Below are positions 1-44,081 of a DNA stretch of 44,081 nt, piece after piece. The translations under genes were made by a program, and so were the position numbers. The DNA is from Paracoccaceae bacterium (GTDB lineage Bacteria > Pseudomonadota > Alphaproteobacteria > Rhodobacterales > Rhodobacteraceae), in the NCBI GenBank assembly GCA_009773055.1, contig WOUW01000035.1, positions 1-44,081 on the forward strand, read 5' to 3'. The notes under the pieces were generated by a model. That model did no database searches and was not told the DNA's origin. It saw only the letters and a program-made list of their open reading frames with translations. Within the stretch, counting starts at the first letter, position 1; every line of letters starts with the position of its first letter.

Positions 1-398
1 ACAAGGGCCCGGGCCGAAGGCTTCAGCGCATAGGCGCCGCTGCCCAGAAGCGCGATGGCCCCTTGCACGATGGCCCAGAACAGCGGGAATTCCCAGCCGC
101 CGCCTGCGTTCGAGAACGTCCAGCCGTTGCCCGAATGCACCCAGACAGCACCCAAGAGCACCGCGATCAGCGCCAGCGACACCGCGCGGGTCGCCACGCC
201 CAGGATCAGCGCAAGACCGCCGCCCACTTCGGCGAGGATCGTGAGGTATGCCAGAAAGCCCGGCAGACCAAGGCTTTCGAAATAGCCGACGGTGCCCGGG
301 ATGGTGAAGACGAAGACCTTCATCAGCCCGTGGGCGATGAACAGCGCACCACTGGCGACGCGAAGGATCAGGGCGGCGTAGTCGGAATTGGGGGTCAT
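1..398 (-). CDS. DoxX family membrane protein (3' end outside window)
   Basis: The reading frame starts at ATG 398 and runs off the left edge, so about 132 residues are visible. The protein begins MTPNSDYAALILRVASGALF and shows the DoxX layout: a first membrane helix followed by an AHGLMKVF motif, a second helix with LAEVGGGLALILG, then helices around residues 70-85 and 105-120. DoxX proteins are small four-helix inner-membrane proteins often tied to redox or thiol stress, but their biochemical role is uncertain. It is divergent from the LysR regulator at 522, an arrangement that commonly pairs a regulator with its target. The family call is secure; the function is not. Confidence 0.85.
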   Translation of the reverse strand, partial: MTPNSDYAALILRVASGALFIAHGLMKVFVFTIPGTVGYFESLGLPGFLAYLTILAEVGGGLALILGVATRAVSLALIAVLLGAVWVHSGNGWTFSNAGGGWEFPLFWAIVQGAIALLGSGAYALKPSARAL

Positions 399-521
399 GG
401 CGTGGTCCTTTCCTGCGCCGAAGTGCATGGCGCGTTTCTGATACCGATCAGGTAGACCTTGACCGTCTTGCATGAAATGGCCAACTTGCGGAATGACTAT
501 CCACAAAACGTTCCGAATTGC

Positions 522-1412
522 ATGGACCTGATCGACGAGCTGAAGGCCTTCGTTGCCACTGCGCAGACCGGGTCGTTCACGGCGGCGGCGGACCATCTTG
601 GCGTGTCGAACCGGCTGACCTCAAAGTATGTGGCGGAACTGGAAGTGCGGCTTGGCGTCCGCCTCCTCCAGCGCACCACCCGCAAGGTGGGCCTGACCCC
701 GGCGGGCGAGGATCTTCTGTCTCGCGCGCCAGCCCTTCTTGACGATCTCGACGCCCTCATCGGCGAGGTGTCCGAAGGCTCGCGCGGGTTTGCCGGGGTA
801 ATCCGGGTTTCGGCCTCGGTCACCTTTGGCGAGATGTATGTCGCCGGAATGCTGGAACGCTTTGGCCAGCGCAATCCGTCCCTGTCCTTCGATCTGCGCC
901 TGAACGACCGCCATGTCGATCTCGCCGCCGAAGGCATCGACGTCGCCTTCCGCATGGGGCGCACCGACACGCAGTCGCTGAAGGCGCGCAAACTGGGCAG
1001 CTTCCGCTCGATCCTGGTCGCAAGTCCCGTCTACCTTGCCGCCAGGGGCACCCCCCGCTTTCCTGCCGACCTTGCGATGCACGACTGCATTCTGGACACC
1101 AACCGCCGCGCGCCCCGTCGCTGGCAGTTCGGCGCGGATGGCCCCGCCGTCACGGTTCATGGCCCCTTCCAGGTGAACTCTGCCCGCGCCGCGGTCGAGC
1201 TTGCGGCAAAGGGCCGGGGCCTTGCCTATGCCCCGCGCTTTGCCGTCTACGAGGCCCTTGATGCCGGGCGCGTCGTGGCCGTCCTGCCCGATCATCCCGG
1301 AGAGACCGGCGCCCTGAACGCCGTCTATCTTGAGGGCCGCGTCCTGCCCCGCAAGGTCCGCGCGCTGATCGACTTCGCCGTCGAGGACATCAAGGCGCTG
1401 GACATTCTTTGA
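522..1412 (+). CDS. LysR family transcriptional regulator
   Basis: A 296-residue LysR-type regulator. The N-terminal winged helix-turn-helix covers about residues 1-60 (MDLIDELKAFVATAQTGSF, then AAADHLGVSNRLTSKYVAELE and LLQRTTRKVGLT). A periplasmic-binding-like effector domain starts near residue 90. I chose ATG 522 because the family normally begins a few residues before the ELKAFV segment; an in-frame TTG at 459 and ATG at 477 would add an atypical tail. No strong Shine-Dalgarno precedes 522. The gene diverges from doxX, so doxX is the likeliest target (inference from position). The effector cannot be deduced. Confidence 0.9.
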   Translation: MDLIDELKAFVATAQTGSFTAAADHLGVSNRLTSKYVAELEVRLGVRLLQRTTRKVGLTPAGEDLLSRAPALLDDLDALIGEVSEGSRGFAGVIRVSASVTFGEMYVAGMLERFGQRNPSLSFDLRLNDRHVDLAAEGIDVAFRMGRTDTQSLKARKLGSFRSILVASPVYLAARGTPRFPADLAMHDCILDTNRRAPRRWQFGADGPAVTVHGPFQVNSARAAVELAAKGRGLAYAPRFAVYEALDAGRVVAVLPDHPGETGALNAVYLEGRVLPRKVRALIDFAVEDIKALDIL

Positions 1413-1422
1413 CGAACCCGCC

Positions 1423-2439
1423 TCAGCGGCTGGAATGTCGGATCATCAGCTCGGGATGAATCATAACCGTCGCAGGCTGGCTTTGCCGACCGTCCAGCAC
1501 GTCAAGGATCAGCGCCGCGGCCCTTGCCCCGATCTCGCGCGGGAAGGGGTTGATCGTGGTCAGCGCGGGTACGGAAACCTCGGCGATCTCGTAGTCGCCA
1601 AAGCCTGCAATCCAGATCGCATCGGGCACGGCGATCCCCCGCCGCTGGCATTCGGTCAGCGCACCGAAGGCCGACAGGTCCGACACGCAGATCACCGCCT
1701 CGGTATCGGGCAGGCTTTCCAGAAGCCGCCCCATGGCCGCCGCCCCTTCGCGCATCGAAATCGGCGGAGCGCCCGCCGCGATCAGGCGTGAGGCGTCCAG
1801 CCCAAGCGCCTGCATCGCGGCCACAAAACCTTCGCGCCGGTCGGTGCCACGGGTGTCGCGGTCTGCGTCGCCCCCGATAAAGGCGATGCGGGTCACGCCC
1901 CGCGACACGAAATGGTCGATCATCCCGCGCACCGCTGCCGCGTTGGAAAAGCCCACGACATGCCCGATCGGCGCTTCGGGCAGGTCCCAGGTCTCGACGA
2001 CCGGAATGCCCGCGTTTCCCAACAAGCGCCGCGCGCGCGGCGTGTGCTTGCCGCCGGTGACCACGATGGCCTCGGGCCTGCGGCGCAAAAGCTGTTCGAT
2101 CAGCCGCTCTTCTTCGTGAATGTCATAGTCGGTGTAGCCCAGCAGGATCTGCAGGCCCCGCTCCTTCAACCCCTCGGTCAGGCCGCGCAGCGTTTCGGCG
2201 AAGTTGGCGTTGTTGATCGACGGGATGCTGACCGCAACGAAGTCACTGCGCTGCGACCGCAGGGAGGATGCGGCGCTGTCGAAGACATAGCCGATCTCTT
2301 CCGCCGCCTTGCGGATCGCGTCCCGCGTCGCCTCGCTGACCGAGGTGTCCCGCTTCAATGCCCGGCTTACCGTCATCGGCGACACCCCGGCAAGGCGGGC
2401 GACATCGGCCATGGTCGGGGCTTTGCGGGGCTGGGTCAT
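1423..2439 (-). CDS. LacI family repressor, GntR (gluconate)-like
   Basis: A 338-residue LacI-family repressor. The HTH is at about residues 10-35 (MADVARLAGVSPMTVSRALK), followed by a hinge and a periplasmic-binding-like sensor domain. The segment PVVETWDLPEAPIGHVVGFSN resembles the effector-binding stretch of E. coli GntR, supporting a gluconate-type inducer. It is the last gene of the five-gene idnO operon; its ATG overlaps the stop of the preceding small gene by ATGA. The GntR-like operator at 4951-4966 lies inside that operon's promoter, so autoregulation is likely (inference). A second GntR-like paralogue lies at 9319-10314, and which of the two acts on which operator cannot be told from sequence. 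Confidence 0.9.
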   Translation of the reverse strand: MTQPRKAPTMADVARLAGVSPMTVSRALKRDTSVSEATRDAIRKAAEEIGYVFDSAASSLRSQRSDFVAVSIPSINNANFAETLRGLTEGLKERGLQILLGYTDYDIHEEERLIEQLLRRRPEAIVVTGGKHTPRARRLLGNAGIPVVETWDLPEAPIGHVVGFSNAAAVRGMIDHFVSRGVTRIAFIGGDADRDTRGTDRREGFVAAMQALGLDASRLIAAGAPPISMREGAAAMGRLLESLPDTEAVICVSDLSAFGALTECQRRGIAVPDAIWIAGFGDYEIAEVSVPALTTINPFPREIGARAAALILDVLDGRQSQPATVMIHPELMIRHSSR

Positions 2440-2774
2440 GCGGTCGCGGTAAAACTGTGGGCCGAGGTGACGTGGTGGTGGATACGGCCAGTGAAGTGGC
2501 GAGCGAGCACCGCTTCGGTCGCGGCGCGGCCCTCCCTGCGGATCGGGTGAGACAGGAAGGCCTCGACCGTATCCATGTCCGGCCAGTCGATTGCCAGGAT
2601 CAGCGGATACTCCGGCGCGCCCTCGTCGCGGTCTTCGGCAAAGGTGACGTGGATCGCAAGGGCACCGGGAAAGCGCTGCCAGACCGGCAGAATTTCGGCC
2701 AGCACATCGCGGCGGAAGGCGTCCTTATGGCCTTCGTGCAGGGCGCCCTCGAACAGGGCATAGCGGGTGATCAT
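2436..2774 (-). CDS. Small unknown protein, possible dimeric alpha/beta-barrel
   Basis: A 112-residue protein starting MITRYALFEGALHEGHKDAF. It overlaps the upstream dehydrogenase and the downstream lacI gene by ATGA on each side, so it is surely translated as part of the idnO operon. The pattern (short beta start, a helix with a VWQRFPGALAIHV turn, an acidic loop, LILAIDWPDMDTVEAFL, then a His-rich end GRIHHHV) suggests a ferredoxin-like dimeric barrel of the EthD/ABM/NIPSNAP type. That fold assignment is an inference by eye. No catalytic residues are recognisable. A sugar-acid isomerase, mutarotase or lactone-handling role would fit the context but is not shown. Confidence 0.75.
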   Translation of the reverse strand: MITRYALFEGALHEGHKDAFRRDVLAEILPVWQRFPGALAIHVTFAEDRDEGAPEYPLILAIDWPDMDTVEAFLSHPIRREGRAATEAVLARHFTGRIHHHVTSAHSFTATA

Positions 2775-3655
2775 GACAGGTCCTTTCGCGGGCCTTTGAA
2801 GTATTCCATCAGCGCGGCCTGATCCTCGCCGCCAAGGCCTGCGGCGGTCAGCATCCGGTGGACCTCGGCGCATAGGGCGGTGAGAGGCATCGAGGTCTGG
2901 GTCAGCCGGGCAAGGTCGGCGGCCCCGTTCAGGTCCTTGACCATGTTGTCGATCCGCCCGGTCCGCCGGTAGTCCCGCAAGGCCATGCGCGGCATGTATT
3001 CCTGCAGGATCGCGCTGTCGGCGCGGCCCCCTTGCAGCGCTTTGGGGATCATCATCGCATCGACCCCCGCTGCCTCGGCCAGCGCCGTCGCTTCTGCCAC
3101 CGCAAGGAAACCAAGGCCGCACAGCACCTGGTTGATCAGCTTGGTCGTCTGGCCAGCACCCGGCCCGCCCATCCGGGTCTGATTGCTGGCTACACCGGCC
3201 AGCACCGCCTGCGCTTTGGCCACGTCTTCAGGATCGCCGCCCTGCATCAGGGTCAATTCCCCCGTCGCCGCCTTCGGAATGCCGCCCGACAGGGGGCTGT
3301 CCACCCAGCGCAGGCCACGGGCAGCGGCCTCTGCCGCCAAGGCCTTCGTCGCCGAGGGGTCGATCGAGGACATGTCGATGATCAGCGTTCCCTTCGCCGC
3401 GCCTTCCGCCACGCCCTCCGGCCCAAAGACCGCCGCCCGCACGATATGGGCCGCGTTCAGCGACAGGATCACCGCCTGTGCATCTGCGACCGCCGCTGCC
3501 GCCGAAGGCGCGGTTGTCGCCCCGAGGTCAACCAGAACGGCGACCTTGGCCGGGTCCAGATCGAACACCGTCAGCCGCGCACCCGTCGCCAGCAGCCGCG
3601 CCCCAATGGCACCACCCATGGCACCGGCTCCGATCAGGGCGATAGAGTGGGTCAT
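2771..3655 (-). CDS. NAD(P)-dependent beta-hydroxyacid dehydrogenase (HIBADH family)
   Basis: A 294-residue member of the 3-hydroxyisobutyrate/tartronate semialdehyde/L-threonate dehydrogenase family. It has an N-terminal Rossmann motif (IALIGAGAMGGAIGARLL, residues 4-21), the substrate-binding DSPLSGG segment near residue 120, and the catalytic-lysine segment GAGQTTKLINQ near residue 170. ATG 3655 is preferred over the in-frame GTG 3658 because AAGGAG lies at better spacing from it. The stop of gntK and this ATG share one base (TGATG). In a gluconate/idonate operon such an enzyme probably oxidises a sugar-acid side product, but the substrate is not determined. Confidence 0.88.
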   Translation of the reverse strand: MTHSIALIGAGAMGGAIGARLLATGARLTVFDLDPAKVAVLVDLGATTAPSAAAAVADAQAVILSLNAAHIVRAAVFGPEGVAEGAAKGTLIIDMSSIDPSATKALAAEAAARGLRWVDSPLSGGIPKAATGELTLMQGGDPEDVAKAQAVLAGVASNQTRMGGPGAGQTTKLINQVLCGLGFLAVAEATALAEAAGVDAMMIPKALQGGRADSAILQEYMPRMALRDYRRTGRIDNMVKDLNGAADLARLTQTSMPLTALCAEVHRMLTAAGLGGEDQAALMEYFKGPRKDLS

Positions 3656-4149
3656 CACGGCTCCTTGGTAAGGTGGGGCACAATCGCGGCGATGATCGCG
3701 TCCAGCGGCTGGTCGATATCCACCGCCAGTGCCTCGTCCGGCCCCGGGGACTCCAGCGTCGCGAACTGGCTGTCCAGAAGCGAGGTCGGCATGTAGTGCC
3801 CCTTCCGAGCGGCCATCCGCGCCAGAATGACCTCCCGGCTGCCGGTCAGATGGACGAACTGCACCGCCCCGCCCGCGCCATTGCGTATGCGGTCGCGGTA
3901 AGCCCGGCGCAGCGCCGAACAGCCGACGATCACCGGGGCCTCTGTCGCCAGAACCGACGCCACCCGGTCCAGCCAGGGCCAGCGGTCGGCATCGGTCAGG
4001 GGAATGGCAGCCCGCATCTTTTCCACGTTCTCGGGTGGATGCAGGTCATCGCCGTCGCGGTAGGGAATACCAAAACGCGCGGCCAGCCCTTCGCCGACCG
4101 AGGACTTGCCACATCCCGACACCCCCATGATCACGATGCGCAGGGTCAT
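3655..4149 (-). CDS. gntK: Gluconokinase (GntK/IdnK family)
   Basis: A 164-residue thermoresistant-type gluconokinase. The P-loop GVSGCGKS is at residues 9-16, followed by the diagnostic DGDDLHPPENVEKM substrate segment at about 32-45, SALRRAYRDRIR near 90, and HYMPTSLLDSQFATLE near 130. It phosphorylates D-gluconate to 6-phosphogluconate with ATP in the cytoplasm. Length matches the family. It overlaps the idnO stop codon (ATGA) and the next dehydrogenase start (TGATG), so translation is coupled. The product feeds the 6-phosphogluconate dehydrogenase at 7925-9322, and also the Entner-Doudoroff route if present elsewhere. Confidence 0.95.
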   Translation of the reverse strand: MTLRIVIMGVSGCGKSSVGEGLAARFGIPYRDGDDLHPPENVEKMRAAIPLTDADRWPWLDRVASVLATEAPVIVGCSALRRAYRDRIRNGAGGAVQFVHLTGSREVILARMAARKGHYMPTSLLDSQFATLESPGPDEALAVDIDQPLDAIIAAIVPHLTKEP

Positions 4150-4901
4150 AGCGATGCCGTGATGCCGCCATCGACATACAGGATGTGCCCGTTCACAAAG
4201 CTCGACGCATCCGACGCAAGGAAGATGCACGCCCCCTGCAACTCCTCGACGCGGCCCCAGCGCCCTGCCGGCGTCCGTTTCTCCAGCCAGGCCGAAAACG
4301 TCGGGTCCGCCACCAGCGCCGCGTTCAGCGGTGTGTCGAAATACCCCGGCGCAATCGCGTTGCACTGCAACCCATGCTTCGCCCAGTCTGTCGCCATGCC
4401 CTTGGTCAGGTTGCCCACCGCCCCTTTGGTCGCCGTGTAGGGCGCGATCCCGGGCCGGGCCAGCGCCGTCTGCACGCTTGCGATGTTGATGATCTTCCCC
4501 CGCCCCCGCGCGATCATGTGGCGGGCAACGGCTTGGCCAACGTGGAAGACGGATGCGATGTTGGTCTGCAGCAACCGCTCGAAAGCCTCTGCCGGGAAGT
4601 CCTCCAGCGGCGCGCGGTGCTGCATTCCGGCGTTGTTGACCAGAATGTCGATGGGGTGCCCCGCCGCCTCAAACGCATCCACCGCGGCGCGCACCGCCGC
4701 GTGATCCGTCGCGTCGAAGGCCAGCGCCTCGGCGCCCGGTATCCGCGCTGCGGCTGCCCCAAGTTTCCCCGCGTCGCGCCCGTTCAGCACCACCAGTGCG
4801 CCCGCAGCCGCCATCCCTTCGGCCAGCGCAAAGCCGATTCCCTGCGATGACCCGGTGACCAGCGCCCGCTTGCCCGTCAGGTCGAAAAGTTGCAGCCCCA
4901 C
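4146..4901 (-). CDS. idnO: Gluconate 5-dehydrogenase, SDR family (IdnO-like)
   Basis: A 251-residue classical short-chain dehydrogenase. It shows TGSSQGIGFALAEG (cofactor loop, about residues 16-29), NNAG near 90, the catalytic Ser in NIASVQTALARPG and the catalytic pair in YTATKG near 155-160. IdnO-type enzymes interconvert 5-keto-D-gluconate and D-gluconate. I chose GTG 4901 because GGGAGG lies just upstream and the protein then starts LQLFDLTGKRALVTG as the family does; the longer frame upstream would run through the promoter and operator. It is the first gene of a five-gene operon with overlapping codons. Substrate is assigned from pairing with gntK and idnD; another sugar or sugar-acid SDR is possible. 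Confidence 0.88.
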   Translation of the reverse strand: MGLQLFDLTGKRALVTGSSQGIGFALAEGMAAAGALVVLNGRDAGKLGAAAARIPGAEALAFDATDHAAVRAAVDAFEAAGHPIDILVNNAGMQHRAPLEDFPAEAFERLLQTNIASVFHVGQAVARHMIARGRGKIINIASVQTALARPGIAPYTATKGAVGNLTKGMATDWAKHGLQCNAIAPGYFDTPLNAALVADPTFSAWLEKRTPAGRWGRVEELQGACIFLASDASSFVNGHILYVDGGITASL

Positions 4902-4947
4902 GCCCGCCTCCCGTTCAGTTCGCTCTCGACAAGCGTCTTCGGACCAG

Positions 4948-4976
4948 TTTATGTTATCGATAACAAAGCCTGTCAA
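4948..4976 (-). promoter_or_regulatory. idnO promoter with GntR-like operator between -35 and -10
   Basis: Read on the minus strand, TTGACA (4976-4971) and CATAAA (4953-4948) are separated by exactly 17 nt. The palindrome ATGTTATCGATAACAA (4951-4966) fills the spacer and reaches the -10. It closely resembles the E. coli GntR/IdnR site, whose half-sites ATGTTA and TAACAT flank four bases. A LacI-type repressor bound here would block RNA polymerase directly. The same site lies about 40 nt upstream of the divergent gene at 5007, so it may control both directions. Confidence 0.75.
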
Positions 4977-5006
4977 GCACTCCCATGACTGCCAACGAGG
5001 ATTCAG

Positions 5007-5957
5007 ATGTCCAAGCCCCAAGTCCTGCAAGTCGGACCCTATCCCGACTGGGATCAGGCCCCTCTCGATGCCGCCTTCACCATTCACCGCTGGTGGGAGG
5101 CCGCCGACAAGGACGCGCTTCTAGCCAAGGTCGGGCCCGACATCCGTGCGATTGCAACCCGCGGTGACCTTGGCGCGTCCGAGGCGATGATCGCAGCCTG
5201 CCCGAAGCTTGAAATGATCTCGGTCTTTGGTGTGGGCTACGACGCCGTGCACCTGCCCTCCTGCAAGGCGCGCGGGATCAAGGTCACGAACACCCCTGAC
5301 GTGCTGACCGATGACGTGGCCGACATCGCCGTTGCCATGTTGCTGGCATTGGTGCGGCAGGTCGGTCCGGCAGAAGCCTGGGTCCGCTCTGGCGACTGGG
5401 CGTCCAAGGGGGTTCCCCCGCTGACCCGCAAGGTGTCGGGCACGCGGGCGGGCATTCTCGGCCTCGGCCGCATCGGGGCTGCGATCGGGCGGCGCTTGCA
5501 GGGCTTCGGCATGGACATCGCCTATTCCGCCCGCAGCCCCAAACCGGGCGCCGAAGGCTGGACGTACATTCCCGACGCCGTTGCGCTTGCCGAACGGTCG
5601 GACCACCTGTTCATCGCCCTCGCCGCGACCCCCGAGACCCGCCACATCGTCAACGCCCGCGTGCTGCAGGCCCTTGGCCCGGAGGGCACGCTGATCAACA
5701 TCAGCCGTGCCGCCAACGTGGACGAAACCGCGCTTCTGGAAGCGCTGGAAGGGGGACAGATCGCCGGGGCCGCGCTGGACGTTTTCGAAGGCGAGCCGAA
5801 CCTCAATCCGCGCTTCCTGACTGCACCCAACATCCTGCTCCAGCCCCACCACGGCTCGGGCACCATCGAGACCCGCAAGGCCATGGGCAAACTGATGCGC
5901 GACAACCTGACAGCGCATTTCGCCGGCCAACCCCTGATCACCCCGGTGCCGATGTGA
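5007..5957 (+). CDS. D-isomer-specific 2-hydroxyacid dehydrogenase (2-ketogluconate/hydroxypyruvate reductase type)
   Basis: A 316-residue D-2-hydroxyacid dehydrogenase. The NAD(P)-binding motif GILGLGRIGAAIGRRLQGFG is near residues 150-169. The catalytic triad is visible: Arg in NISRAANVDETAL (about 232), Glu in DVFEGEPN (about 262) and His in LQPHHGSGT (about 280). It probably reduces 2-keto-D-gluconate to gluconate, or glyoxylate/hydroxypyruvate as GhrB does; the operon favours the former. It is the first gene of the rightward operon, and its stop overlaps the GTG start of idnD. The start follows a moderate GAGG Shine-Dalgarno. Confidence 0.9.
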   Translation: MSKPQVLQVGPYPDWDQAPLDAAFTIHRWWEAADKDALLAKVGPDIRAIATRGDLGASEAMIAACPKLEMISVFGVGYDAVHLPSCKARGIKVTNTPDVLTDDVADIAVAMLLALVRQVGPAEAWVRSGDWASKGVPPLTRKVSGTRAGILGLGRIGAAIGRRLQGFGMDIAYSARSPKPGAEGWTYIPDAVALAERSDHLFIALAATPETRHIVNARVLQALGPEGTLINISRAANVDETALLEALEGGQIAGAALDVFEGEPNLNPRFLTAPNILLQPHHGSGTIETRKAMGKLMRDNLTAHFAGQPLITPVPM

Positions 5958-6982
5958 AGGCTATCGTCATCCATGCCGCCCGCGACCTGCGGATCGAGGA
6001 CCGGCCCGAGGACGCGCTTCTTCCCGGTCAGGTCCGTCTGCGCCTCGCCACCGGCGGGGTCTGCGGGTCCGACCTGCACTACTTCAACCACGGTGGCTTT
6101 GGGGCCGTCCGCCTCAAGGAACCGATGATCCTCGGCCACGAAGTCTCGGCCTATGTCGAGGACGCGGGCGACACCACCTTCGCCAAAGGCCAGCTCGTCG
6201 CCGTATCGCCATCCCGCCCCTGCGGGACCTGCAAGTTCTGCCTCGAAGGCTTGGCCAACCAGTGCCTCAACATGCGCTTTTACGGCAGCGCCATGCCCTT
6301 CCCGCATATCCAGGGCGCCTTCCGCGAAATCCTGATCGCCGATGCCAGCCAATGCGTCGACGCCACCGGCCTGACCCCGGGAGAGGCCGCAATGGCCGAA
6401 CCGCTCGCCGTCACTCTCCACGCCACCCGCAGGGCAGGAGACATGCTGGGCAAGCGCGTCCTCGTCACTGGCTGCGGACCCATCGGCACCCTCGCCATTC
6501 TCGCCGCCCGCCGCGCCGGCGCTGCCGAGATCGTCGCGACCGACCTCTCCGACTTCACCCTGTCGCTGGCCGCCAAAGTCGGGGCCGACCGCGTGATCAA
6601 CACCGGAACGGACCCCGACGCTTTGTCCACCTACAGCGCGGACAAGGGCCATTTCGACGTCCTCTACGAATGCACCGGCGTTGCAGCAGCGCTTGCCGGG
6701 GGCATCGCCGCCCTGCGCCCGCGCGGAGTGATCCTGCAGCTTGGCCTTGGAGGCGACATGTCCCTGCCGATGATGGCCATCACCGCCAAGGAACTCGACT
6801 TGCGCGGTTCGTTCCGGTTCCACCCCGAGTTTGCCACCGGCGTCGGTCTGATGCAGAAAGGCCTGATCGACGTCCGCCCGCTCATCACCCACACCGTTCC
6901 GCTGGCGCTGGCCGAGGACGCCTTCCGCCTCGCTTCGGACCGGACCCAGGCGATGAAAGCGCAGATCGTGTTCGCCGATTGA
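5954..6982 (+). CDS. idnD: L-idonate 5-dehydrogenase, zinc-dependent MDR family
   Basis: A 342-residue medium-chain zinc dehydrogenase. The catalytic-zinc cysteine lies in GVCGSDLHYFNHGG (about 36-50) and the GHE motif follows in MILGHEVSAYVE. The structural-zinc cysteines are in PCGTCKFCLEGLANQC, and the Rossmann motif VTGCGPIGTLAILAARRAGA is near 170. The SDLHY and MRFYGSA segments are typical of L-idonate 5-dehydrogenase, which oxidises L-idonate to 5-ketogluconate; IdnO then reduces this to gluconate. Translation starts at GTG 5954, overlapping the previous stop as GTGA. A sorbitol- or threonine-dehydrogenase-like substrate cannot be excluded. Confidence 0.88.
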   Translation: MKAIVIHAARDLRIEDRPEDALLPGQVRLRLATGGVCGSDLHYFNHGGFGAVRLKEPMILGHEVSAYVEDAGDTTFAKGQLVAVSPSRPCGTCKFCLEGLANQCLNMRFYGSAMPFPHIQGAFREILIADASQCVDATGLTPGEAAMAEPLAVTLHATRRAGDMLGKRVLVTGCGPIGTLAILAARRAGAAEIVATDLSDFTLSLAAKVGADRVINTGTDPDALSTYSADKGHFDVLYECTGVAAALAGGIAALRPRGVILQLGLGGDMSLPMMAITAKELDLRGSFRFHPEFATGVGLMQKGLIDVRPLITHTVPLALAEDAFRLASDRTQAMKAQIVFAD

Positions 6983-6987
6983 CCGCG

Positions 6988-7021
6988 TTTCGGTTTGACC
7001 GCGCGCGCGCGGTCGCCGAAA
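6988..7021 (+). repeat. Long inverted repeat between idnD and the lactonase gene
   Basis: A perfect 18-bp palindrome (6997-7014, alternating GC core) is flanked by TTTCGG (6988-6993) and CCGAAA (7016-7021), which extend the stem after a small internal bulge. It lies 6 nt after the idnD stop and 22 nt before the next start. No U-tract follows. It could be a processing or stabilising hairpin, or a weak attenuator that lowers expression of the downstream genes. Confidence 0.6.
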
Positions 7022-7043
7022 ACTGCCTGCAAGGAGACCCCCG

Positions 7044-7934
7044 ATGTCCTTTTTCGAAATCCACGACCCGGCCTTTGGTGCGTTCGTTATGGGCAATGCC
7101 CCCGTCAAGCGGCTGGCCACCGGGTTCGACTGGGTGGAAGGTCCGGTCTGGTTCGGCGACCATGGCAGCCTTCTCTTCTCGGACATCCCGAACAACCGCA
7201 TCCTGCGCTGGACTGAAGACGGGCTGACCACCTTCCGCCAGCCGTCAAACTACACAAACGGCCATACCCGTGACCGGCAGGGCCGCCTGATCAGCTGCGA
7301 ACACGGCACCCGCCGCGTCACCCGCACCGAATGGGACGGGACGATCACGACCATCGCCGACAGCTTTGACGGCAAGCCGCTGAACAGCCCGAACGACGTG
7401 ATCGTCGCCCGTGACGGCGCGATCTGGTTCACCGATCCGCATTACGGCATCGGCACGGACTACGAAGGCTTCAAATCCCCACAGGAACTTCCCTGCCAGG
7501 TCTACCGCGTCGACCCTTCGGGCCGGATCGAGGCCGTCATCACCGACATGGCTTGCCCGAACGGCCTGGCGTTCAGCCCGGATGAAAGCCGTCTCTACGT
7601 TGCCGACACCGGGCGGATGTTCAGCAGCGACCCGCAGCACATCAAGGTCTTCGACATGGCGGGCGGCAGGCCGGTGAACGGGCGCATTTTCCACACCGTC
7701 GACAAAGGCTGCGCCGATGGCATCCGCGTCGACAGCGACGGCAACCTCTGGTCCTCGGCGGGCGACGGGGTGCACTGCATCTCTCCCGAGGGGAACCTGA
7801 TGGGCAAGATCCTCGTTCCCGAAGTAGTCTCCAACATCTGCTTTGGCGGCCGCGCCAAGCACCGGCTTTTCATCACCGCGACGACAAGCCTCTATTCCGT
7901 GATCCTCAACCGCAAAGGCGACCAATGGCCATGA
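7044..7934 (+). CDS. SMP-30/gluconolactonase family sugar lactonase
   Basis: A 296-residue six-bladed propeller lactonase of the SMP-30/regucalcin/Gnl family. Metal-site features are visible: WVEGPVWF near residue 30 (the family Glu), SPNDVIVARDGAIWFTDPHYG near 115-135 (Asn and Asp ligands) and CPNGLAFSPDESRLYVADT near 170-190 (Asn then Asp). There is no signal peptide, so it should act in the cytoplasm. It would hydrolyse aldonolactones such as gluconolactone to the acid. GGAG precedes the ATG. The last 10 nt overlap the start of the 6-phosphogluconate dehydrogenase gene. Confidence 0.92.
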   Translation: MSFFEIHDPAFGAFVMGNAPVKRLATGFDWVEGPVWFGDHGSLLFSDIPNNRILRWTEDGLTTFRQPSNYTNGHTRDRQGRLISCEHGTRRVTRTEWDGTITTIADSFDGKPLNSPNDVIVARDGAIWFTDPHYGIGTDYEGFKSPQELPCQVYRVDPSGRIEAVITDMACPNGLAFSPDESRLYVADTGRMFSSDPQHIKVFDMAGGRPVNGRIFHTVDKGCADGIRVDSDGNLWSSAGDGVHCISPEGNLMGKILVPEVVSNICFGGRAKHRLFITATTSLYSVILNRKGDQWP

Positions 7935-9322
7935 AAGCGAATGTCGGCCTGATCGGCCTTGGCACCATGGGCGCGGCCCTCGCGCTCAACATCGCCGAGA
8001 AGGGCTTTCCGATTGCCGTCTGGAACCGGACGACCAGCGTGATCCACGCCTTCAAGGCGGGTGCCGGTGACCTCGCCGCGCAGATCACGCCAGCCGAAAC
8101 GCTTGCCGACCTCGTCGCCGCAATCGCCGCGCCGCGCGCCATCATCCTGATGGTCCCCGCAGGCCCGGCTGTCGATGACATGCTCGCCGCCCTTTCGCCG
8201 ATTCTGGACGCCGACGACCTTGTGATCGACGCTGGCAACGCCAACTTCCACGACACCAACCGCCGCTCGGCGCAGGGCCTGCCGTTCCGCTTCATGGGAA
8301 TCGGCGTTTCCGGTGGCGAGGAGGGCGCCCGCCACGGCCCCGCGATCATGGCCGGGGGCACAGCGCAAGACTGGGCGCGCATGGCCCCCGTCTTCCACGC
8401 CATTGCCGCCCGGGCCGAAGACGGCACCCCCTGCGCCGACCACATGGGCGAGGCTGGTGCGGGCCATTTCGTCAAGGCCGTCCACAACGGGATCGAATAC
8501 GCCGACATGCAGATGATCGCCGAAACCTACGGCGTGATGCGCGACAGCCTTGGCATGTCCGCGCCCAAAATCGCTCCGGTCTTCGCGCGCTGGAACGAGG
8601 GCACGCTGCGCTCCTACCTCGTCGAGATCTCCGCCGCCGTTGCCGCCGCCACCGACCCGGTCAAGGGCGGCCCGCTTCTCGACATGATCGTCGATGCCGC
8701 CGGGCAAAAGGGCACCGGTCGCTGGACCGCGATCGAGGCGCAGAACCTCGCCGCCCCGATCCCGGTGATCGAGGCCGCGGTCATGGCCCGCAACGTTTCC
8801 TCCCGGCGCGGCGAACGCGCGGAAGGAGAGGCGCTTTACGGACCCGCCCCGCAACGCGCCGAGGTCTCGCTGGAAGACTTGGAACATGCGCTGATCGCCG
8901 GGAAGATCCTGTGCTACGCGCAGGGCTTCGCGATGATGACCGCCGCCGCCAAGGACTTCGGCTGGGCGCTGGACATGCCCGCAATCGCCCGGGTCTGGCG
9001 CGCGGGCTGCATCATCCGCTCGGCCATGCTGAACGACATGGCAACCGCGCTGGCCGAAGACCCCGCCCGCAACCTGATGCTTGCCCCGTTCTTCGCCGCC
9101 CACCTGCGCCGCTCCGTCCCCGCCTTGCGCCGCGTTGTGGCCGCCGGTGCGCTGAGCGGTCTTGGCCTGCCCGCCCTGTCCTCGGGCCTCGCGTGGTTCG
9201 ACCTGATGCGCACCGCGCGCGGGACCGCGAACATGATCCAGGGCCAGCGCGATTTCTTCGGCCTGCACGGGTTCCAGCGGCTTGACGGCCTCGACCAGCC
9301 GCACGGCCCCTGGGCACACTAA
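7925..9322 (+). CDS. gnd: 6-phosphogluconate dehydrogenase, decarboxylating
   Basis: A 465-residue enzyme matching the long, canonical Gnd length. It shows the N-terminal Rossmann motif NVGLIGLGTMGAALALNIAE, the substrate motif GIGVSGGEEGARHGPAIMAGG near residue 125-145 (family IGVSGGEEGAR), and the catalytic lysine/asparagine segment HFVKAVHNGIEYADMQMIAE near 180-199. It converts 6-phosphogluconate to ribulose 5-phosphate, CO2 and NAD(P)H, the last step of the route built by this regulon. It is translationally coupled to the lactonase gene upstream. Its stop overlaps the convergent lacI gene by 4 nt, and no terminator is visible between them. Confidence 0.93.
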   Translation: MAMKANVGLIGLGTMGAALALNIAEKGFPIAVWNRTTSVIHAFKAGAGDLAAQITPAETLADLVAAIAAPRAIILMVPAGPAVDDMLAALSPILDADDLVIDAGNANFHDTNRRSAQGLPFRFMGIGVSGGEEGARHGPAIMAGGTAQDWARMAPVFHAIAARAEDGTPCADHMGEAGAGHFVKAVHNGIEYADMQMIAETYGVMRDSLGMSAPKIAPVFARWNEGTLRSYLVEISAAVAAATDPVKGGPLLDMIVDAAGQKGTGRWTAIEAQNLAAPIPVIEAAVMARNVSSRRGERAEGEALYGPAPQRAEVSLEDLEHALIAGKILCYAQGFAMMTAAAKDFGWALDMPAIARVWRAGCIIRSAMLNDMATALAEDPARNLMLAPFFAAHLRRSVPALRRVVAAGALSGLGLPALSSGLAWFDLMRTARGTANMIQGQRDFFGLHGFQRLDGLDQPHGPWAH

Positions 9323-10314
9323 CCCGTCTCCCCAGGCACCAGCCGGGTGGGCACGACGGTCACTTCCTGCCCCGGCTCGCCCTTCAACCGCGCGACCAGC
9401 GCCTCGGCGGCGGCCTTGCCGATGGCCGTTGTCGGCACCACCGTCGTCGTCAGCCGCTTTGGCAGGATCGACGCCGCCTCCATCCCGCCCCAACCCGCGA
9501 TCCCCAGATCTTCCGGCACCCGGATGGCCTTTGCCTGCGCATAGGCCAGACCACCGACCGCCATTTCGTCGTTGTGGAAATAGACCACGTCCGGGTCCGA
9601 ACCTCGCGCCAGCAGCGTCTCCAGCCCGTAATAGCCCGCGTAGAACCCCGGCATGTCCATCAGCACTTCCTGATCCACCAGCGGATGCCCGGCCTGCGCC
9701 AGCACAGCCTTGAACCCCTCCAGCCGTGCCTGTCCCATCACGTCGGCCCGCGCCAGCGCGCCCACATACCCCGCCCGCCGCCGCCCGCGGCGCAGCAGGA
9801 ACTGCCCCATCTCGGCCCCGCAGTCGTAGTGCGAAAACCCAACCGACATGTCGATCGGGCTGGTCGTCAGCTCCCAGATCTCCACCACCGGGGCCGCAAC
9901 CTGACGAAGCAGGTCCACCGTTGCGGGCGTATGGTTCCGCCCTGACAGAATCAGCCCCGCCGGTCGCCAGCTTGCGATCTGCCGGACCCAGGCTTCCTCT
10001 TCTTCGGTCGAGTGGTTGTTGGCCCCGATCATCAGCTGGTATCCCAGTCGGCTGAGCGCCCTGTCCACCCCGTCCAGCACATGCGCAAAGAGGCCCGAGG
10101 TCAGCCGCGGCACGCACATGCCGACCAGCGTGCTGGCCTGATAGGACCCGAAGGCCGCGGCCAGCTTGTTCGGCACATATCCCAGTCTTTCCGCGACCTT
10201 GACCACCCGGTCCCGTGTGTCATCCGAAAAGCCTGTGCCACCGCGCAACACCCGGCTGACGGTCATCTTCGACACCCCAGCAGCCTTCGCGATGTCCTCC
10301 AGATTGGCCTTCAC
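9319..10314 (-). CDS. LacI family repressor, second GntR-like paralogue
   Basis: A 331-residue LacI-family repressor with an N-terminal HTH (LEDIAKAAGVSKMTVSRVLRG, residues 4-24). The sensor domain carries PVVEIWELTTSPIDMSVGFSH, again like the GntR gluconate sensor, so it is probably a functional paralogue of the regulator at 1423-2439. It diverges from the ABC importer operon, and two GntR-like operators lie in the divergent region at 10335-10350 and 10390-10404. It most likely represses the importer and itself and releases DNA when a gluconate-type ligand binds (inference). Confidence 0.9.
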   Translation of the reverse strand: MKANLEDIAKAAGVSKMTVSRVLRGGTGFSDDTRDRVVKVAERLGYVPNKLAAAFGSYQASTLVGMCVPRLTSGLFAHVLDGVDRALSRLGYQLMIGANNHSTEEEEAWVRQIASWRPAGLILSGRNHTPATVDLLRQVAAPVVEIWELTTSPIDMSVGFSHYDCGAEMGQFLLRRGRRRAGYVGALARADVMGQARLEGFKAVLAQAGHPLVDQEVLMDMPGFYAGYYGLETLLARGSDPDVVYFHNDEMAVGGLAYAQAKAIRVPEDLGIAGWGGMEAASILPKRLTTTVVPTTAIGKAAAEALVARLKGEPGQEVTVVPTRLVPGETG

Positions 10315-10334
10315 CCTGTCACCCTCGCCACATG

Positions 10335-10350
10335 ATGTTATCGATAACTT
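10335..10350. promoter_or_regulatory. GntR-like operator O1 (importer/lacI divergent region)
   Basis: ATGTTATCGATAACTT has the same 14-base core as the idnO operator at 4951-4966. It lies 21 nt upstream of the lacI start and just upstream of the importer -35. Its centre is 55 bp from the second palindrome, close to five helical turns, so one tetrameric repressor could bridge both sites. Confidence 0.7.
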
Positions 10351-10355
10351 TCCGC

Positions 10356-10384
10356 TTGACAGAACCGGGGTCCGCGACCACCCT
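10356..10384 (+). promoter_or_regulatory. Putative promoter of the sugar-acid ABC importer
   Basis: TTGACA at 10356-10361 is a perfect -35. With a 17-nt spacer the -10 would be CACCCT (10379-10384), which is weak but keeps the A at position 2 and T at position 6. The promoter is framed by GntR-like palindromes upstream and downstream. Confidence 0.5.
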
Positions 10385-10389
10385 AAGCT

Positions 10390-10404
10390 ACGTTACCGGT
10401 AAAC
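10390..10404. promoter_or_regulatory. GntR-like operator O2 near the importer transcription start
   Basis: The core TTACCGGTAA (10393-10402) is a perfect 10-bp palindrome, and with its flanks it resembles the E. coli GntR site (ATGTTA, CCGG, TAACAT). It lies just downstream of the inferred -10, where a bound repressor would overlap the transcription start. Confidence 0.6.
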
Positions 10405-10449
10405 CTGACGCAAGATCAGCGTGCCTGCCGGGAAGGGAGGAGCCTGCCC

Positions 10450-11943
10450 ATGCAACCGTCGTCCGACGGCCTGTTCTTCGACCGCATCGTCAAGTCCTTT
10501 GGTGGGACGAAGGCGCTGAAAGGCGTGTCGCTGAAGGTCGCACGGGGCGAGATCGTGGCGCTGCTGGGTGAAAACGGCGCGGGCAAGTCCACGCTGATCA
10601 AGGTCCTCGGCGGCATCCACCGCCCCGACGAAGGCGGCGTGCTGATCGACGGCACCCCCTATGCGCATGAGGCTGGTCGCTCTGGTGGCCAGAAGGTCGC
10701 TTTCATCCACCAGGATCTCGGCCTGATCGAATGGATGAGCGTTGCCGAGAACATCGCCCTGGCACTTGGCTATGTCCGCCGCGGCCGCCGCATCGACTGG
10801 ACCGCCACCGAAGCCCGCGCGGACGAGGCGCTGAAGCTGGTCAAGGCCGAATTTCCCGCCACCGCTCGGGTCGCCAGCCTGACCCGCACCCAGAAATCCC
10901 TTGTCGCCATCGCCCGTGCCCTTGCCGCCGACTGCGATTTCCTGGTCCTCGACGAACCTACCGCCAGCCTTCCGGCGGATGAGGTCGAACGGCTTTTCAG
11001 CGCCCTGCGCCCGCTGAAAGCAAAGGGCGTCGGCATGATCTACGTCAGCCACCGACTGGATGAGATCTTCCGTATCGCCGACCGCGTTGCCGTGCTGCGC
11101 GACGGCCAGATGGTCGGAATGCGCCCCGTCGAACACACCACGCCCGAGGAACTTGTCTCGCTCATCGTTGGCCGCAAGGCGCGCGAGATTGCCCGCCCCC
11201 CGGTGCAGGACGGTCCGGCGATCCTGACGGTCGATCACCTGAAAACCCCCGCCGTCGGCCCGGTCAGCTTCCAGATCAGGCGCGGAGAGCTTCTGGGCCT
11301 CGCGGGCCTGCGCGGGGCAGGGCATGAAGACATCGGTCGCGCCCTCTTTGGCGTCTTGCCGCATTCGGGCACGATCAAGCTGGACGGTCTGGCCCCGGAC
11401 CTTCGCACCTCCCAGACCGCAATGCGCTCGCGGATCGGGCTTGTCGCCCGCGACCGCGTCGGCGAAAGCGTGGCCCCTGGAATGGCAATCCGCGAGAACG
11501 CCTTCCTCAATCCTTCCGCCACGGGACGCGGTCTTTTGTCCCTTATGTCCGCGCGGCACGAAGAAGGCCTGTCCCGCGCCATCGGCAGCCGCGTCGGCCT
11601 GTCGCCCAATGACCCGACGCTTGCCATCGAGGCGCTGTCGGGGGGCAACCAGCAGAAGGTCGTCGTCGGTCGCTGGCTCGACTCGGGCCGCCGTCTTCTG
11701 GTGACTGAAGATCCGACCGCAGGTGTCGATGTCGGCGCCAAGGCCGAGATCTACCATCTGTTATATCAAGCCCTCGCCAGCGGAATGGGCGTCCTCGTCG
11801 TCTCCACCGACTTCGAGGAAATCGCCAATATTTGCCACCGCGCCATCGTGTTCAGCCGGGGCCTGCCCGTCGCCGAACTGACCGGCGTCGAACTTTCCAC
11901 CGAATCCCTGATCCAGGCCGCATCGGCCGGTGAAGCCGCCTGA
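10450..11943 (+). CDS. Sugar ABC transporter ATP-binding protein (RbsA-type, two ABC domains)
   Basis: A 497-residue tandem ATPase. Domain 1 has the Walker A GENGAGKST (residues 40-48), a degenerate signature near LTRTQKSLVAIARAL and Walker B LVLDEPTASL. Domain 2 has a degenerate Walker A (GLAGLRGAGHEDIGRALFG), a clear signature LSGGNQQKVVVGRW and TEDPTAGVDVG. This asymmetry is normal for RbsA/MglA/XylG-type importers. It energises uptake with the permease and binding protein that follow at 8- and 27-nt spacing. The substrate is not readable from the ATPase; the GntR-type operators point to a sugar acid. Confidence 0.93.
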   Translation: MQPSSDGLFFDRIVKSFGGTKALKGVSLKVARGEIVALLGENGAGKSTLIKVLGGIHRPDEGGVLIDGTPYAHEAGRSGGQKVAFIHQDLGLIEWMSVAENIALALGYVRRGRRIDWTATEARADEALKLVKAEFPATARVASLTRTQKSLVAIARALAADCDFLVLDEPTASLPADEVERLFSALRPLKAKGVGMIYVSHRLDEIFRIADRVAVLRDGQMVGMRPVEHTTPEELVSLIVGRKAREIARPPVQDGPAILTVDHLKTPAVGPVSFQIRRGELLGLAGLRGAGHEDIGRALFGVLPHSGTIKLDGLAPDLRTSQTAMRSRIGLVARDRVGESVAPGMAIRENAFLNPSATGRGLLSLMSARHEEGLSRAIGSRVGLSPNDPTLAIEALSGGNQQKVVVGRWLDSGRRLLVTEDPTAGVDVGAKAEIYHLLYQALASGMGVLVVSTDFEEIANICHRAIVFSRGLPVAELTGVELSTESLIQAASAGEAA

Positions 11944-11951
11944 GGACCAAG

Positions 11952-12974
11952 ATGCCCGGTATCGAATCCAACGCTGTCGAGCCCACCAAGGACGAACTTC
12001 GCGGCCTCTCTACGCCGCAAAAGCTGGTGCGTCTGGCCCCGACCTATGGCCTCGTGATCCTGATGTTCGGGCTGATCCTGTTCTTCTCGGTCCTTCTGCC
12101 GAACACCTTCCCGACGCTGCTGAACCTGCGCTCGATCCTGTCCGACAAGGCGATCATCGCGCTTCTGTCGCTGGCCGCGATGATCCCGATGGTCGCAGGC
12201 CGGATCGACCTGACCGTGGGCTACGGCATCGTGTTGTGGCACATCCTCGCCATCTCGCTGCAGACCATGTACGGCATCCCTTGGCCCGTTGCCGTTGCCA
12301 TCGTGCTGGTGCTTGGCATCATAACCGGCGCGCTCAACGGCCTTCTGGTCGAAGTCGCCCGCATCGACAGCTTCATCGCCACGCTTGGCACCGGCACCGT
12401 GCTTTATGCCCTTGCGCTGTGGCACACGGGCGGGCGGCAGATGGTCGGCACGCTGCCTGACGCCTTCCTCGCGATCAACGGCACCTTCGTCTTCGGCCTG
12501 CCGATCACCGCCTTCTATGTCCTTGCGATCACCTTGATCCTCTGGGTCATCCTCGATTACACGCCCATCGGCCGTTACCTCTATGCGATCGGCGCGAACC
12601 AGCGCGCAGCCGAGTTGAACGGCATCCCGACCCGAAAGTTCGTGATCGGAGCCTTCGTGACCTCCGGCGCTTTGACCGCCCTCGCCGGAGTCCTTCTCGC
12701 CTCGAAACTCCGCATCGGTCAGGCCTCGGTCGGCCTCGAATTCCTGCTCCCTGCGCTGGTCGGAGCGTTCCTTGGATCGACCACCATCAAGCCGGGGCGC
12801 GTCAACGTCTGGGGCACCATTGTCGGCGTGATGATCCTTGCGGTCGGCATCTCGGGCATCCAGCAGTTCGGCGGATCGTTCTGGGTCGAGCCCCTGTTCA
12901 ACGGCACTACGCTTCTCATCGCCATCGGCATCGCCGGATATGCCCAGCGCAAGAAGGGCGCGAAATCGAAATAA
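11952..12974 (+). CDS. Sugar ABC transporter permease (RbsC-type)
   Basis: A 340-residue inner-membrane permease of the BPD_transp_2 (ribose/xylose/inositol) family with 8-10 hydrophobic helices, the first at about residues 32-55. The conserved AALVGAFLGSTTIKPGRVNVWGT-type segment near 270-295 and the AGRIDLTVGYG motif near 76-86 are characteristic (AGGIDLSVG in many relatives). Only one permease is encoded, so it presumably forms a homodimer. It lies 8 nt after the ATPase gene. Confidence 0.92.
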   Translation: MPGIESNAVEPTKDELRGLSTPQKLVRLAPTYGLVILMFGLILFFSVLLPNTFPTLLNLRSILSDKAIIALLSLAAMIPMVAGRIDLTVGYGIVLWHILAISLQTMYGIPWPVAVAIVLVLGIITGALNGLLVEVARIDSFIATLGTGTVLYALALWHTGGRQMVGTLPDAFLAINGTFVFGLPITAFYVLAITLILWVILDYTPIGRYLYAIGANQRAAELNGIPTRKFVIGAFVTSGALTALAGVLLASKLRIGQASVGLEFLLPALVGAFLGSTTIKPGRVNVWGTIVGVMILAVGISGIQQFGGSFWVEPLFNGTTLLIAIGIAGYAQRKKGAKSK

Positions 12975-13001
12975 CAACAGCATCTTAGGGAGGAAACCAC
13001 C

Positions 13002-14048
13002 ATGCTGAAACGGACCCTGCTTCAAACACTTCTCGCCGGAACGGCACTTGCCTTCACCGGCTTCGGCGCCTTCGCGCAAGACGCCTTCGACGGCCCGACC
13101 ACCGGCCCCAAGGCGGCTGAGGGGAAAACCATCGTCGTCCTCGCCGCCGACCTGAAGAACGGCGGCATCCTGGGCGTGACCACCGGGATCGAGGAAGCCG
13201 CCGCCAAGATCGGCTGGACGGTCAAGGTGCTGGATGGTGCAGGCTCGGTGCAAAGCCGGTCGGCCGCCGTGGGTCAGGCGCTGGCGCTGAACCCCGACGG
13301 GATCGTCATCAACGGCTTCGACGCCGCCGAACAGCAGGCAGCGCTGGAGGGCGTGACCGCCGCCAAGATCCCGATGGTCTCGTGGCACTCGGGCCCGAAG
13401 ATCGGCTGCGACGCGCCGGGCGGTATTTTCGCGAACGTCTCGACCGATGCGATGCAGGTGTCGGACGTCGCGGCGAAATGGGCGCTGGATGACGCGGGTG
13501 GCAAGCCCGGCGTGGTGATCTTCACCGACTCGACCTATCAGATCGCCATCGACAAGGCCGACCGCATGAAGGCCGCCATCGAGGCTGCCGGTGGCACCGT
13601 CTTGGAATACGTCGACACGCCCATCGCCGAAACCTCGACCCGCATGGGCCCGCTGACCACCACGCTTCTGCAGAAGTACGGTGCAAGCTGGACCCACTCG
13701 CTCGCGATCAACGACCTCTACTTCGACTTCATGGGTCCGTCCTTGGCCGCTGCCGGGATCGACGGCAAGGGCGCACCCAAAGCCGGGTCGGCAGGGGACG
13801 GCTCGGAAGCCGCTTTCCAGCGCATCCGCACTGGCCAGTATCAGTCCGTCACTGTGGCCGAACCGCTGAACCTGCAGGGCTGGCAGCTGGTCGACGAACT
13901 GAACCGCGCTGTCCAGGGCGAGGCGTGCTCGGGTTACATCACCGCACCCGCGCTGGTGACCGAAGCGGGTCTTGCCACCACCGAAGGCAACGCTTTCGAC
14001 CCGAACAACGGCTACCGCGAGGCTTATGCCGCGATCTGGGGCAAGTGA
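13002..14048 (+). CDS. Periplasmic sugar-binding protein of the ABC importer
   Basis: A 348-residue substrate-binding protein with a Sec signal peptide (positive MLKR, hydrophobic core, cleavage probably after AFA near residue 25) and the Peripla_BP_4 fold (KTIVVLAADLKNGG, then DGIVINGFDAAEQQAAL). AGGGAGG lies 10 nt upstream of the ATG. It captures the ligand in the periplasm for the adjacent permease. Ligand identity is unknown: the family includes ribose, xylose, inositol and sugar-acid binders. The gene ends in a convergent region with a strong hairpin. Confidence 0.92.
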   Translation: MLKRTLLQTLLAGTALAFTGFGAFAQDAFDGPTTGPKAAEGKTIVVLAADLKNGGILGVTTGIEEAAAKIGWTVKVLDGAGSVQSRSAAVGQALALNPDGIVINGFDAAEQQAALEGVTAAKIPMVSWHSGPKIGCDAPGGIFANVSTDAMQVSDVAAKWALDDAGGKPGVVIFTDSTYQIAIDKADRMKAAIEAAGGTVLEYVDTPIAETSTRMGPLTTTLLQKYGASWTHSLAINDLYFDFMGPSLAAAGIDGKGAPKAGSAGDGSEAAFQRIRTGQYQSVTVAEPLNLQGWQLVDELNRAVQGEACSGYITAPALVTEAGLATTEGNAFDPNNGYREAYAAIWGK

Positions 14049-14065
14049 CCCGCACCTGACGACCG

Positions 14066-14091
14066 GCGCTGGCGGGACCTCTCGCCAGCGC
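14066..14091. terminator. Bidirectional hairpin between convergent operons
   Basis: A 9-bp GC stem (GCGCTGGCG, 14066-14074, with CGCCAGCGC, 14083-14091) encloses an 8-nt loop between the binding-protein stop and the aldolase stop. No U-tract follows on either strand, so it is a likely 3'-end-forming or protecting structure rather than a textbook terminator. Confidence 0.6.
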
Positions 14092-14915
14092 TACACCCGG
14101 CCCGACGCGCCCAGCCCCCGGAACACCGCGCGGGCGGCCTGCATCACCGGCTCCTCGGTATCCCGCAGGATGGCAATCCGGTCGAACCGCGCCGGGTCTC
14201 GCGCCAGCGTCTCGCGCAGCGCAGCGCCAAAGGCCATCCGCAGCTCGGTCCCGATGTTGAACTTGGCAATCCGCGACCCCGCCGACAGCGCGGCCCTTTG
14301 CGCCAGCGGCACACCCGATCCGCCATGGATCACCAGCGGCACCTCCGTCACCGCCTCGATCCGCCGCAGCAGTCCCAGGTCCAGCCCCGCCCCTGCGCCT
14401 TCCTGCAGGTGGACATTTCCAACCGACACCGCAAGCGCATCGACCCCCGTAAGCTCGGCAAACCGCGCGGCCTCCTCCGGGTCGGTCCCGCTGGACGCCT
14501 TGCCCCCCGCATAGCCGACGACACAGGACACCCCCGCCGCATGAGCCAAAGCCACGACCTTGGCCGTCAGGTCGATGTTCTGCGCCAGGGGCAGGGCCGA
14601 CCCGTCGATCATCACCGACGTGAACCCCGCCCCGATCGCCGCTTGGGCGTCCTCGACCGACAGCCCATGATCCAGATGCGCCACCACCGGCACCGACGCA
14701 GCCTCCCCCAAGGCCCGGAACATCGCCCCCCAGACCGCAACCGGCATATGCGCCCGCGCCCCCGGCCCGGCCTGCAGGATCACAGGCGCGCGCTCCGCCT
14801 CGGCTGCCCGCACATAAGCCCGCGCATCTTCCCAGCCAAGGCACACCAGCCCCGGCACCGCATAGCCCTCGCGCAGCGCCGGCCCCAGCACCTCTGCCAG
14901 CGTCACAAGCGTCAT
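14091..14915 (-). CDS. Class II ketose-bisphosphate aldolase family protein (IolJ/GatY-like)
   Basis: A 274-residue class II aldolase. Metal-site histidines are in VVAHLDHGLS (about residues 78-87) and VIHGGSGVP (about 203-211), followed by KFNIGTELR. In an iolC-iolB operon it would be expected to cleave 2-deoxy-5-keto-D-gluconate 6-phosphate to dihydroxyacetone phosphate and malonate semialdehyde. Oddly, the strand that normally carries E-x-E-[LIV]-G reads SCVVGYAGGKASSGT here: the glutamates are absent and the segment is one residue shorter. ATG 14915 overlaps the iolB stop (ATGA). Substrate and activity remain uncertain. Confidence 0.8.
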   Translation of the reverse strand: MTLVTLAEVLGPALREGYAVPGLVCLGWEDARAYVRAAEAERAPVILQAGPGARAHMPVAVWGAMFRALGEAASVPVVAHLDHGLSVEDAQAAIGAGFTSVMIDGSALPLAQNIDLTAKVVALAHAAGVSCVVGYAGGKASSGTDPEEAARFAELTGVDALAVSVGNVHLQEGAGAGLDLGLLRRIEAVTEVPLVIHGGSGVPLAQRAALSAGSRIAKFNIGTELRMAFGAALRETLARDPARFDRIAILRDTEEPVMQAARAVFRGLGASGRV

Positions 14916-15751
14916 TTGAACTTGGCCACCATGTCCAGAATCCCGGGAATCGTCTGCACTTGCGCCGCATGCGTCGGCTGGAAATGCTGCTTCAGGCTGC
15001 GCTGCGACTGGCCGCCAAGGATGGTGAAGTAATACATCTCGTACCCCGGCAGCGCGCAGCACGGGTGATAGCCCTTGTCGATCAGCACGGTGGAGCGGTT
15101 CATGATGTGATAGGCGTCACCCGGTTCGTTATCCATCCGCTGCAGCATCTGCAGGCCGGACCCATAGTCGGGCCGGAACCGGAAATTGTAGCATTCGTCA
15201 TGCCGCGTCTCGTCCGGAAGCCGGTCCGTGTCATGCTTGTGAGACGGAAACCCCGACCAACCCCCCGCTCCGACGGTGAACAGCTCGCTGACCAGCAGCC
15301 GCCCGACCCGGTCATGATACTTGGTGCCAAGAATATGCTTGATCTTCCGGTGCGTCTTGGTGTCGTCCGATCCGTATTGCACCACGTCCAGATCACCGCT
15401 GCGCACCGCAAAGGGTTTCAGCACCTGATCGAACTGCGCCCCCGCGACGAACACCTCGGTGTCGGTCAGCGCCGTGATCCGCGCGCCGGTGCCCGAGGGC
15501 ACATAGACCCCCTCCGGCTCGCCGTCCCAGACATCGACGCTCCGGTTGCCGATCCCTGCATAGGTTTCGCCCGCCGATTCCACCGTGACCGTCCCCGTTG
15601 CCGGGACCACGCAGGTCTCGTAGCCCGGGGTGCGGTAGTCGAAGACCTCGCCAGCCTTCAGCCGGACGATGTTGAAATAGACCAGCGGCACCAGCGCATC
15701 GGCCATATCGACGATGGCGCGGTTCTGGTTGTCATGGGGGGCGATGTGCAT
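14912..15751 (-). CDS. iolB: 5-deoxy-glucuronate isomerase
   Basis: A 279-residue IolB-family bicupin. The cupin metal-site histidines and glutamate are visible in SGFPSHKHDTDRLPDETRHDE (about residues 165-186), followed by CYNFRF and the second-half motif KGYHPCCALPGYEMYYFTILGG near 228-249. IolB isomerises 5-deoxy-D-glucuronate to 2-deoxy-5-keto-D-gluconate in myo-inositol breakdown. It starts 11 nt after the iolC stop and overlaps the aldolase gene by ATGA, forming a compact three-gene operon. Confidence 0.93.
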   Translation of the reverse strand: MHIAPHDNQNRAIVDMADALVPLVYFNIVRLKAGEVFDYRTPGYETCVVPATGTVTVESAGETYAGIGNRSVDVWDGEPEGVYVPSGTGARITALTDTEVFVAGAQFDQVLKPFAVRSGDLDVVQYGSDDTKTHRKIKHILGTKYHDRVGRLLVSELFTVGAGGWSGFPSHKHDTDRLPDETRHDECYNFRFRPDYGSGLQMLQRMDNEPGDAYHIMNRSTVLIDKGYHPCCALPGYEMYYFTILGGQSQRSLKQHFQPTHAAQVQTIPGILDMVAKFK

Positions 15752-15762
15752 GGATGGTCCCT

Positions 15763-16740
15763 TTATGCGGACGGGCCGGGGTGGGTGGCAAGGAAGTCGT
15801 CAAGCTCGGACACATCGGGCATCGCCGGGGCACAGCCGACCCGGGCCACGACCATCGCGGCGGCAGCAGACCCGCGCAAGACAGCCGTCCGAAGCGGACG
15901 CCCCGCTGCCAAAGCCGCAAGGAATGCCCCCAGAAAACTGTCGCCCGCGCCGGTCGGTTTCAGGGCCTCGGTCGGGTAGATGCCGGTGGCAATCTCGCCC
16001 TCGCCGGTCAGGGTGATCGCACCCTTTTCGCCCATCTTGTAGATGACGATCTGCGCCCCGTCCCGGAGCAGGCTTCGCGCCTTCTCCAGTCCTCGTTCGG
16101 GATGCCCGGCCATGAAGCCGAACTCGACATCGTTGCCGACGATCACATCGCACAACGCTGCAGCGCGGGAATAGGTCTCGGCGGCCACTTCGGCCGATGG
16201 CCAGGAATAGGGCCGATAGTCGACATCGAAGATCAGCGGCAGCCCGGCGGCGCGGGCAAGGTCAAAGGCGCGGAACGCCGCACTGCGCGAGGGTTCGGCG
16301 GCCAGCACTGTCCCCGTCGTCACCAGCGCCGAAAAGCCCGTGTAATCAACCGCCTCGACATCCTGCTCCGACATCTGGAAGTCCGCCGCCCCGTTGCGGT
16401 AGATCACCGACTGGCAATTCTCGATCCGCGTTTCCACCACCGCCAGCGAGTTTCGTGCCTCGCCACCCTCGGCGCGGACCAGGGTTCGGTCCACGCCGTA
16501 AGCATCCAGCTGGGTCAGGCAGAACCGCCCGACCGCATCATCCGATACCCGGGTCAGCAGGGACGCCTGACACCCCTGCCGAACCAGTGCCACGGCGATA
16601 TTGGCCGAAGATCCGCCCAGATGGGCGACAAAACGGCTGGCTTCCTCCATCCGGGTGCCGGGAGGGTCGGCGTAGAGATCCATCCCCGCCCGGCCAATGA
16701 CCAGAAAGTTTCGCTCTTTAAGCCTCTCCAGGTCTGCCAT
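15763..16740 (-). CDS. iolC: 5-dehydro-2-deoxygluconokinase, PfkB family
   Basis: A 325-residue PfkB sugar kinase. It has the N-terminal glycine segment HLGGSSANIAVAL (about 40-52) and the C-terminal catalytic motif PTGAGDSFLGAFLAAL (about 265-280) with the catalytic Asp. NFLVIGRAGMDLYADPPGT near residue 11 is typical of IolC, which phosphorylates 2-deoxy-5-keto-D-gluconate. ATG 16740 is preferred to the adjacent ATG 16743 because it lies at better distance from GGAG. It is the first gene of the leftward operon and diverges from the Gfo/Idh gene at 16849, with a palindromic operator in between. Confidence 0.92.
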   Translation of the reverse strand: MADLERLKERNFLVIGRAGMDLYADPPGTRMEEASRFVAHLGGSSANIAVALVRQGCQASLLTRVSDDAVGRFCLTQLDAYGVDRTLVRAEGGEARNSLAVVETRIENCQSVIYRNGAADFQMSEQDVEAVDYTGFSALVTTGTVLAAEPSRSAAFRAFDLARAAGLPLIFDVDYRPYSWPSAEVAAETYSRAAALCDVIVGNDVEFGFMAGHPERGLEKARSLLRDGAQIVIYKMGEKGAITLTGEGEIATGIYPTEALKPTGAGDSFLGAFLAALAAGRPLRTAVLRGSAAAAMVVARVGCAPAMPDVSELDDFLATHPGPSA

Positions 16741-16809
16741 CATGCTCTCCGCCGCAACCCGCAGCCCTAAAGGGGGACTTGCGCGCCTTTGAACGTCACG
16801 ATACAACTT

Positions 16810-16825
16810 TTGCAACCGGTTGCAA
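16810..16825. promoter_or_regulatory. LacI-type operator in the divergent iolC/dehydrogenase region
   Basis: TTGCAACCGGTTGCAA is a perfect 16-bp palindrome with the central CG typical of LacI-family operators. It lies 24 nt upstream of the dehydrogenase ATG and 70 nt upstream of iolC. A candidate rightward promoter is TTGCGC (16779-16784), 17 nt, TACAAC (16802-16807), which would put the operator over the transcription start. The regulator at 20256-21245 is the natural candidate to bind it. Confidence 0.75.
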
Positions 16826-16848
16826 CACTGACCGCACGGGGCGATGAC

Positions 16849-17964
16849 ATGACAGAAATCGGGATCGGACTGGTCGGCGGCGGCTACATGGGCAAGGCGC
16901 ATGCTGTCGCCTATGCGGCTGTCGGCGCGGTTTTCAACACCACCCTCCGGCCCCGGCTGGAGGTGATCGCAGCGACGTCGAAAGCCTCGGCCGAAGCCTA
17001 CGCCAAGGCCTACGGCTTCGCCCGCGCGGCAAACGACTGGCAGGACCTTGTCGCCGACCCCAAAGTGCAGGCCGTGGTCATTGCCTCACCGCAATCCACC
17101 CATCGCGCGATTGCCGAGGCTGTCTTTGCCGCCGGAAAGCCGGTCTTCTGCGAAAAGCCGCTTGGCGCCTCGCTGGAAGACGCCCGCGCCATGGTTGCAG
17201 CGGCCAAGGCATCCGGCCTGCCGAACATGATCGGCTTCAACTACGTCCGCACGCCCGCGACCCAGTTCGTCCGCCAGCTTCTTGCCGACCGCGCGATCGG
17301 CGACGTCACGTGGTTCCGCGGCGAGCATACCGAGGATTTCCTCGCCGACCCGTCCCTTCCCGCCAACTGGCGCACCCGCGACCGGGCGAACGGCTGCATG
17401 GGCGACCTCGCCCCGCACCCGATCAACTGCATGCTGGCGCTGATGGGCCCGGTGGCCGAGCTGTCTGCCCGTATCGAAACCGTCCACGCCACCCGCCTCG
17501 GCCCTTCTGGCCCTGTCCCGGTCACCAACGACGACCACGCTCAGCTGATGTTGCGGTTTCAGTCCGGCGTGATGGGCCACCTCTACATCAGCCGCACCGC
17601 GACGGGCCGCAAGATGGGCTATGCCTATGAAATCCATGGCACGAAAGGCTCGATCCGCTTTGACCAGGAAGATCAGAACGCGGTCCACCTCTACCAAGCC
17701 GAGGGGCCCGAGGCGACGCGCGGCTTCACCCGCATCCTGACCGGCCCCGCGCATCCCGACTTCTTCGCCTTCTGCCAGGGCCCCGGCCATGGCACCGGCT
17801 ACCAGGACCAGATCATCATCGAAGCCCGCGATTTCCTTAAGGCCATCGAAACCGGCCAGCCCGTCTGGCCCACCTTCCGCGACGGGCTGGCCGTGTCGCA
17901 GCTTGTCGACACCACCTTCCAGTCGTCAGAAAGCGGGCAATGGCTCGCCGTTCCCCAGACATGA
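16849..17964 (+). CDS. Gfo/Idh/MocA family oxidoreductase, probable inositol-type dehydrogenase
   Basis: A 371-residue NAD(P)-dependent oxidoreductase. The Rossmann motif GIGLVGGGYMGKAHAVAY (residues 5-22), FCEKPLG near 103-109 (catalytic Lys of the EKP motif), and GDLAPHPINCMLALMG (about 187-202, with the conserved His of GDLxxH) mark the family. Neighbouring iolC and iolB suggest oxidation of an inositol to an inosose. I chose ATG 16849 because the longer frame (from 16789) would translate the operator. It is followed 7 nt later by the IolE/IolI-like gene. Confidence 0.88.
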   Translation: MTEIGIGLVGGGYMGKAHAVAYAAVGAVFNTTLRPRLEVIAATSKASAEAYAKAYGFARAANDWQDLVADPKVQAVVIASPQSTHRAIAEAVFAAGKPVFCEKPLGASLEDARAMVAAAKASGLPNMIGFNYVRTPATQFVRQLLADRAIGDVTWFRGEHTEDFLADPSLPANWRTRDRANGCMGDLAPHPINCMLALMGPVAELSARIETVHATRLGPSGPVPVTNDDHAQLMLRFQSGVMGHLYISRTATGRKMGYAYEIHGTKGSIRFDQEDQNAVHLYQAEGPEATRGFTRILTGPAHPDFFAFCQGPGHGTGYQDQIIIEARDFLKAIETGQPVWPTFRDGLAVSQLVDTTFQSSESGQWLAVPQT

Positions 17965-17971
17965 GGACCAA

Positions 17972-18862
17972 ATGACCATCCGCATCGGCAATGCACCCTG
18001 CTCATGGGGCGTCGAATTTGCAGGCGACCCGCGCAATCCGCCCTGGCGGCAGGTCCTGAAAGACTGCGCCGCCGCAGGCTATACCGGGATCGAACTTGGC
18101 CCCATCGGCTTCATGCCCGAAGACCCCGCCACCCTGTTCGACGCGCTGGAGGAAAACGGCCTCGATCTGATCGGTGGCGTCGTCTTCCGCCCGTTCCACG
18201 ACCCCGCCGCCTGGGACGATGTCCGCGACGCCGCCTGGCGCACCTGCCGGGCGCTGACGGCGCATGGCGCGCAGCATCTGGTGCTGATCGATTCCATCTC
18301 TCCCCGTCGCGCGCCCACTGCCGGCCGGGCCGATGCCGCCGAACAGATGGACCCCGCCGAATGGGCCGCCTTCCGCGACCGTATCGCCACGGTCGCCCGC
18401 CTTGGGACCGAGGAGTTCGGCCTCACCGTTTCCATCCACGCCCATGCCGCCGGCTTCATCGACTTTGAACCGGAACTGGAACGGCTTCTGGACGAGGTTG
18501 ACGACAGCATCCTCAAGATCTGCTTCGACACCGGCCACCATTCCTATGCCGGGTTCGACCCCGTGGCCTTCATGCGCCGCCACATCGACCGGATTTCCTA
18601 CATGCACTTCAAGGACATAGACCCCGCCGTGAAGGCCGATGCCATCGCGAAAAGCACCGGGTTCTACGACGCCTGCGGGCAAGGGATCTTCTGCAACCTT
18701 GGACAGGGGGACGTCGATTTCCCTGCCGTCCGCCAGATCCTTCTGGACGCAGGGTTCACCGGCTGGTGCACGGTCGAACAGGACTGCGACCCGACGCTGG
18801 ACGTCAGCCCGATCGACGACGCGCGCAAGAACCGCGACTATCTTTCCTCCATTGGCTTTTGA
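17972..18862 (+). CDS. Sugar phosphate isomerase/epimerase-type TIM barrel (IolE/IolI-like)
   Basis: A 296-residue AP_endonuc_2-fold protein. RIGNAPCSWGVEFAGDPRNPPW at the N-terminus is characteristic of IolE (inosose dehydratase) and close relatives. Metal ligands of the fold are visible: IELGPIGFMP (Glu), CFDTGHHSYAG (Asp/His, about 183-193), MHFKDID (His) and WCTVEQDCDPT (Glu, about 265). It should dehydrate or isomerise an inosose produced by the dehydrogenases on either side. IolE and IolI cannot be firmly separated by eye. It is the middle gene of a three-gene operon. Confidence 0.85.
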   Translation: MTIRIGNAPCSWGVEFAGDPRNPPWRQVLKDCAAAGYTGIELGPIGFMPEDPATLFDALEENGLDLIGGVVFRPFHDPAAWDDVRDAAWRTCRALTAHGAQHLVLIDSISPRRAPTAGRADAAEQMDPAEWAAFRDRIATVARLGTEEFGLTVSIHAHAAGFIDFEPELERLLDEVDDSILKICFDTGHHSYAGFDPVAFMRRHIDRISYMHFKDIDPAVKADAIAKSTGFYDACGQGIFCNLGQGDVDFPAVRQILLDAGFTGWCTVEQDCDPTLDVSPIDDARKNRDYLSSIGF

Positions 18863-18873
18863 GGCGGACCGAC

Positions 18874-20007
18874 ATGGCAAAACTGAACTGGGGCATGATC
18901 GGCGGCGGCGAAGGCAGCCAGATCGGCCCGGCCCACCGCATCGGCGCGTTGGCTGACGGGCGTTTCACGCTTGCGGCCGCCGCACTGGACCACCGGCCCG
19001 ACGTCGGGCGCGAATATGCCATGCGTCTGGGGGTGGCCGCCGACCGCGCCTATGGCGACTGGACGGAAATGCTGGCAGGCGAACGCAACCGTCCCGACCG
19101 CGTGGACCTTGTGACCGTGGCGACCCCGAACTCGACCCATTTCGAAATCACCAAGGCCTTCCTTGAAGCCGGTTTCCACGTCCTGTGCGAAAAGCCGATG
19201 ACGGTGACAGTCGAAGAGGGCGAGGAAATCGTCCGCATCGCCGAAAAGACCGGTCGGATCTGCGCGGTGAACTACTGCTATTCTGCCTATCCGATGATCC
19301 GTCAGGCCCGTGCGATGGTGCGGGCGGGCGAGATCGGCCGCGTCCGGCTGGTCGTCACCAGCTTCAGCCACGGCCACCACGGCGACGCGACCGACGCCGA
19401 CAACCCGCGCGTCCGCTGGCGCTATGACCCGGCGATGGCCGGCGTTTCCGGCCAGTTTGCCGACTGCGGCATTCACGCGCTGCACATGGCCAGCTTCATC
19501 TGTGACGACGAGGTCACGACCCTCTCCGCAGACTTCGCCTCGACGATCCCGTCCCGCGAACTGGAAGACGACGCGATGGTCAACTTCCGCACCGCGCGCG
19601 GCACGGTCGGCAGGCTCTGGACCTCGTCGGTCGCCATCGGGCGGCAGCATGGGTTCGACATCCAGGTCTTCGGCGAAACCGGCGGCCTGCGCTGGGCGTC
19701 CGAACAGCCGAACCAGCTGATCTACACCCCTGTCGGCGGACGGACGCAGATCATGGAAAAGGGTGAGGCTGGCCTCTCGGACGAGGCAAAGCGCCTGAGC
19801 CGCGTTGCAATCGCGCACCCCGAAGGCTTCCCGATGGCCGTGGCCAACATCTACTGCGACCTTGCCGACGCGATCCGGGGCGAGGTCCGCGACGGCCTGC
19901 CACGGGCGCCAGCGGGTCTGCGCTCCATGGCCGCCGTCCACGCCGCCGTCGCCTCGGCCAAGGCCCAAGGAGCCTGGGTCGACGCCCGTCCGCCGATGTT
20001 CCGCTAG
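18874..20007 (+). CDS. Gfo/Idh/MocA family oxidoreductase (second)
   Basis: A 377-residue dehydrogenase distinct from the first one. It has WGMIGGGEGSQIGPAHRIGA at the N-terminus, LCEKPMTVTVEEGEEI near 104-119 (EKP lysine) and GQFADCGIHALHMASFI near 198-214. The glycine-rich GGGEGSQIGPAHR start is typical of a subgroup often found with IolE-like barrels. It may oxidise another inositol stereoisomer or reduce an inosose, so the pair could perform an oxidation/epimerisation cycle. Start ATG 18874 follows GAGG at 11 nt from the previous stop. Confidence 0.88.
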   Translation: MAKLNWGMIGGGEGSQIGPAHRIGALADGRFTLAAAALDHRPDVGREYAMRLGVAADRAYGDWTEMLAGERNRPDRVDLVTVATPNSTHFEITKAFLEAGFHVLCEKPMTVTVEEGEEIVRIAEKTGRICAVNYCYSAYPMIRQARAMVRAGEIGRVRLVVTSFSHGHHGDATDADNPRVRWRYDPAMAGVSGQFADCGIHALHMASFICDDEVTTLSADFASTIPSRELEDDAMVNFRTARGTVGRLWTSSVAIGRQHGFDIQVFGETGGLRWASEQPNQLIYTPVGGRTQIMEKGEAGLSDEAKRLSRVAIAHPEGFPMAVANIYCDLADAIRGEVRDGLPRAPAGLRSMAAVHAAVASAKAQGAWVDARPPMFR

Positions 20008-20025
20008 CGAAACTGTTCCGCCTTG

Positions 20026-20079
20026 CCCGATTTGTCCGTCGACAAGTCGGGCCGCGCCTGCCTGCCCTGGGCAGGCGCG
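20026..20079 (+). repeat. Two tandem hairpins after the inositol operon
   Basis: Hairpin 1 (20026-20051) pairs CCCGATTTGTC with GACAAGTCGGG, 11 bp with one G-U. Hairpin 2 (20053-20079) pairs CGCGCCTGCC with GGCAGGCGCG, 10 bp around a 7-nt loop. They start 19 nt after the stop of the last gene. Neither is followed by a U-tract. They probably form the 3' end of the operon or belong to an intergenic repeat family together with the palindrome at 20178. Confidence 0.6.
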
Positions 20080-20177
20080 TTTCCGCGCCAGCCCAGGCAG
20101 TCGCGCCCCGATTATCCTGCGTTCCGTCTTGCACCACGCCGCTTGGCTTACGGCTCGCGCCTCCAGCCAACGGACCG

Positions 20178-20202
20178 GGTGACTGTCCACTGGACAGTCA
20201 CC
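20178..20202. repeat. Near-perfect 25-bp palindrome
   Basis: Two 12-nt arms (left GGTGACTGTCCA, right TGGACAGTCACC) pair perfectly around a single C at 20190. It lies 54 nt from the 3' end of the lacI gene, between convergent genes. It is too symmetric to be chance; a REP-like intergenic element or a protein-binding site is likely. Confidence 0.65.
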
Positions 20203-20255
20203 TGATCGGTCCGGGTGCCCCTTAATCGACGGCGTGTAGGTAGTGAGTCCTGACC

Positions 20256-21245
20256 CTAACGCAGGGTCGCCCGCTCGATCACGCTGCAGGGAAAGAGCCG
20301 GACCTCGGGTGGCAGGTCCGGCGCTTCGATGGTTGCCACCACCAGCGCGACGGCTGCTGCGATAATCTCGCCCACAGGCTGCCGGATCGTCGTCAGCCCG
20401 ATGACCTGCCAGCGCGCCATCTCCATGTCGTTCAACCCGATCAGCCCGATGTCGCGCGGCACGGACAGCCCCGCCTCCCGGATCGCGCTTAACGCGCCGA
20501 CCGCAAGCAGGTCATCGCCACAGAAATAGGCCTCGGCCCGGTCGCCCTCCAACAGGCGCTGCATCCTCTCCCGACCGGCATCGAAGGTATAGTCATCGGC
20601 GTAGCTCACGCTGACGCTGATCCGTGGATGCCCGGCCAGCGTGCCCAGAAACCCCGCTGCGCGGTCCTGGGTCGAGGTCGCCCCGCGCGGCCCGCCCAGA
20701 AACGCCACCCGGCCATAGCCGCGCTGGATCAGGGCCTCTGCCGCCATCCGCCCGCAGGCCACGTTGTCGATGCCCACCACGTGCACATCCGGCGTCGCCG
20801 ACGCCCGCCCAAAGGCATGCACCACCGGCAACCCTGCGCCCTTGAAGCTTTCGGCAAAGCTTGACGGCAAGGTAGACGATGCCACGATCACCCCATCCAC
20901 CGAATACTGGCGCAGCATCCGCACCGTTGCGGCCGGATCGGTGGCGTCGCTCAGGTTCACCAGCAGGGGTCGCAGCCCCCGGTTCTGCAACTCCTTGGTG
21001 AATAAGTCGAAAACTTCCAGGATCAGCGGGTTGTGAAAGTTGTTCACGACCAGACCGATCAGCTTGGTCCGCCCCGTCGTCAGGCTGGAGGCCAAAGCGT
21101 TGGGGGCATAACCCAAGGCCTGTGCCGCCTCTTCCACCTTGGCGCGCGTTCGGGCCGACACCGATGCGCCGTCGGTAAAGGTGCGCGACACCGCGGATCG
21201 CGAGACCCCGGCCCGTTCCGCCACCTCCTTCAGCGTCACTGCCAT
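20256..21245 (-). CDS. LacI family repressor, probable inositol-cluster regulator
   Basis: A 329-residue LacI-family protein with HTH at residues 3-25 (VTLKEVAERAGVSRSAVSRTF) and a canonical sensor domain (LIGLVVNNFHNPLILEVFDLF, then VHVVGIDNVACGRMAAEAL and the C-terminal LTTIRQPVGEI). Unlike the other two LacI proteins here it lacks the GntR-like VE-x-W segment, so it senses something else. It lies convergent to the inositol-type operon, and the best nearby operator is 16810-16825, so control of that divergent region is inferred. Confidence 0.9.
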   Translation of the reverse strand: MAVTLKEVAERAGVSRSAVSRTFTDGASVSARTRAKVEEAAQALGYAPNALASSLTTGRTKLIGLVVNNFHNPLILEVFDLFTKELQNRGLRPLLVNLSDATDPAATVRMLRQYSVDGVIVASSTLPSSFAESFKGAGLPVVHAFGRASATPDVHVVGIDNVACGRMAAEALIQRGYGRVAFLGGPRGATSTQDRAAGFLGTLAGHPRISVSVSYADDYTFDAGRERMQRLLEGDRAEAYFCGDDLLAVGALSAIREAGLSVPRDIGLIGLNDMEMARWQVIGLTTIRQPVGEIIAAAVALVVATIEAPDLPPEVRLFPCSVIERATLR

Positions 21246-21331
21246 CCCTGCAGGCCCGAAATCCGGCGGATTTCGCCCTTTGCACCCGTGGCCTGCCCGG
21301 CTATGACGACACGGTCAGATGGGGGTGACGC

Positions 21332-22597
21332 ATGGACCATTTCCTGTACCACAACGGCACCTTGCATGCCGAAGACGTGGCCATCCCCGACATTGCCGAG
21401 GCCGTGGGCACCCCGTTCTACGTCTATTCAACGGCCACGCTGACGCGGCACTACCAGCTTTTCGCCGAAGCACTCAGCCCACTGCCGCACCTTGTCTGCT
21501 TCGCCATCAAGTCTCTGTCCAATGTCGCGGTCCTCAAGACCCTCGGCAACCTCGGCGCGGGGATGGATGTGGTCTCGGGCGGTGAGTATCTCCGGGCCAA
21601 GGCGGCGGGCGTCCCGGGCGACCGCATCGTCTTTTCCGGCGTTGGCAAGACCCGCGACGAGATGCGCCTCGCCCTGACCGGTGGCATCCGGCAGTTCAAC
21701 GTGGAATCGGAACCCGAAATGCGGGCGCTGTCCGAAGTGGCGGTCAGCCTTGGTGTGACCGCGCCCATCACCATCCGCGTCAACCCGGATGTGGACGCCC
21801 GCACGCATGAAAAGATCGCGACCGGCAAGAAGGAAAACAAGTTCGGCATCCCCATCGCCCGCGCCTCCGAGGTCTACGCCGAAGCCGCCCGTCTGCCGGG
21901 CCTGCAGGTCATCGGCATCGACGTCCACATCGGCAGCCAGCTGACCGAACTTGAACCCTTCGAACAGGCCTATCTCAAGGTCGCCGACCTGACCCGCCGC
22001 CTGCGGTCGGAAGGCCACACCATCACCCGCCTCGACCTCGGCGGTGGCCTCGGCATTCCCTACGAACGCTCCAACTCCGCCCCGCCGCTGCCCACCGACT
22101 ATGGCGCGCTGATCAAGCGCACCGTCGGCGATCTTGGCTGCGAGATCGAGATCGAACCCGGGCGCCTGATCTCCGGCAACGCGGGCATCCTCGTGTCGAA
22201 AGTCATCTACGTGAAGAACGGCGAAGGCCGCGACTTCATGATCCTCGACGCCGCGATGAACGACCTTGTCCGACCCTCGATGTATGGCGCGCATCACGAC
22301 ATCATTCCGGTCGCGGAACCTCCCGTCGCCACCCCGACGCAGGAATTCGACGTGGTCGGCCCGGTCTGCGAAACCGGCGACACCTTCGCCAAGGGCCGCG
22401 ACCTGCCGCTGGTGGCCGAAGGCGACCTTGTGGCCTTCCGTAGCGCCGGGGCATACGGCGCGGTCATGGCGTCGGAATACAACACCCGGCCCCTCATCCC
22501 CGAGGTGCTGGTCCACGGGGATCACTTCGCTGTCATCCGGGCGCGTCCAAGCTTTGACGAAATCCTCAACCGAGATACCATCCCGTCATGGCTGTGA
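21332..22597 (+). CDS. lysA: Diaminopimelate decarboxylase
   Basis: A 421-residue PLP fold-III decarboxylase. The PLP lysine is in CFAIKSLSN (about residues 51-59). HIGSQ near 204, GGGLGIPY near 240, the phosphate-binding EPGR near 282 and the other-subunit catalytic Cys in GPVCETGDTFAKGRDLP (about 347) complete the family set. It converts meso-diaminopimelate to L-lysine in the cytoplasm, the last step of lysine synthesis. GGGGGTGACGC precedes the ATG. It is followed 27 nt later by the TIGR02302 gene, probably in one operon. Confidence 0.96.
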   Translation: MDHFLYHNGTLHAEDVAIPDIAEAVGTPFYVYSTATLTRHYQLFAEALSPLPHLVCFAIKSLSNVAVLKTLGNLGAGMDVVSGGEYLRAKAAGVPGDRIVFSGVGKTRDEMRLALTGGIRQFNVESEPEMRALSEVAVSLGVTAPITIRVNPDVDARTHEKIATGKKENKFGIPIARASEVYAEAARLPGLQVIGIDVHIGSQLTELEPFEQAYLKVADLTRRLRSEGHTITRLDLGGGLGIPYERSNSAPPLPTDYGALIKRTVGDLGCEIEIEPGRLISGNAGILVSKVIYVKNGEGRDFMILDAAMNDLVRPSMYGAHHDIIPVAEPPVATPTQEFDVVGPVCETGDTFAKGRDLPLVAEGDLVAFRSAGAYGAVMASEYNTRPLIPEVLVHGDHFAVIRARPSFDEILNRDTIPSWL

Positions 22598-22624
22598 CAC
22601 TCCGTCCGGTCGCAGGCAGGTGAC

Positions 22625-25213
22625 ATGACCGGATCAAAGCCCCAAGTCCCGCTGAAATCGCTCGTCCGGCCCGTGCGGCTGACGCTGGCCGGGCTCTGGG
22701 CCGAACGTCTTGCCCGCGCCTTCTGGCCGCTCTGGTCGTTGGCGCTTGTTACCTTGGCCGCCCTGGCCTTCGGGCTGCAGGACCTTGGCCCCCTGCATTA
22801 TGCCCAGGCCGCAGGCGCGGTGGTCGGGATCTTCGCCCTGATCCTCCTTGCCGTCGGCGTCAAACGCTTCCGCAAACCCACCGCCCTCGACGCGCTTGAC
22901 CGGCTGGACGCCACCATGCCGGGTCGTCCCATTGCCGCCCTGACCGACACCCAGGTCATCGGCACAAAGGACCCCGCCTCGCTTGCCGTCTGGCAGGCGC
23001 ATCAGGACCGCATGGCCGCCCGCGCCGCCGGGGCTCGCCCCGTCCAGCCCGACCTGCGCCTGTCGTCCCGCGACCGCTTCTCGCTGCGCTACGTCGCCCT
23101 CACCGCCTTCGTCATGGCCGCGCTCTTCGGCTCATTCTGGAAGGCGACCTCGGTCACCGGCCTGACCCCTGGTGCTGCCCTCGCCACCCCCGGCGGCCCA
23201 AGCTGGGAAGCCTGGGCCCAGCCCCCCGCCTATACCGGCAAGCCCTCGCTTTATCTCAACGATATCACCGACCCCGCGCTGGACCTGCCCACTGGCACCC
23301 GCTTGCAGATCCGCCTTTACGGCCCCGAAGGCAGCCTGACCGTCGCGCAGACTGTCGCCGATGTCCCGCCCCCTGCCGCCGAAACCGAAGCCACCCCCGC
23401 CGCTGCCGTCCCGAACGGCATGAAGGGCGTCCATGACCTGACCGTCACCCGCTCGGGCGAACTTGCCATCGACGGACCGAACGGCCGGGAATGGCAGGTC
23501 ACCGCGATCCCGGATGCCGCCCCCCTCGTCGAAGTGACCGGCACCATGACCCGCGAGGCGGACGGCCGCTTCAAGCAGGACTTCAAGGCCTCGGACGATT
23601 ACGGCGTCGTCGCGGGCCGCGTCACCATCACCCTCGACCTCGCCAAGGTCGACCGCCGCCACGGCCTGACCATCGACCCCGAGACATTCGAACCCGTCGT
23701 CCTCGACCTGCCCATGCCGCGCAAGGGCAGCCGGACCGAGCTGACCTCGACCCTCGTCGATGACCTGTCGAAACATGTGTTCGCCAACCTGCCCGTCACC
23801 ATGGTCTTCACCGTCGCCGATGCCGGCGGCAACGAAGGCTCCTCGGCCCCCTACGCGGTGACCCTGCACGGCAAGCGCTTCTTCGACCCTCTCGCCGCTG
23901 CCCTGATCGAGATGCGCCGTGACCTTCTGTGGAACCGGATCAACGCCCCGCGTGCGGTCCAGATCCTCAAGGCCGTCACCAACCGCCCCGAAGGCTTCAT
24001 CCGCCACGACCGCGCTTTCCTGCACCTACGCGTCCTGATGCGAGAGCTTGAGGCGAAACAGGCCAGCCTTTCGACCGAAGACCGCGACGCCATTGCCGAA
24101 AAGCTGTGGAAGATCGCGTTCATGGTCGAAGAAGGCAACCTTCAGGACGCGCTTGACCGCCTTCAACGCGCGCAGGACCGGCTGCAGGAAGCCATCAAGA
24201 ACGGCGCCTCGCCCGAAGAAATCGACCAGCTGATGAAGGAAATGCAGCAGGCGCTGAACGAATACATGCGCGAGCTTGCCGAAGAGGCGCAGCGCAACCC
24301 CGGCGACCAGCAACAGCAGCAGATGACGCAGGGCCAGACGATGTCGGGCGACCAGCTGCAGGAAATGCTCGACAAGCTGCAAGAGCTGATGAAGCAGGGC
24401 AAGACCGCTGAAGCCGCCGCACTGATGGAACAGCTGCGCCAGCTGATGGAAAACATGCAGGTGGTGCAGGGCCAGCAGGGACAGGGCCAAGGTCAGAACG
24501 GTCCGATGGGTGACCTTGGCGAAACCCTGCGCGACCAGCAGAGCCTGTCCGACGACGCCTTCCGCGACCTGCAGGGCGTGCCGCGCAACGGCGACGAACA
24601 GGGGCAGCAGCCGGGTGACCAGCAAGGCGGCCAGCAAGGCCAGGGCGACCAGCAGGGTGATGGACAGCAAGGTCAGGACCCGCAGCAAGGCGATGGACAG
24701 AGTGGCCCCGACACCGGCAGCCTGACCGACCGCCAGCGTGACCTACGCCAACGGCTGAATGAGCTTCAGCAGGGCCAGTTGCCGGGTGATGGCACCGAAC
24801 CGGGCGAAAAAGGCCGCCGCAATCTCGACCGAGCCGGGCGCGCCATGAAAGAGGCCGAGGATGCACTTCGCGACGGTAATCTCGACGGTGCCCTTGATCG
24901 ACAGGCCGAGGCGATGCAAGCCCTGCGCGACGGGATGCGCGATTTTGGCGAGGCGCTGGCCGATCAGCAGCGCGAAAACCGCGATGCCCAGGGCGGCGAA
25001 CGCGACTTCGGCTCGGCCGATCCGCAGGGCACCGACCCCCTTGGCCGCCGACCCGGCGAAACCGCGCGCATCGGCTCGGACGAAAACATGGTCCAGAATG
25101 ACCCGGACCAACGCGCCCAGCAACTCCTCGATGAAATCCGCCGCCGTTCGGGCGAACTTGCCCGCCCGCTTGAAGAGCTGGACTACCTCAAGCGCCTGTT
25201 GCAGATGTTCTGA
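22625..25213 (+). CDS. TIGR02302 (DUF4175) family membrane protein
   Basis: An 862-residue alphaproteobacterial protein of unknown function. Three hydrophobic segments lie at about residues 35-52, 60-78 and 155-175. A periplasmic-like region follows, then a helical region with ALDRLQRAQDRLQEAI and long Met/Gln stretches (about 530-610), and a low-complexity Gln/Gly/Asp segment (about 640-710). The C-terminus ends ELARPLEELDYLKRLLQMF. It sits directly downstream of lysA. Length and layout match TIGR02302. The 231 nt after it contain no clear gene or terminator. Confidence 0.88.
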   Translation: MTGSKPQVPLKSLVRPVRLTLAGLWAERLARAFWPLWSLALVTLAALAFGLQDLGPLHYAQAAGAVVGIFALILLAVGVKRFRKPTALDALDRLDATMPGRPIAALTDTQVIGTKDPASLAVWQAHQDRMAARAAGARPVQPDLRLSSRDRFSLRYVALTAFVMAALFGSFWKATSVTGLTPGAALATPGGPSWEAWAQPPAYTGKPSLYLNDITDPALDLPTGTRLQIRLYGPEGSLTVAQTVADVPPPAAETEATPAAAVPNGMKGVHDLTVTRSGELAIDGPNGREWQVTAIPDAAPLVEVTGTMTREADGRFKQDFKASDDYGVVAGRVTITLDLAKVDRRHGLTIDPETFEPVVLDLPMPRKGSRTELTSTLVDDLSKHVFANLPVTMVFTVADAGGNEGSSAPYAVTLHGKRFFDPLAAALIEMRRDLLWNRINAPRAVQILKAVTNRPEGFIRHDRAFLHLRVLMRELEAKQASLSTEDRDAIAEKLWKIAFMVEEGNLQDALDRLQRAQDRLQEAIKNGASPEEIDQLMKEMQQALNEYMRELAEEAQRNPGDQQQQQMTQGQTMSGDQLQEMLDKLQELMKQGKTAEAAALMEQLRQLMENMQVVQGQQGQGQGQNGPMGDLGETLRDQQSLSDDAFRDLQGVPRNGDEQGQQPGDQQGGQQGQGDQQGDGQQGQDPQQGDGQSGPDTGSLTDRQRDLRQRLNELQQGQLPGDGTEPGEKGRRNLDRAGRAMKEAEDALRDGNLDGALDRQAEAMQALRDGMRDFGEALADQQRENRDAQGGERDFGSADPQGTDPLGRRPGETARIGSDENMVQNDPDQRAQQLLDEIRRRSGELARPLEELDYLKRLLQMF

Positions 25214-25444
25214 TCGCAGTCAGCTGCCGCGCTCGGGGGCCCGCCACACAAGATCCCCGGCGGACGCTGCCTCGTCGCGACGGCGGCCTGCATCCTGGCA
25301 TTTCGACGCGCTCACTTGTCACGGAAAGCCTGCTTTCCAATCGTGTGCGGAATGGAACAATGTCCTCGCACGGCGCGTTTCGATTCAAGACTCAACCGCT
25401 TTCCAGACAAATTTTGGTCACCAATGCTGCGTAATGAAGCGGAC

Positions 25445-27894
25445 ATGGCAGTTCTTTTGGAAACGTCCGTACAGGTAGAAGATATGAATTCCGGCAAGCT
25501 TCAAGCCACTGCAGTCATTCGCAAAAGTTCGATTGCCTTCGTAGAACAGATATTCGCCTTGTACGCCGCCCGTCGGCCGCTTGTCCTGGTCTCCGGCGCC
25601 GATCAGGTCGCTGACCTTCCTGGAATCGACATTGACCGCTGCATCAACCCCGGCGACCAGACTGGCTGGTTCGACGCGCAACACCCTGTTATCCTTGACG
25701 ATCTGCCTGCGCAGGTCACTTATACCTCGGGGACCGAAGGACAGCCGAAGGGTATTCTCCTCACCTACCGCAACCTCGGCTACACCACTGAACGCATCAT
25801 CGACGTGATGCAAATGACCGCCGAGGTTCGCGAATATGTCGGCGTTCCGGCGACTTTCAGTTTTGGCATGGCGCGATACCGGGCGGTCAGCGCCGTCGGT
25901 GGACGGGCCTACATGCCGCCGCGCGGCTTCGACCCGATGGAACTTGCCCGCATGCTCGCCGCTGGCGAGATCAACGCGCTCTCCGCCGTGCCCACGCTTC
26001 TGCGCATCCTTTTGGCCGACCCCACCCTGATCGGCGCGGCGGGCAAGATGCTCAAATGGATGGAGATTGGCTCGCAAGCTATGACGGCCGACGAAAAGCG
26101 CCGCATCCGCGAGATGTTCCCGAACGCCCGGATCGTCCAGCACTACGGCCTGACCGAGGCCTCGCGCAGCACCTTCCTGATTATCTCGGACGCGCCTGAT
26201 GCCATGCTGGACTCGGTCGGCAGCCCGGTCGGCCAGGGCGAAGTGCAGATCTCTGCCGACAACCGCATCCGCATCCGCGGTCCGCAGGTCGCAAGATCGC
26301 GCATCGACGTCCAGGGTCTGCACGACCTGACCGATGCCGAGGGATGGCTGCAGACCAATGACCTTGGTCACATGAAGCACGGCTATCTCTTCTTCGACGG
26401 CCGCGCCGATGACCTGATCAACTGCGGCGGCCAGAAGGTCGTTCCCGACCAGCTTGAAGAACGCATCCGCGCGCGGCTGAAGGCGGGCACGCAACTTGCC
26501 GTCGCCAAGGTCCCGGATGCCCAGCGCGGCGACGGCATCCTTGTCGCCCTTGCAGGTGCCTCTGGCGATACTGCCCGCGTGAAACAGGCCGCCACCGCCG
26601 TCCTGGCCGAAATGGGCATCTCCGCCGGCAGCGCGCTGCATGTCATGGCGATCGACACGCTGCCCGTCACCGCCACCGGCAAGGTCCAGCGCCGCGTGCT
26701 GGCCGAACAGTTCGCCCTCCGCAAGGTCACCGCGCCCCCATCCTCCGCCAAGGGCGAGATCACCGACGTCCGCTCGCTGTTCCAGCACGACTTTGCTGGC
26801 CAGGACGTCAGCCCCGAAGACACGTTCGAGACCCTTGGCGGCGATTCCCTGCACTACATCCAGTTCTCGCTGTCCTACGAGGCGCGCTTCGGCCCGCTGC
26901 CCGACGCCTGGGAAAAGCTCAGCGTCGCGCAGTTGCAGGACCATGCCAAAGGCAGCGGCATATCCACCTGGCGCAGTCTGGAGTCGGTCACCCTGACCCG
27001 CGCCTTCTTCATCATCTGCATCGTCGCCCTGCACACCGAGGCCTTCGTCTACTCCTCCAACTGGGGAGCCGCCTACTTCCTCGTCATGCTCGCCGGCTAT
27101 TCCGTCGCCCGCTTCCAGCTGCCCGAGATCCTCCGCTCCGGCAGCACCAGGACCCTTTGGGGCACCGTCCGCTACGTCGCGATCCCGACGATCCTGATGG
27201 GCGTCTTCCTCGAACTCGTCACCCGCAAGTTCGAACTTCCCTCGCTTCTTCTGGTGTCGAACTACGTCGATCCCAACACGATCCGCGGCTACACCTTCTA
27301 CTTCATCGAGTTCTACATCCAGATCCTCGTCCTCGCCGCCCTTCTGTTCTCCTTCGCTCCCGTGCGCCGCGCCTTCCAGGCCCGCCCCATGGTCAGCGCC
27401 GTCGCCTTCTTCTTCGCCACCGCGGCCCTCGACTACGGCATCGAGCAGGTCTGGAACGGCGACTACAACTACGACCGCCCTGGCATTACGGCTGGTGCTT
27501 CGCGCTCGGCATGGTCCTCGCCTCGGCCCGCGACCTGCCCTCGCGCCTCTTTGCCCTGGCCCTGGCCCTGATCTCGATCCTGGCCTACTGGCAGGTGACC
27601 TCTGCCGCCTTCTACGTCGCCGGGGGGATCGCCGTCGTCCTCTTCATCCGCTCGTTCCGCGTTCCCGCCCCCGCCAAGGTGGTGATCGCCGAAATCGCCG
27701 GCGCCTCGATGTTCATCTACCTCACGCACTACCAGATGATCTCGCTCGTCGATAAACTCTTCGGCCACCACATGCCCTGGCTCGCGCTGATCCTCTCGAT
27801 CATCACCGGCATCATCGGCGCGCATATCTACGCCTGGGCCGAGCGTTTCGTCCTCAAACCCCGCCGCCGCGCCGAGGCTGTCCCGGCCGAGTAA
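25445..27894 (+). pseudogene. Adenylation-carrier-acyltransferase_3 fusion, frameshifted at about 27480
   Basis: An NRPS-like fusion. An ANL adenylation domain (about residues 20-435) shows TYTSGTEGQPKGILLTYRN, QHYGLTEASR and FFDGRADDLINCGGQKV. A carrier domain carries the 4'-phosphopantetheine serine in ETLGGDSLHYIQF (about 463). An acyltransferase_3 membrane domain starts at about 510. The frame breaks in a C run at 27478-27480: restoring one base joins NYDRP to WHYGWCFALGMVLAS and continues to a stop at 27894, giving about 816 residues. Without it, the frame ends at 27571. Whether this is a real mutation, programmed slippage or a read error is open. The start is uncertain (25445 or 25484; the latter has AGGTAGAAG upstream). 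Confidence 0.8.
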
Positions 27895-27926
27895 GGCAAC
27901 TTCGCCCGTGGTCCTTGCCAAGGGCA

Positions 27927-27954
27927 GCGCCCGACCGCCCCCCCGGGCGGGCGC
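27927..27954 (+). terminator. GC-rich hairpin after the acyltransferase fusion
   Basis: GCGCCCG (27927-27933) pairs with CGGGCGC (27948-27954), followed by TTCT. It lies 33 nt after the stop and is a plausible but weak intrinsic terminator. Confidence 0.45.
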
Positions 27955-28078
27955 TTCTCGCCCACCCGGCGGTCGTGCCCCGCCCTTATCCCTCAAGGCC
28001 AAAAGGGGGCATACCGCCCGCCCCCCAAACCCCGCCTTAACCCCCATGCGCTTCCCTCCCGCCAAAGGAGCACGCGCC

Positions 28079-28918
28079 ATGGACCCCCTCCACCACCTCC
28101 CCCTCGCGGAAATCGACCCCTCCGCCCTCCTCCGCGACCGCACCACCCTCGACCCCGAGGCCCTCCAACAACTCCAGCACTCCATCGCGACCGAGGGCCT
28201 CCGCACCCCCATCGAGGTCTGGCGCCTCTCCAGCCCCAGACCTTCCGAAAACCGGGACACCTACACCTACGGCCTCATCTCCGGCCTCCGCCGCCTCACC
28301 GCAGCCCGTGACTTGGGCCACCAAACGATCCCCGCCTTCCTCCGCTCGCCCCAGTCCCTCGCCCAGGCCCTCACCGCCATGGTGACCGAGAACGAAATCC
28401 GCGCCCCCGTCAGCCCGTGGGAGAAGGCGACCCTCATCCTGAACGCCGTGACCGAGGGCCACTTCGATACCCCCGACGCCGCCATCGCCACCCTCTTCCC
28501 CAGCACGTCCCGCTCCTCCCGCCAACGCCTCCGCGCCCATGCGACCGTGGTCGAGGCGCTCGGCCCCCTCCTCACCGCCCCCGAAACCCTGACCATCCGC
28601 CAACTCGACACCCTCGCGGCTGCGATCACCGGCGGGCATGAGGACCTCCTCACCGCCACCCTCCACCCGCACGTGGGGAAGGGGCCAGAGACCCAATGGT
28701 CCGCCCTCCGCCCCGTCCTGCTGGATATCGCGCGCGAGCCCGTGAACCCCACCACACGCCGCCCCCGCAGGCTGCTAAGGTTGCGTCAAGGCCTGACGAT
28801 CACCCGAGAGCCCACCCCCACCGGCTGGCTCCTCCGCTTCACCGGCCCCCAGGCGAGGTCGCCCGGCCTGATCGACGACGTGCTGGACAAGGTGGAGGAG
28901 TGGTTCAACAAACCCTGA
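28079..28918 (+). CDS. ParB N-terminal domain protein, orphan
   Basis: A 279-residue protein. The ParB/sulfiredoxin-type N-terminal domain covers about residues 1-110 (LPLAEIDPSALL, then TEGLRTPIEVWRL, GLISGLRRLTAARDLGHQTIPAF, AMVTENEIRAPVSPWEKA). The GLRRLTAA segment replaces the canonical GERR nucleotide-binding motif. A helical middle with SRSSRQRLRAHATVVEAL follows. No ParA or parS-like cluster is near, so it is not an ordinary partition gene; regulatory or plasmid-derived roles are possible. I chose ATG 28079 because AAAGGAG lies upstream. Codon use is extreme, with unusually many CTC and CCC codons. Confidence 0.8.
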   Translation: MDPLHHLPLAEIDPSALLRDRTTLDPEALQQLQHSIATEGLRTPIEVWRLSSPRPSENRDTYTYGLISGLRRLTAARDLGHQTIPAFLRSPQSLAQALTAMVTENEIRAPVSPWEKATLILNAVTEGHFDTPDAAIATLFPSTSRSSRQRLRAHATVVEALGPLLTAPETLTIRQLDTLAAAITGGHEDLLTATLHPHVGKGPETQWSALRPVLLDIAREPVNPTTRRPRRLLRLRQGLTITREPTPTGWLLRFTGPQARSPGLIDDVLDKVEEWFNKP

Positions 28919-28961
28919 CCCCCACCCCACCGTAGGGTGCGCTACAGCGCGCCATCCGTAC

Positions 28962-28979
28962 GTCGGGCTTCAGCCCGAC
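28962..28979 (+). terminator. GTCGGGCT/AGCCCGAC hairpin after the ParB-like gene
   Basis: An 8-bp perfect stem with a 2-base spacer, followed by TCTTCC. Just upstream (28937-28955) a second imperfect hairpin pairs GGTGCGCT with AGCGCGCC. Together they form a compact 3' element between the ParB-like gene and the AT-rich ATPase gene. They may be REP-like rather than a classical terminator. Confidence 0.5.
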
Positions 28980-29052
28980 TCTTCCCAGCCCGATTGACTT
29001 GCCGCTTTCCGTATATACTCTGAGAGAAAGAGATTTCTATCTAGGACCGGTC

Positions 29053-30876
29053 ATGTACCTATCAGCGGTAAGCATATTAAATACTGGCCCAATTGCCAAC
29101 GTGAGGATAGACACCAAGTTCGCCGAAGACGGTAGCCCACTTCCGGTAATCTTGGTAGGAAAGAACGGCGCAGGAAAAAGCATTGTCATTTCGCACATCG
29201 TGAACGCGTTAGCAACTGCCCAGTCGGTATTCTTTGAGGATTCAGATGTGGAGCAAGGTCGCGTCTACAAACTGAGAAGCCCATCTTACATCAGGGAAGG
29301 ATCCACCTACTCCATAGGTGAGGTCAGGTTCACTGGCGGCGCTAAAGTAGCTGAAATACAACTTTCAACTCGGAAGCGGGACTTCATCGGTGAGCCTCCA
29401 AGCTATTCGAGTTGGTCTAGTGTTTTGGAAATGGAAAGCTCCCACTTCGATACTAACATTTCTCGCAACTCTTCCGATGTTCATTCTGCGTTGCTTGGTG
29501 GCATCTACCTATACTTCCCGCCAAATAGATTCGAAGAGCCAGCTTGGCTAAATGAAGTAGCTCTTCGAGGGAAAGTTGACTTTTATCGGATGAAAAACTT
29601 CTCAACCACATCTGATAGGAAGTTGGTTCAATACTCGCCGCTCAAGGGAATTCAGGACTGGTTACTAGACCTAATCTATGACAGTTTTGCAGTTGAGCGA
29701 AGGACGACAACACTGCCTGTTCAGTTTGATGGTAAGGTACAGAATTTTAACGTTCTTGTGGCTAGAACTGGCCCTGCAACGAGCCTTCTCAGTGCTGTAG
29801 AATCTGTTGTGCTTACACTACTTGGTGCGCCAGGCGGAACTATCCAGTGGAATGTCGGGATTAGAAATCATAGAAATGTTGGACTTACCCTAAATGGTCC
29901 GAACGGAGATGTGAGACGTATTTCAAACCTCTTTGCTCTATCTACCGGTGAATCGGGCTTGTTAGACTTGTTTCTGAGTATACTTCGCGATCTCGACTTC
30001 AGTGGAATGCATTTTTCATCATTTAGGGATGTAAAGGGTATCGTAGTCGTTGATGAAATTGATCTCCACCTTCACGCTGATTTTCAATACAATACTTTGC
30101 CGGCGCTTCTCAGACTTTTCCCGTGCCTACAGTTCATTGCTTCGACTCATTCACCACTTCTACTCTTAGGGCTGAACGCAGTATTGGAATCCAAAGGATT
30201 CCAGTTGATCGATCTGCCGTCGGGAGAGGAAATTGCTGTAGAAAGCTTTACGGAATTTGAGTTCGCCTTTCGTGCCATGCAGGATACGATAGCGTTTGAG
30301 AGCGCGGCCAGACAACTTTCGGCAGATCAAGGCAAGGGAATACTCTTTGTTGAGGGTGACACTGATGCTCTGCTTATTCGACGTGCCGCGCAGCTTCTCC
30401 TAGAAGAGCCGCTGCTTGAGGCATTTGAGGTTGTCGGCGTTGAAGGATGCTCATATCTTGACAAGCTTTGGAACGCTCATAGCGCCAAACTTAATCAAAG
30501 AATTTTAAGTCCGTGGATTCTACTCTACGATTGTGATACCAATAAGCAACCTACTCAGGTTGGTCAACTCTATAAGAGAGCCGTTCCGCGCCAACAATCT
30601 TGCATATGGACGGGAATCGAAAACCTATTTGATAGGCATTTCGCGGAGCGCGCACGCGAGCATAAGCCAGACTTCTTCGATATCGTGGAGGCTCATACAA
30701 AATGGCCAAAGGGGCAGAAGGTTGAAGTTCCGGAGGTATGGACGGTCAATAGGGACGAAAAGATGAAATTCTGCAAGTGGGCTTGCGAGAATGGAACCGC
30801 AGACGACTTTCGCCATTTTGCCACAATCTTCGCAATGCTTAGGGAGATTACTGGTCAAGCTGCAACCTCTCAGTGA
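29053..30876 (+). CDS. OLD-like AAA ATPase with TOPRIM nuclease domain, probable defence gene
   Basis: A 607-residue protein unrecognised beyond its domains. An ABC-like ATPase core has Walker A VGKNGAGKS (residues 35-43), a signature-like ALSTGESGLLDLFLS near 295 and Walker B GIVVVDEIDLHLH near 335, then ASTHSP (switch His). A C-terminal TOPRIM-like domain follows, with LFVEGDTDALLIRRAAQ (Glu, about 431) and the acidic pair in LLYDCDTN (about 490). This order matches OLD-family nucleases and GajA; no UvrD-like GajB partner is adjacent. ATG 29053 has AGGA 6 nt upstream. The gene is conspicuously AT-rich and rich in rare codons relative to its neighbours, a sign of recent transfer. It ends 26 nt before a 75-bp repeat. 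Confidence 0.8.
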   Translation: MYLSAVSILNTGPIANVRIDTKFAEDGSPLPVILVGKNGAGKSIVISHIVNALATAQSVFFEDSDVEQGRVYKLRSPSYIREGSTYSIGEVRFTGGAKVAEIQLSTRKRDFIGEPPSYSSWSSVLEMESSHFDTNISRNSSDVHSALLGGIYLYFPPNRFEEPAWLNEVALRGKVDFYRMKNFSTTSDRKLVQYSPLKGIQDWLLDLIYDSFAVERRTTTLPVQFDGKVQNFNVLVARTGPATSLLSAVESVVLTLLGAPGGTIQWNVGIRNHRNVGLTLNGPNGDVRRISNLFALSTGESGLLDLFLSILRDLDFSGMHFSSFRDVKGIVVVDEIDLHLHADFQYNTLPALLRLFPCLQFIASTHSPLLLLGLNAVLESKGFQLIDLPSGEEIAVESFTEFEFAFRAMQDTIAFESAARQLSADQGKGILFVEGDTDALLIRRAAQLLLEEPLLEAFEVVGVEGCSYLDKLWNAHSAKLNQRILSPWILLYDCDTNKQPTQVGQLYKRAVPRQQSCIWTGIENLFDRHFAERAREHKPDFFDIVEAHTKWPKGQKVEVPEVWTVNRDEKMKFCKWACENGTADDFRHFATIFAMLREITGQAATSQ

Positions 30877-30902
30877 ATGCCTGATCTTCAACTAACGCTT
30901 TA

Positions 30903-30977
30903 CCCTTAACAAACCCCTAACGCCCACAGCTAACCCCTTGGAATCCTTTGCGGCCTCCACCTGCCCACGCGTGGGCA
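30903..30977 (+). repeat. 75-bp dispersed repeat, copy A
   Basis: This 75-bp segment matches the reverse complement of 40641-40715 at 73 of 75 positions. It contains the perfect palindrome CTGCCCACGCGTGGGCAG (30961-30978) at one end and a TTAACAAACCCCTAAC segment at the other. It lies between the stop of the OLD-like ATPase (30876) and the stop of the slyX remnant (30984-30982), with the palindrome on the slyX side. Confidence 0.9.
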
Positions 30978-30981
30978 GACC

Positions 30982-31127
30982 TCACCAGTGCGGCGGGCGG
31001 ACGTTCGCTTCCGGGGGGGCTCCCCCCAAAGCCTCCTCCCCGCCTGACGGGCCACCACGTCCGACAGGTCCTCCACCGCCCGCATCAGGTGGGCCACCCG
31101 TTCCTCCAGAGCCTCGACCCGGTCCAT
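30982..31127 (-). pseudogene. slyX: slyX remnant, frameshifted
   Basis: From ATG 31127 the minus strand encodes [20 protein letters not shown] and continues [10 protein letters not shown], the typical amphipathic N-terminal half of SlyX. The frame then leaves the family. One base shifted, the strand reads EEALGGAPPEANVRPPHW and stops at 30982, and the RPPHW end is the hallmark SlyX C-terminus. A single missing G in the GGGG run near 31037 would restore a 48-residue protein, still shorter than the usual 65-75 residues. So the middle is also shortened or the copy is decaying. It diverges from hisS. SlyX function is unknown. Confidence 0.7.
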
Positions 31128-31197
31128 CGCACCCCCCGCTTGCCCGCCTGCTTCCCACGGGATACACGGACCCCGATCAAAAGCGAAGGTCCCGCCC

Positions 31198-32667
31198 ATG
31201 GCCGACAAACCCCGCCGCCCCCGCGCCGAGACCCCGAAGGGATTCCGCGACTACTTCGGGGCCGAGGTCACGATGCGGAAGTCCATGCTCGACCGCATCG
31301 CCGCCGTCTACCACCGGTACGGGTTCGACCCGCTGGAGACCTCGGCCGTGGAAACCGTCGAGGCCCTCGGCAAGTTCCTCCCCGACGTCGACCGCCCCAA
31401 CGAGGGCGTCTTCGCCTGGCAGGATGAGGACGCCGACTGGCTGGCCCTGAGGTACGACCTCACCGCCCCCCTCGCGAGGGTCGCCGCCCAGTACCGCAAC
31501 GACCTCCCCTCCCCCTACCGCAGGTACGCGATGGGCCCCGTCTGGCGGAACGAGAAACCGGGGCCAGGCCGCTTCCGCCAGTTCTACCAGTGCGACGCGG
31601 ATACGGTGGGGTCCAGTTCCGTCGCCGCCGACGCCGAAATCTGCGCCATGCTGGCCGACGCCCTGGAAGAAGTCGGCATCCCCCGCGGCGACTACGTGGT
31701 GAAGGTGAACAACCGGAAAGTCCTGAACGGCGTGATGGAAGTCGCGGGGCTGGCCGGAGATGACAAGGAGGCCGAACGCGGCATCGTCTTGCGGGCCATC
31801 GACAAGATCGACCGTCTGGGGCCGGAGGGCGTGCGCGCCCTCCTCGGCGAGGGCCGCAAGGACGAGAGCGGCGACTTTACCAAAGGGGCGGGGCTTTCGG
31901 AAGAGCAGGCGGAGGTCGTCATGGGCTTCACCACGGCCAAGCGCGACACCGGGACCGCGACGGTGGCCCGGTTGCGGGAACTCGTCGCTAGTTCGGTCGT
32001 CGGCGCGGAGGGTGTCGACGAACTTGAAGGGATTGCAGAACTTCTGGACGCACAGGGCTACGGCCCCGACCGCATCGTCATCGATCCCGGCGTCGTCCGG
32101 GGCCTCGGTTACTATACCGGCCCGGTCTATGAGGCGGAGCTGACGTTCGAGATCCTCGACGAGAAGGGACGCAAGCGTCAGTTCGGCTCGGTCGCCGGGG
32201 GCGGGCGGTATGACGGCCTCGTGAAGCGATTCACCGGGCAGGACGTGCCGGCGACGGGTATTTCTATCGGGGTAGACCGGCTGCTCGCCGCGCTGCAGGC
32301 CAAGGGGCGCGTCGAGGGCGAGACGGCGGGGCCGGTGGTGGTGACGGTCATGGATCGCGACCGGATGGCCGACTACATGGCCATGGTCGGCGAACTGCGT
32401 CAGGCAGGGATCCGGGCGGAGGTCTATCTGGGGAACCCGAAGAACTTCGGCAACCAGCTGAAATATGCCGACAAGCGGCAGTCCCCCGTCGCGGTCATCC
32501 AGGGCGGGAACGAGGCTGCGGCAGGGACCGTCATCCTGAAGGACCTGATCCTCGGCGCGAAGATCGCGGAAAGCGCCACGCTTGAGGAATGGAAGGACCG
32601 CCCGGCCCAGGTCGAGGTTCCCCGTGGCGATCTTGTGGCCGCAGTCAGAAAGATGCTTGGCCAATGA
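31198..32667 (+). CDS. hisS: Histidine--tRNA ligase
   Basis: A 489-residue class II aminoacyl-tRNA synthetase. It has motif 2 [26 protein letters not shown] (about residues 106-130), the HisA-type motif [14 protein letters not shown] near 300 and motif 3 [17 protein letters not shown] and [14 protein letters not shown] near 330-365. A C-terminal anticodon-binding domain (VVVTVMDRD, then [30 protein letters not shown]) ends it. It charges tRNA-His with histidine. It is longer than the E. coli enzyme (424), as in many alphaproteobacteria. It overlaps hisZ by ATGA, so translation of the three his genes is coupled. Confidence 0.96.
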
Positions 32668-33758
32668 CCCCGAAGGCCGCGATCCGGGCCGAGGGAGAGC
32701 GGCTGCTGCAGGCCTTCGTCCAGGCGGGCGCAGTGCCGGTGGAAGCCGAAATCCTGCAGCCCGCCGGAACGCTGTTGGACCTTTACGGCGAGGATATCCG
32801 GGCGCGTGCCTATGTGACCGCCGACCCGGTGCGCGGCGAGATGATGCTGCGGCCCGATTTCACCGTGCCTGTCGTCCAGGCCCACATGGCGCATGGAGCG
32901 GAACCGGCGCGCTATGCCTATCTGGGTGAGGTGTTCCGCAAGCAGATGCGCGGCTCGGGGCGGACCAGCGAGTATCTGCAGGTGGGGTATGAGGTCTTCG
33001 ACCGGGCTACGCCGGAGGCTGCGGACGCCGAGGTCTTTGCGTTGTTTCGTGACCTTCTGACCGGGCTGAACCTGCGCCCGGTGACGGGAGATATCGGTAT
33101 CCTGATGGCGGCTGTCCGGGGGCTGGAGACATCGGACAGCCGGAAGGCGGCCCTGCTTAGGCATGTCTGGCGGCCCGTGCGGTTCAAGGCGCTTCTTGAC
33201 AGGTTTGCGGGACGGGCTCCGGTTCCCGCGGGGCGTCTGGCGCTGCTGCAACGGCTGAAGGCAGGGACGCCGATGGCACTGATCGAGGAGGCGGGGACCT
33301 TCGTCGGGCTGCGCAGCCCGGAGGAAATCGCCGAGCGGGCCGAGGCCTTGGTGGCCGATGCCGAGACGCCGCCGATCAAGGCGACCGAGGCGGCGCTGCT
33401 GTATGACTTGCTGTCGCTGGAGGCTCCGGCGTCCCATGCGCTCAGCCATTTGCGGGGTATCACCCCGATGCTGCCCGCGATCGGCCCGGCGGTGGACCGC
33501 TTTGCGACGCGGCTGGCGGCTTTGGCGGCTCGGGGCGTGGATGTGGCGACGCTGGCCTTCGAAGCGAGCCATGGGCGGACGGCGCTGGAATACTATGACG
33601 GGTTCGTCTTCAGCTTCCTGAAGGACGGGATGCCCCCCGTAGCTTCTGGCGGACGGTATGACGCGCTGACGGCGGTGCTGGGTGCGGGTGCCTTCATCCC
33701 GGCGGTGGGCGGGGTGATCCGGCCCGGCCTCGTGGCGCGGCTGAAGGGGGCGATATGA
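32664..33758 (+). CDS. hisZ: ATP phosphoribosyltransferase regulatory subunit
   Basis: A 364-residue HisRS paralogue. It keeps class II-like fold segments ([41 protein letters not shown], and the C-terminal [12 protein letters not shown]) but lacks an anticodon-binding domain and is not a tRNA synthetase. It combines with the short HisG below to form the hetero-octameric enzyme of the first histidine-synthesis step and supplies histidine feedback control. ATG 32664 overlaps the hisS stop and its own stop overlaps hisG (both ATGA). Confidence 0.93.
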
Positions 33759-34453
33759 TCCGGGTGGGTGTGCCGTCCAAGGGGCGGCTGATGCAGGACT
33801 GCTTTGACTGGTTCGGCGCGCGCGGAGTGGTGATGCGGCGGACGGGTTCGGACCGGGAGTATTCCGGCGTTGTGGAAGGCGTCGAAGGTGTGGTTCCGGT
33901 GTTGCTGTCGGCGGGCGAAATCCCGCGTGAGCTGGCAGCGGGGCGCATCCATCTGGGGGTCACGGGGTCAGATCTGGTGCGTGAGCAACTGGGCGAAGAC
34001 GAGGTGGCCGAAATCGCGAAGTTGGGCTTCGGGCAGGCCGATCTGGTGATCGCGGTGCCACATGTCTGGATCGACGTCGAGACGGTGGATGACCTCGACG
34101 CGGCGGCTGCGGGGTTCCGCAAGGCACATGGGCATCGGCTGCGGATCGCGACCAAGTATCATCGGCTGGTGCGGGATTTCCTGCAGACCCAAGGGGTGGC
34201 GGACTATCAGCTGGTCGACAGCCAAGGTGCGACCGAGGGCACGGTGAAGAACGGGACGGCAGAGGCCATCGCCGACATCACCTCTTCGGGCGAAACTTTG
34301 CGGGCAAACCACTTGCGGATATTGAGTGATGGGCTGATCCATTGCAGCGAAGCGGTGCTATGGGCGTCGCGCGTGGCGGAGTGGACGGCGGAGGATCGTG
34401 CGGCCTTTGCAGGTCTGGCGTCGAAGCTTGGGGTTGCCGCGCAGCCCTTCTGA
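33755..34453 (+). CDS. hisG: ATP phosphoribosyltransferase, short form
   Basis: A 232-residue HisG catalytic subunit of the short (HisZ-dependent) type, lacking the C-terminal regulatory domain. It starts [20 protein letters not shown], has AAGRIHLGVTGSDLVRE near 60-76 and the PRPP-binding segment DSQGATEGTVKNGTAEAIADITSSGETLRAN near 150-181. It condenses ATP and PRPP. The short form fits the adjacent hisZ. The gene ends 21 nt from a convergent EamA transporter, with no clear terminator between. Confidence 0.95.
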   Translation: MIRVGVPSKGRLMQDCFDWFGARGVVMRRTGSDREYSGVVEGVEGVVPVLLSAGEIPRELAAGRIHLGVTGSDLVREQLGEDEVAEIAKLGFGQADLVIAVPHVWIDVETVDDLDAAAAGFRKAHGHRLRIATKYHRLVRDFLQTQGVADYQLVDSQGATEGTVKNGTAEAIADITSSGETLRANHLRILSDGLIHCSEAVLWASRVAEWTAEDRAAFAGLASKLGVAAQPF

Positions 34454-34474
34454 AGGCTGGGGTCAGACTCCACA

Positions 34475-35332
34475 CTACTTCCGTGCCAGAGCGACTCCGA
34501 TGCCGGCCAGTGCCATCCCGGCCCAGGCCAGCGGCGGCATGGCTTCACCAAGCAGCGGCCAGGCGAACAGCGCAGAAAGCGGCGGGACGAGGTAGAAGAG
34601 CGCCGACACGCGGGCGACCTCACCGGCGCGGATCATGGCCAGGAGAAGCGTAATCGAGATCAGCGAATTGCCGATGATCAAGTAGGCAAGGACCGCGAAT
34701 AGCTCGGGCGTCCAGTCGGCCTGAAGCCCTTCGGTCGCAAGGGCAAGCGGCAGGGTGAAGATGGCCCCCACGGCATACTGGATCAGGTTGGCAGGAACCG
34801 GATGGGTCGTGATGCCGAAGCGCTTTTCATACAGCGTGGCGGCGGTCATGCCGATCAAGCCGCCGACAGCTGCCAGCAGGCCCAAAGGCGGCTCATGCGC
34901 GATGCCAGAGCGGGCAAGGATCACAGTGACTGCTCCGCCAAGACCAAGGGCAAGGCCGATCCAGCGTAGGCGGCTGACGGTTTCGCCTACCATCCAGGGG
35001 GCAATCAGGCTGACTAGGATCGGCTGCAGGCAGACAATGATTGCCACGCCACCCGCCGAGACGCCGGACTTGAAGGCGATGTAACACAGCCCGAAGTAGC
35101 CGACCTGAATCAGGAAGCCGGTTACCGCAATGTCCAATGCGGCGCGGCCCCGGGGGAACTGCGGTTTCAGAAGGGGGATGAGCGGGAGAAGGACGAGGAC
35201 CGCGATGGAATAGCGGAGCGCCAGGAGCGTGAACGGTCCAGCATGGAGGAGGCCGATCTTGGCGATGGCAAAGCCGGCGGACCAGAGCAGGAGAAAGATG
35301 AACGGTGCAGCGAGGAGGAGGGGGCGGGACAT
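34475..35332 (-). CDS. EamA/DMT family transporter
   Basis: A 285-residue inner-membrane protein with ten hydrophobic helices in two EamA repeats. The first helix is AAPFIFLLLWSAGFAIAKIG (about residues 8-27). The second repeat begins near ANLIQYAVGAIFTLPLAL. The conserved WSAGFAIAK and PPLSALFAWPLLGEAMPPLAWAGMALAG segments are typical. DMT transporters export metabolites such as amino acids; the substrate is unknown. It is transcribed leftward, convergent to hisG. Confidence 0.9.
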   Translation of the reverse strand: MSRPLLLAAPFIFLLLWSAGFAIAKIGLLHAGPFTLLALRYSIAVLVLLPLIPLLKPQFPRGRAALDIAVTGFLIQVGYFGLCYIAFKSGVSAGGVAIIVCLQPILVSLIAPWMVGETVSRLRWIGLALGLGGAVTVILARSGIAHEPPLGLLAAVGGLIGMTAATLYEKRFGITTHPVPANLIQYAVGAIFTLPLALATEGLQADWTPELFAVLAYLIIGNSLISITLLLAMIRAGEVARVSALFYLVPPLSALFAWPLLGEAMPPLAWAGMALAGIGVALARK

Positions 35333-35406
35333 GATGCCCGTTCATGGCGGGTTTTGCGCGTGGGGGCCAGAGGGCGGTGCGGCTTGATGCCTTGAAGCGA
35401 GAGCTT

Positions 35407-35865
35407 TCACCCGTCGCGACCCGTGGGATATCTGGGGACCAGAATGCCAATTCCAATTGAATGGCCATTGTCGGTCAGTGGGTCGTCCTTGACGCGGCCT
35501 TTGGGAAGGTCGCGGGGACTCTCCTTCGGGTCGAGGTAGCGCCAGCCCTGGAAGGGGCGGCGGGGGGCGGCCTCGGTTCGGATGATCTCGGCATCGAGGA
35601 CCAGCGCACAGCGCGGGATCCCGTCGGCGAAAGTCACTTCCTTGAGGTCGACGAACCGCTGGCGGCAAAGGATCACGCCTTTGATGACCCAATAGAGCGA
35701 GCCGCCGTCCAGCAATTCGGCCTCACGCTTGGGCCACATGCGGGTAACGTGGATGGCACAGCCCTGGGGCCAATGTGGACGCTGGCTGATTTGCCAGTCG
35801 AGATGGTCTTCGACCGACTCGGAGCCGACGCTGAGTTTCAGAAGGTTGATCATGGGACGGATCAT
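35407..35865 (-). CDS. DUF1489 family protein
   Basis: A 152-residue alphaproteobacterial protein of unknown function. MINLLKLSVGSESVEDHLDWQ, then HVTRMWPKREAELLDGGSLYWVIKG and GWRYLDPKESPRDLP are typical DUF1489 segments, the last resembling RNA-binding-like basic/acidic loops. ATG 35865 has CAGG upstream; an alternative ATG at 35853 begins directly with MINLLKL and may be the true start. It diverges from nrdJ. Confidence 0.85.
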   Translation of the reverse strand: MIRPMINLLKLSVGSESVEDHLDWQISQRPHWPQGCAIHVTRMWPKREAELLDGGSLYWVIKGVILCRQRFVDLKEVTFADGIPRCALVLDAEIIRTEAAPRRPFQGWRYLDPKESPRDLPKGRVKDDPLTDNGHSIGIGILVPRYPTGRDG

Positions 35866-35934
35866 AGGGCCTGCAGCGGGGGCTTCAAGTTGACCAGAGG
35901 GGGGCAGGGGCGTATCTTGGGTCCTTCGTCCCGC

Positions 35935-35943
35935 TTATCCACA
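35935..35943 (+). promoter_or_regulatory. Consensus DnaA box upstream of nrdJ
   Basis: TTATCCACA is the perfect 9-mer DnaA box, centred 27 nt upstream of the nrdJ ATG. DnaA boxes in front of ribonucleotide reductase genes couple dNTP supply to replication initiation in E. coli and Caulobacter. One 9-mer can arise by chance, so position gives most of the weight. Confidence 0.5.
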
Positions 35944-35965
35944 AGAGACAGAAAGATTCGCCCCC

Positions 35966-38065
35966 ATGTCGCGATTCGACACCCCCATTGCCGAGCAGAT
36001 CTGGGATATGAAGTACCGCTTCAAGGAGGCGGACGGGACACCAATCGACGGCTCGGTCGAGGACACCTGGCGGCGCATCGCGCGGGCTTTGGCAGAGGTC
36101 GAGACGGACCCTGTGAAGTGGGAGACCGAGTTCTACGCGGCGCTTGAAGGCTTCAAGTTCCTTCCTGCCGGGCGGATCACGGCGGGGGCGGGGACGGGGC
36201 GGTCGGTCACTCTCTTCAACTGCTTCGTCATGGGGACGATCCCCGACACGATGGTCGGCATTTTCGACGGGCTGAAAGAGGCCGCGCTGACCATGCAGCA
36301 GGGCGGCGGGATCGGCTACGACTTTAGCACCATCCGCCCGCGCGGGGCCGAGGTGAAGGGCGTCGCGGCGGATGCGTCGGGGCCGCTCAGCTTCATGGAC
36401 GTCTGGGATGCGATGTGCCGCACCATCATGAGCGCTGGTAGTCGCCGGGGCGCGATGATGGCGACGATGCGCTGCGATCACCCGGATATCGAGGCGTTCA
36501 TTGAGGCCAAGCGCGACCCGGCGCGGTTACGGATGTTCAACCTGTCGGTGCTGGTGACCGATCCCTTCATGGCAGCCGTCAAGGCCGACGGCCCGTGGGA
36601 GCTTGTGTTCGGCGGCCGCGTCTACAAGACGGTTGAGGCCCGCGATCTCTGGAACCGGATCATGCGCTCGACTTTCGACTATGCCGAGCCGGGGGTGATC
36701 TTCATCGACCGCATCAACGCGATGAACAACCTTGGCTATGTCGAGACCATCGCAGCGACGAACCCCTGCGGCGAACAACCGCTGCCGCCCTATGGTGCCT
36801 GCCTTCTGGGCTCGATCAACCTGCCGACGCTGGTGAAGGACGCCTTCGACGCCCATGCCTCAATGGACATGAAGGCGCTGGACCACCTGGTTCGCACCGC
36901 CGTCCGGGCGATGGACAACGTGGTCGATGCCTCACGCTTCCCGTTGCCGGAGCAGCAGGCTGAGGCCAAGGCCAAGCGGCGGATTGGGTTGGGGGTCACG
37001 GGGCTGGCGGACGCCCTTCTGATGGTTGGCCTGCGCTATGGGTCTGAGGAGGCCGCGAAGGTCACCGAGCTTTGGATGCACGCCATCGCTCGGGCGGCCT
37101 ATCTCGCCAGCGTCGATCTGGCGAAGGAGAAGGGTGCCTTCCCGCTGTTCGACGCCGACGGCTACCTTGCCTCGGGCAACATGGCCCAGATGGACAAGGA
37201 CGTCCGCGAGGCCATCGCCCAGCACGGCATCCGCAACGCCCTTCTGACCTCGGTCGCGCCCACCGGGACGATCTCCCTCTACGCCGGCAACGTCAGTTCG
37301 GGGATCGAGCCGGTCTTTGCCTATGCCTACACCCGCAAGGTCCTGCAAAAGGACGGCTCCCGCACCGAGGAGGAGGTCGTCGACTACGCCGTCCGCCTCT
37401 GGCGCGAAAAGCATGGCGATGCACCCCTGCCCGACCATTTCGTCAACGCCCAGACGCTGCCGCCGCTGGACCATGTCCGCATGCAGGCAGCGGCGCAGAA
37501 GTGGGTCGACTCGTCCATCTCCAAGACCATCAATTGCCCGGTCGACATCAGCTTCGACGACTTCAAAGAGGTCTACATGGCCGCCTGGGATCAGGGCTGC
37601 AAAGGCTGCACGACCTACCGGCCGAACGATGTGACCGGGTCCGTCCTGACGGTCAGCGAGAAACAGACCGCGCCCGTGTCCTCGCAGCCGGTGACGGGGG
37701 GCGAGGTGGTGTATCTGTCGGAACCGCTCGACCGGCCCGCAGCGCTGGAGGGGCAGACCTACAAGGTGAAATGGCCGGGCTCGGAGCATGCGCTTTACAT
37801 CACGATCAACGACATCGTGACGGCAGGCCACCGCCGCCCGTTCGAGGTGTTCATAAACTCCAAGAACATGGAGCATTTCGCCTGGACCGTGGCCCTGACC
37901 CGGATGATTTCGGCGGTGTTCCGGCGGGGCGGCGATATCTCTTTCGTGGTGGAGGAGCTGAAAGCCGTCTTCGACCCCCGCGGCGGCGCCTGGATGGAGG
38001 GCCGCTACATCCCCTCGATCCTCGCCGCCATCGGCGGGGTGATCGAACGCCACCTGATCCGGTGA
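35966..38065 (+). CDS. nrdJ: Adenosylcobalamin-dependent (class II) ribonucleoside-diphosphate reductase
   Basis: A 699-residue class II reductase. The catalytic barrel carries FLPAGRITAGAGTGRSVTLFNCFVM (first cysteine pair region, about 55-80), GGGIGYDFSTIRPRG, the radical-site NPCGEQPLPPYGACLLGSINL (about 270-290) and APTGTISLYAGNVSSGIEP (about 432-450). It makes deoxyribonucleotides with coenzyme B12 and needs no oxygen. The usual C-terminal zinc-ribbon/cysteine tail is missing from this frame and appears as a separate ORF 4 nt later. No cobalamin riboswitch is visible upstream. A DnaA box precedes the gene. Confidence 0.93.
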   Translation: MSRFDTPIAEQIWDMKYRFKEADGTPIDGSVEDTWRRIARALAEVETDPVKWETEFYAALEGFKFLPAGRITAGAGTGRSVTLFNCFVMGTIPDTMVGIFDGLKEAALTMQQGGGIGYDFSTIRPRGAEVKGVAADASGPLSFMDVWDAMCRTIMSAGSRRGAMMATMRCDHPDIEAFIEAKRDPARLRMFNLSVLVTDPFMAAVKADGPWELVFGGRVYKTVEARDLWNRIMRSTFDYAEPGVIFIDRINAMNNLGYVETIAATNPCGEQPLPPYGACLLGSINLPTLVKDAFDAHASMDMKALDHLVRTAVRAMDNVVDASRFPLPEQQAEAKAKRRIGLGVTGLADALLMVGLRYGSEEAAKVTELWMHAIARAAYLASVDLAKEKGAFPLFDADGYLASGNMAQMDKDVREAIAQHGIRNALLTSVAPTGTISLYAGNVSSGIEPVFAYAYTRKVLQKDGSRTEEEVVDYAVRLWREKHGDAPLPDHFVNAQTLPPLDHVRMQAAAQKWVDSSISKTINCPVDISFDDFKEVYMAAWDQGCKGCTTYRPNDVTGSVLTVSEKQTAPVSSQPVTGGEVVYLSEPLDRPAALEGQTYKVKWPGSEHALYITINDIVTAGHRRPFEVFINSKNMEHFAWTVALTRMISAVFRRGGDISFVVEELKAVFDPRGGAWMEGRYIPSILAAIGGVIERHLIR

Positions 38066-38069
38066 GGGG

Positions 38070-38219
38070 ATGGGGCTGAAGTCCGACCCCAAGGCGGAAC
38101 TGCTGCGGGTCGGAGAGGCTCCACGCGGCAAGGCCTGCCCGTCCTGCGGGAGCTATGACCTGCGGATGGTGGAGGGGTGCCTGACCTGTGGGTCATGCGG
38201 GCATTCGAAGTGCGGGTGA
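38070..38219 (+). CDS. Small zinc-ribbon ORF: detached C-terminal tail of NrdJ
   Basis: A 49-residue ORF starting MGLKSDPKAELLRVGEAPRG, then ACPSCGSYDLRMVEGCLTCGSC and ending GHSKCG. The CPSC...CLTC zinc ribbon plus terminal SKCG is what normally ends class II NrdJ proteins, where the last cysteines shuttle electrons to the active site. Here it begins 4 nt after the nrdJ stop in the +1 frame, with GAGGGG as a close Shine-Dalgarno. It is either a translationally coupled separate subunit or the result of a one-base frameshift in an originally fused gene. The sequence cannot decide. Confidence 0.75.
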   Translation: MGLKSDPKAELLRVGEAPRGKACPSCGSYDLRMVEGCLTCGSCGHSKCG

Positions 38220-38326
38220 GGGATGGGGGACGAAGTTGTGTCGGAATCTCTGTCAAGCGCGAAATATGGTGTCACGACCAAAGATTTCGTTTGAAAAGAA
38301 AAGGGCCAGCTATAAGCTGACCCTGT

Positions 38327-38399
38327 GGCCTAGTGGCAGAATGGTCATGCACCCGGGGTTGCAATCTGGGGGACGTCAGTTCGATCCTGACCTAGGCCT
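38327..38399 (+). tRNA. tRNA-Cys (GCA) with an enlarged anticodon arm
   Basis: The acceptor stem GGCCTAG/CTAGGCC pairs perfectly, as does the T-stem GTCAG/CTGAC around TTCGATC. The D-arm GCA...TGC is short, as is common in tRNA-Cys, and the discriminator is U. The anticodon arm reads CCCGG, GG, TTGCAAT, CTGGG. A normal 5-bp stem with 7-nt loop TTGCAAT would form if the two central Gs were absent, so the loop is 9 nt here. Reading UGC (Ala) with wobble pairs is possible but lacks the G3-U70 pair of tRNA-Ala. CCA is not encoded. A TATAAG at 38311-38316 is a likely -10. Confidence 0.75.
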
Positions 38400-38412
38400 C
38401 ACTTCTAACTAC

Positions 38413-38445
38413 GGCCCCGGTTTTCCGGGGCCTTTTCTTTTTCTC
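38413..38445 (+). terminator. Intrinsic terminator of the tRNA-Cys gene
   Basis: GGCCCCGG (38413-38420), loop TTTT, CCGGGGCC (38425-38432), then TTTTCTTTTTCTC. A textbook rho-independent terminator. The next 215 nt up to 38660 are lower in GC and contain no gene I can support. Confidence 0.92.
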
Positions 38446-38660
38446 ACTATGCCCAGTAGGTGGCGCAGATTCAACAAGAAATTACAACAGCTTAGCGCTG
38501 AGATTTTTCGAGTCCCGCCAATGGGTTAACTGGACCATGCCCCACTTTCCGCGATTCTGGAAAGCGATATTTCGTGATCGGGGCTCAGTTATCCCCCACA
38601 TTTTGCGGTTCGAAGCAGCGAATCGACTTGGGCTGCGTGGCAAGCTAGGCCTACAAAGTG

Positions 38661-39551
38661 TTAACGGGCCGTTACCCCATTCGCCCTTCCAACGAAATCC
38701 GTCAGGTGGGGCACATAGTCCTCTGGCCCCTCCCCTCCCTGCGCCACAGCCCCGGCAAAGCTGTTCTTCGCGGCACTCGCCATCGTGGTGGTGACGGTGG
38801 CGGCGTTGGCCATGCTCTCCAGATAGCGCAAGTCCTTGTAGGCGTTGGAGAGGGTGAAGCGGTGGGCTTCGCGGTTGCCCTCCAGCGCGTAGCCCATGAA
38901 GGTCTGGTAAAAGCCGCAGTCCATCCGGCCGCCACGGATCACGCTGTCGAACGTGGCGGTGGAGATGCCGACCTTGGCGGCCACGGCCAGCGCCTCCGCA
39001 TAGATCGCAGCGTAGCCGAGGGAGAGGAAGTTATTCAGAAGCTTCATCCGGTGGCCGTCGCCGACCCGGCCGATGTGGACGATCTTACCGGCCCAGGTGG
39101 CGATGACGGGCTGGATGCGTTGGAAGACCTCCGGTTCCGCGCCTACCATGCAGTCGAGCGTCCCCGCCCAGGCCTCTTTCGGCGTGCGGGAAAGGGGGGC
39201 GTCGGCGAAGTGGACGCCTTTGGCGGCCAGGTCGGTGGCGAGGCGTTCGGTGACGGTGGGGTCGGAGGTGGAGCAGTCGACGATCACCGTTCCGGGTTTC
39301 AGGTGGGGGGTCATCCTCGCCACGGCCTCGGCCACCTGCGGCGAGCCGGGGAGGGTGAGGAAGATGATCGTCGACCGGGCGGCGAGGTCTTCGATGGGCG
39401 CCTCGGTCGCGCCCCGGGTCAGCAGGTCATCGACGGGCGCGCGGTTGCGGTGGGCGGTGACGGTCAGGGGGTAGCCCTTCTCGACGATGTTCTTCGCCAT
39501 GCCGTGGCCCATCAGCCCGGTGCCGATGAAACCGATGTGTTCCTGGGTCAT
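38661..39551 (-). CDS. NAD(P)-dependent beta-hydroxyacid dehydrogenase (HIBADH family, second)
   Basis: A 296-residue HIBADH-family enzyme. It has the Rossmann motif IGFIGTGLMGHGMAKNIVEKG (about 6-26), FADAPLSRTPKEAWAG near 120 (family DAPVSGG is changed to DAPLSRT) and the catalytic-lysine segment GDGHRMKLLNNFLSLG near 168-183. ATG 39551 follows AAAGGAG; the longer frame would reach into the promoter of the divergent reductase. The SRT substitution and the KLLNNFLS helix suggest a subgroup different from the gene at 2771. The substrate is unknown. Confidence 0.88.
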   Translation of the reverse strand: MTQEHIGFIGTGLMGHGMAKNIVEKGYPLTVTAHRNRAPVDDLLTRGATEAPIEDLAARSTIIFLTLPGSPQVAEAVARMTPHLKPGTVIVDCSTSDPTVTERLATDLAAKGVHFADAPLSRTPKEAWAGTLDCMVGAEPEVFQRIQPVIATWAGKIVHIGRVGDGHRMKLLNNFLSLGYAAIYAEALAVAAKVGISTATFDSVIRGGRMDCGFYQTFMGYALEGNREAHRFTLSNAYKDLRYLESMANAATVTTTMASAAKNSFAGAVAQGGEGPEDYVPHLTDFVGRANGVTAR

Positions 39552-39646
39552 TGGAGTCTCCTTTGGGGCAGAGTGCGGCAGCGGCGTCGGGTTGACAATC
39601 CGGCTTCCTCGGGGACGACTGAGGCCGATCAAAAGGGAGGCCAAAG

Positions 39647-40636
39647 ATGTTCCGCGCACTGGTTCTGGAGAAGGAAGGCGAAATCGCCGTGGCCCGTCTG
39701 CGGGAGTTGGACGAGAGCGCGCTGCCTGCCGGCAATGTGAGGGTGGCGGTCGAGTATTCGACGCTGAACTACAAGGACGGGCTGGCGCTGTCGGCCAATG
39801 GCGGCGGGATCGTACGGGCCTGGCCGCATGTGGCGGGGATCGACTTTGCGGGGATGGTCGAGGCGTCGGACGATGCCCGCTACAAGCCCGGCGACAAGGT
39901 GGTGCTGACCGGCTGGCGGGTGGGAGAGGTCCATTGGGGCGGGTATGCCCAGAAGGCGCGGGTGAAGGCGGACTGGTTGGTGCCGCTACCCTCGGGTCTG
40001 ACCACGCGGCAGGCGATGGCGGTGGGGACCGCGGGGTTCACGGCGATGCTGGCGGTGATGGCGCTGGAGGAGCATGGGCTGACCCCGGAGAAGGGTGAGG
40101 TGCTGGTCACCGGGGCCTCGGGCGGGGTGGGGTCGGTGGCGGTCGCCTTGCTGGCCAAGCGTGGCTACCAGGTCGCGGCGGTGACGGGGCGGGCGGAGAC
40201 GGAGGGGTATCTGCGCGACCTCGGGGCCTCGCGGATCGTGGCCCGGGAGGAGCTGGCGGAGACGGTGAAGCGGCCCCTGGAGGCGGAGACCTGGGCGGGG
40301 TGTGTCGATGCCGTCGGGGGAGCGATGCTGGCCCGGGTGCTGGGGCAGATGAAGCACGGGGGGTCGGTCGCGGCGGTGGGGCTGGCGGGGGGATCGGCGC
40401 TGCCGGCCTCGGTCATCCCGTTTCTGTTGCGGGGGGTGAATCTGCTGGGGATCGACTCGGTGACGGTCCCGTTCGAGCGGCGGGTGGTGGCCTGGGAGCG
40501 GATCGTGACGGACCTGCCGATGGGGAAGCTGGATGCGATGGTCCGGGTGGCGGGGCTGGGGGAGCTGCCGGAGTTGGGGGCGGCGATCCTGAAGGGGGGC
40601 GTGCAGGGGCGGGTGGTGGTGGATGTGAACCGCTGA
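39647..40636 (+). CDS. acuI: MDR family reductase, acryloyl-CoA reductase (AcuI/YhdH) type
   Basis: A 329-residue zinc-free medium-chain reductase. It starts MFRALVLEKEGE, has the YhdH/AcuI-typical STLNYKDGLALSANGGGIVRAWPHVAGIDFAG (about 38-69), VLVTGASGGVGSVAVALLAKRGYQV for NADPH (about 148-172) and the C-terminal GGVQGRVVVDVN. AcuI reduces acryloyl-CoA to propionyl-CoA in 3-hydroxypropionate/DMSP metabolism in Rhodobacterales. AAAGGGAGG precedes the ATG. The stop is followed 4 nt later by repeat copy B. Confidence 0.85.
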   Translation: MFRALVLEKEGEIAVARLRELDESALPAGNVRVAVEYSTLNYKDGLALSANGGGIVRAWPHVAGIDFAGMVEASDDARYKPGDKVVLTGWRVGEVHWGGYAQKARVKADWLVPLPSGLTTRQAMAVGTAGFTAMLAVMALEEHGLTPEKGEVLVTGASGGVGSVAVALLAKRGYQVAAVTGRAETEGYLRDLGASRIVAREELAETVKRPLEAETWAGCVDAVGGAMLARVLGQMKHGGSVAAVGLAGGSALPASVIPFLLRGVNLLGIDSVTVPFERRVVAWERIVTDLPMGKLDAMVRVAGLGELPELGAAILKGGVQGRVVVDVNR

Positions 40637-40640
40637 GGGG

Positions 40641-40715
40641 TGCCCACGCGTGGGCAGGTGGAGGCCGCAAAGGATTCCAATGGGTTAGCTGTGGGCGTTA
40701 GGGATTTGTTAAGGG
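40641..40715 (-). repeat. 75-bp dispersed repeat, copy B (inverted relative to copy A)
   Basis: It is the reverse complement of 30903-30977 with two mismatches. The palindrome TGCCCACGCGTGGGCA (40641-40656) lies next to the acuI stop, and the TTAAGGG end (40709-40715) lies 12 nt from the stop of the restriction nuclease gene at 40728. The geometry relative to the core gene and the defence gene is the same as at copy A. Confidence 0.9.
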
Positions 40716-40727
40716 GAGCTCGGTTGG

Positions 40728-41570
40728 TCAAATAGCAAGGTCGAAAGGCAGATCTGCAATGTCGCGCAGCCTTTTGCCGTTGACCATGGTTTCAACCAGA
40801 TCCAGTGAGTCCCGCCCTTGTTCCTGCAGGACTTCGACAAGTTCAGGCAGAGCGAAATGGTAGACGCAGTCGATATCGCCGGTCCCGAGTGCAATTGCGG
40901 CTATCCGGGAGGGCGTGGGTTCCGCGGTAACGGCGACGATGTGCGGTGCGCGCCCTTTCCGGTTTCGCAGCAGGTTCAAGGCTTCTGACCGGGTGTTCTG
41001 TACCCGATCGGATCGGATGGTCAGCTTGCAACTGACCGAGGCGTGCAGCGAGGCTTTCGCACCGTTCGAGGCGCGGAGAGCTGTCCGTTCTGCAACACTT
41101 CTATCAACCAGGCCAGCATTTCTGTTGATTTCCGCATCTTCCAGGGCGTCCTTGATGACCACAACATCCGGCTTGATAAGGTAGTCGGTCCCGAGCAGGG
41201 TCTTGAGTTCGCGGCTTGCATCAGCGAGCACGCGGAGTTCGTCCAAATGTGCATACTGCTCGAACTGCGAGATTGTCCGTCCCTTCGCCACGCGGAACGT
41301 TCCCGGTCTGACATGCGCCAACTGGGCCAGGGACTCTTGAAGGAAGGCCAAGCAGACGTTTTCGAACATTGCACCGGCGGTCTGTCCCGGCGGCTTCTGC
41401 GCGTGGTCTGTCAACTGGCCTAGCTTGGCGATCAGGCCGATCGATATCTCGCGACTCGGTCCGTTAGCGACGTCCGCTATGCTTGGGACGCCTTTCGTCA
41501 TGGTGATCGGGCCCGAAAGACATTGCGCGTGAAATCTGCGGCGCGCCTCTTCGAACCAGACACCCATCAT
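40728..41570 (-). CDS. NgoMIV-type type II restriction endonuclease
   Basis: A 280-residue nuclease of the NgoMIV family, which cuts GCCGGC as a tetramer. The active-site pattern is intact: Glu70 in AGAMFE, Asp135 in KPDVVV, Ser180 and Lys182 in VSCKLTIRSDR, and Glu196 in NTRSEALNLL, 14 residues after the lysine as in NgoMIV (K187/E201 as I recall). RKGRAPHIVAVTAEPTPSRI and LGTGDIDCVYHFAL are strong family segments. It is translated from an ATG overlapping the methyltransferase stop. It ends 12 nt from repeat copy B. Confidence 0.9.
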   Translation of the reverse strand: MMGVWFEEARRRFHAQCLSGPITMTKGVPSIADVANGPSREISIGLIAKLGQLTDHAQKPPGQTAGAMFENVCLAFLQESLAQLAHVRPGTFRVAKGRTISQFEQYAHLDELRVLADASRELKTLLGTDYLIKPDVVVIKDALEDAEINRNAGLVDRSVAERTALRASNGAKASLHASVSCKLTIRSDRVQNTRSEALNLLRNRKGRAPHIVAVTAEPTPSRIAAIALGTGDIDCVYHFALPELVEVLQEQGRDSLDLVETMVNGKRLRDIADLPFDLAI

Positions 41571-42538
41571 GCCACCGCAAAAAGCCGACGCGCCGTGATC
41601 GCCGTGCGGACGCTGTCAGCCACAGCCTGTGCCACGGGCGGAGGGAAGGCGTTGCCAACCTGCCTGTAAGCTGCTGTCTTCTTGCCCGCAAAGGTCCAGG
41701 AATCAGGAAAACCTTGCAAGCGTGCAACCATCCGGACCGTAAGGCGCGGCATCCCCAAAAAGTCAGGCTCTGGTGCGTGTTCGGCAAGGCTTCCACCATT
41801 CACGCCAAGCGAGGCCCAGGCCTTTCTGGCGCGCGTCGGGCCAAGATCGGGCCCGCCATGTTTCTTGGAGCCGCCAACGATTGTCGGGGCAATTTCGTCG
41901 GCTTGGTCGCGCCACGTATCGGCAGCAGGCCAGTTGTTGGCCGACATCAGGTCGTAAAGGGTTTGGCCAACGGTCTTCGGGCGAGCCAGGTTTCTGGTCG
42001 GCCAAGCAAAACTGTCCGCGTAGGCGTCCTGGATTGCCACGATGACCACGCGCGGGCGGAGTTGCGGAACACCATAGTCGCTCGCATTCAGAAGTGCCCA
42101 TTCGACACGGCTGTATCCAAGCTTCCGAAGCTGTTCGCGGAGTTTGTGTCGGTAGTCCGTGAAGACAGCGTCGAGAAAGCCCCTGACGTTTTCCAACATC
42201 ACGGCCTTTGGTCGAACCTGATCGACAATGCGGATGGCCTCTGGAAAGAGGTCGCGTTCATCGGCCGGACCAAGTTGCTTGCCGGCGACTGAGAACGGGG
42301 GGCAAGGAACTCCCCCGGCAACAAGATCGACGCCTTTGTAGGGCGCGGCATCGAACTTCGTCAGGTCGGATTGCACACCTTCGATAACGTTCCAGTGCTG
42401 TCGGTTCAGTTTCAAGGTCTTGCGCGACCAGTCATCAATTTCGACCAATGCTTCATGACCAAACCCGGCGCCTTCAATGCCAAGCGCCTGCCCACCACCG
42501 CCTGCACACAGTTCAATCGACGAAAGGTGAGACTGCAT
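41567..42538 (-). CDS. DNA (cytosine-5) methyltransferase of the NgoMIV-type system
   Basis: A 323-residue C5-methyltransferase. Motif I SIELCAGGGGQALGIEGAGF is at residues 7-26, motif IV GGVPCPPFS has the catalytic Cys79, motif VI is MLENVRGF (Glu116), motif VIII QLRPRVVIV, motif IX RMVARLQGFPDSW and motif X YRQVGNAFPPPVAQAV. It protects the site cut by the partner nuclease, predicted GCCGGC. It comes first in the operon and overlaps the nuclease gene, so protection is made before or with cleavage. The gene's codon use is less GC-biased than that of the surrounding core genes, consistent with transfer. Confidence 0.93.
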   Translation of the reverse strand: MQSHLSSIELCAGGGGQALGIEGAGFGHEALVEIDDWSRKTLKLNRQHWNVIEGVQSDLTKFDAAPYKGVDLVAGGVPCPPFSVAGKQLGPADERDLFPEAIRIVDQVRPKAVMLENVRGFLDAVFTDYRHKLREQLRKLGYSRVEWALLNASDYGVPQLRPRVVIVAIQDAYADSFAWPTRNLARPKTVGQTLYDLMSANNWPAADTWRDQADEIAPTIVGGSKKHGGPDLGPTRARKAWASLGVNGGSLAEHAPEPDFLGMPRLTVRMVARLQGFPDSWTFAGKKTAAYRQVGNAFPPPVAQAVADSVRTAITARRLFAVA

Positions 42539-42558
42539 GTGGTGGAGGCCTTTCGATT

Positions 42559-42596
42559 GATAGCGATATATCGCGTGTTCTGGGGTCTTGAGTCAA
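42559..42596 (-). promoter_or_regulatory. Promoter of the restriction-modification operon with palindromic -10
   Basis: On the minus strand TTGACT (42596-42591) is followed by an A/T-rich segment inside the perfect palindrome GCGATATATCGC (42574-42563), giving a -10 such as GATATA with an 18-nt spacer. The palindrome lies 25 nt upstream of the methyltransferase ATG. It could be an autoregulatory operator. Confidence 0.55.
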
Positions 42597-42680
42597 CGCT
42601 TGGCGTTCATAGGGAGGAGTATCGGGATGAAGTGCGAACGCTTGGTTAACGAGTGAACGGCGGGGCAGCAGCGGGGGCTG

Positions 42681-42708
42681 TTGACTCCGCTGGGGTGTCC
42701 TCTATAAG
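42681..42708 (+). promoter_or_regulatory. Strong rpsD promoter
   Basis: TTGACT (42681-42686), 16-nt spacer, TATAAG (42703-42708). This is the best sigma-70-type promoter in the window and fits a ribosomal protein gene. It produces a leader of about 170 nt before the GTG start. Confidence 0.75.
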
Positions 42709-42718
42709 CCGCCCACGT

Positions 42719-42851
42719 CCCGGAAGCGATTCCGGGGCTTTTCATTGGTGTTGGTGGCTTCCGCAAGGAATGACCTGTCGGCGGGGAGACCCGCAAAGGA
42801 CAACGCCCTTCGTAACACTCTGAGGCCCGAAAAGTGGGAACCGCTTTTCGG
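42719..42851 (+). promoter_or_regulatory. Structured 5' leader of rpsD
   Basis: Hairpin 1 pairs CCCGGAA (42719-42725) with TTCCGGG (42730-42736) and is followed by GCTTTTC, like a weak terminator. A middle stem pairs GCGGG with CCCGC around 42781-42794. Hairpin 3 pairs CCGAAAAG (42827-42834) with CTTTTCGG (42844-42851). S4 represses its own synthesis in other bacteria by binding mRNA structure, so an autoregulatory leader is plausible. It matches no leader family I know. Confidence 0.55.
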
Positions 42852-42887
42852 ACAAGCCGAAAGAGCCACAATTGAAGGAGATCAGCG

Positions 42888-43508
42888 GTGACCAAACGCA
42901 CCTCTGCCAAGTACAAGATCGACCGCCGCATGGGCGAGAACATCTGGGGCCGTCCGAAGTCCCCGATCAACAAGCGCGAGTACGGTCCGGGCCAGCACGG
43001 CCAGCGCCGGAAGAACAAGCTGTCGGACTTCGGCACGCAGCTGCGCGCGAAGCAGAAGCTCAAGGGCTACTACGGCGACCTGACCGAAAAGCAGTTCCGC
43101 AAGATCTATGGTGAGGCCGAGCGTGTGCGCGGCGACACCGGCGAGATGCTGATCGGTCTGCTGGAGCGTCGCCTGGACGCGGTGGTCTACCGCGCCAAGT
43201 TCGTCCCGACGATTTTCGCCGCCCGTCAGTTCGTCAACCACGGCCACGTCCTGGTGAACGGCAAGCGCGTCAACATCGCCTCGTACCGGGTGTCGGAGGG
43301 TGATGTCATCTCGGTCCGTGAGAAGTCGCGGCAGATGGCGCTGATCCTGGAAGCGATCCAGCTGACCGAGCGTGACGTTCCGGACTACCTGGAAGTCGAC
43401 AACAACAAACTGACGGCGAAGTTCGTCCGCACCCCGGGCCTGGGCGATGTGCCCTATCCGGTCCAGATGGAACCGAACCTGGTCGTCGAATACTACGCCA
43501 AGAACTGA
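42888..43508 (+). CDS. rpsD: 30S ribosomal protein S4
   Basis: A 206-residue S4. The N-terminal domain is [16 protein letters not shown] followed by the [31 protein letters not shown] segment. The S4 RNA-binding domain is at about 95-160 ([35 protein letters not shown]). The C-terminus [15 protein letters not shown] is typical. It is a primary 16S rRNA binder in 30S assembly. The start is GTG 42888 with GAAGGAG 7 nt upstream. It is monocistronic, ending in a strong terminator. Confidence 0.98.
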
Positions 43509-43534
43509 TCTCTGCCCCTTGTCGGCAGTCGAGG

Positions 43535-43560
43535 GGCCCGCCAAGTCTGGCGGGCCTTTT
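43535..43560 (+). terminator. Intrinsic terminator of rpsD
   Basis: GGCCCGCCA (43535-43543), loop AGTC, TGGCGGGCC (43548-43556), then TTTT. A 9-bp perfect stem 27 nt after the rpsD stop. Confidence 0.92.
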
Positions 43561-43583
43561 GCATTCAGCGCCGGGAGCCAAAG

Positions 43584-44081
43584 ATGTCCGAGAAGCCCAG
43601 TCTGGAAAACCGCTTCGAGCGGGGTCTTTTTGCCAGCCGCTGGCTGATGGCGCCGATGTATCTGGGCCTCGTCGTGGCGCTGGGCATGATGACGGTCATT
43701 TTCGTGCGGGAGCTGGCCTATTACGCCCCGAAGGTCCTTGTGATGACCCCCGAAGAGATGATCCTGGCCGCGCTGACCCTTATCGACCTGACACTGGCGG
43801 CGAACCTGCTGTTGATCGTGCTGTTCTCGGGCTATGAGAATTTCGTGTCGAAGTTCGACTTCGACGCTGGCGAGGACCGGCCGGACTGGATGGGCAAGGT
43901 CGATTTCGGCGGGCTGAAGATGAAGCTGATCGCAAGCATCGTGGCGATCTCGGGGATCCACCTGTTGAAGAAGTTCATGGAGATCAGGGACATCGATGCG
44001 GCGGTCACGTTCGGCCAGTCCGAGATGTTCTGGCTGGTGGTGATCCATCTGACCTTCGTGGTCTCGGGCGTGCTGATGGCG
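43584..44081 (+). CDS. UPF0114 (YqhA/TIGR00645) family membrane protein, 3' end outside window
   Basis: 166 residues are visible from ATG 43584 (GGGAG 8 nt upstream) to the right edge. It starts MSEKPSLENRFERGLFASRW, then LMAPMYLGLVVALGMMTVIF (helix 1). LTLIDLTLAANLLLIVLFSGYENFVSK is a hallmark of UPF0114, and LKMKLIASIVAISGIHLLKKFM and the last visible helix follow. The family has four helices and an unknown, possibly ion-related function. Only a few residues should be missing. Confidence 0.9.
   Translation, partial: MSEKPSLENRFERGLFASRWLMAPMYLGLVVALGMMTVIFVRELAYYAPKVLVMTPEEMILAALTLIDLTLAANLLLIVLFSGYENFVSKFDFDAGEDRPDWMGKVDFGGLKMKLIASIVAISGIHLLKKFMEIRDIDAAVTFGQSEMFWLVVIHLTFVVSGVLMA

Follow-up and report, generated by a model that had tools for sequence, protein, structure and literature searches.

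A gene-end element found throughout the Tabrizicola/Rhodobacter group and its possible part in the exchange of small defence-gene slots

The window analysed here is the whole 44,081-nt stretch of contig WOUW01000035.1 from a Paracoccaceae bacterium, and it contains a pair of inverted copies of a 75-bp repeat, at 30903-30977 (minus strand; copy 1) and 40641-40715 (plus strand; copy 2), which, as the first-pass annotation had reported, match at 73/75 positions. Both contain the 16-nt perfect palindrome TGCCCACGCGTGGGCA, and the best inverted pair found is longer and spans 30903-30989 and 40629-40715 (87 nt, 93%). Each copy is placed at the 3' end of a core gene. Copy 1 follows a slyX relic (30982..31127, minus strand), confirmed as such by an internal deletion and a frameshift relative to its intact relatives, which have 66-67 aa and one of which matches Pfam SlyX. 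Copy 2 follows a zinc-dehydrogenase gene (39647..40636, plus strand; ADH_N/ADH_zinc_N), here called acuI after the name given to it in that sequence-only annotation, and an acuI-like gene is present in 16/19 genus genomes (E<=1e-60). At both sites the palindrome begins 4 nt past the stop codon of the core gene (acuI, 40634-40636; slyX relic, 30982-30984 on the minus strand), the remainder of the repeat comes next, and the stop of a defence-type gene lies 26 nt beyond copy 1 (30876) and 12 nt beyond copy 2 (40728), so that the common order described earlier is borne out. The element has a direction: its hairpin end (30962-30977 in copy 1; 40641-40656 in copy 2) adjoins the core gene, a segment that we call module A occupies ~30940-30961 and ~40657-40678, and its tail end (~30903-30940 and ~40678-40715) adjoins the cargo. 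Scored with a covariance model, copies 1 and 2 reach 94 and 93 bits, respectively.

The cargo beside the slyX relic is an AAA/OLD-like (PtuA-like) ATPase gene (28999..30876, plus strand) in an AT-rich slot, with a GC content of 0.48 against 0.65 for the window. In this OLD-like ATPase, AAA_21 scores above the cut-off and the OLD TOPRIM domain remains below it; the best PADLOC match is PtuA. The far border of this slot is a ParB-domain core gene (28079..28918, plus strand; Pfam ParB_N), which also neighbours the slyX loci of 6 relatives. Beside acuI, the identity of the NgoMIV-family restriction endonuclease (40728..41570, minus strand) was upheld (NgoMIV_restric Pfam E=1.5e-98; PADLOC REase_II E=1.5e-88), and the C5-cytosine DNA methylase encoded next to it (41567..42538, minus strand; Pfam E=4.5e-66) is likely its partner in a restriction-modification pair. 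This second slot is bordered on the far side by rpsD, encoding ribosomal protein S4 (42888..43508, plus strand; Pfam Ribosomal_S4 E=1.6e-25), which is found past the cargo in relatives too, and the region upstream of rpsD is conserved. Rfam searches returned a single tRNA within the window at the gathering score and no match at the acuI repeat up to E=5, and plasmid records gave no match.

The pair is not a chance resemblance, because the same genome holds 57 BLAST matches at E<=10, or 68 matches by the covariance model, and the family was detected in 18/19 genus genomes by BLAST and in 19/19 as counted. Among the matches listed, copy numbers range from 1 to 122 per genome (covariance model, best 150 candidates scored). 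The 75-mer is one copy of a genus-specific gene-end element that is dispersed in the Tabrizicola/Rhodobacter group and was not found described in the titles and abstract openings of the open-access literature. A few nucleotides past the core-gene stop comes the hairpin, which is short and nearly perfect, and some 20 nt of spacer separate it from the conserved tail CAAKGGGTTRGCTGTGGGCGTTAGGGRTTTGTTAAGG. The parts of the element are a covarying hairpin of 15-17 nt, a conserved tail of ~35 nt and, in a subset of copies, module A, approximately GGTGGRGGCCGCAAAGGAYTCC. Among named species, Rhodobacter calidifons and Tabrizicola thermarum have the tail motif. A sense gene lies upstream of 106/156 copies, 95 of which start no more than 30 nt past its stop codon, with a median distance of 6 nt, and an antisense gene upstream of 49/156; only 3/156 copies are inside called genes and 8/149 between divergent genes. 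As judged from 32 copies, the hairpin shows 25 doubly changed cells and a covariation score, both above those of 500/500 shuffles, with slid versions scoring far lower, and two of the five measures were no better than shuffles. Folds of single copies were not stronger than shuffles; the arm pairing with the tail GTGGGC that they suggested was dropped, being impossible in copies of the GCGCC type. A CtrA-like site, a promoter, a G-quadruplex and a Rho site were also considered as readings for the tail.

Most copies look like ordinary gene-end elements, and the hairpin may terminate transcription or protect the mRNA. Like Rho-independent terminators, it stands a few nucleotides past the stop, is conserved there (covariation; 95/156 copies within 30 nt of a sense stop) and is seldom found between divergent genes. 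Unlike them, the window copies lack a T-tract after the stem, neither is among the 8 sites called by a terminator scan of the window, and the element carries its conserved tail of ~35 nt. In relatives, TTTT is present in some copies of the hairpin type P4.

In related genomes, the acuI-rpsD and slyX-ParB spacers keep the same core borders and hold different cargo, with the element tail as the inner boundary, and none of 28 cargo ORFs matched one from a different genome. The orientation of the cargo is mixed, which overturns the uniform orientation toward the repeat that the two window sites had suggested, and the element belongs to the 3' end of the core gene instead of being the 3' boundary of a defence module. 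The acuI-rpsD site is empty in two relatives, one of which (G004) retains the element and the other (G013) lacks it, so that the two cases point in opposite directions as to whether empty sites are free of the repeat. Core-gene-bounded hotspots and defence islands (PMC5635113) likewise combine conserved flanks with a turnover of small accessory and defence genes; here, in contrast, a defined family of repeats, recurring at many slots in one genus, forms the inner border.

AT-rich ORFs are distributed around the element with a strong polarity: in loci that were fetched around elements, with genes from a home-made caller and thresholds chosen during inspection, 44 were found on the tail side (267 kb), 0 on the head side (254 kb) and 13 elsewhere (895 kb), and 27 of these 44 tail-side ORFs come from loci other than acuI and slyX. 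Operon ends with an element have an AT-rich ORF beside them in 16/87 cases vs 14/338 for those without (p=3.4e-5), and the difference persists when the acuI and slyX loci are removed (9/74 vs 6/266, p=0.001). Orthologous gene 3' ends are variable at 13/26 element sites and 17/143 element-free sites. Among spacers of at least 700 nt, no difference is seen between ends with and without the element (16/27 vs 36/66), in a comparison confounded by counting the far-side gene of a slot as element-free. In a context-blind sample, an AT-rich tail side was seen in 0/34 copies. The earlier interpretation is supported in part, for both sites carry different cargo in different genomes and the tail side is enriched, but most copies look ordinary.

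Part of this signal is associated with module A, whose copies have a tail-side GC content below 0.58 in 21/32 cases, vs 12/122 of the others. Proteins from module-A slots match PADLOC (E<=1e-8) in 10/20 cases vs 2/20 for the others (p=0.014), or in 9/18 vs 3/22 (p=0.018) when two A-type calls made by eye are taken out. Module A is not required for variable slots: 4/7 module-A sites and 9/20 non-A sites are variable, several acuI-site elements with cargo score as non-A, and among convergent pairs 3/6 with module A are variable, vs 9/39 that are element-free.

The hairpins fall into genome-specific dialects (P1, P2, P3 and P4; whole-genome exact counts). Orthologous sites in different genomes share an identical hairpin type in 22/117 comparisons, vs 1290/1929 for different sites of one genome, and tail identity is 0.80 between orthologues and 0.72 within genomes; the hairpin changes in concert genome-wide, and the tail is inherited by site. 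In a new sample, 4/5 minority-dialect copies had an AT-rich tail side vs 0/34 native ones, a result in which one region (G004) had been examined earlier, the control copies were drawn from different genomes, no AT-rich ORF is present at one of the four and the main dialect is established only in G009 and G017. In G011 the corresponding counts are 7/13 for P3 vs 1/24 for P1; without this genome, copies with an AT-rich ORF amount to 3/14 of the minority type and 18/80 of the native type. Since, in addition, both window copies are of the native dialect, native-dialect copies with cargo are common among high-scoring copies. That a wrong-dialect copy is a sign of imported DNA is suggested by the new sample and by G011 but is not general, since dialect and cargo do not go together in the other four of the five genomes with good sampling. 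The one clean gene-end duplication found is in G018, where 38 nt of the 3' end of a histidine-kinase gene are duplicated (97%) and the second gene-end copy is followed by a module-A-bearing P4 element, of a minority dialect, and a gene with a RelA/SpoT domain.

We tentatively favour, at a little under an even chance, that module-A copies of this gene-end element, and some others, border interchangeable slots that are swapped together with the gene end and the element. The window would contain two such slots, one from acuI to rpsD and the other from slyX to the ParB-domain gene. Related species would exchange cargo when a block that joins the core-gene 3' end, the element and the cargo recombines, the following core gene probably serving as far anchor; the duplication in G018 would be a footprint of such a block, and gene transfer agents are conceivable as a delivery route. 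A further-reaching version, which we consider rather doubtful, takes the element as a species label on these slots, with a putative genome-specific hairpin-reading factor that keeps the dialect uniform over dozens of sites and module-A copies as docking borders for the exchange of small defence modules among species of the genus. Whole genomes would then switch dialect together with the tails staying in place, and wrong-dialect hairpins and duplicated gene ends would remain as traces until conversion of the hairpin to the dialect of its new genome. The missing link between dialect and cargo in four genomes lowers both readings, and raises the standing of a passive mark and of a REP- or uptake-like repeat. 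The former is a real possibility: the element would be a transcription-end signal at well-insulated operon ends that tolerate cargo and rearrangements, itself, module A included, taking no part in exchange. Such a mark would account for the ordinary copies between native genes in the context-blind sample, the variability of element-free convergent junctions, the loss of the element effect at large spacers (with the confounding noted above) and cargo spots without any element, such as a tRNA-bearing spacer; it is at odds with the excess at element operon ends over element-free ones, the concentration of the GC effect in module-A copies and the duplicated gene end of G018, which resembles an element arriving together with its cargo.

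Insertion of cargo by a recombinase or transposase that has the tail or module A as its target would fit the small slots and the start of the cargo ~0-10 nt from the tail end, as seen by eye at the acuI and slyX sites. We hold this improbable, given that neither the element nor its tail recurs at the far ends of slots in the window or in the 22 acuI/slyX stretches scanned, that no recombinase was found among 30 cargo-type proteins (Pfam) or 10 further AT-rich ORFs, and that the Y1 (HuH) transposase PF01797 is absent from 8/8 genus genomes, with controls positive in 5/14. The first-pass annotation also raised an inversion of the 9.7 kb between the copies; such a switch of the segment from slyX to acuI, through homologous recombination, is most unlikely. 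Two genomes, G014 and G018, do join slyX-hisS to rpsD, which elsewhere lies past acuI. Neither junction, however, shows a clean crossover from repeat to repeat: that of G014 has no element, and that of G018 retains an element and ~46 nt from the 3' end of acuI, with intact acuI on a second contig and the ParB-domain gene on a third. The genomes in which the far side could be read (G001, G004, G005, G007, G010, G011, G013 and G015) keep the window order on that side. Equally little credit goes to a REP/RAYT-like or uptake-signal-like repeat, with a mobility or a reader of its own that would account for all observations and an association with cargo that would be secondary. The element is indeed a high-copy intergenic palindrome, and shares with REP/BIME and RAYT repeats (PMC2817692, PMC8266576) the dozens to more than 100 intergenic copies, hairpin formation and genome-specific classes; it differs from them in keeping a long conserved tail, inherited by site, while the hairpin changes, and in standing mostly right after a stop in one orientation, and the same absence of Y1 transposase speaks against this origin. 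The dialects of the DNA uptake sequence of Neisseriaceae (PMC3630211, PMC7371117) are also short species-specific motifs at many sites at once, as is the genome-specific hairpin; here, however, the motif is a hairpin bound to one element. Half-arms show no excess outside elements, since in the masked loci from 5 genomes they occur about as often as a Markov model predicts, and the uptake-sequence reading was rejected.

If slots are exchanged as favoured above, small defence genes that lack mobility genes would have a route from one chromosome to another, in which a recognisable gene-end element borders the slots; in some cases the donor lineage may be readable from the dialect, and exchange would then be traceable slot by slot. 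A concerted change of the hairpin at dozens of loci, beside a tail inherited by site, is unusual in itself and points to a putative reader or copying process. The GTTAGG-like letters of the element suggested an integron attC cassette, which would come with an integrase and with core sites in inverted orientation; the tail motifs here are direct.

The search of the genome and its relatives called for by the first-pass annotation showed its 75-bp repeat to be a many-copy, genus-wide element with a fixed order: gene stop, a few nucleotides, a hairpin of 15-17 nt, a spacer of about 20 nt and the tail CAAKGGGTTRGCTGTGGGCGTTAGGGRTTTGTTAAGG. A subset of copies (33/156 at up to 3 mismatches) additionally carries module A, which resembles GGTGGRGGCCGCAAAGGAYTCC and either occupies the spacer or stands before the hairpin. 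The two inverted copies of the window are borne out, with 73/75 identity and each lying 4 nt from a stop, one that of acuI and the other that of the slyX relic (30982-31127), which differs by an internal deletion and a frameshift from the intact 66-67-aa gene of relatives, one of which gave the SlyX Pfam match. The defence-type genes past both tails were likewise confirmed, with an AAA/OLD-like (PtuA-like) ATPase past one, and an NgoMIV nuclease with a C5 methylase past the other.

BLAST with the acuI copy detected the element in 18/19 genus genomes and in 0/12 other genomes of the class. With a covariance model trained on 32 copies, it was found in 19/19 genus genomes; scoring at most 150 candidates per genome, the model counted 68 copies in the window's genome (an assembly of 2.26 Mb, 59% complete) and 1-122 elsewhere. 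In an order-wide sample it occurred in 14/244 genomes and 8/100 genera, all 14 genomes belonging to the same family, and an exact search for the tail pattern returned 33 stretches from Tabrizicola, Rhodobacter, Fuscovulum and metagenome-assembled relatives. The family may have expanded within the genus, since in G013, one of the genus genomes, the covariance model counts as few as 5 copies and the acuI-rpsD junction (about 160 bp, stretch L070) lacks the element.

The position of the element is that of a gene end: in fetched loci, the upstream gene is in sense for 106 of 156 copies, 95 of these within 30 nt of the stop, and antisense for 49, and of the 149 copies flanked by called genes on either side, 8 separate a divergent pair. 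The hairpin is conserved as a structure, since among 32 copies with 16-nt hairpins both the 25 doubly changed cells and the covariation score beat 500/500 shuffles; two further measures stayed at shuffle level (pairs with double changes, 208/500; further pair types, 183/500).

In 22 fetched stretches containing hisS or acuI, relatives share the layout ParB-domain gene, cargo, element-slyX-hisS-hisZ-hisG and, further on, acuI-element, cargo, rpsD. Cargo slots readable to both borders measure about 1.4-2.7 kb, with a GC of 0.48-0.59 vs 0.63-0.68 for the loci; the acuI slot of G001 exceeds 5 kb. No protein matches between genomes were found among 28 cargo ORFs of these slots, and the DNA directly past the acuI element looks similar by eye in G001 and G010. 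Among the cargo of relatives are a BglII-like nuclease alongside an MT-A70 methylase, a tyrosinase, a PDC-S06/AAA_13 protein and a KilA-N/PDC-S13 protein; other cargo proteins match nothing. Both window sites fit the definition of accessory hotspots, with the same borders and different cargo per genome. The shared orientation noted in the window does not extend to relatives, where the direction of the cargo genes relative to the element, toward it or away, varies from genome to genome. Sites empty of cargo at acuI are divided, the element being kept in G004 but absent in G013. In the G005 assembly there are two hisS-slyX loci with differing cargo (L062, L063), which may reflect a strain mixture or contamination. 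GTAG-type palindromes (CGTAGGGTGCGCTACAGCGC... and GTAGGTCGGG-like) follow the ParB-domain gene at 28930-28985 and recur at the far slot ends of several relatives; a search of 8 genomes turned up no Y1 transposase.

The polarity of these slots extends to other copies. With 120 further stretches from G000, G001, G011, G015 and G018, all but one element-centred, added to the comparison, the fetched loci contained 57 AT-rich ORFs (130 aa or longer, GC up to 0.575), distributed as 44 on the tail side (267 kb), 0 on the head side (254 kb; sides taken as within 1.8 kb) and 13 elsewhere (895 kb), with 17 of the 44 in acuI/slyX loci. Such ORFs lie beside 16/87 operon ends with the element vs 14/338 without it in the spacer (p=3.4e-5), or 9/74 vs 6/266 once acuI/slyX loci are removed; an earlier version restricted to spacers of at least 700 nt, which counted far-side slot genes as element-free, gave no difference (16/27 vs 36/66). 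The 3' ends of orthologous genes vary at 13/26 element sites, 7/25 mixed and 17/143 element-free ones, and in a mostly convergent subset at 11/19, 6/17 and 9/39, respectively. By module, they vary at 4/7 A sites and 9/20 non-A element sites, while the first tail-side kilobase falls below a GC of 0.58 in 21/32 A copies vs 12/122 others (14/21 vs 8/114 without acuI/slyX loci) and the head-side one in 0/154 copies; because of these counts, foreign DNA on the tail side is linked to module A, whereas loss of synteny is not. An element-free third accessory spot is the spacer between the ribonucleotide reductase and dehydrogenase genes (38066-38660), which contains a tRNA (38327-38399) and in G007, G013 and G015 holds an AT-rich ORF without the element, a Mrr-like nuclease in G015.

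At E<=1e-8, PADLOC matched 10 of 20 A-slot proteins (18 of 26 AT-rich ORFs plus two proteins, tending toward greater length) vs 2 of 20 others (p=0.014), the latter being 2/14 beside non-A copies (13 of 18 AT-rich ORFs plus one protein) and 0/6 away from called elements (6 of 13 AT-rich ORFs). The matches comprise PtuA/OLD-like, NgoMIV, PDC-S06, AbiLi, a NucC-like nuclease, dGTPase, OLD/GajA, PDC-S33 (RelA/SpoT domain), PDC-M55C and HEC-09, and the unmatched proteins include an alginate lyase, pentapeptide repeats, a colicin-E5-like domain and the BglII-like nuclease.

Hairpins follow genome-specific dialects. With eight data-derived types and up to 2 mismatches allowed, P1 (TGCCCACGCGTGGGCA) accounts for 33/41 copies in the window's genome, P3 (GCGCCGCGCGCGGCGC) for 24/31 in G001, P2 (TGTCCACGCGTGGACA) for 12/13 in G018 and P4 (TGTCCACGGTGGACA) for 11/19 in G015, G011 being mixed (P1 24 and P3 13 of 42). 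Exact whole-genome counts of P1, P3 and P4 in 17 genomes are consistent with this typing: P4 is frequent in G010 (96), G005 and G009 (75 each), G008 (74), G015 (63), G017 (52) and G016 (21), rare in G018 (7), G012 (4), G003 (3), G004 (2) and G014 (1), and has a count of 0 in G000, G001, G007, G011 and G013; P1 occurs in G000 and G011 (11 each), G001 (3), G014 and G017 (1 each), and P3 in G001 (28), G011 (11), G004 and G009 (2 each), G000 and G007 (1 each). Reversed-pattern controls gave zero except for one site. Orthologous sites of different genomes share a type in 22/117 pairs, many of them from acuI and slyX, vs 19.4% for random between-genome pairs and 1290/1929 for different sites within one genome; none of the 10 G000-G001 pairs shares one. 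Tails are more alike between orthologues (identity 0.80) than within genomes (0.72). The hairpin changes in concert across the sites of a genome. Three G011 hairpins (L146:6720, L168:5013 and L177:4854) combine the left arm of P3 with the right arm of P1, a pattern suggestive of arm-by-arm replacement.

Whether dialect traces imported cargo receives mixed evidence. The sample comprised seven palindromes that match a minority dialect exactly and 33 stretches bearing native P4 ones, picked in the order listed or by how far they lay from the ends of contigs, regardless of context; the minority sample left out G001, G003, G012 and most of G018, and one of its regions (L042 of G004) was known beforehand. 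An element was present at 6/7 minority palindromes, with a readable tail side at 5, of which 4 had a GC below 0.58 (one without an AT-rich ORF) vs 0/34 native ones (p=6e-5); module A accompanied 4/6 vs 0/34. The 34 native palindromes had a recognised tail in 29 cases and an AT-rich ORF at 2. Limited to genomes with an established main dialect (G009 and G017), the minority test gave 3/3, and in G011 an AT-rich ORF lies beside 7/13 P3 copies vs 1/24 P1 copies. On the other side, in G000, G001, G015 and G018 pooled, an AT-rich ORF lies beside 3/14 minority-type vs 18/80 native-type copies, and tail GC did not differ where tested. One footprint is import-like: in G018, the 3' end of a histidine-kinase gene, with its P2 element, precedes a repeat of 38 nt of that gene end, a P4 element bearing module A and a gene with a RelA/SpoT domain, and the orthologous site of G015 has the same A-P4 arrangement. 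We read the repeated end, A-P4 element and RelA/SpoT-domain gene as an imported block.

The element has likenesses to REP repeats, to terminators and to uptake-sequence dialects, but a test on a defining trait of each came out negative. It may function at transcript ends, recombination of the block would be the route of exchange, and the donor would be a congener. Gene transfer agents are a possible means of delivery; the GTA_TIM gene occurs in 10/11 genomes searched and was not found in the window's incomplete genome. An inversion of the 9.7 kb between the copies, also proposed, is not supported by relatives. In G014 and G018, slyX-hisS adjoins rpsD, without the element in G014 and with about 46 nt of the acuI 3' end plus the element beside rpsD in G018 (L073:5930-6260), whose intact acuI and ParB-domain gene sit on a second and a third contig, respectively; these junctions are a rearrangement rather than a clean flip between repeats.
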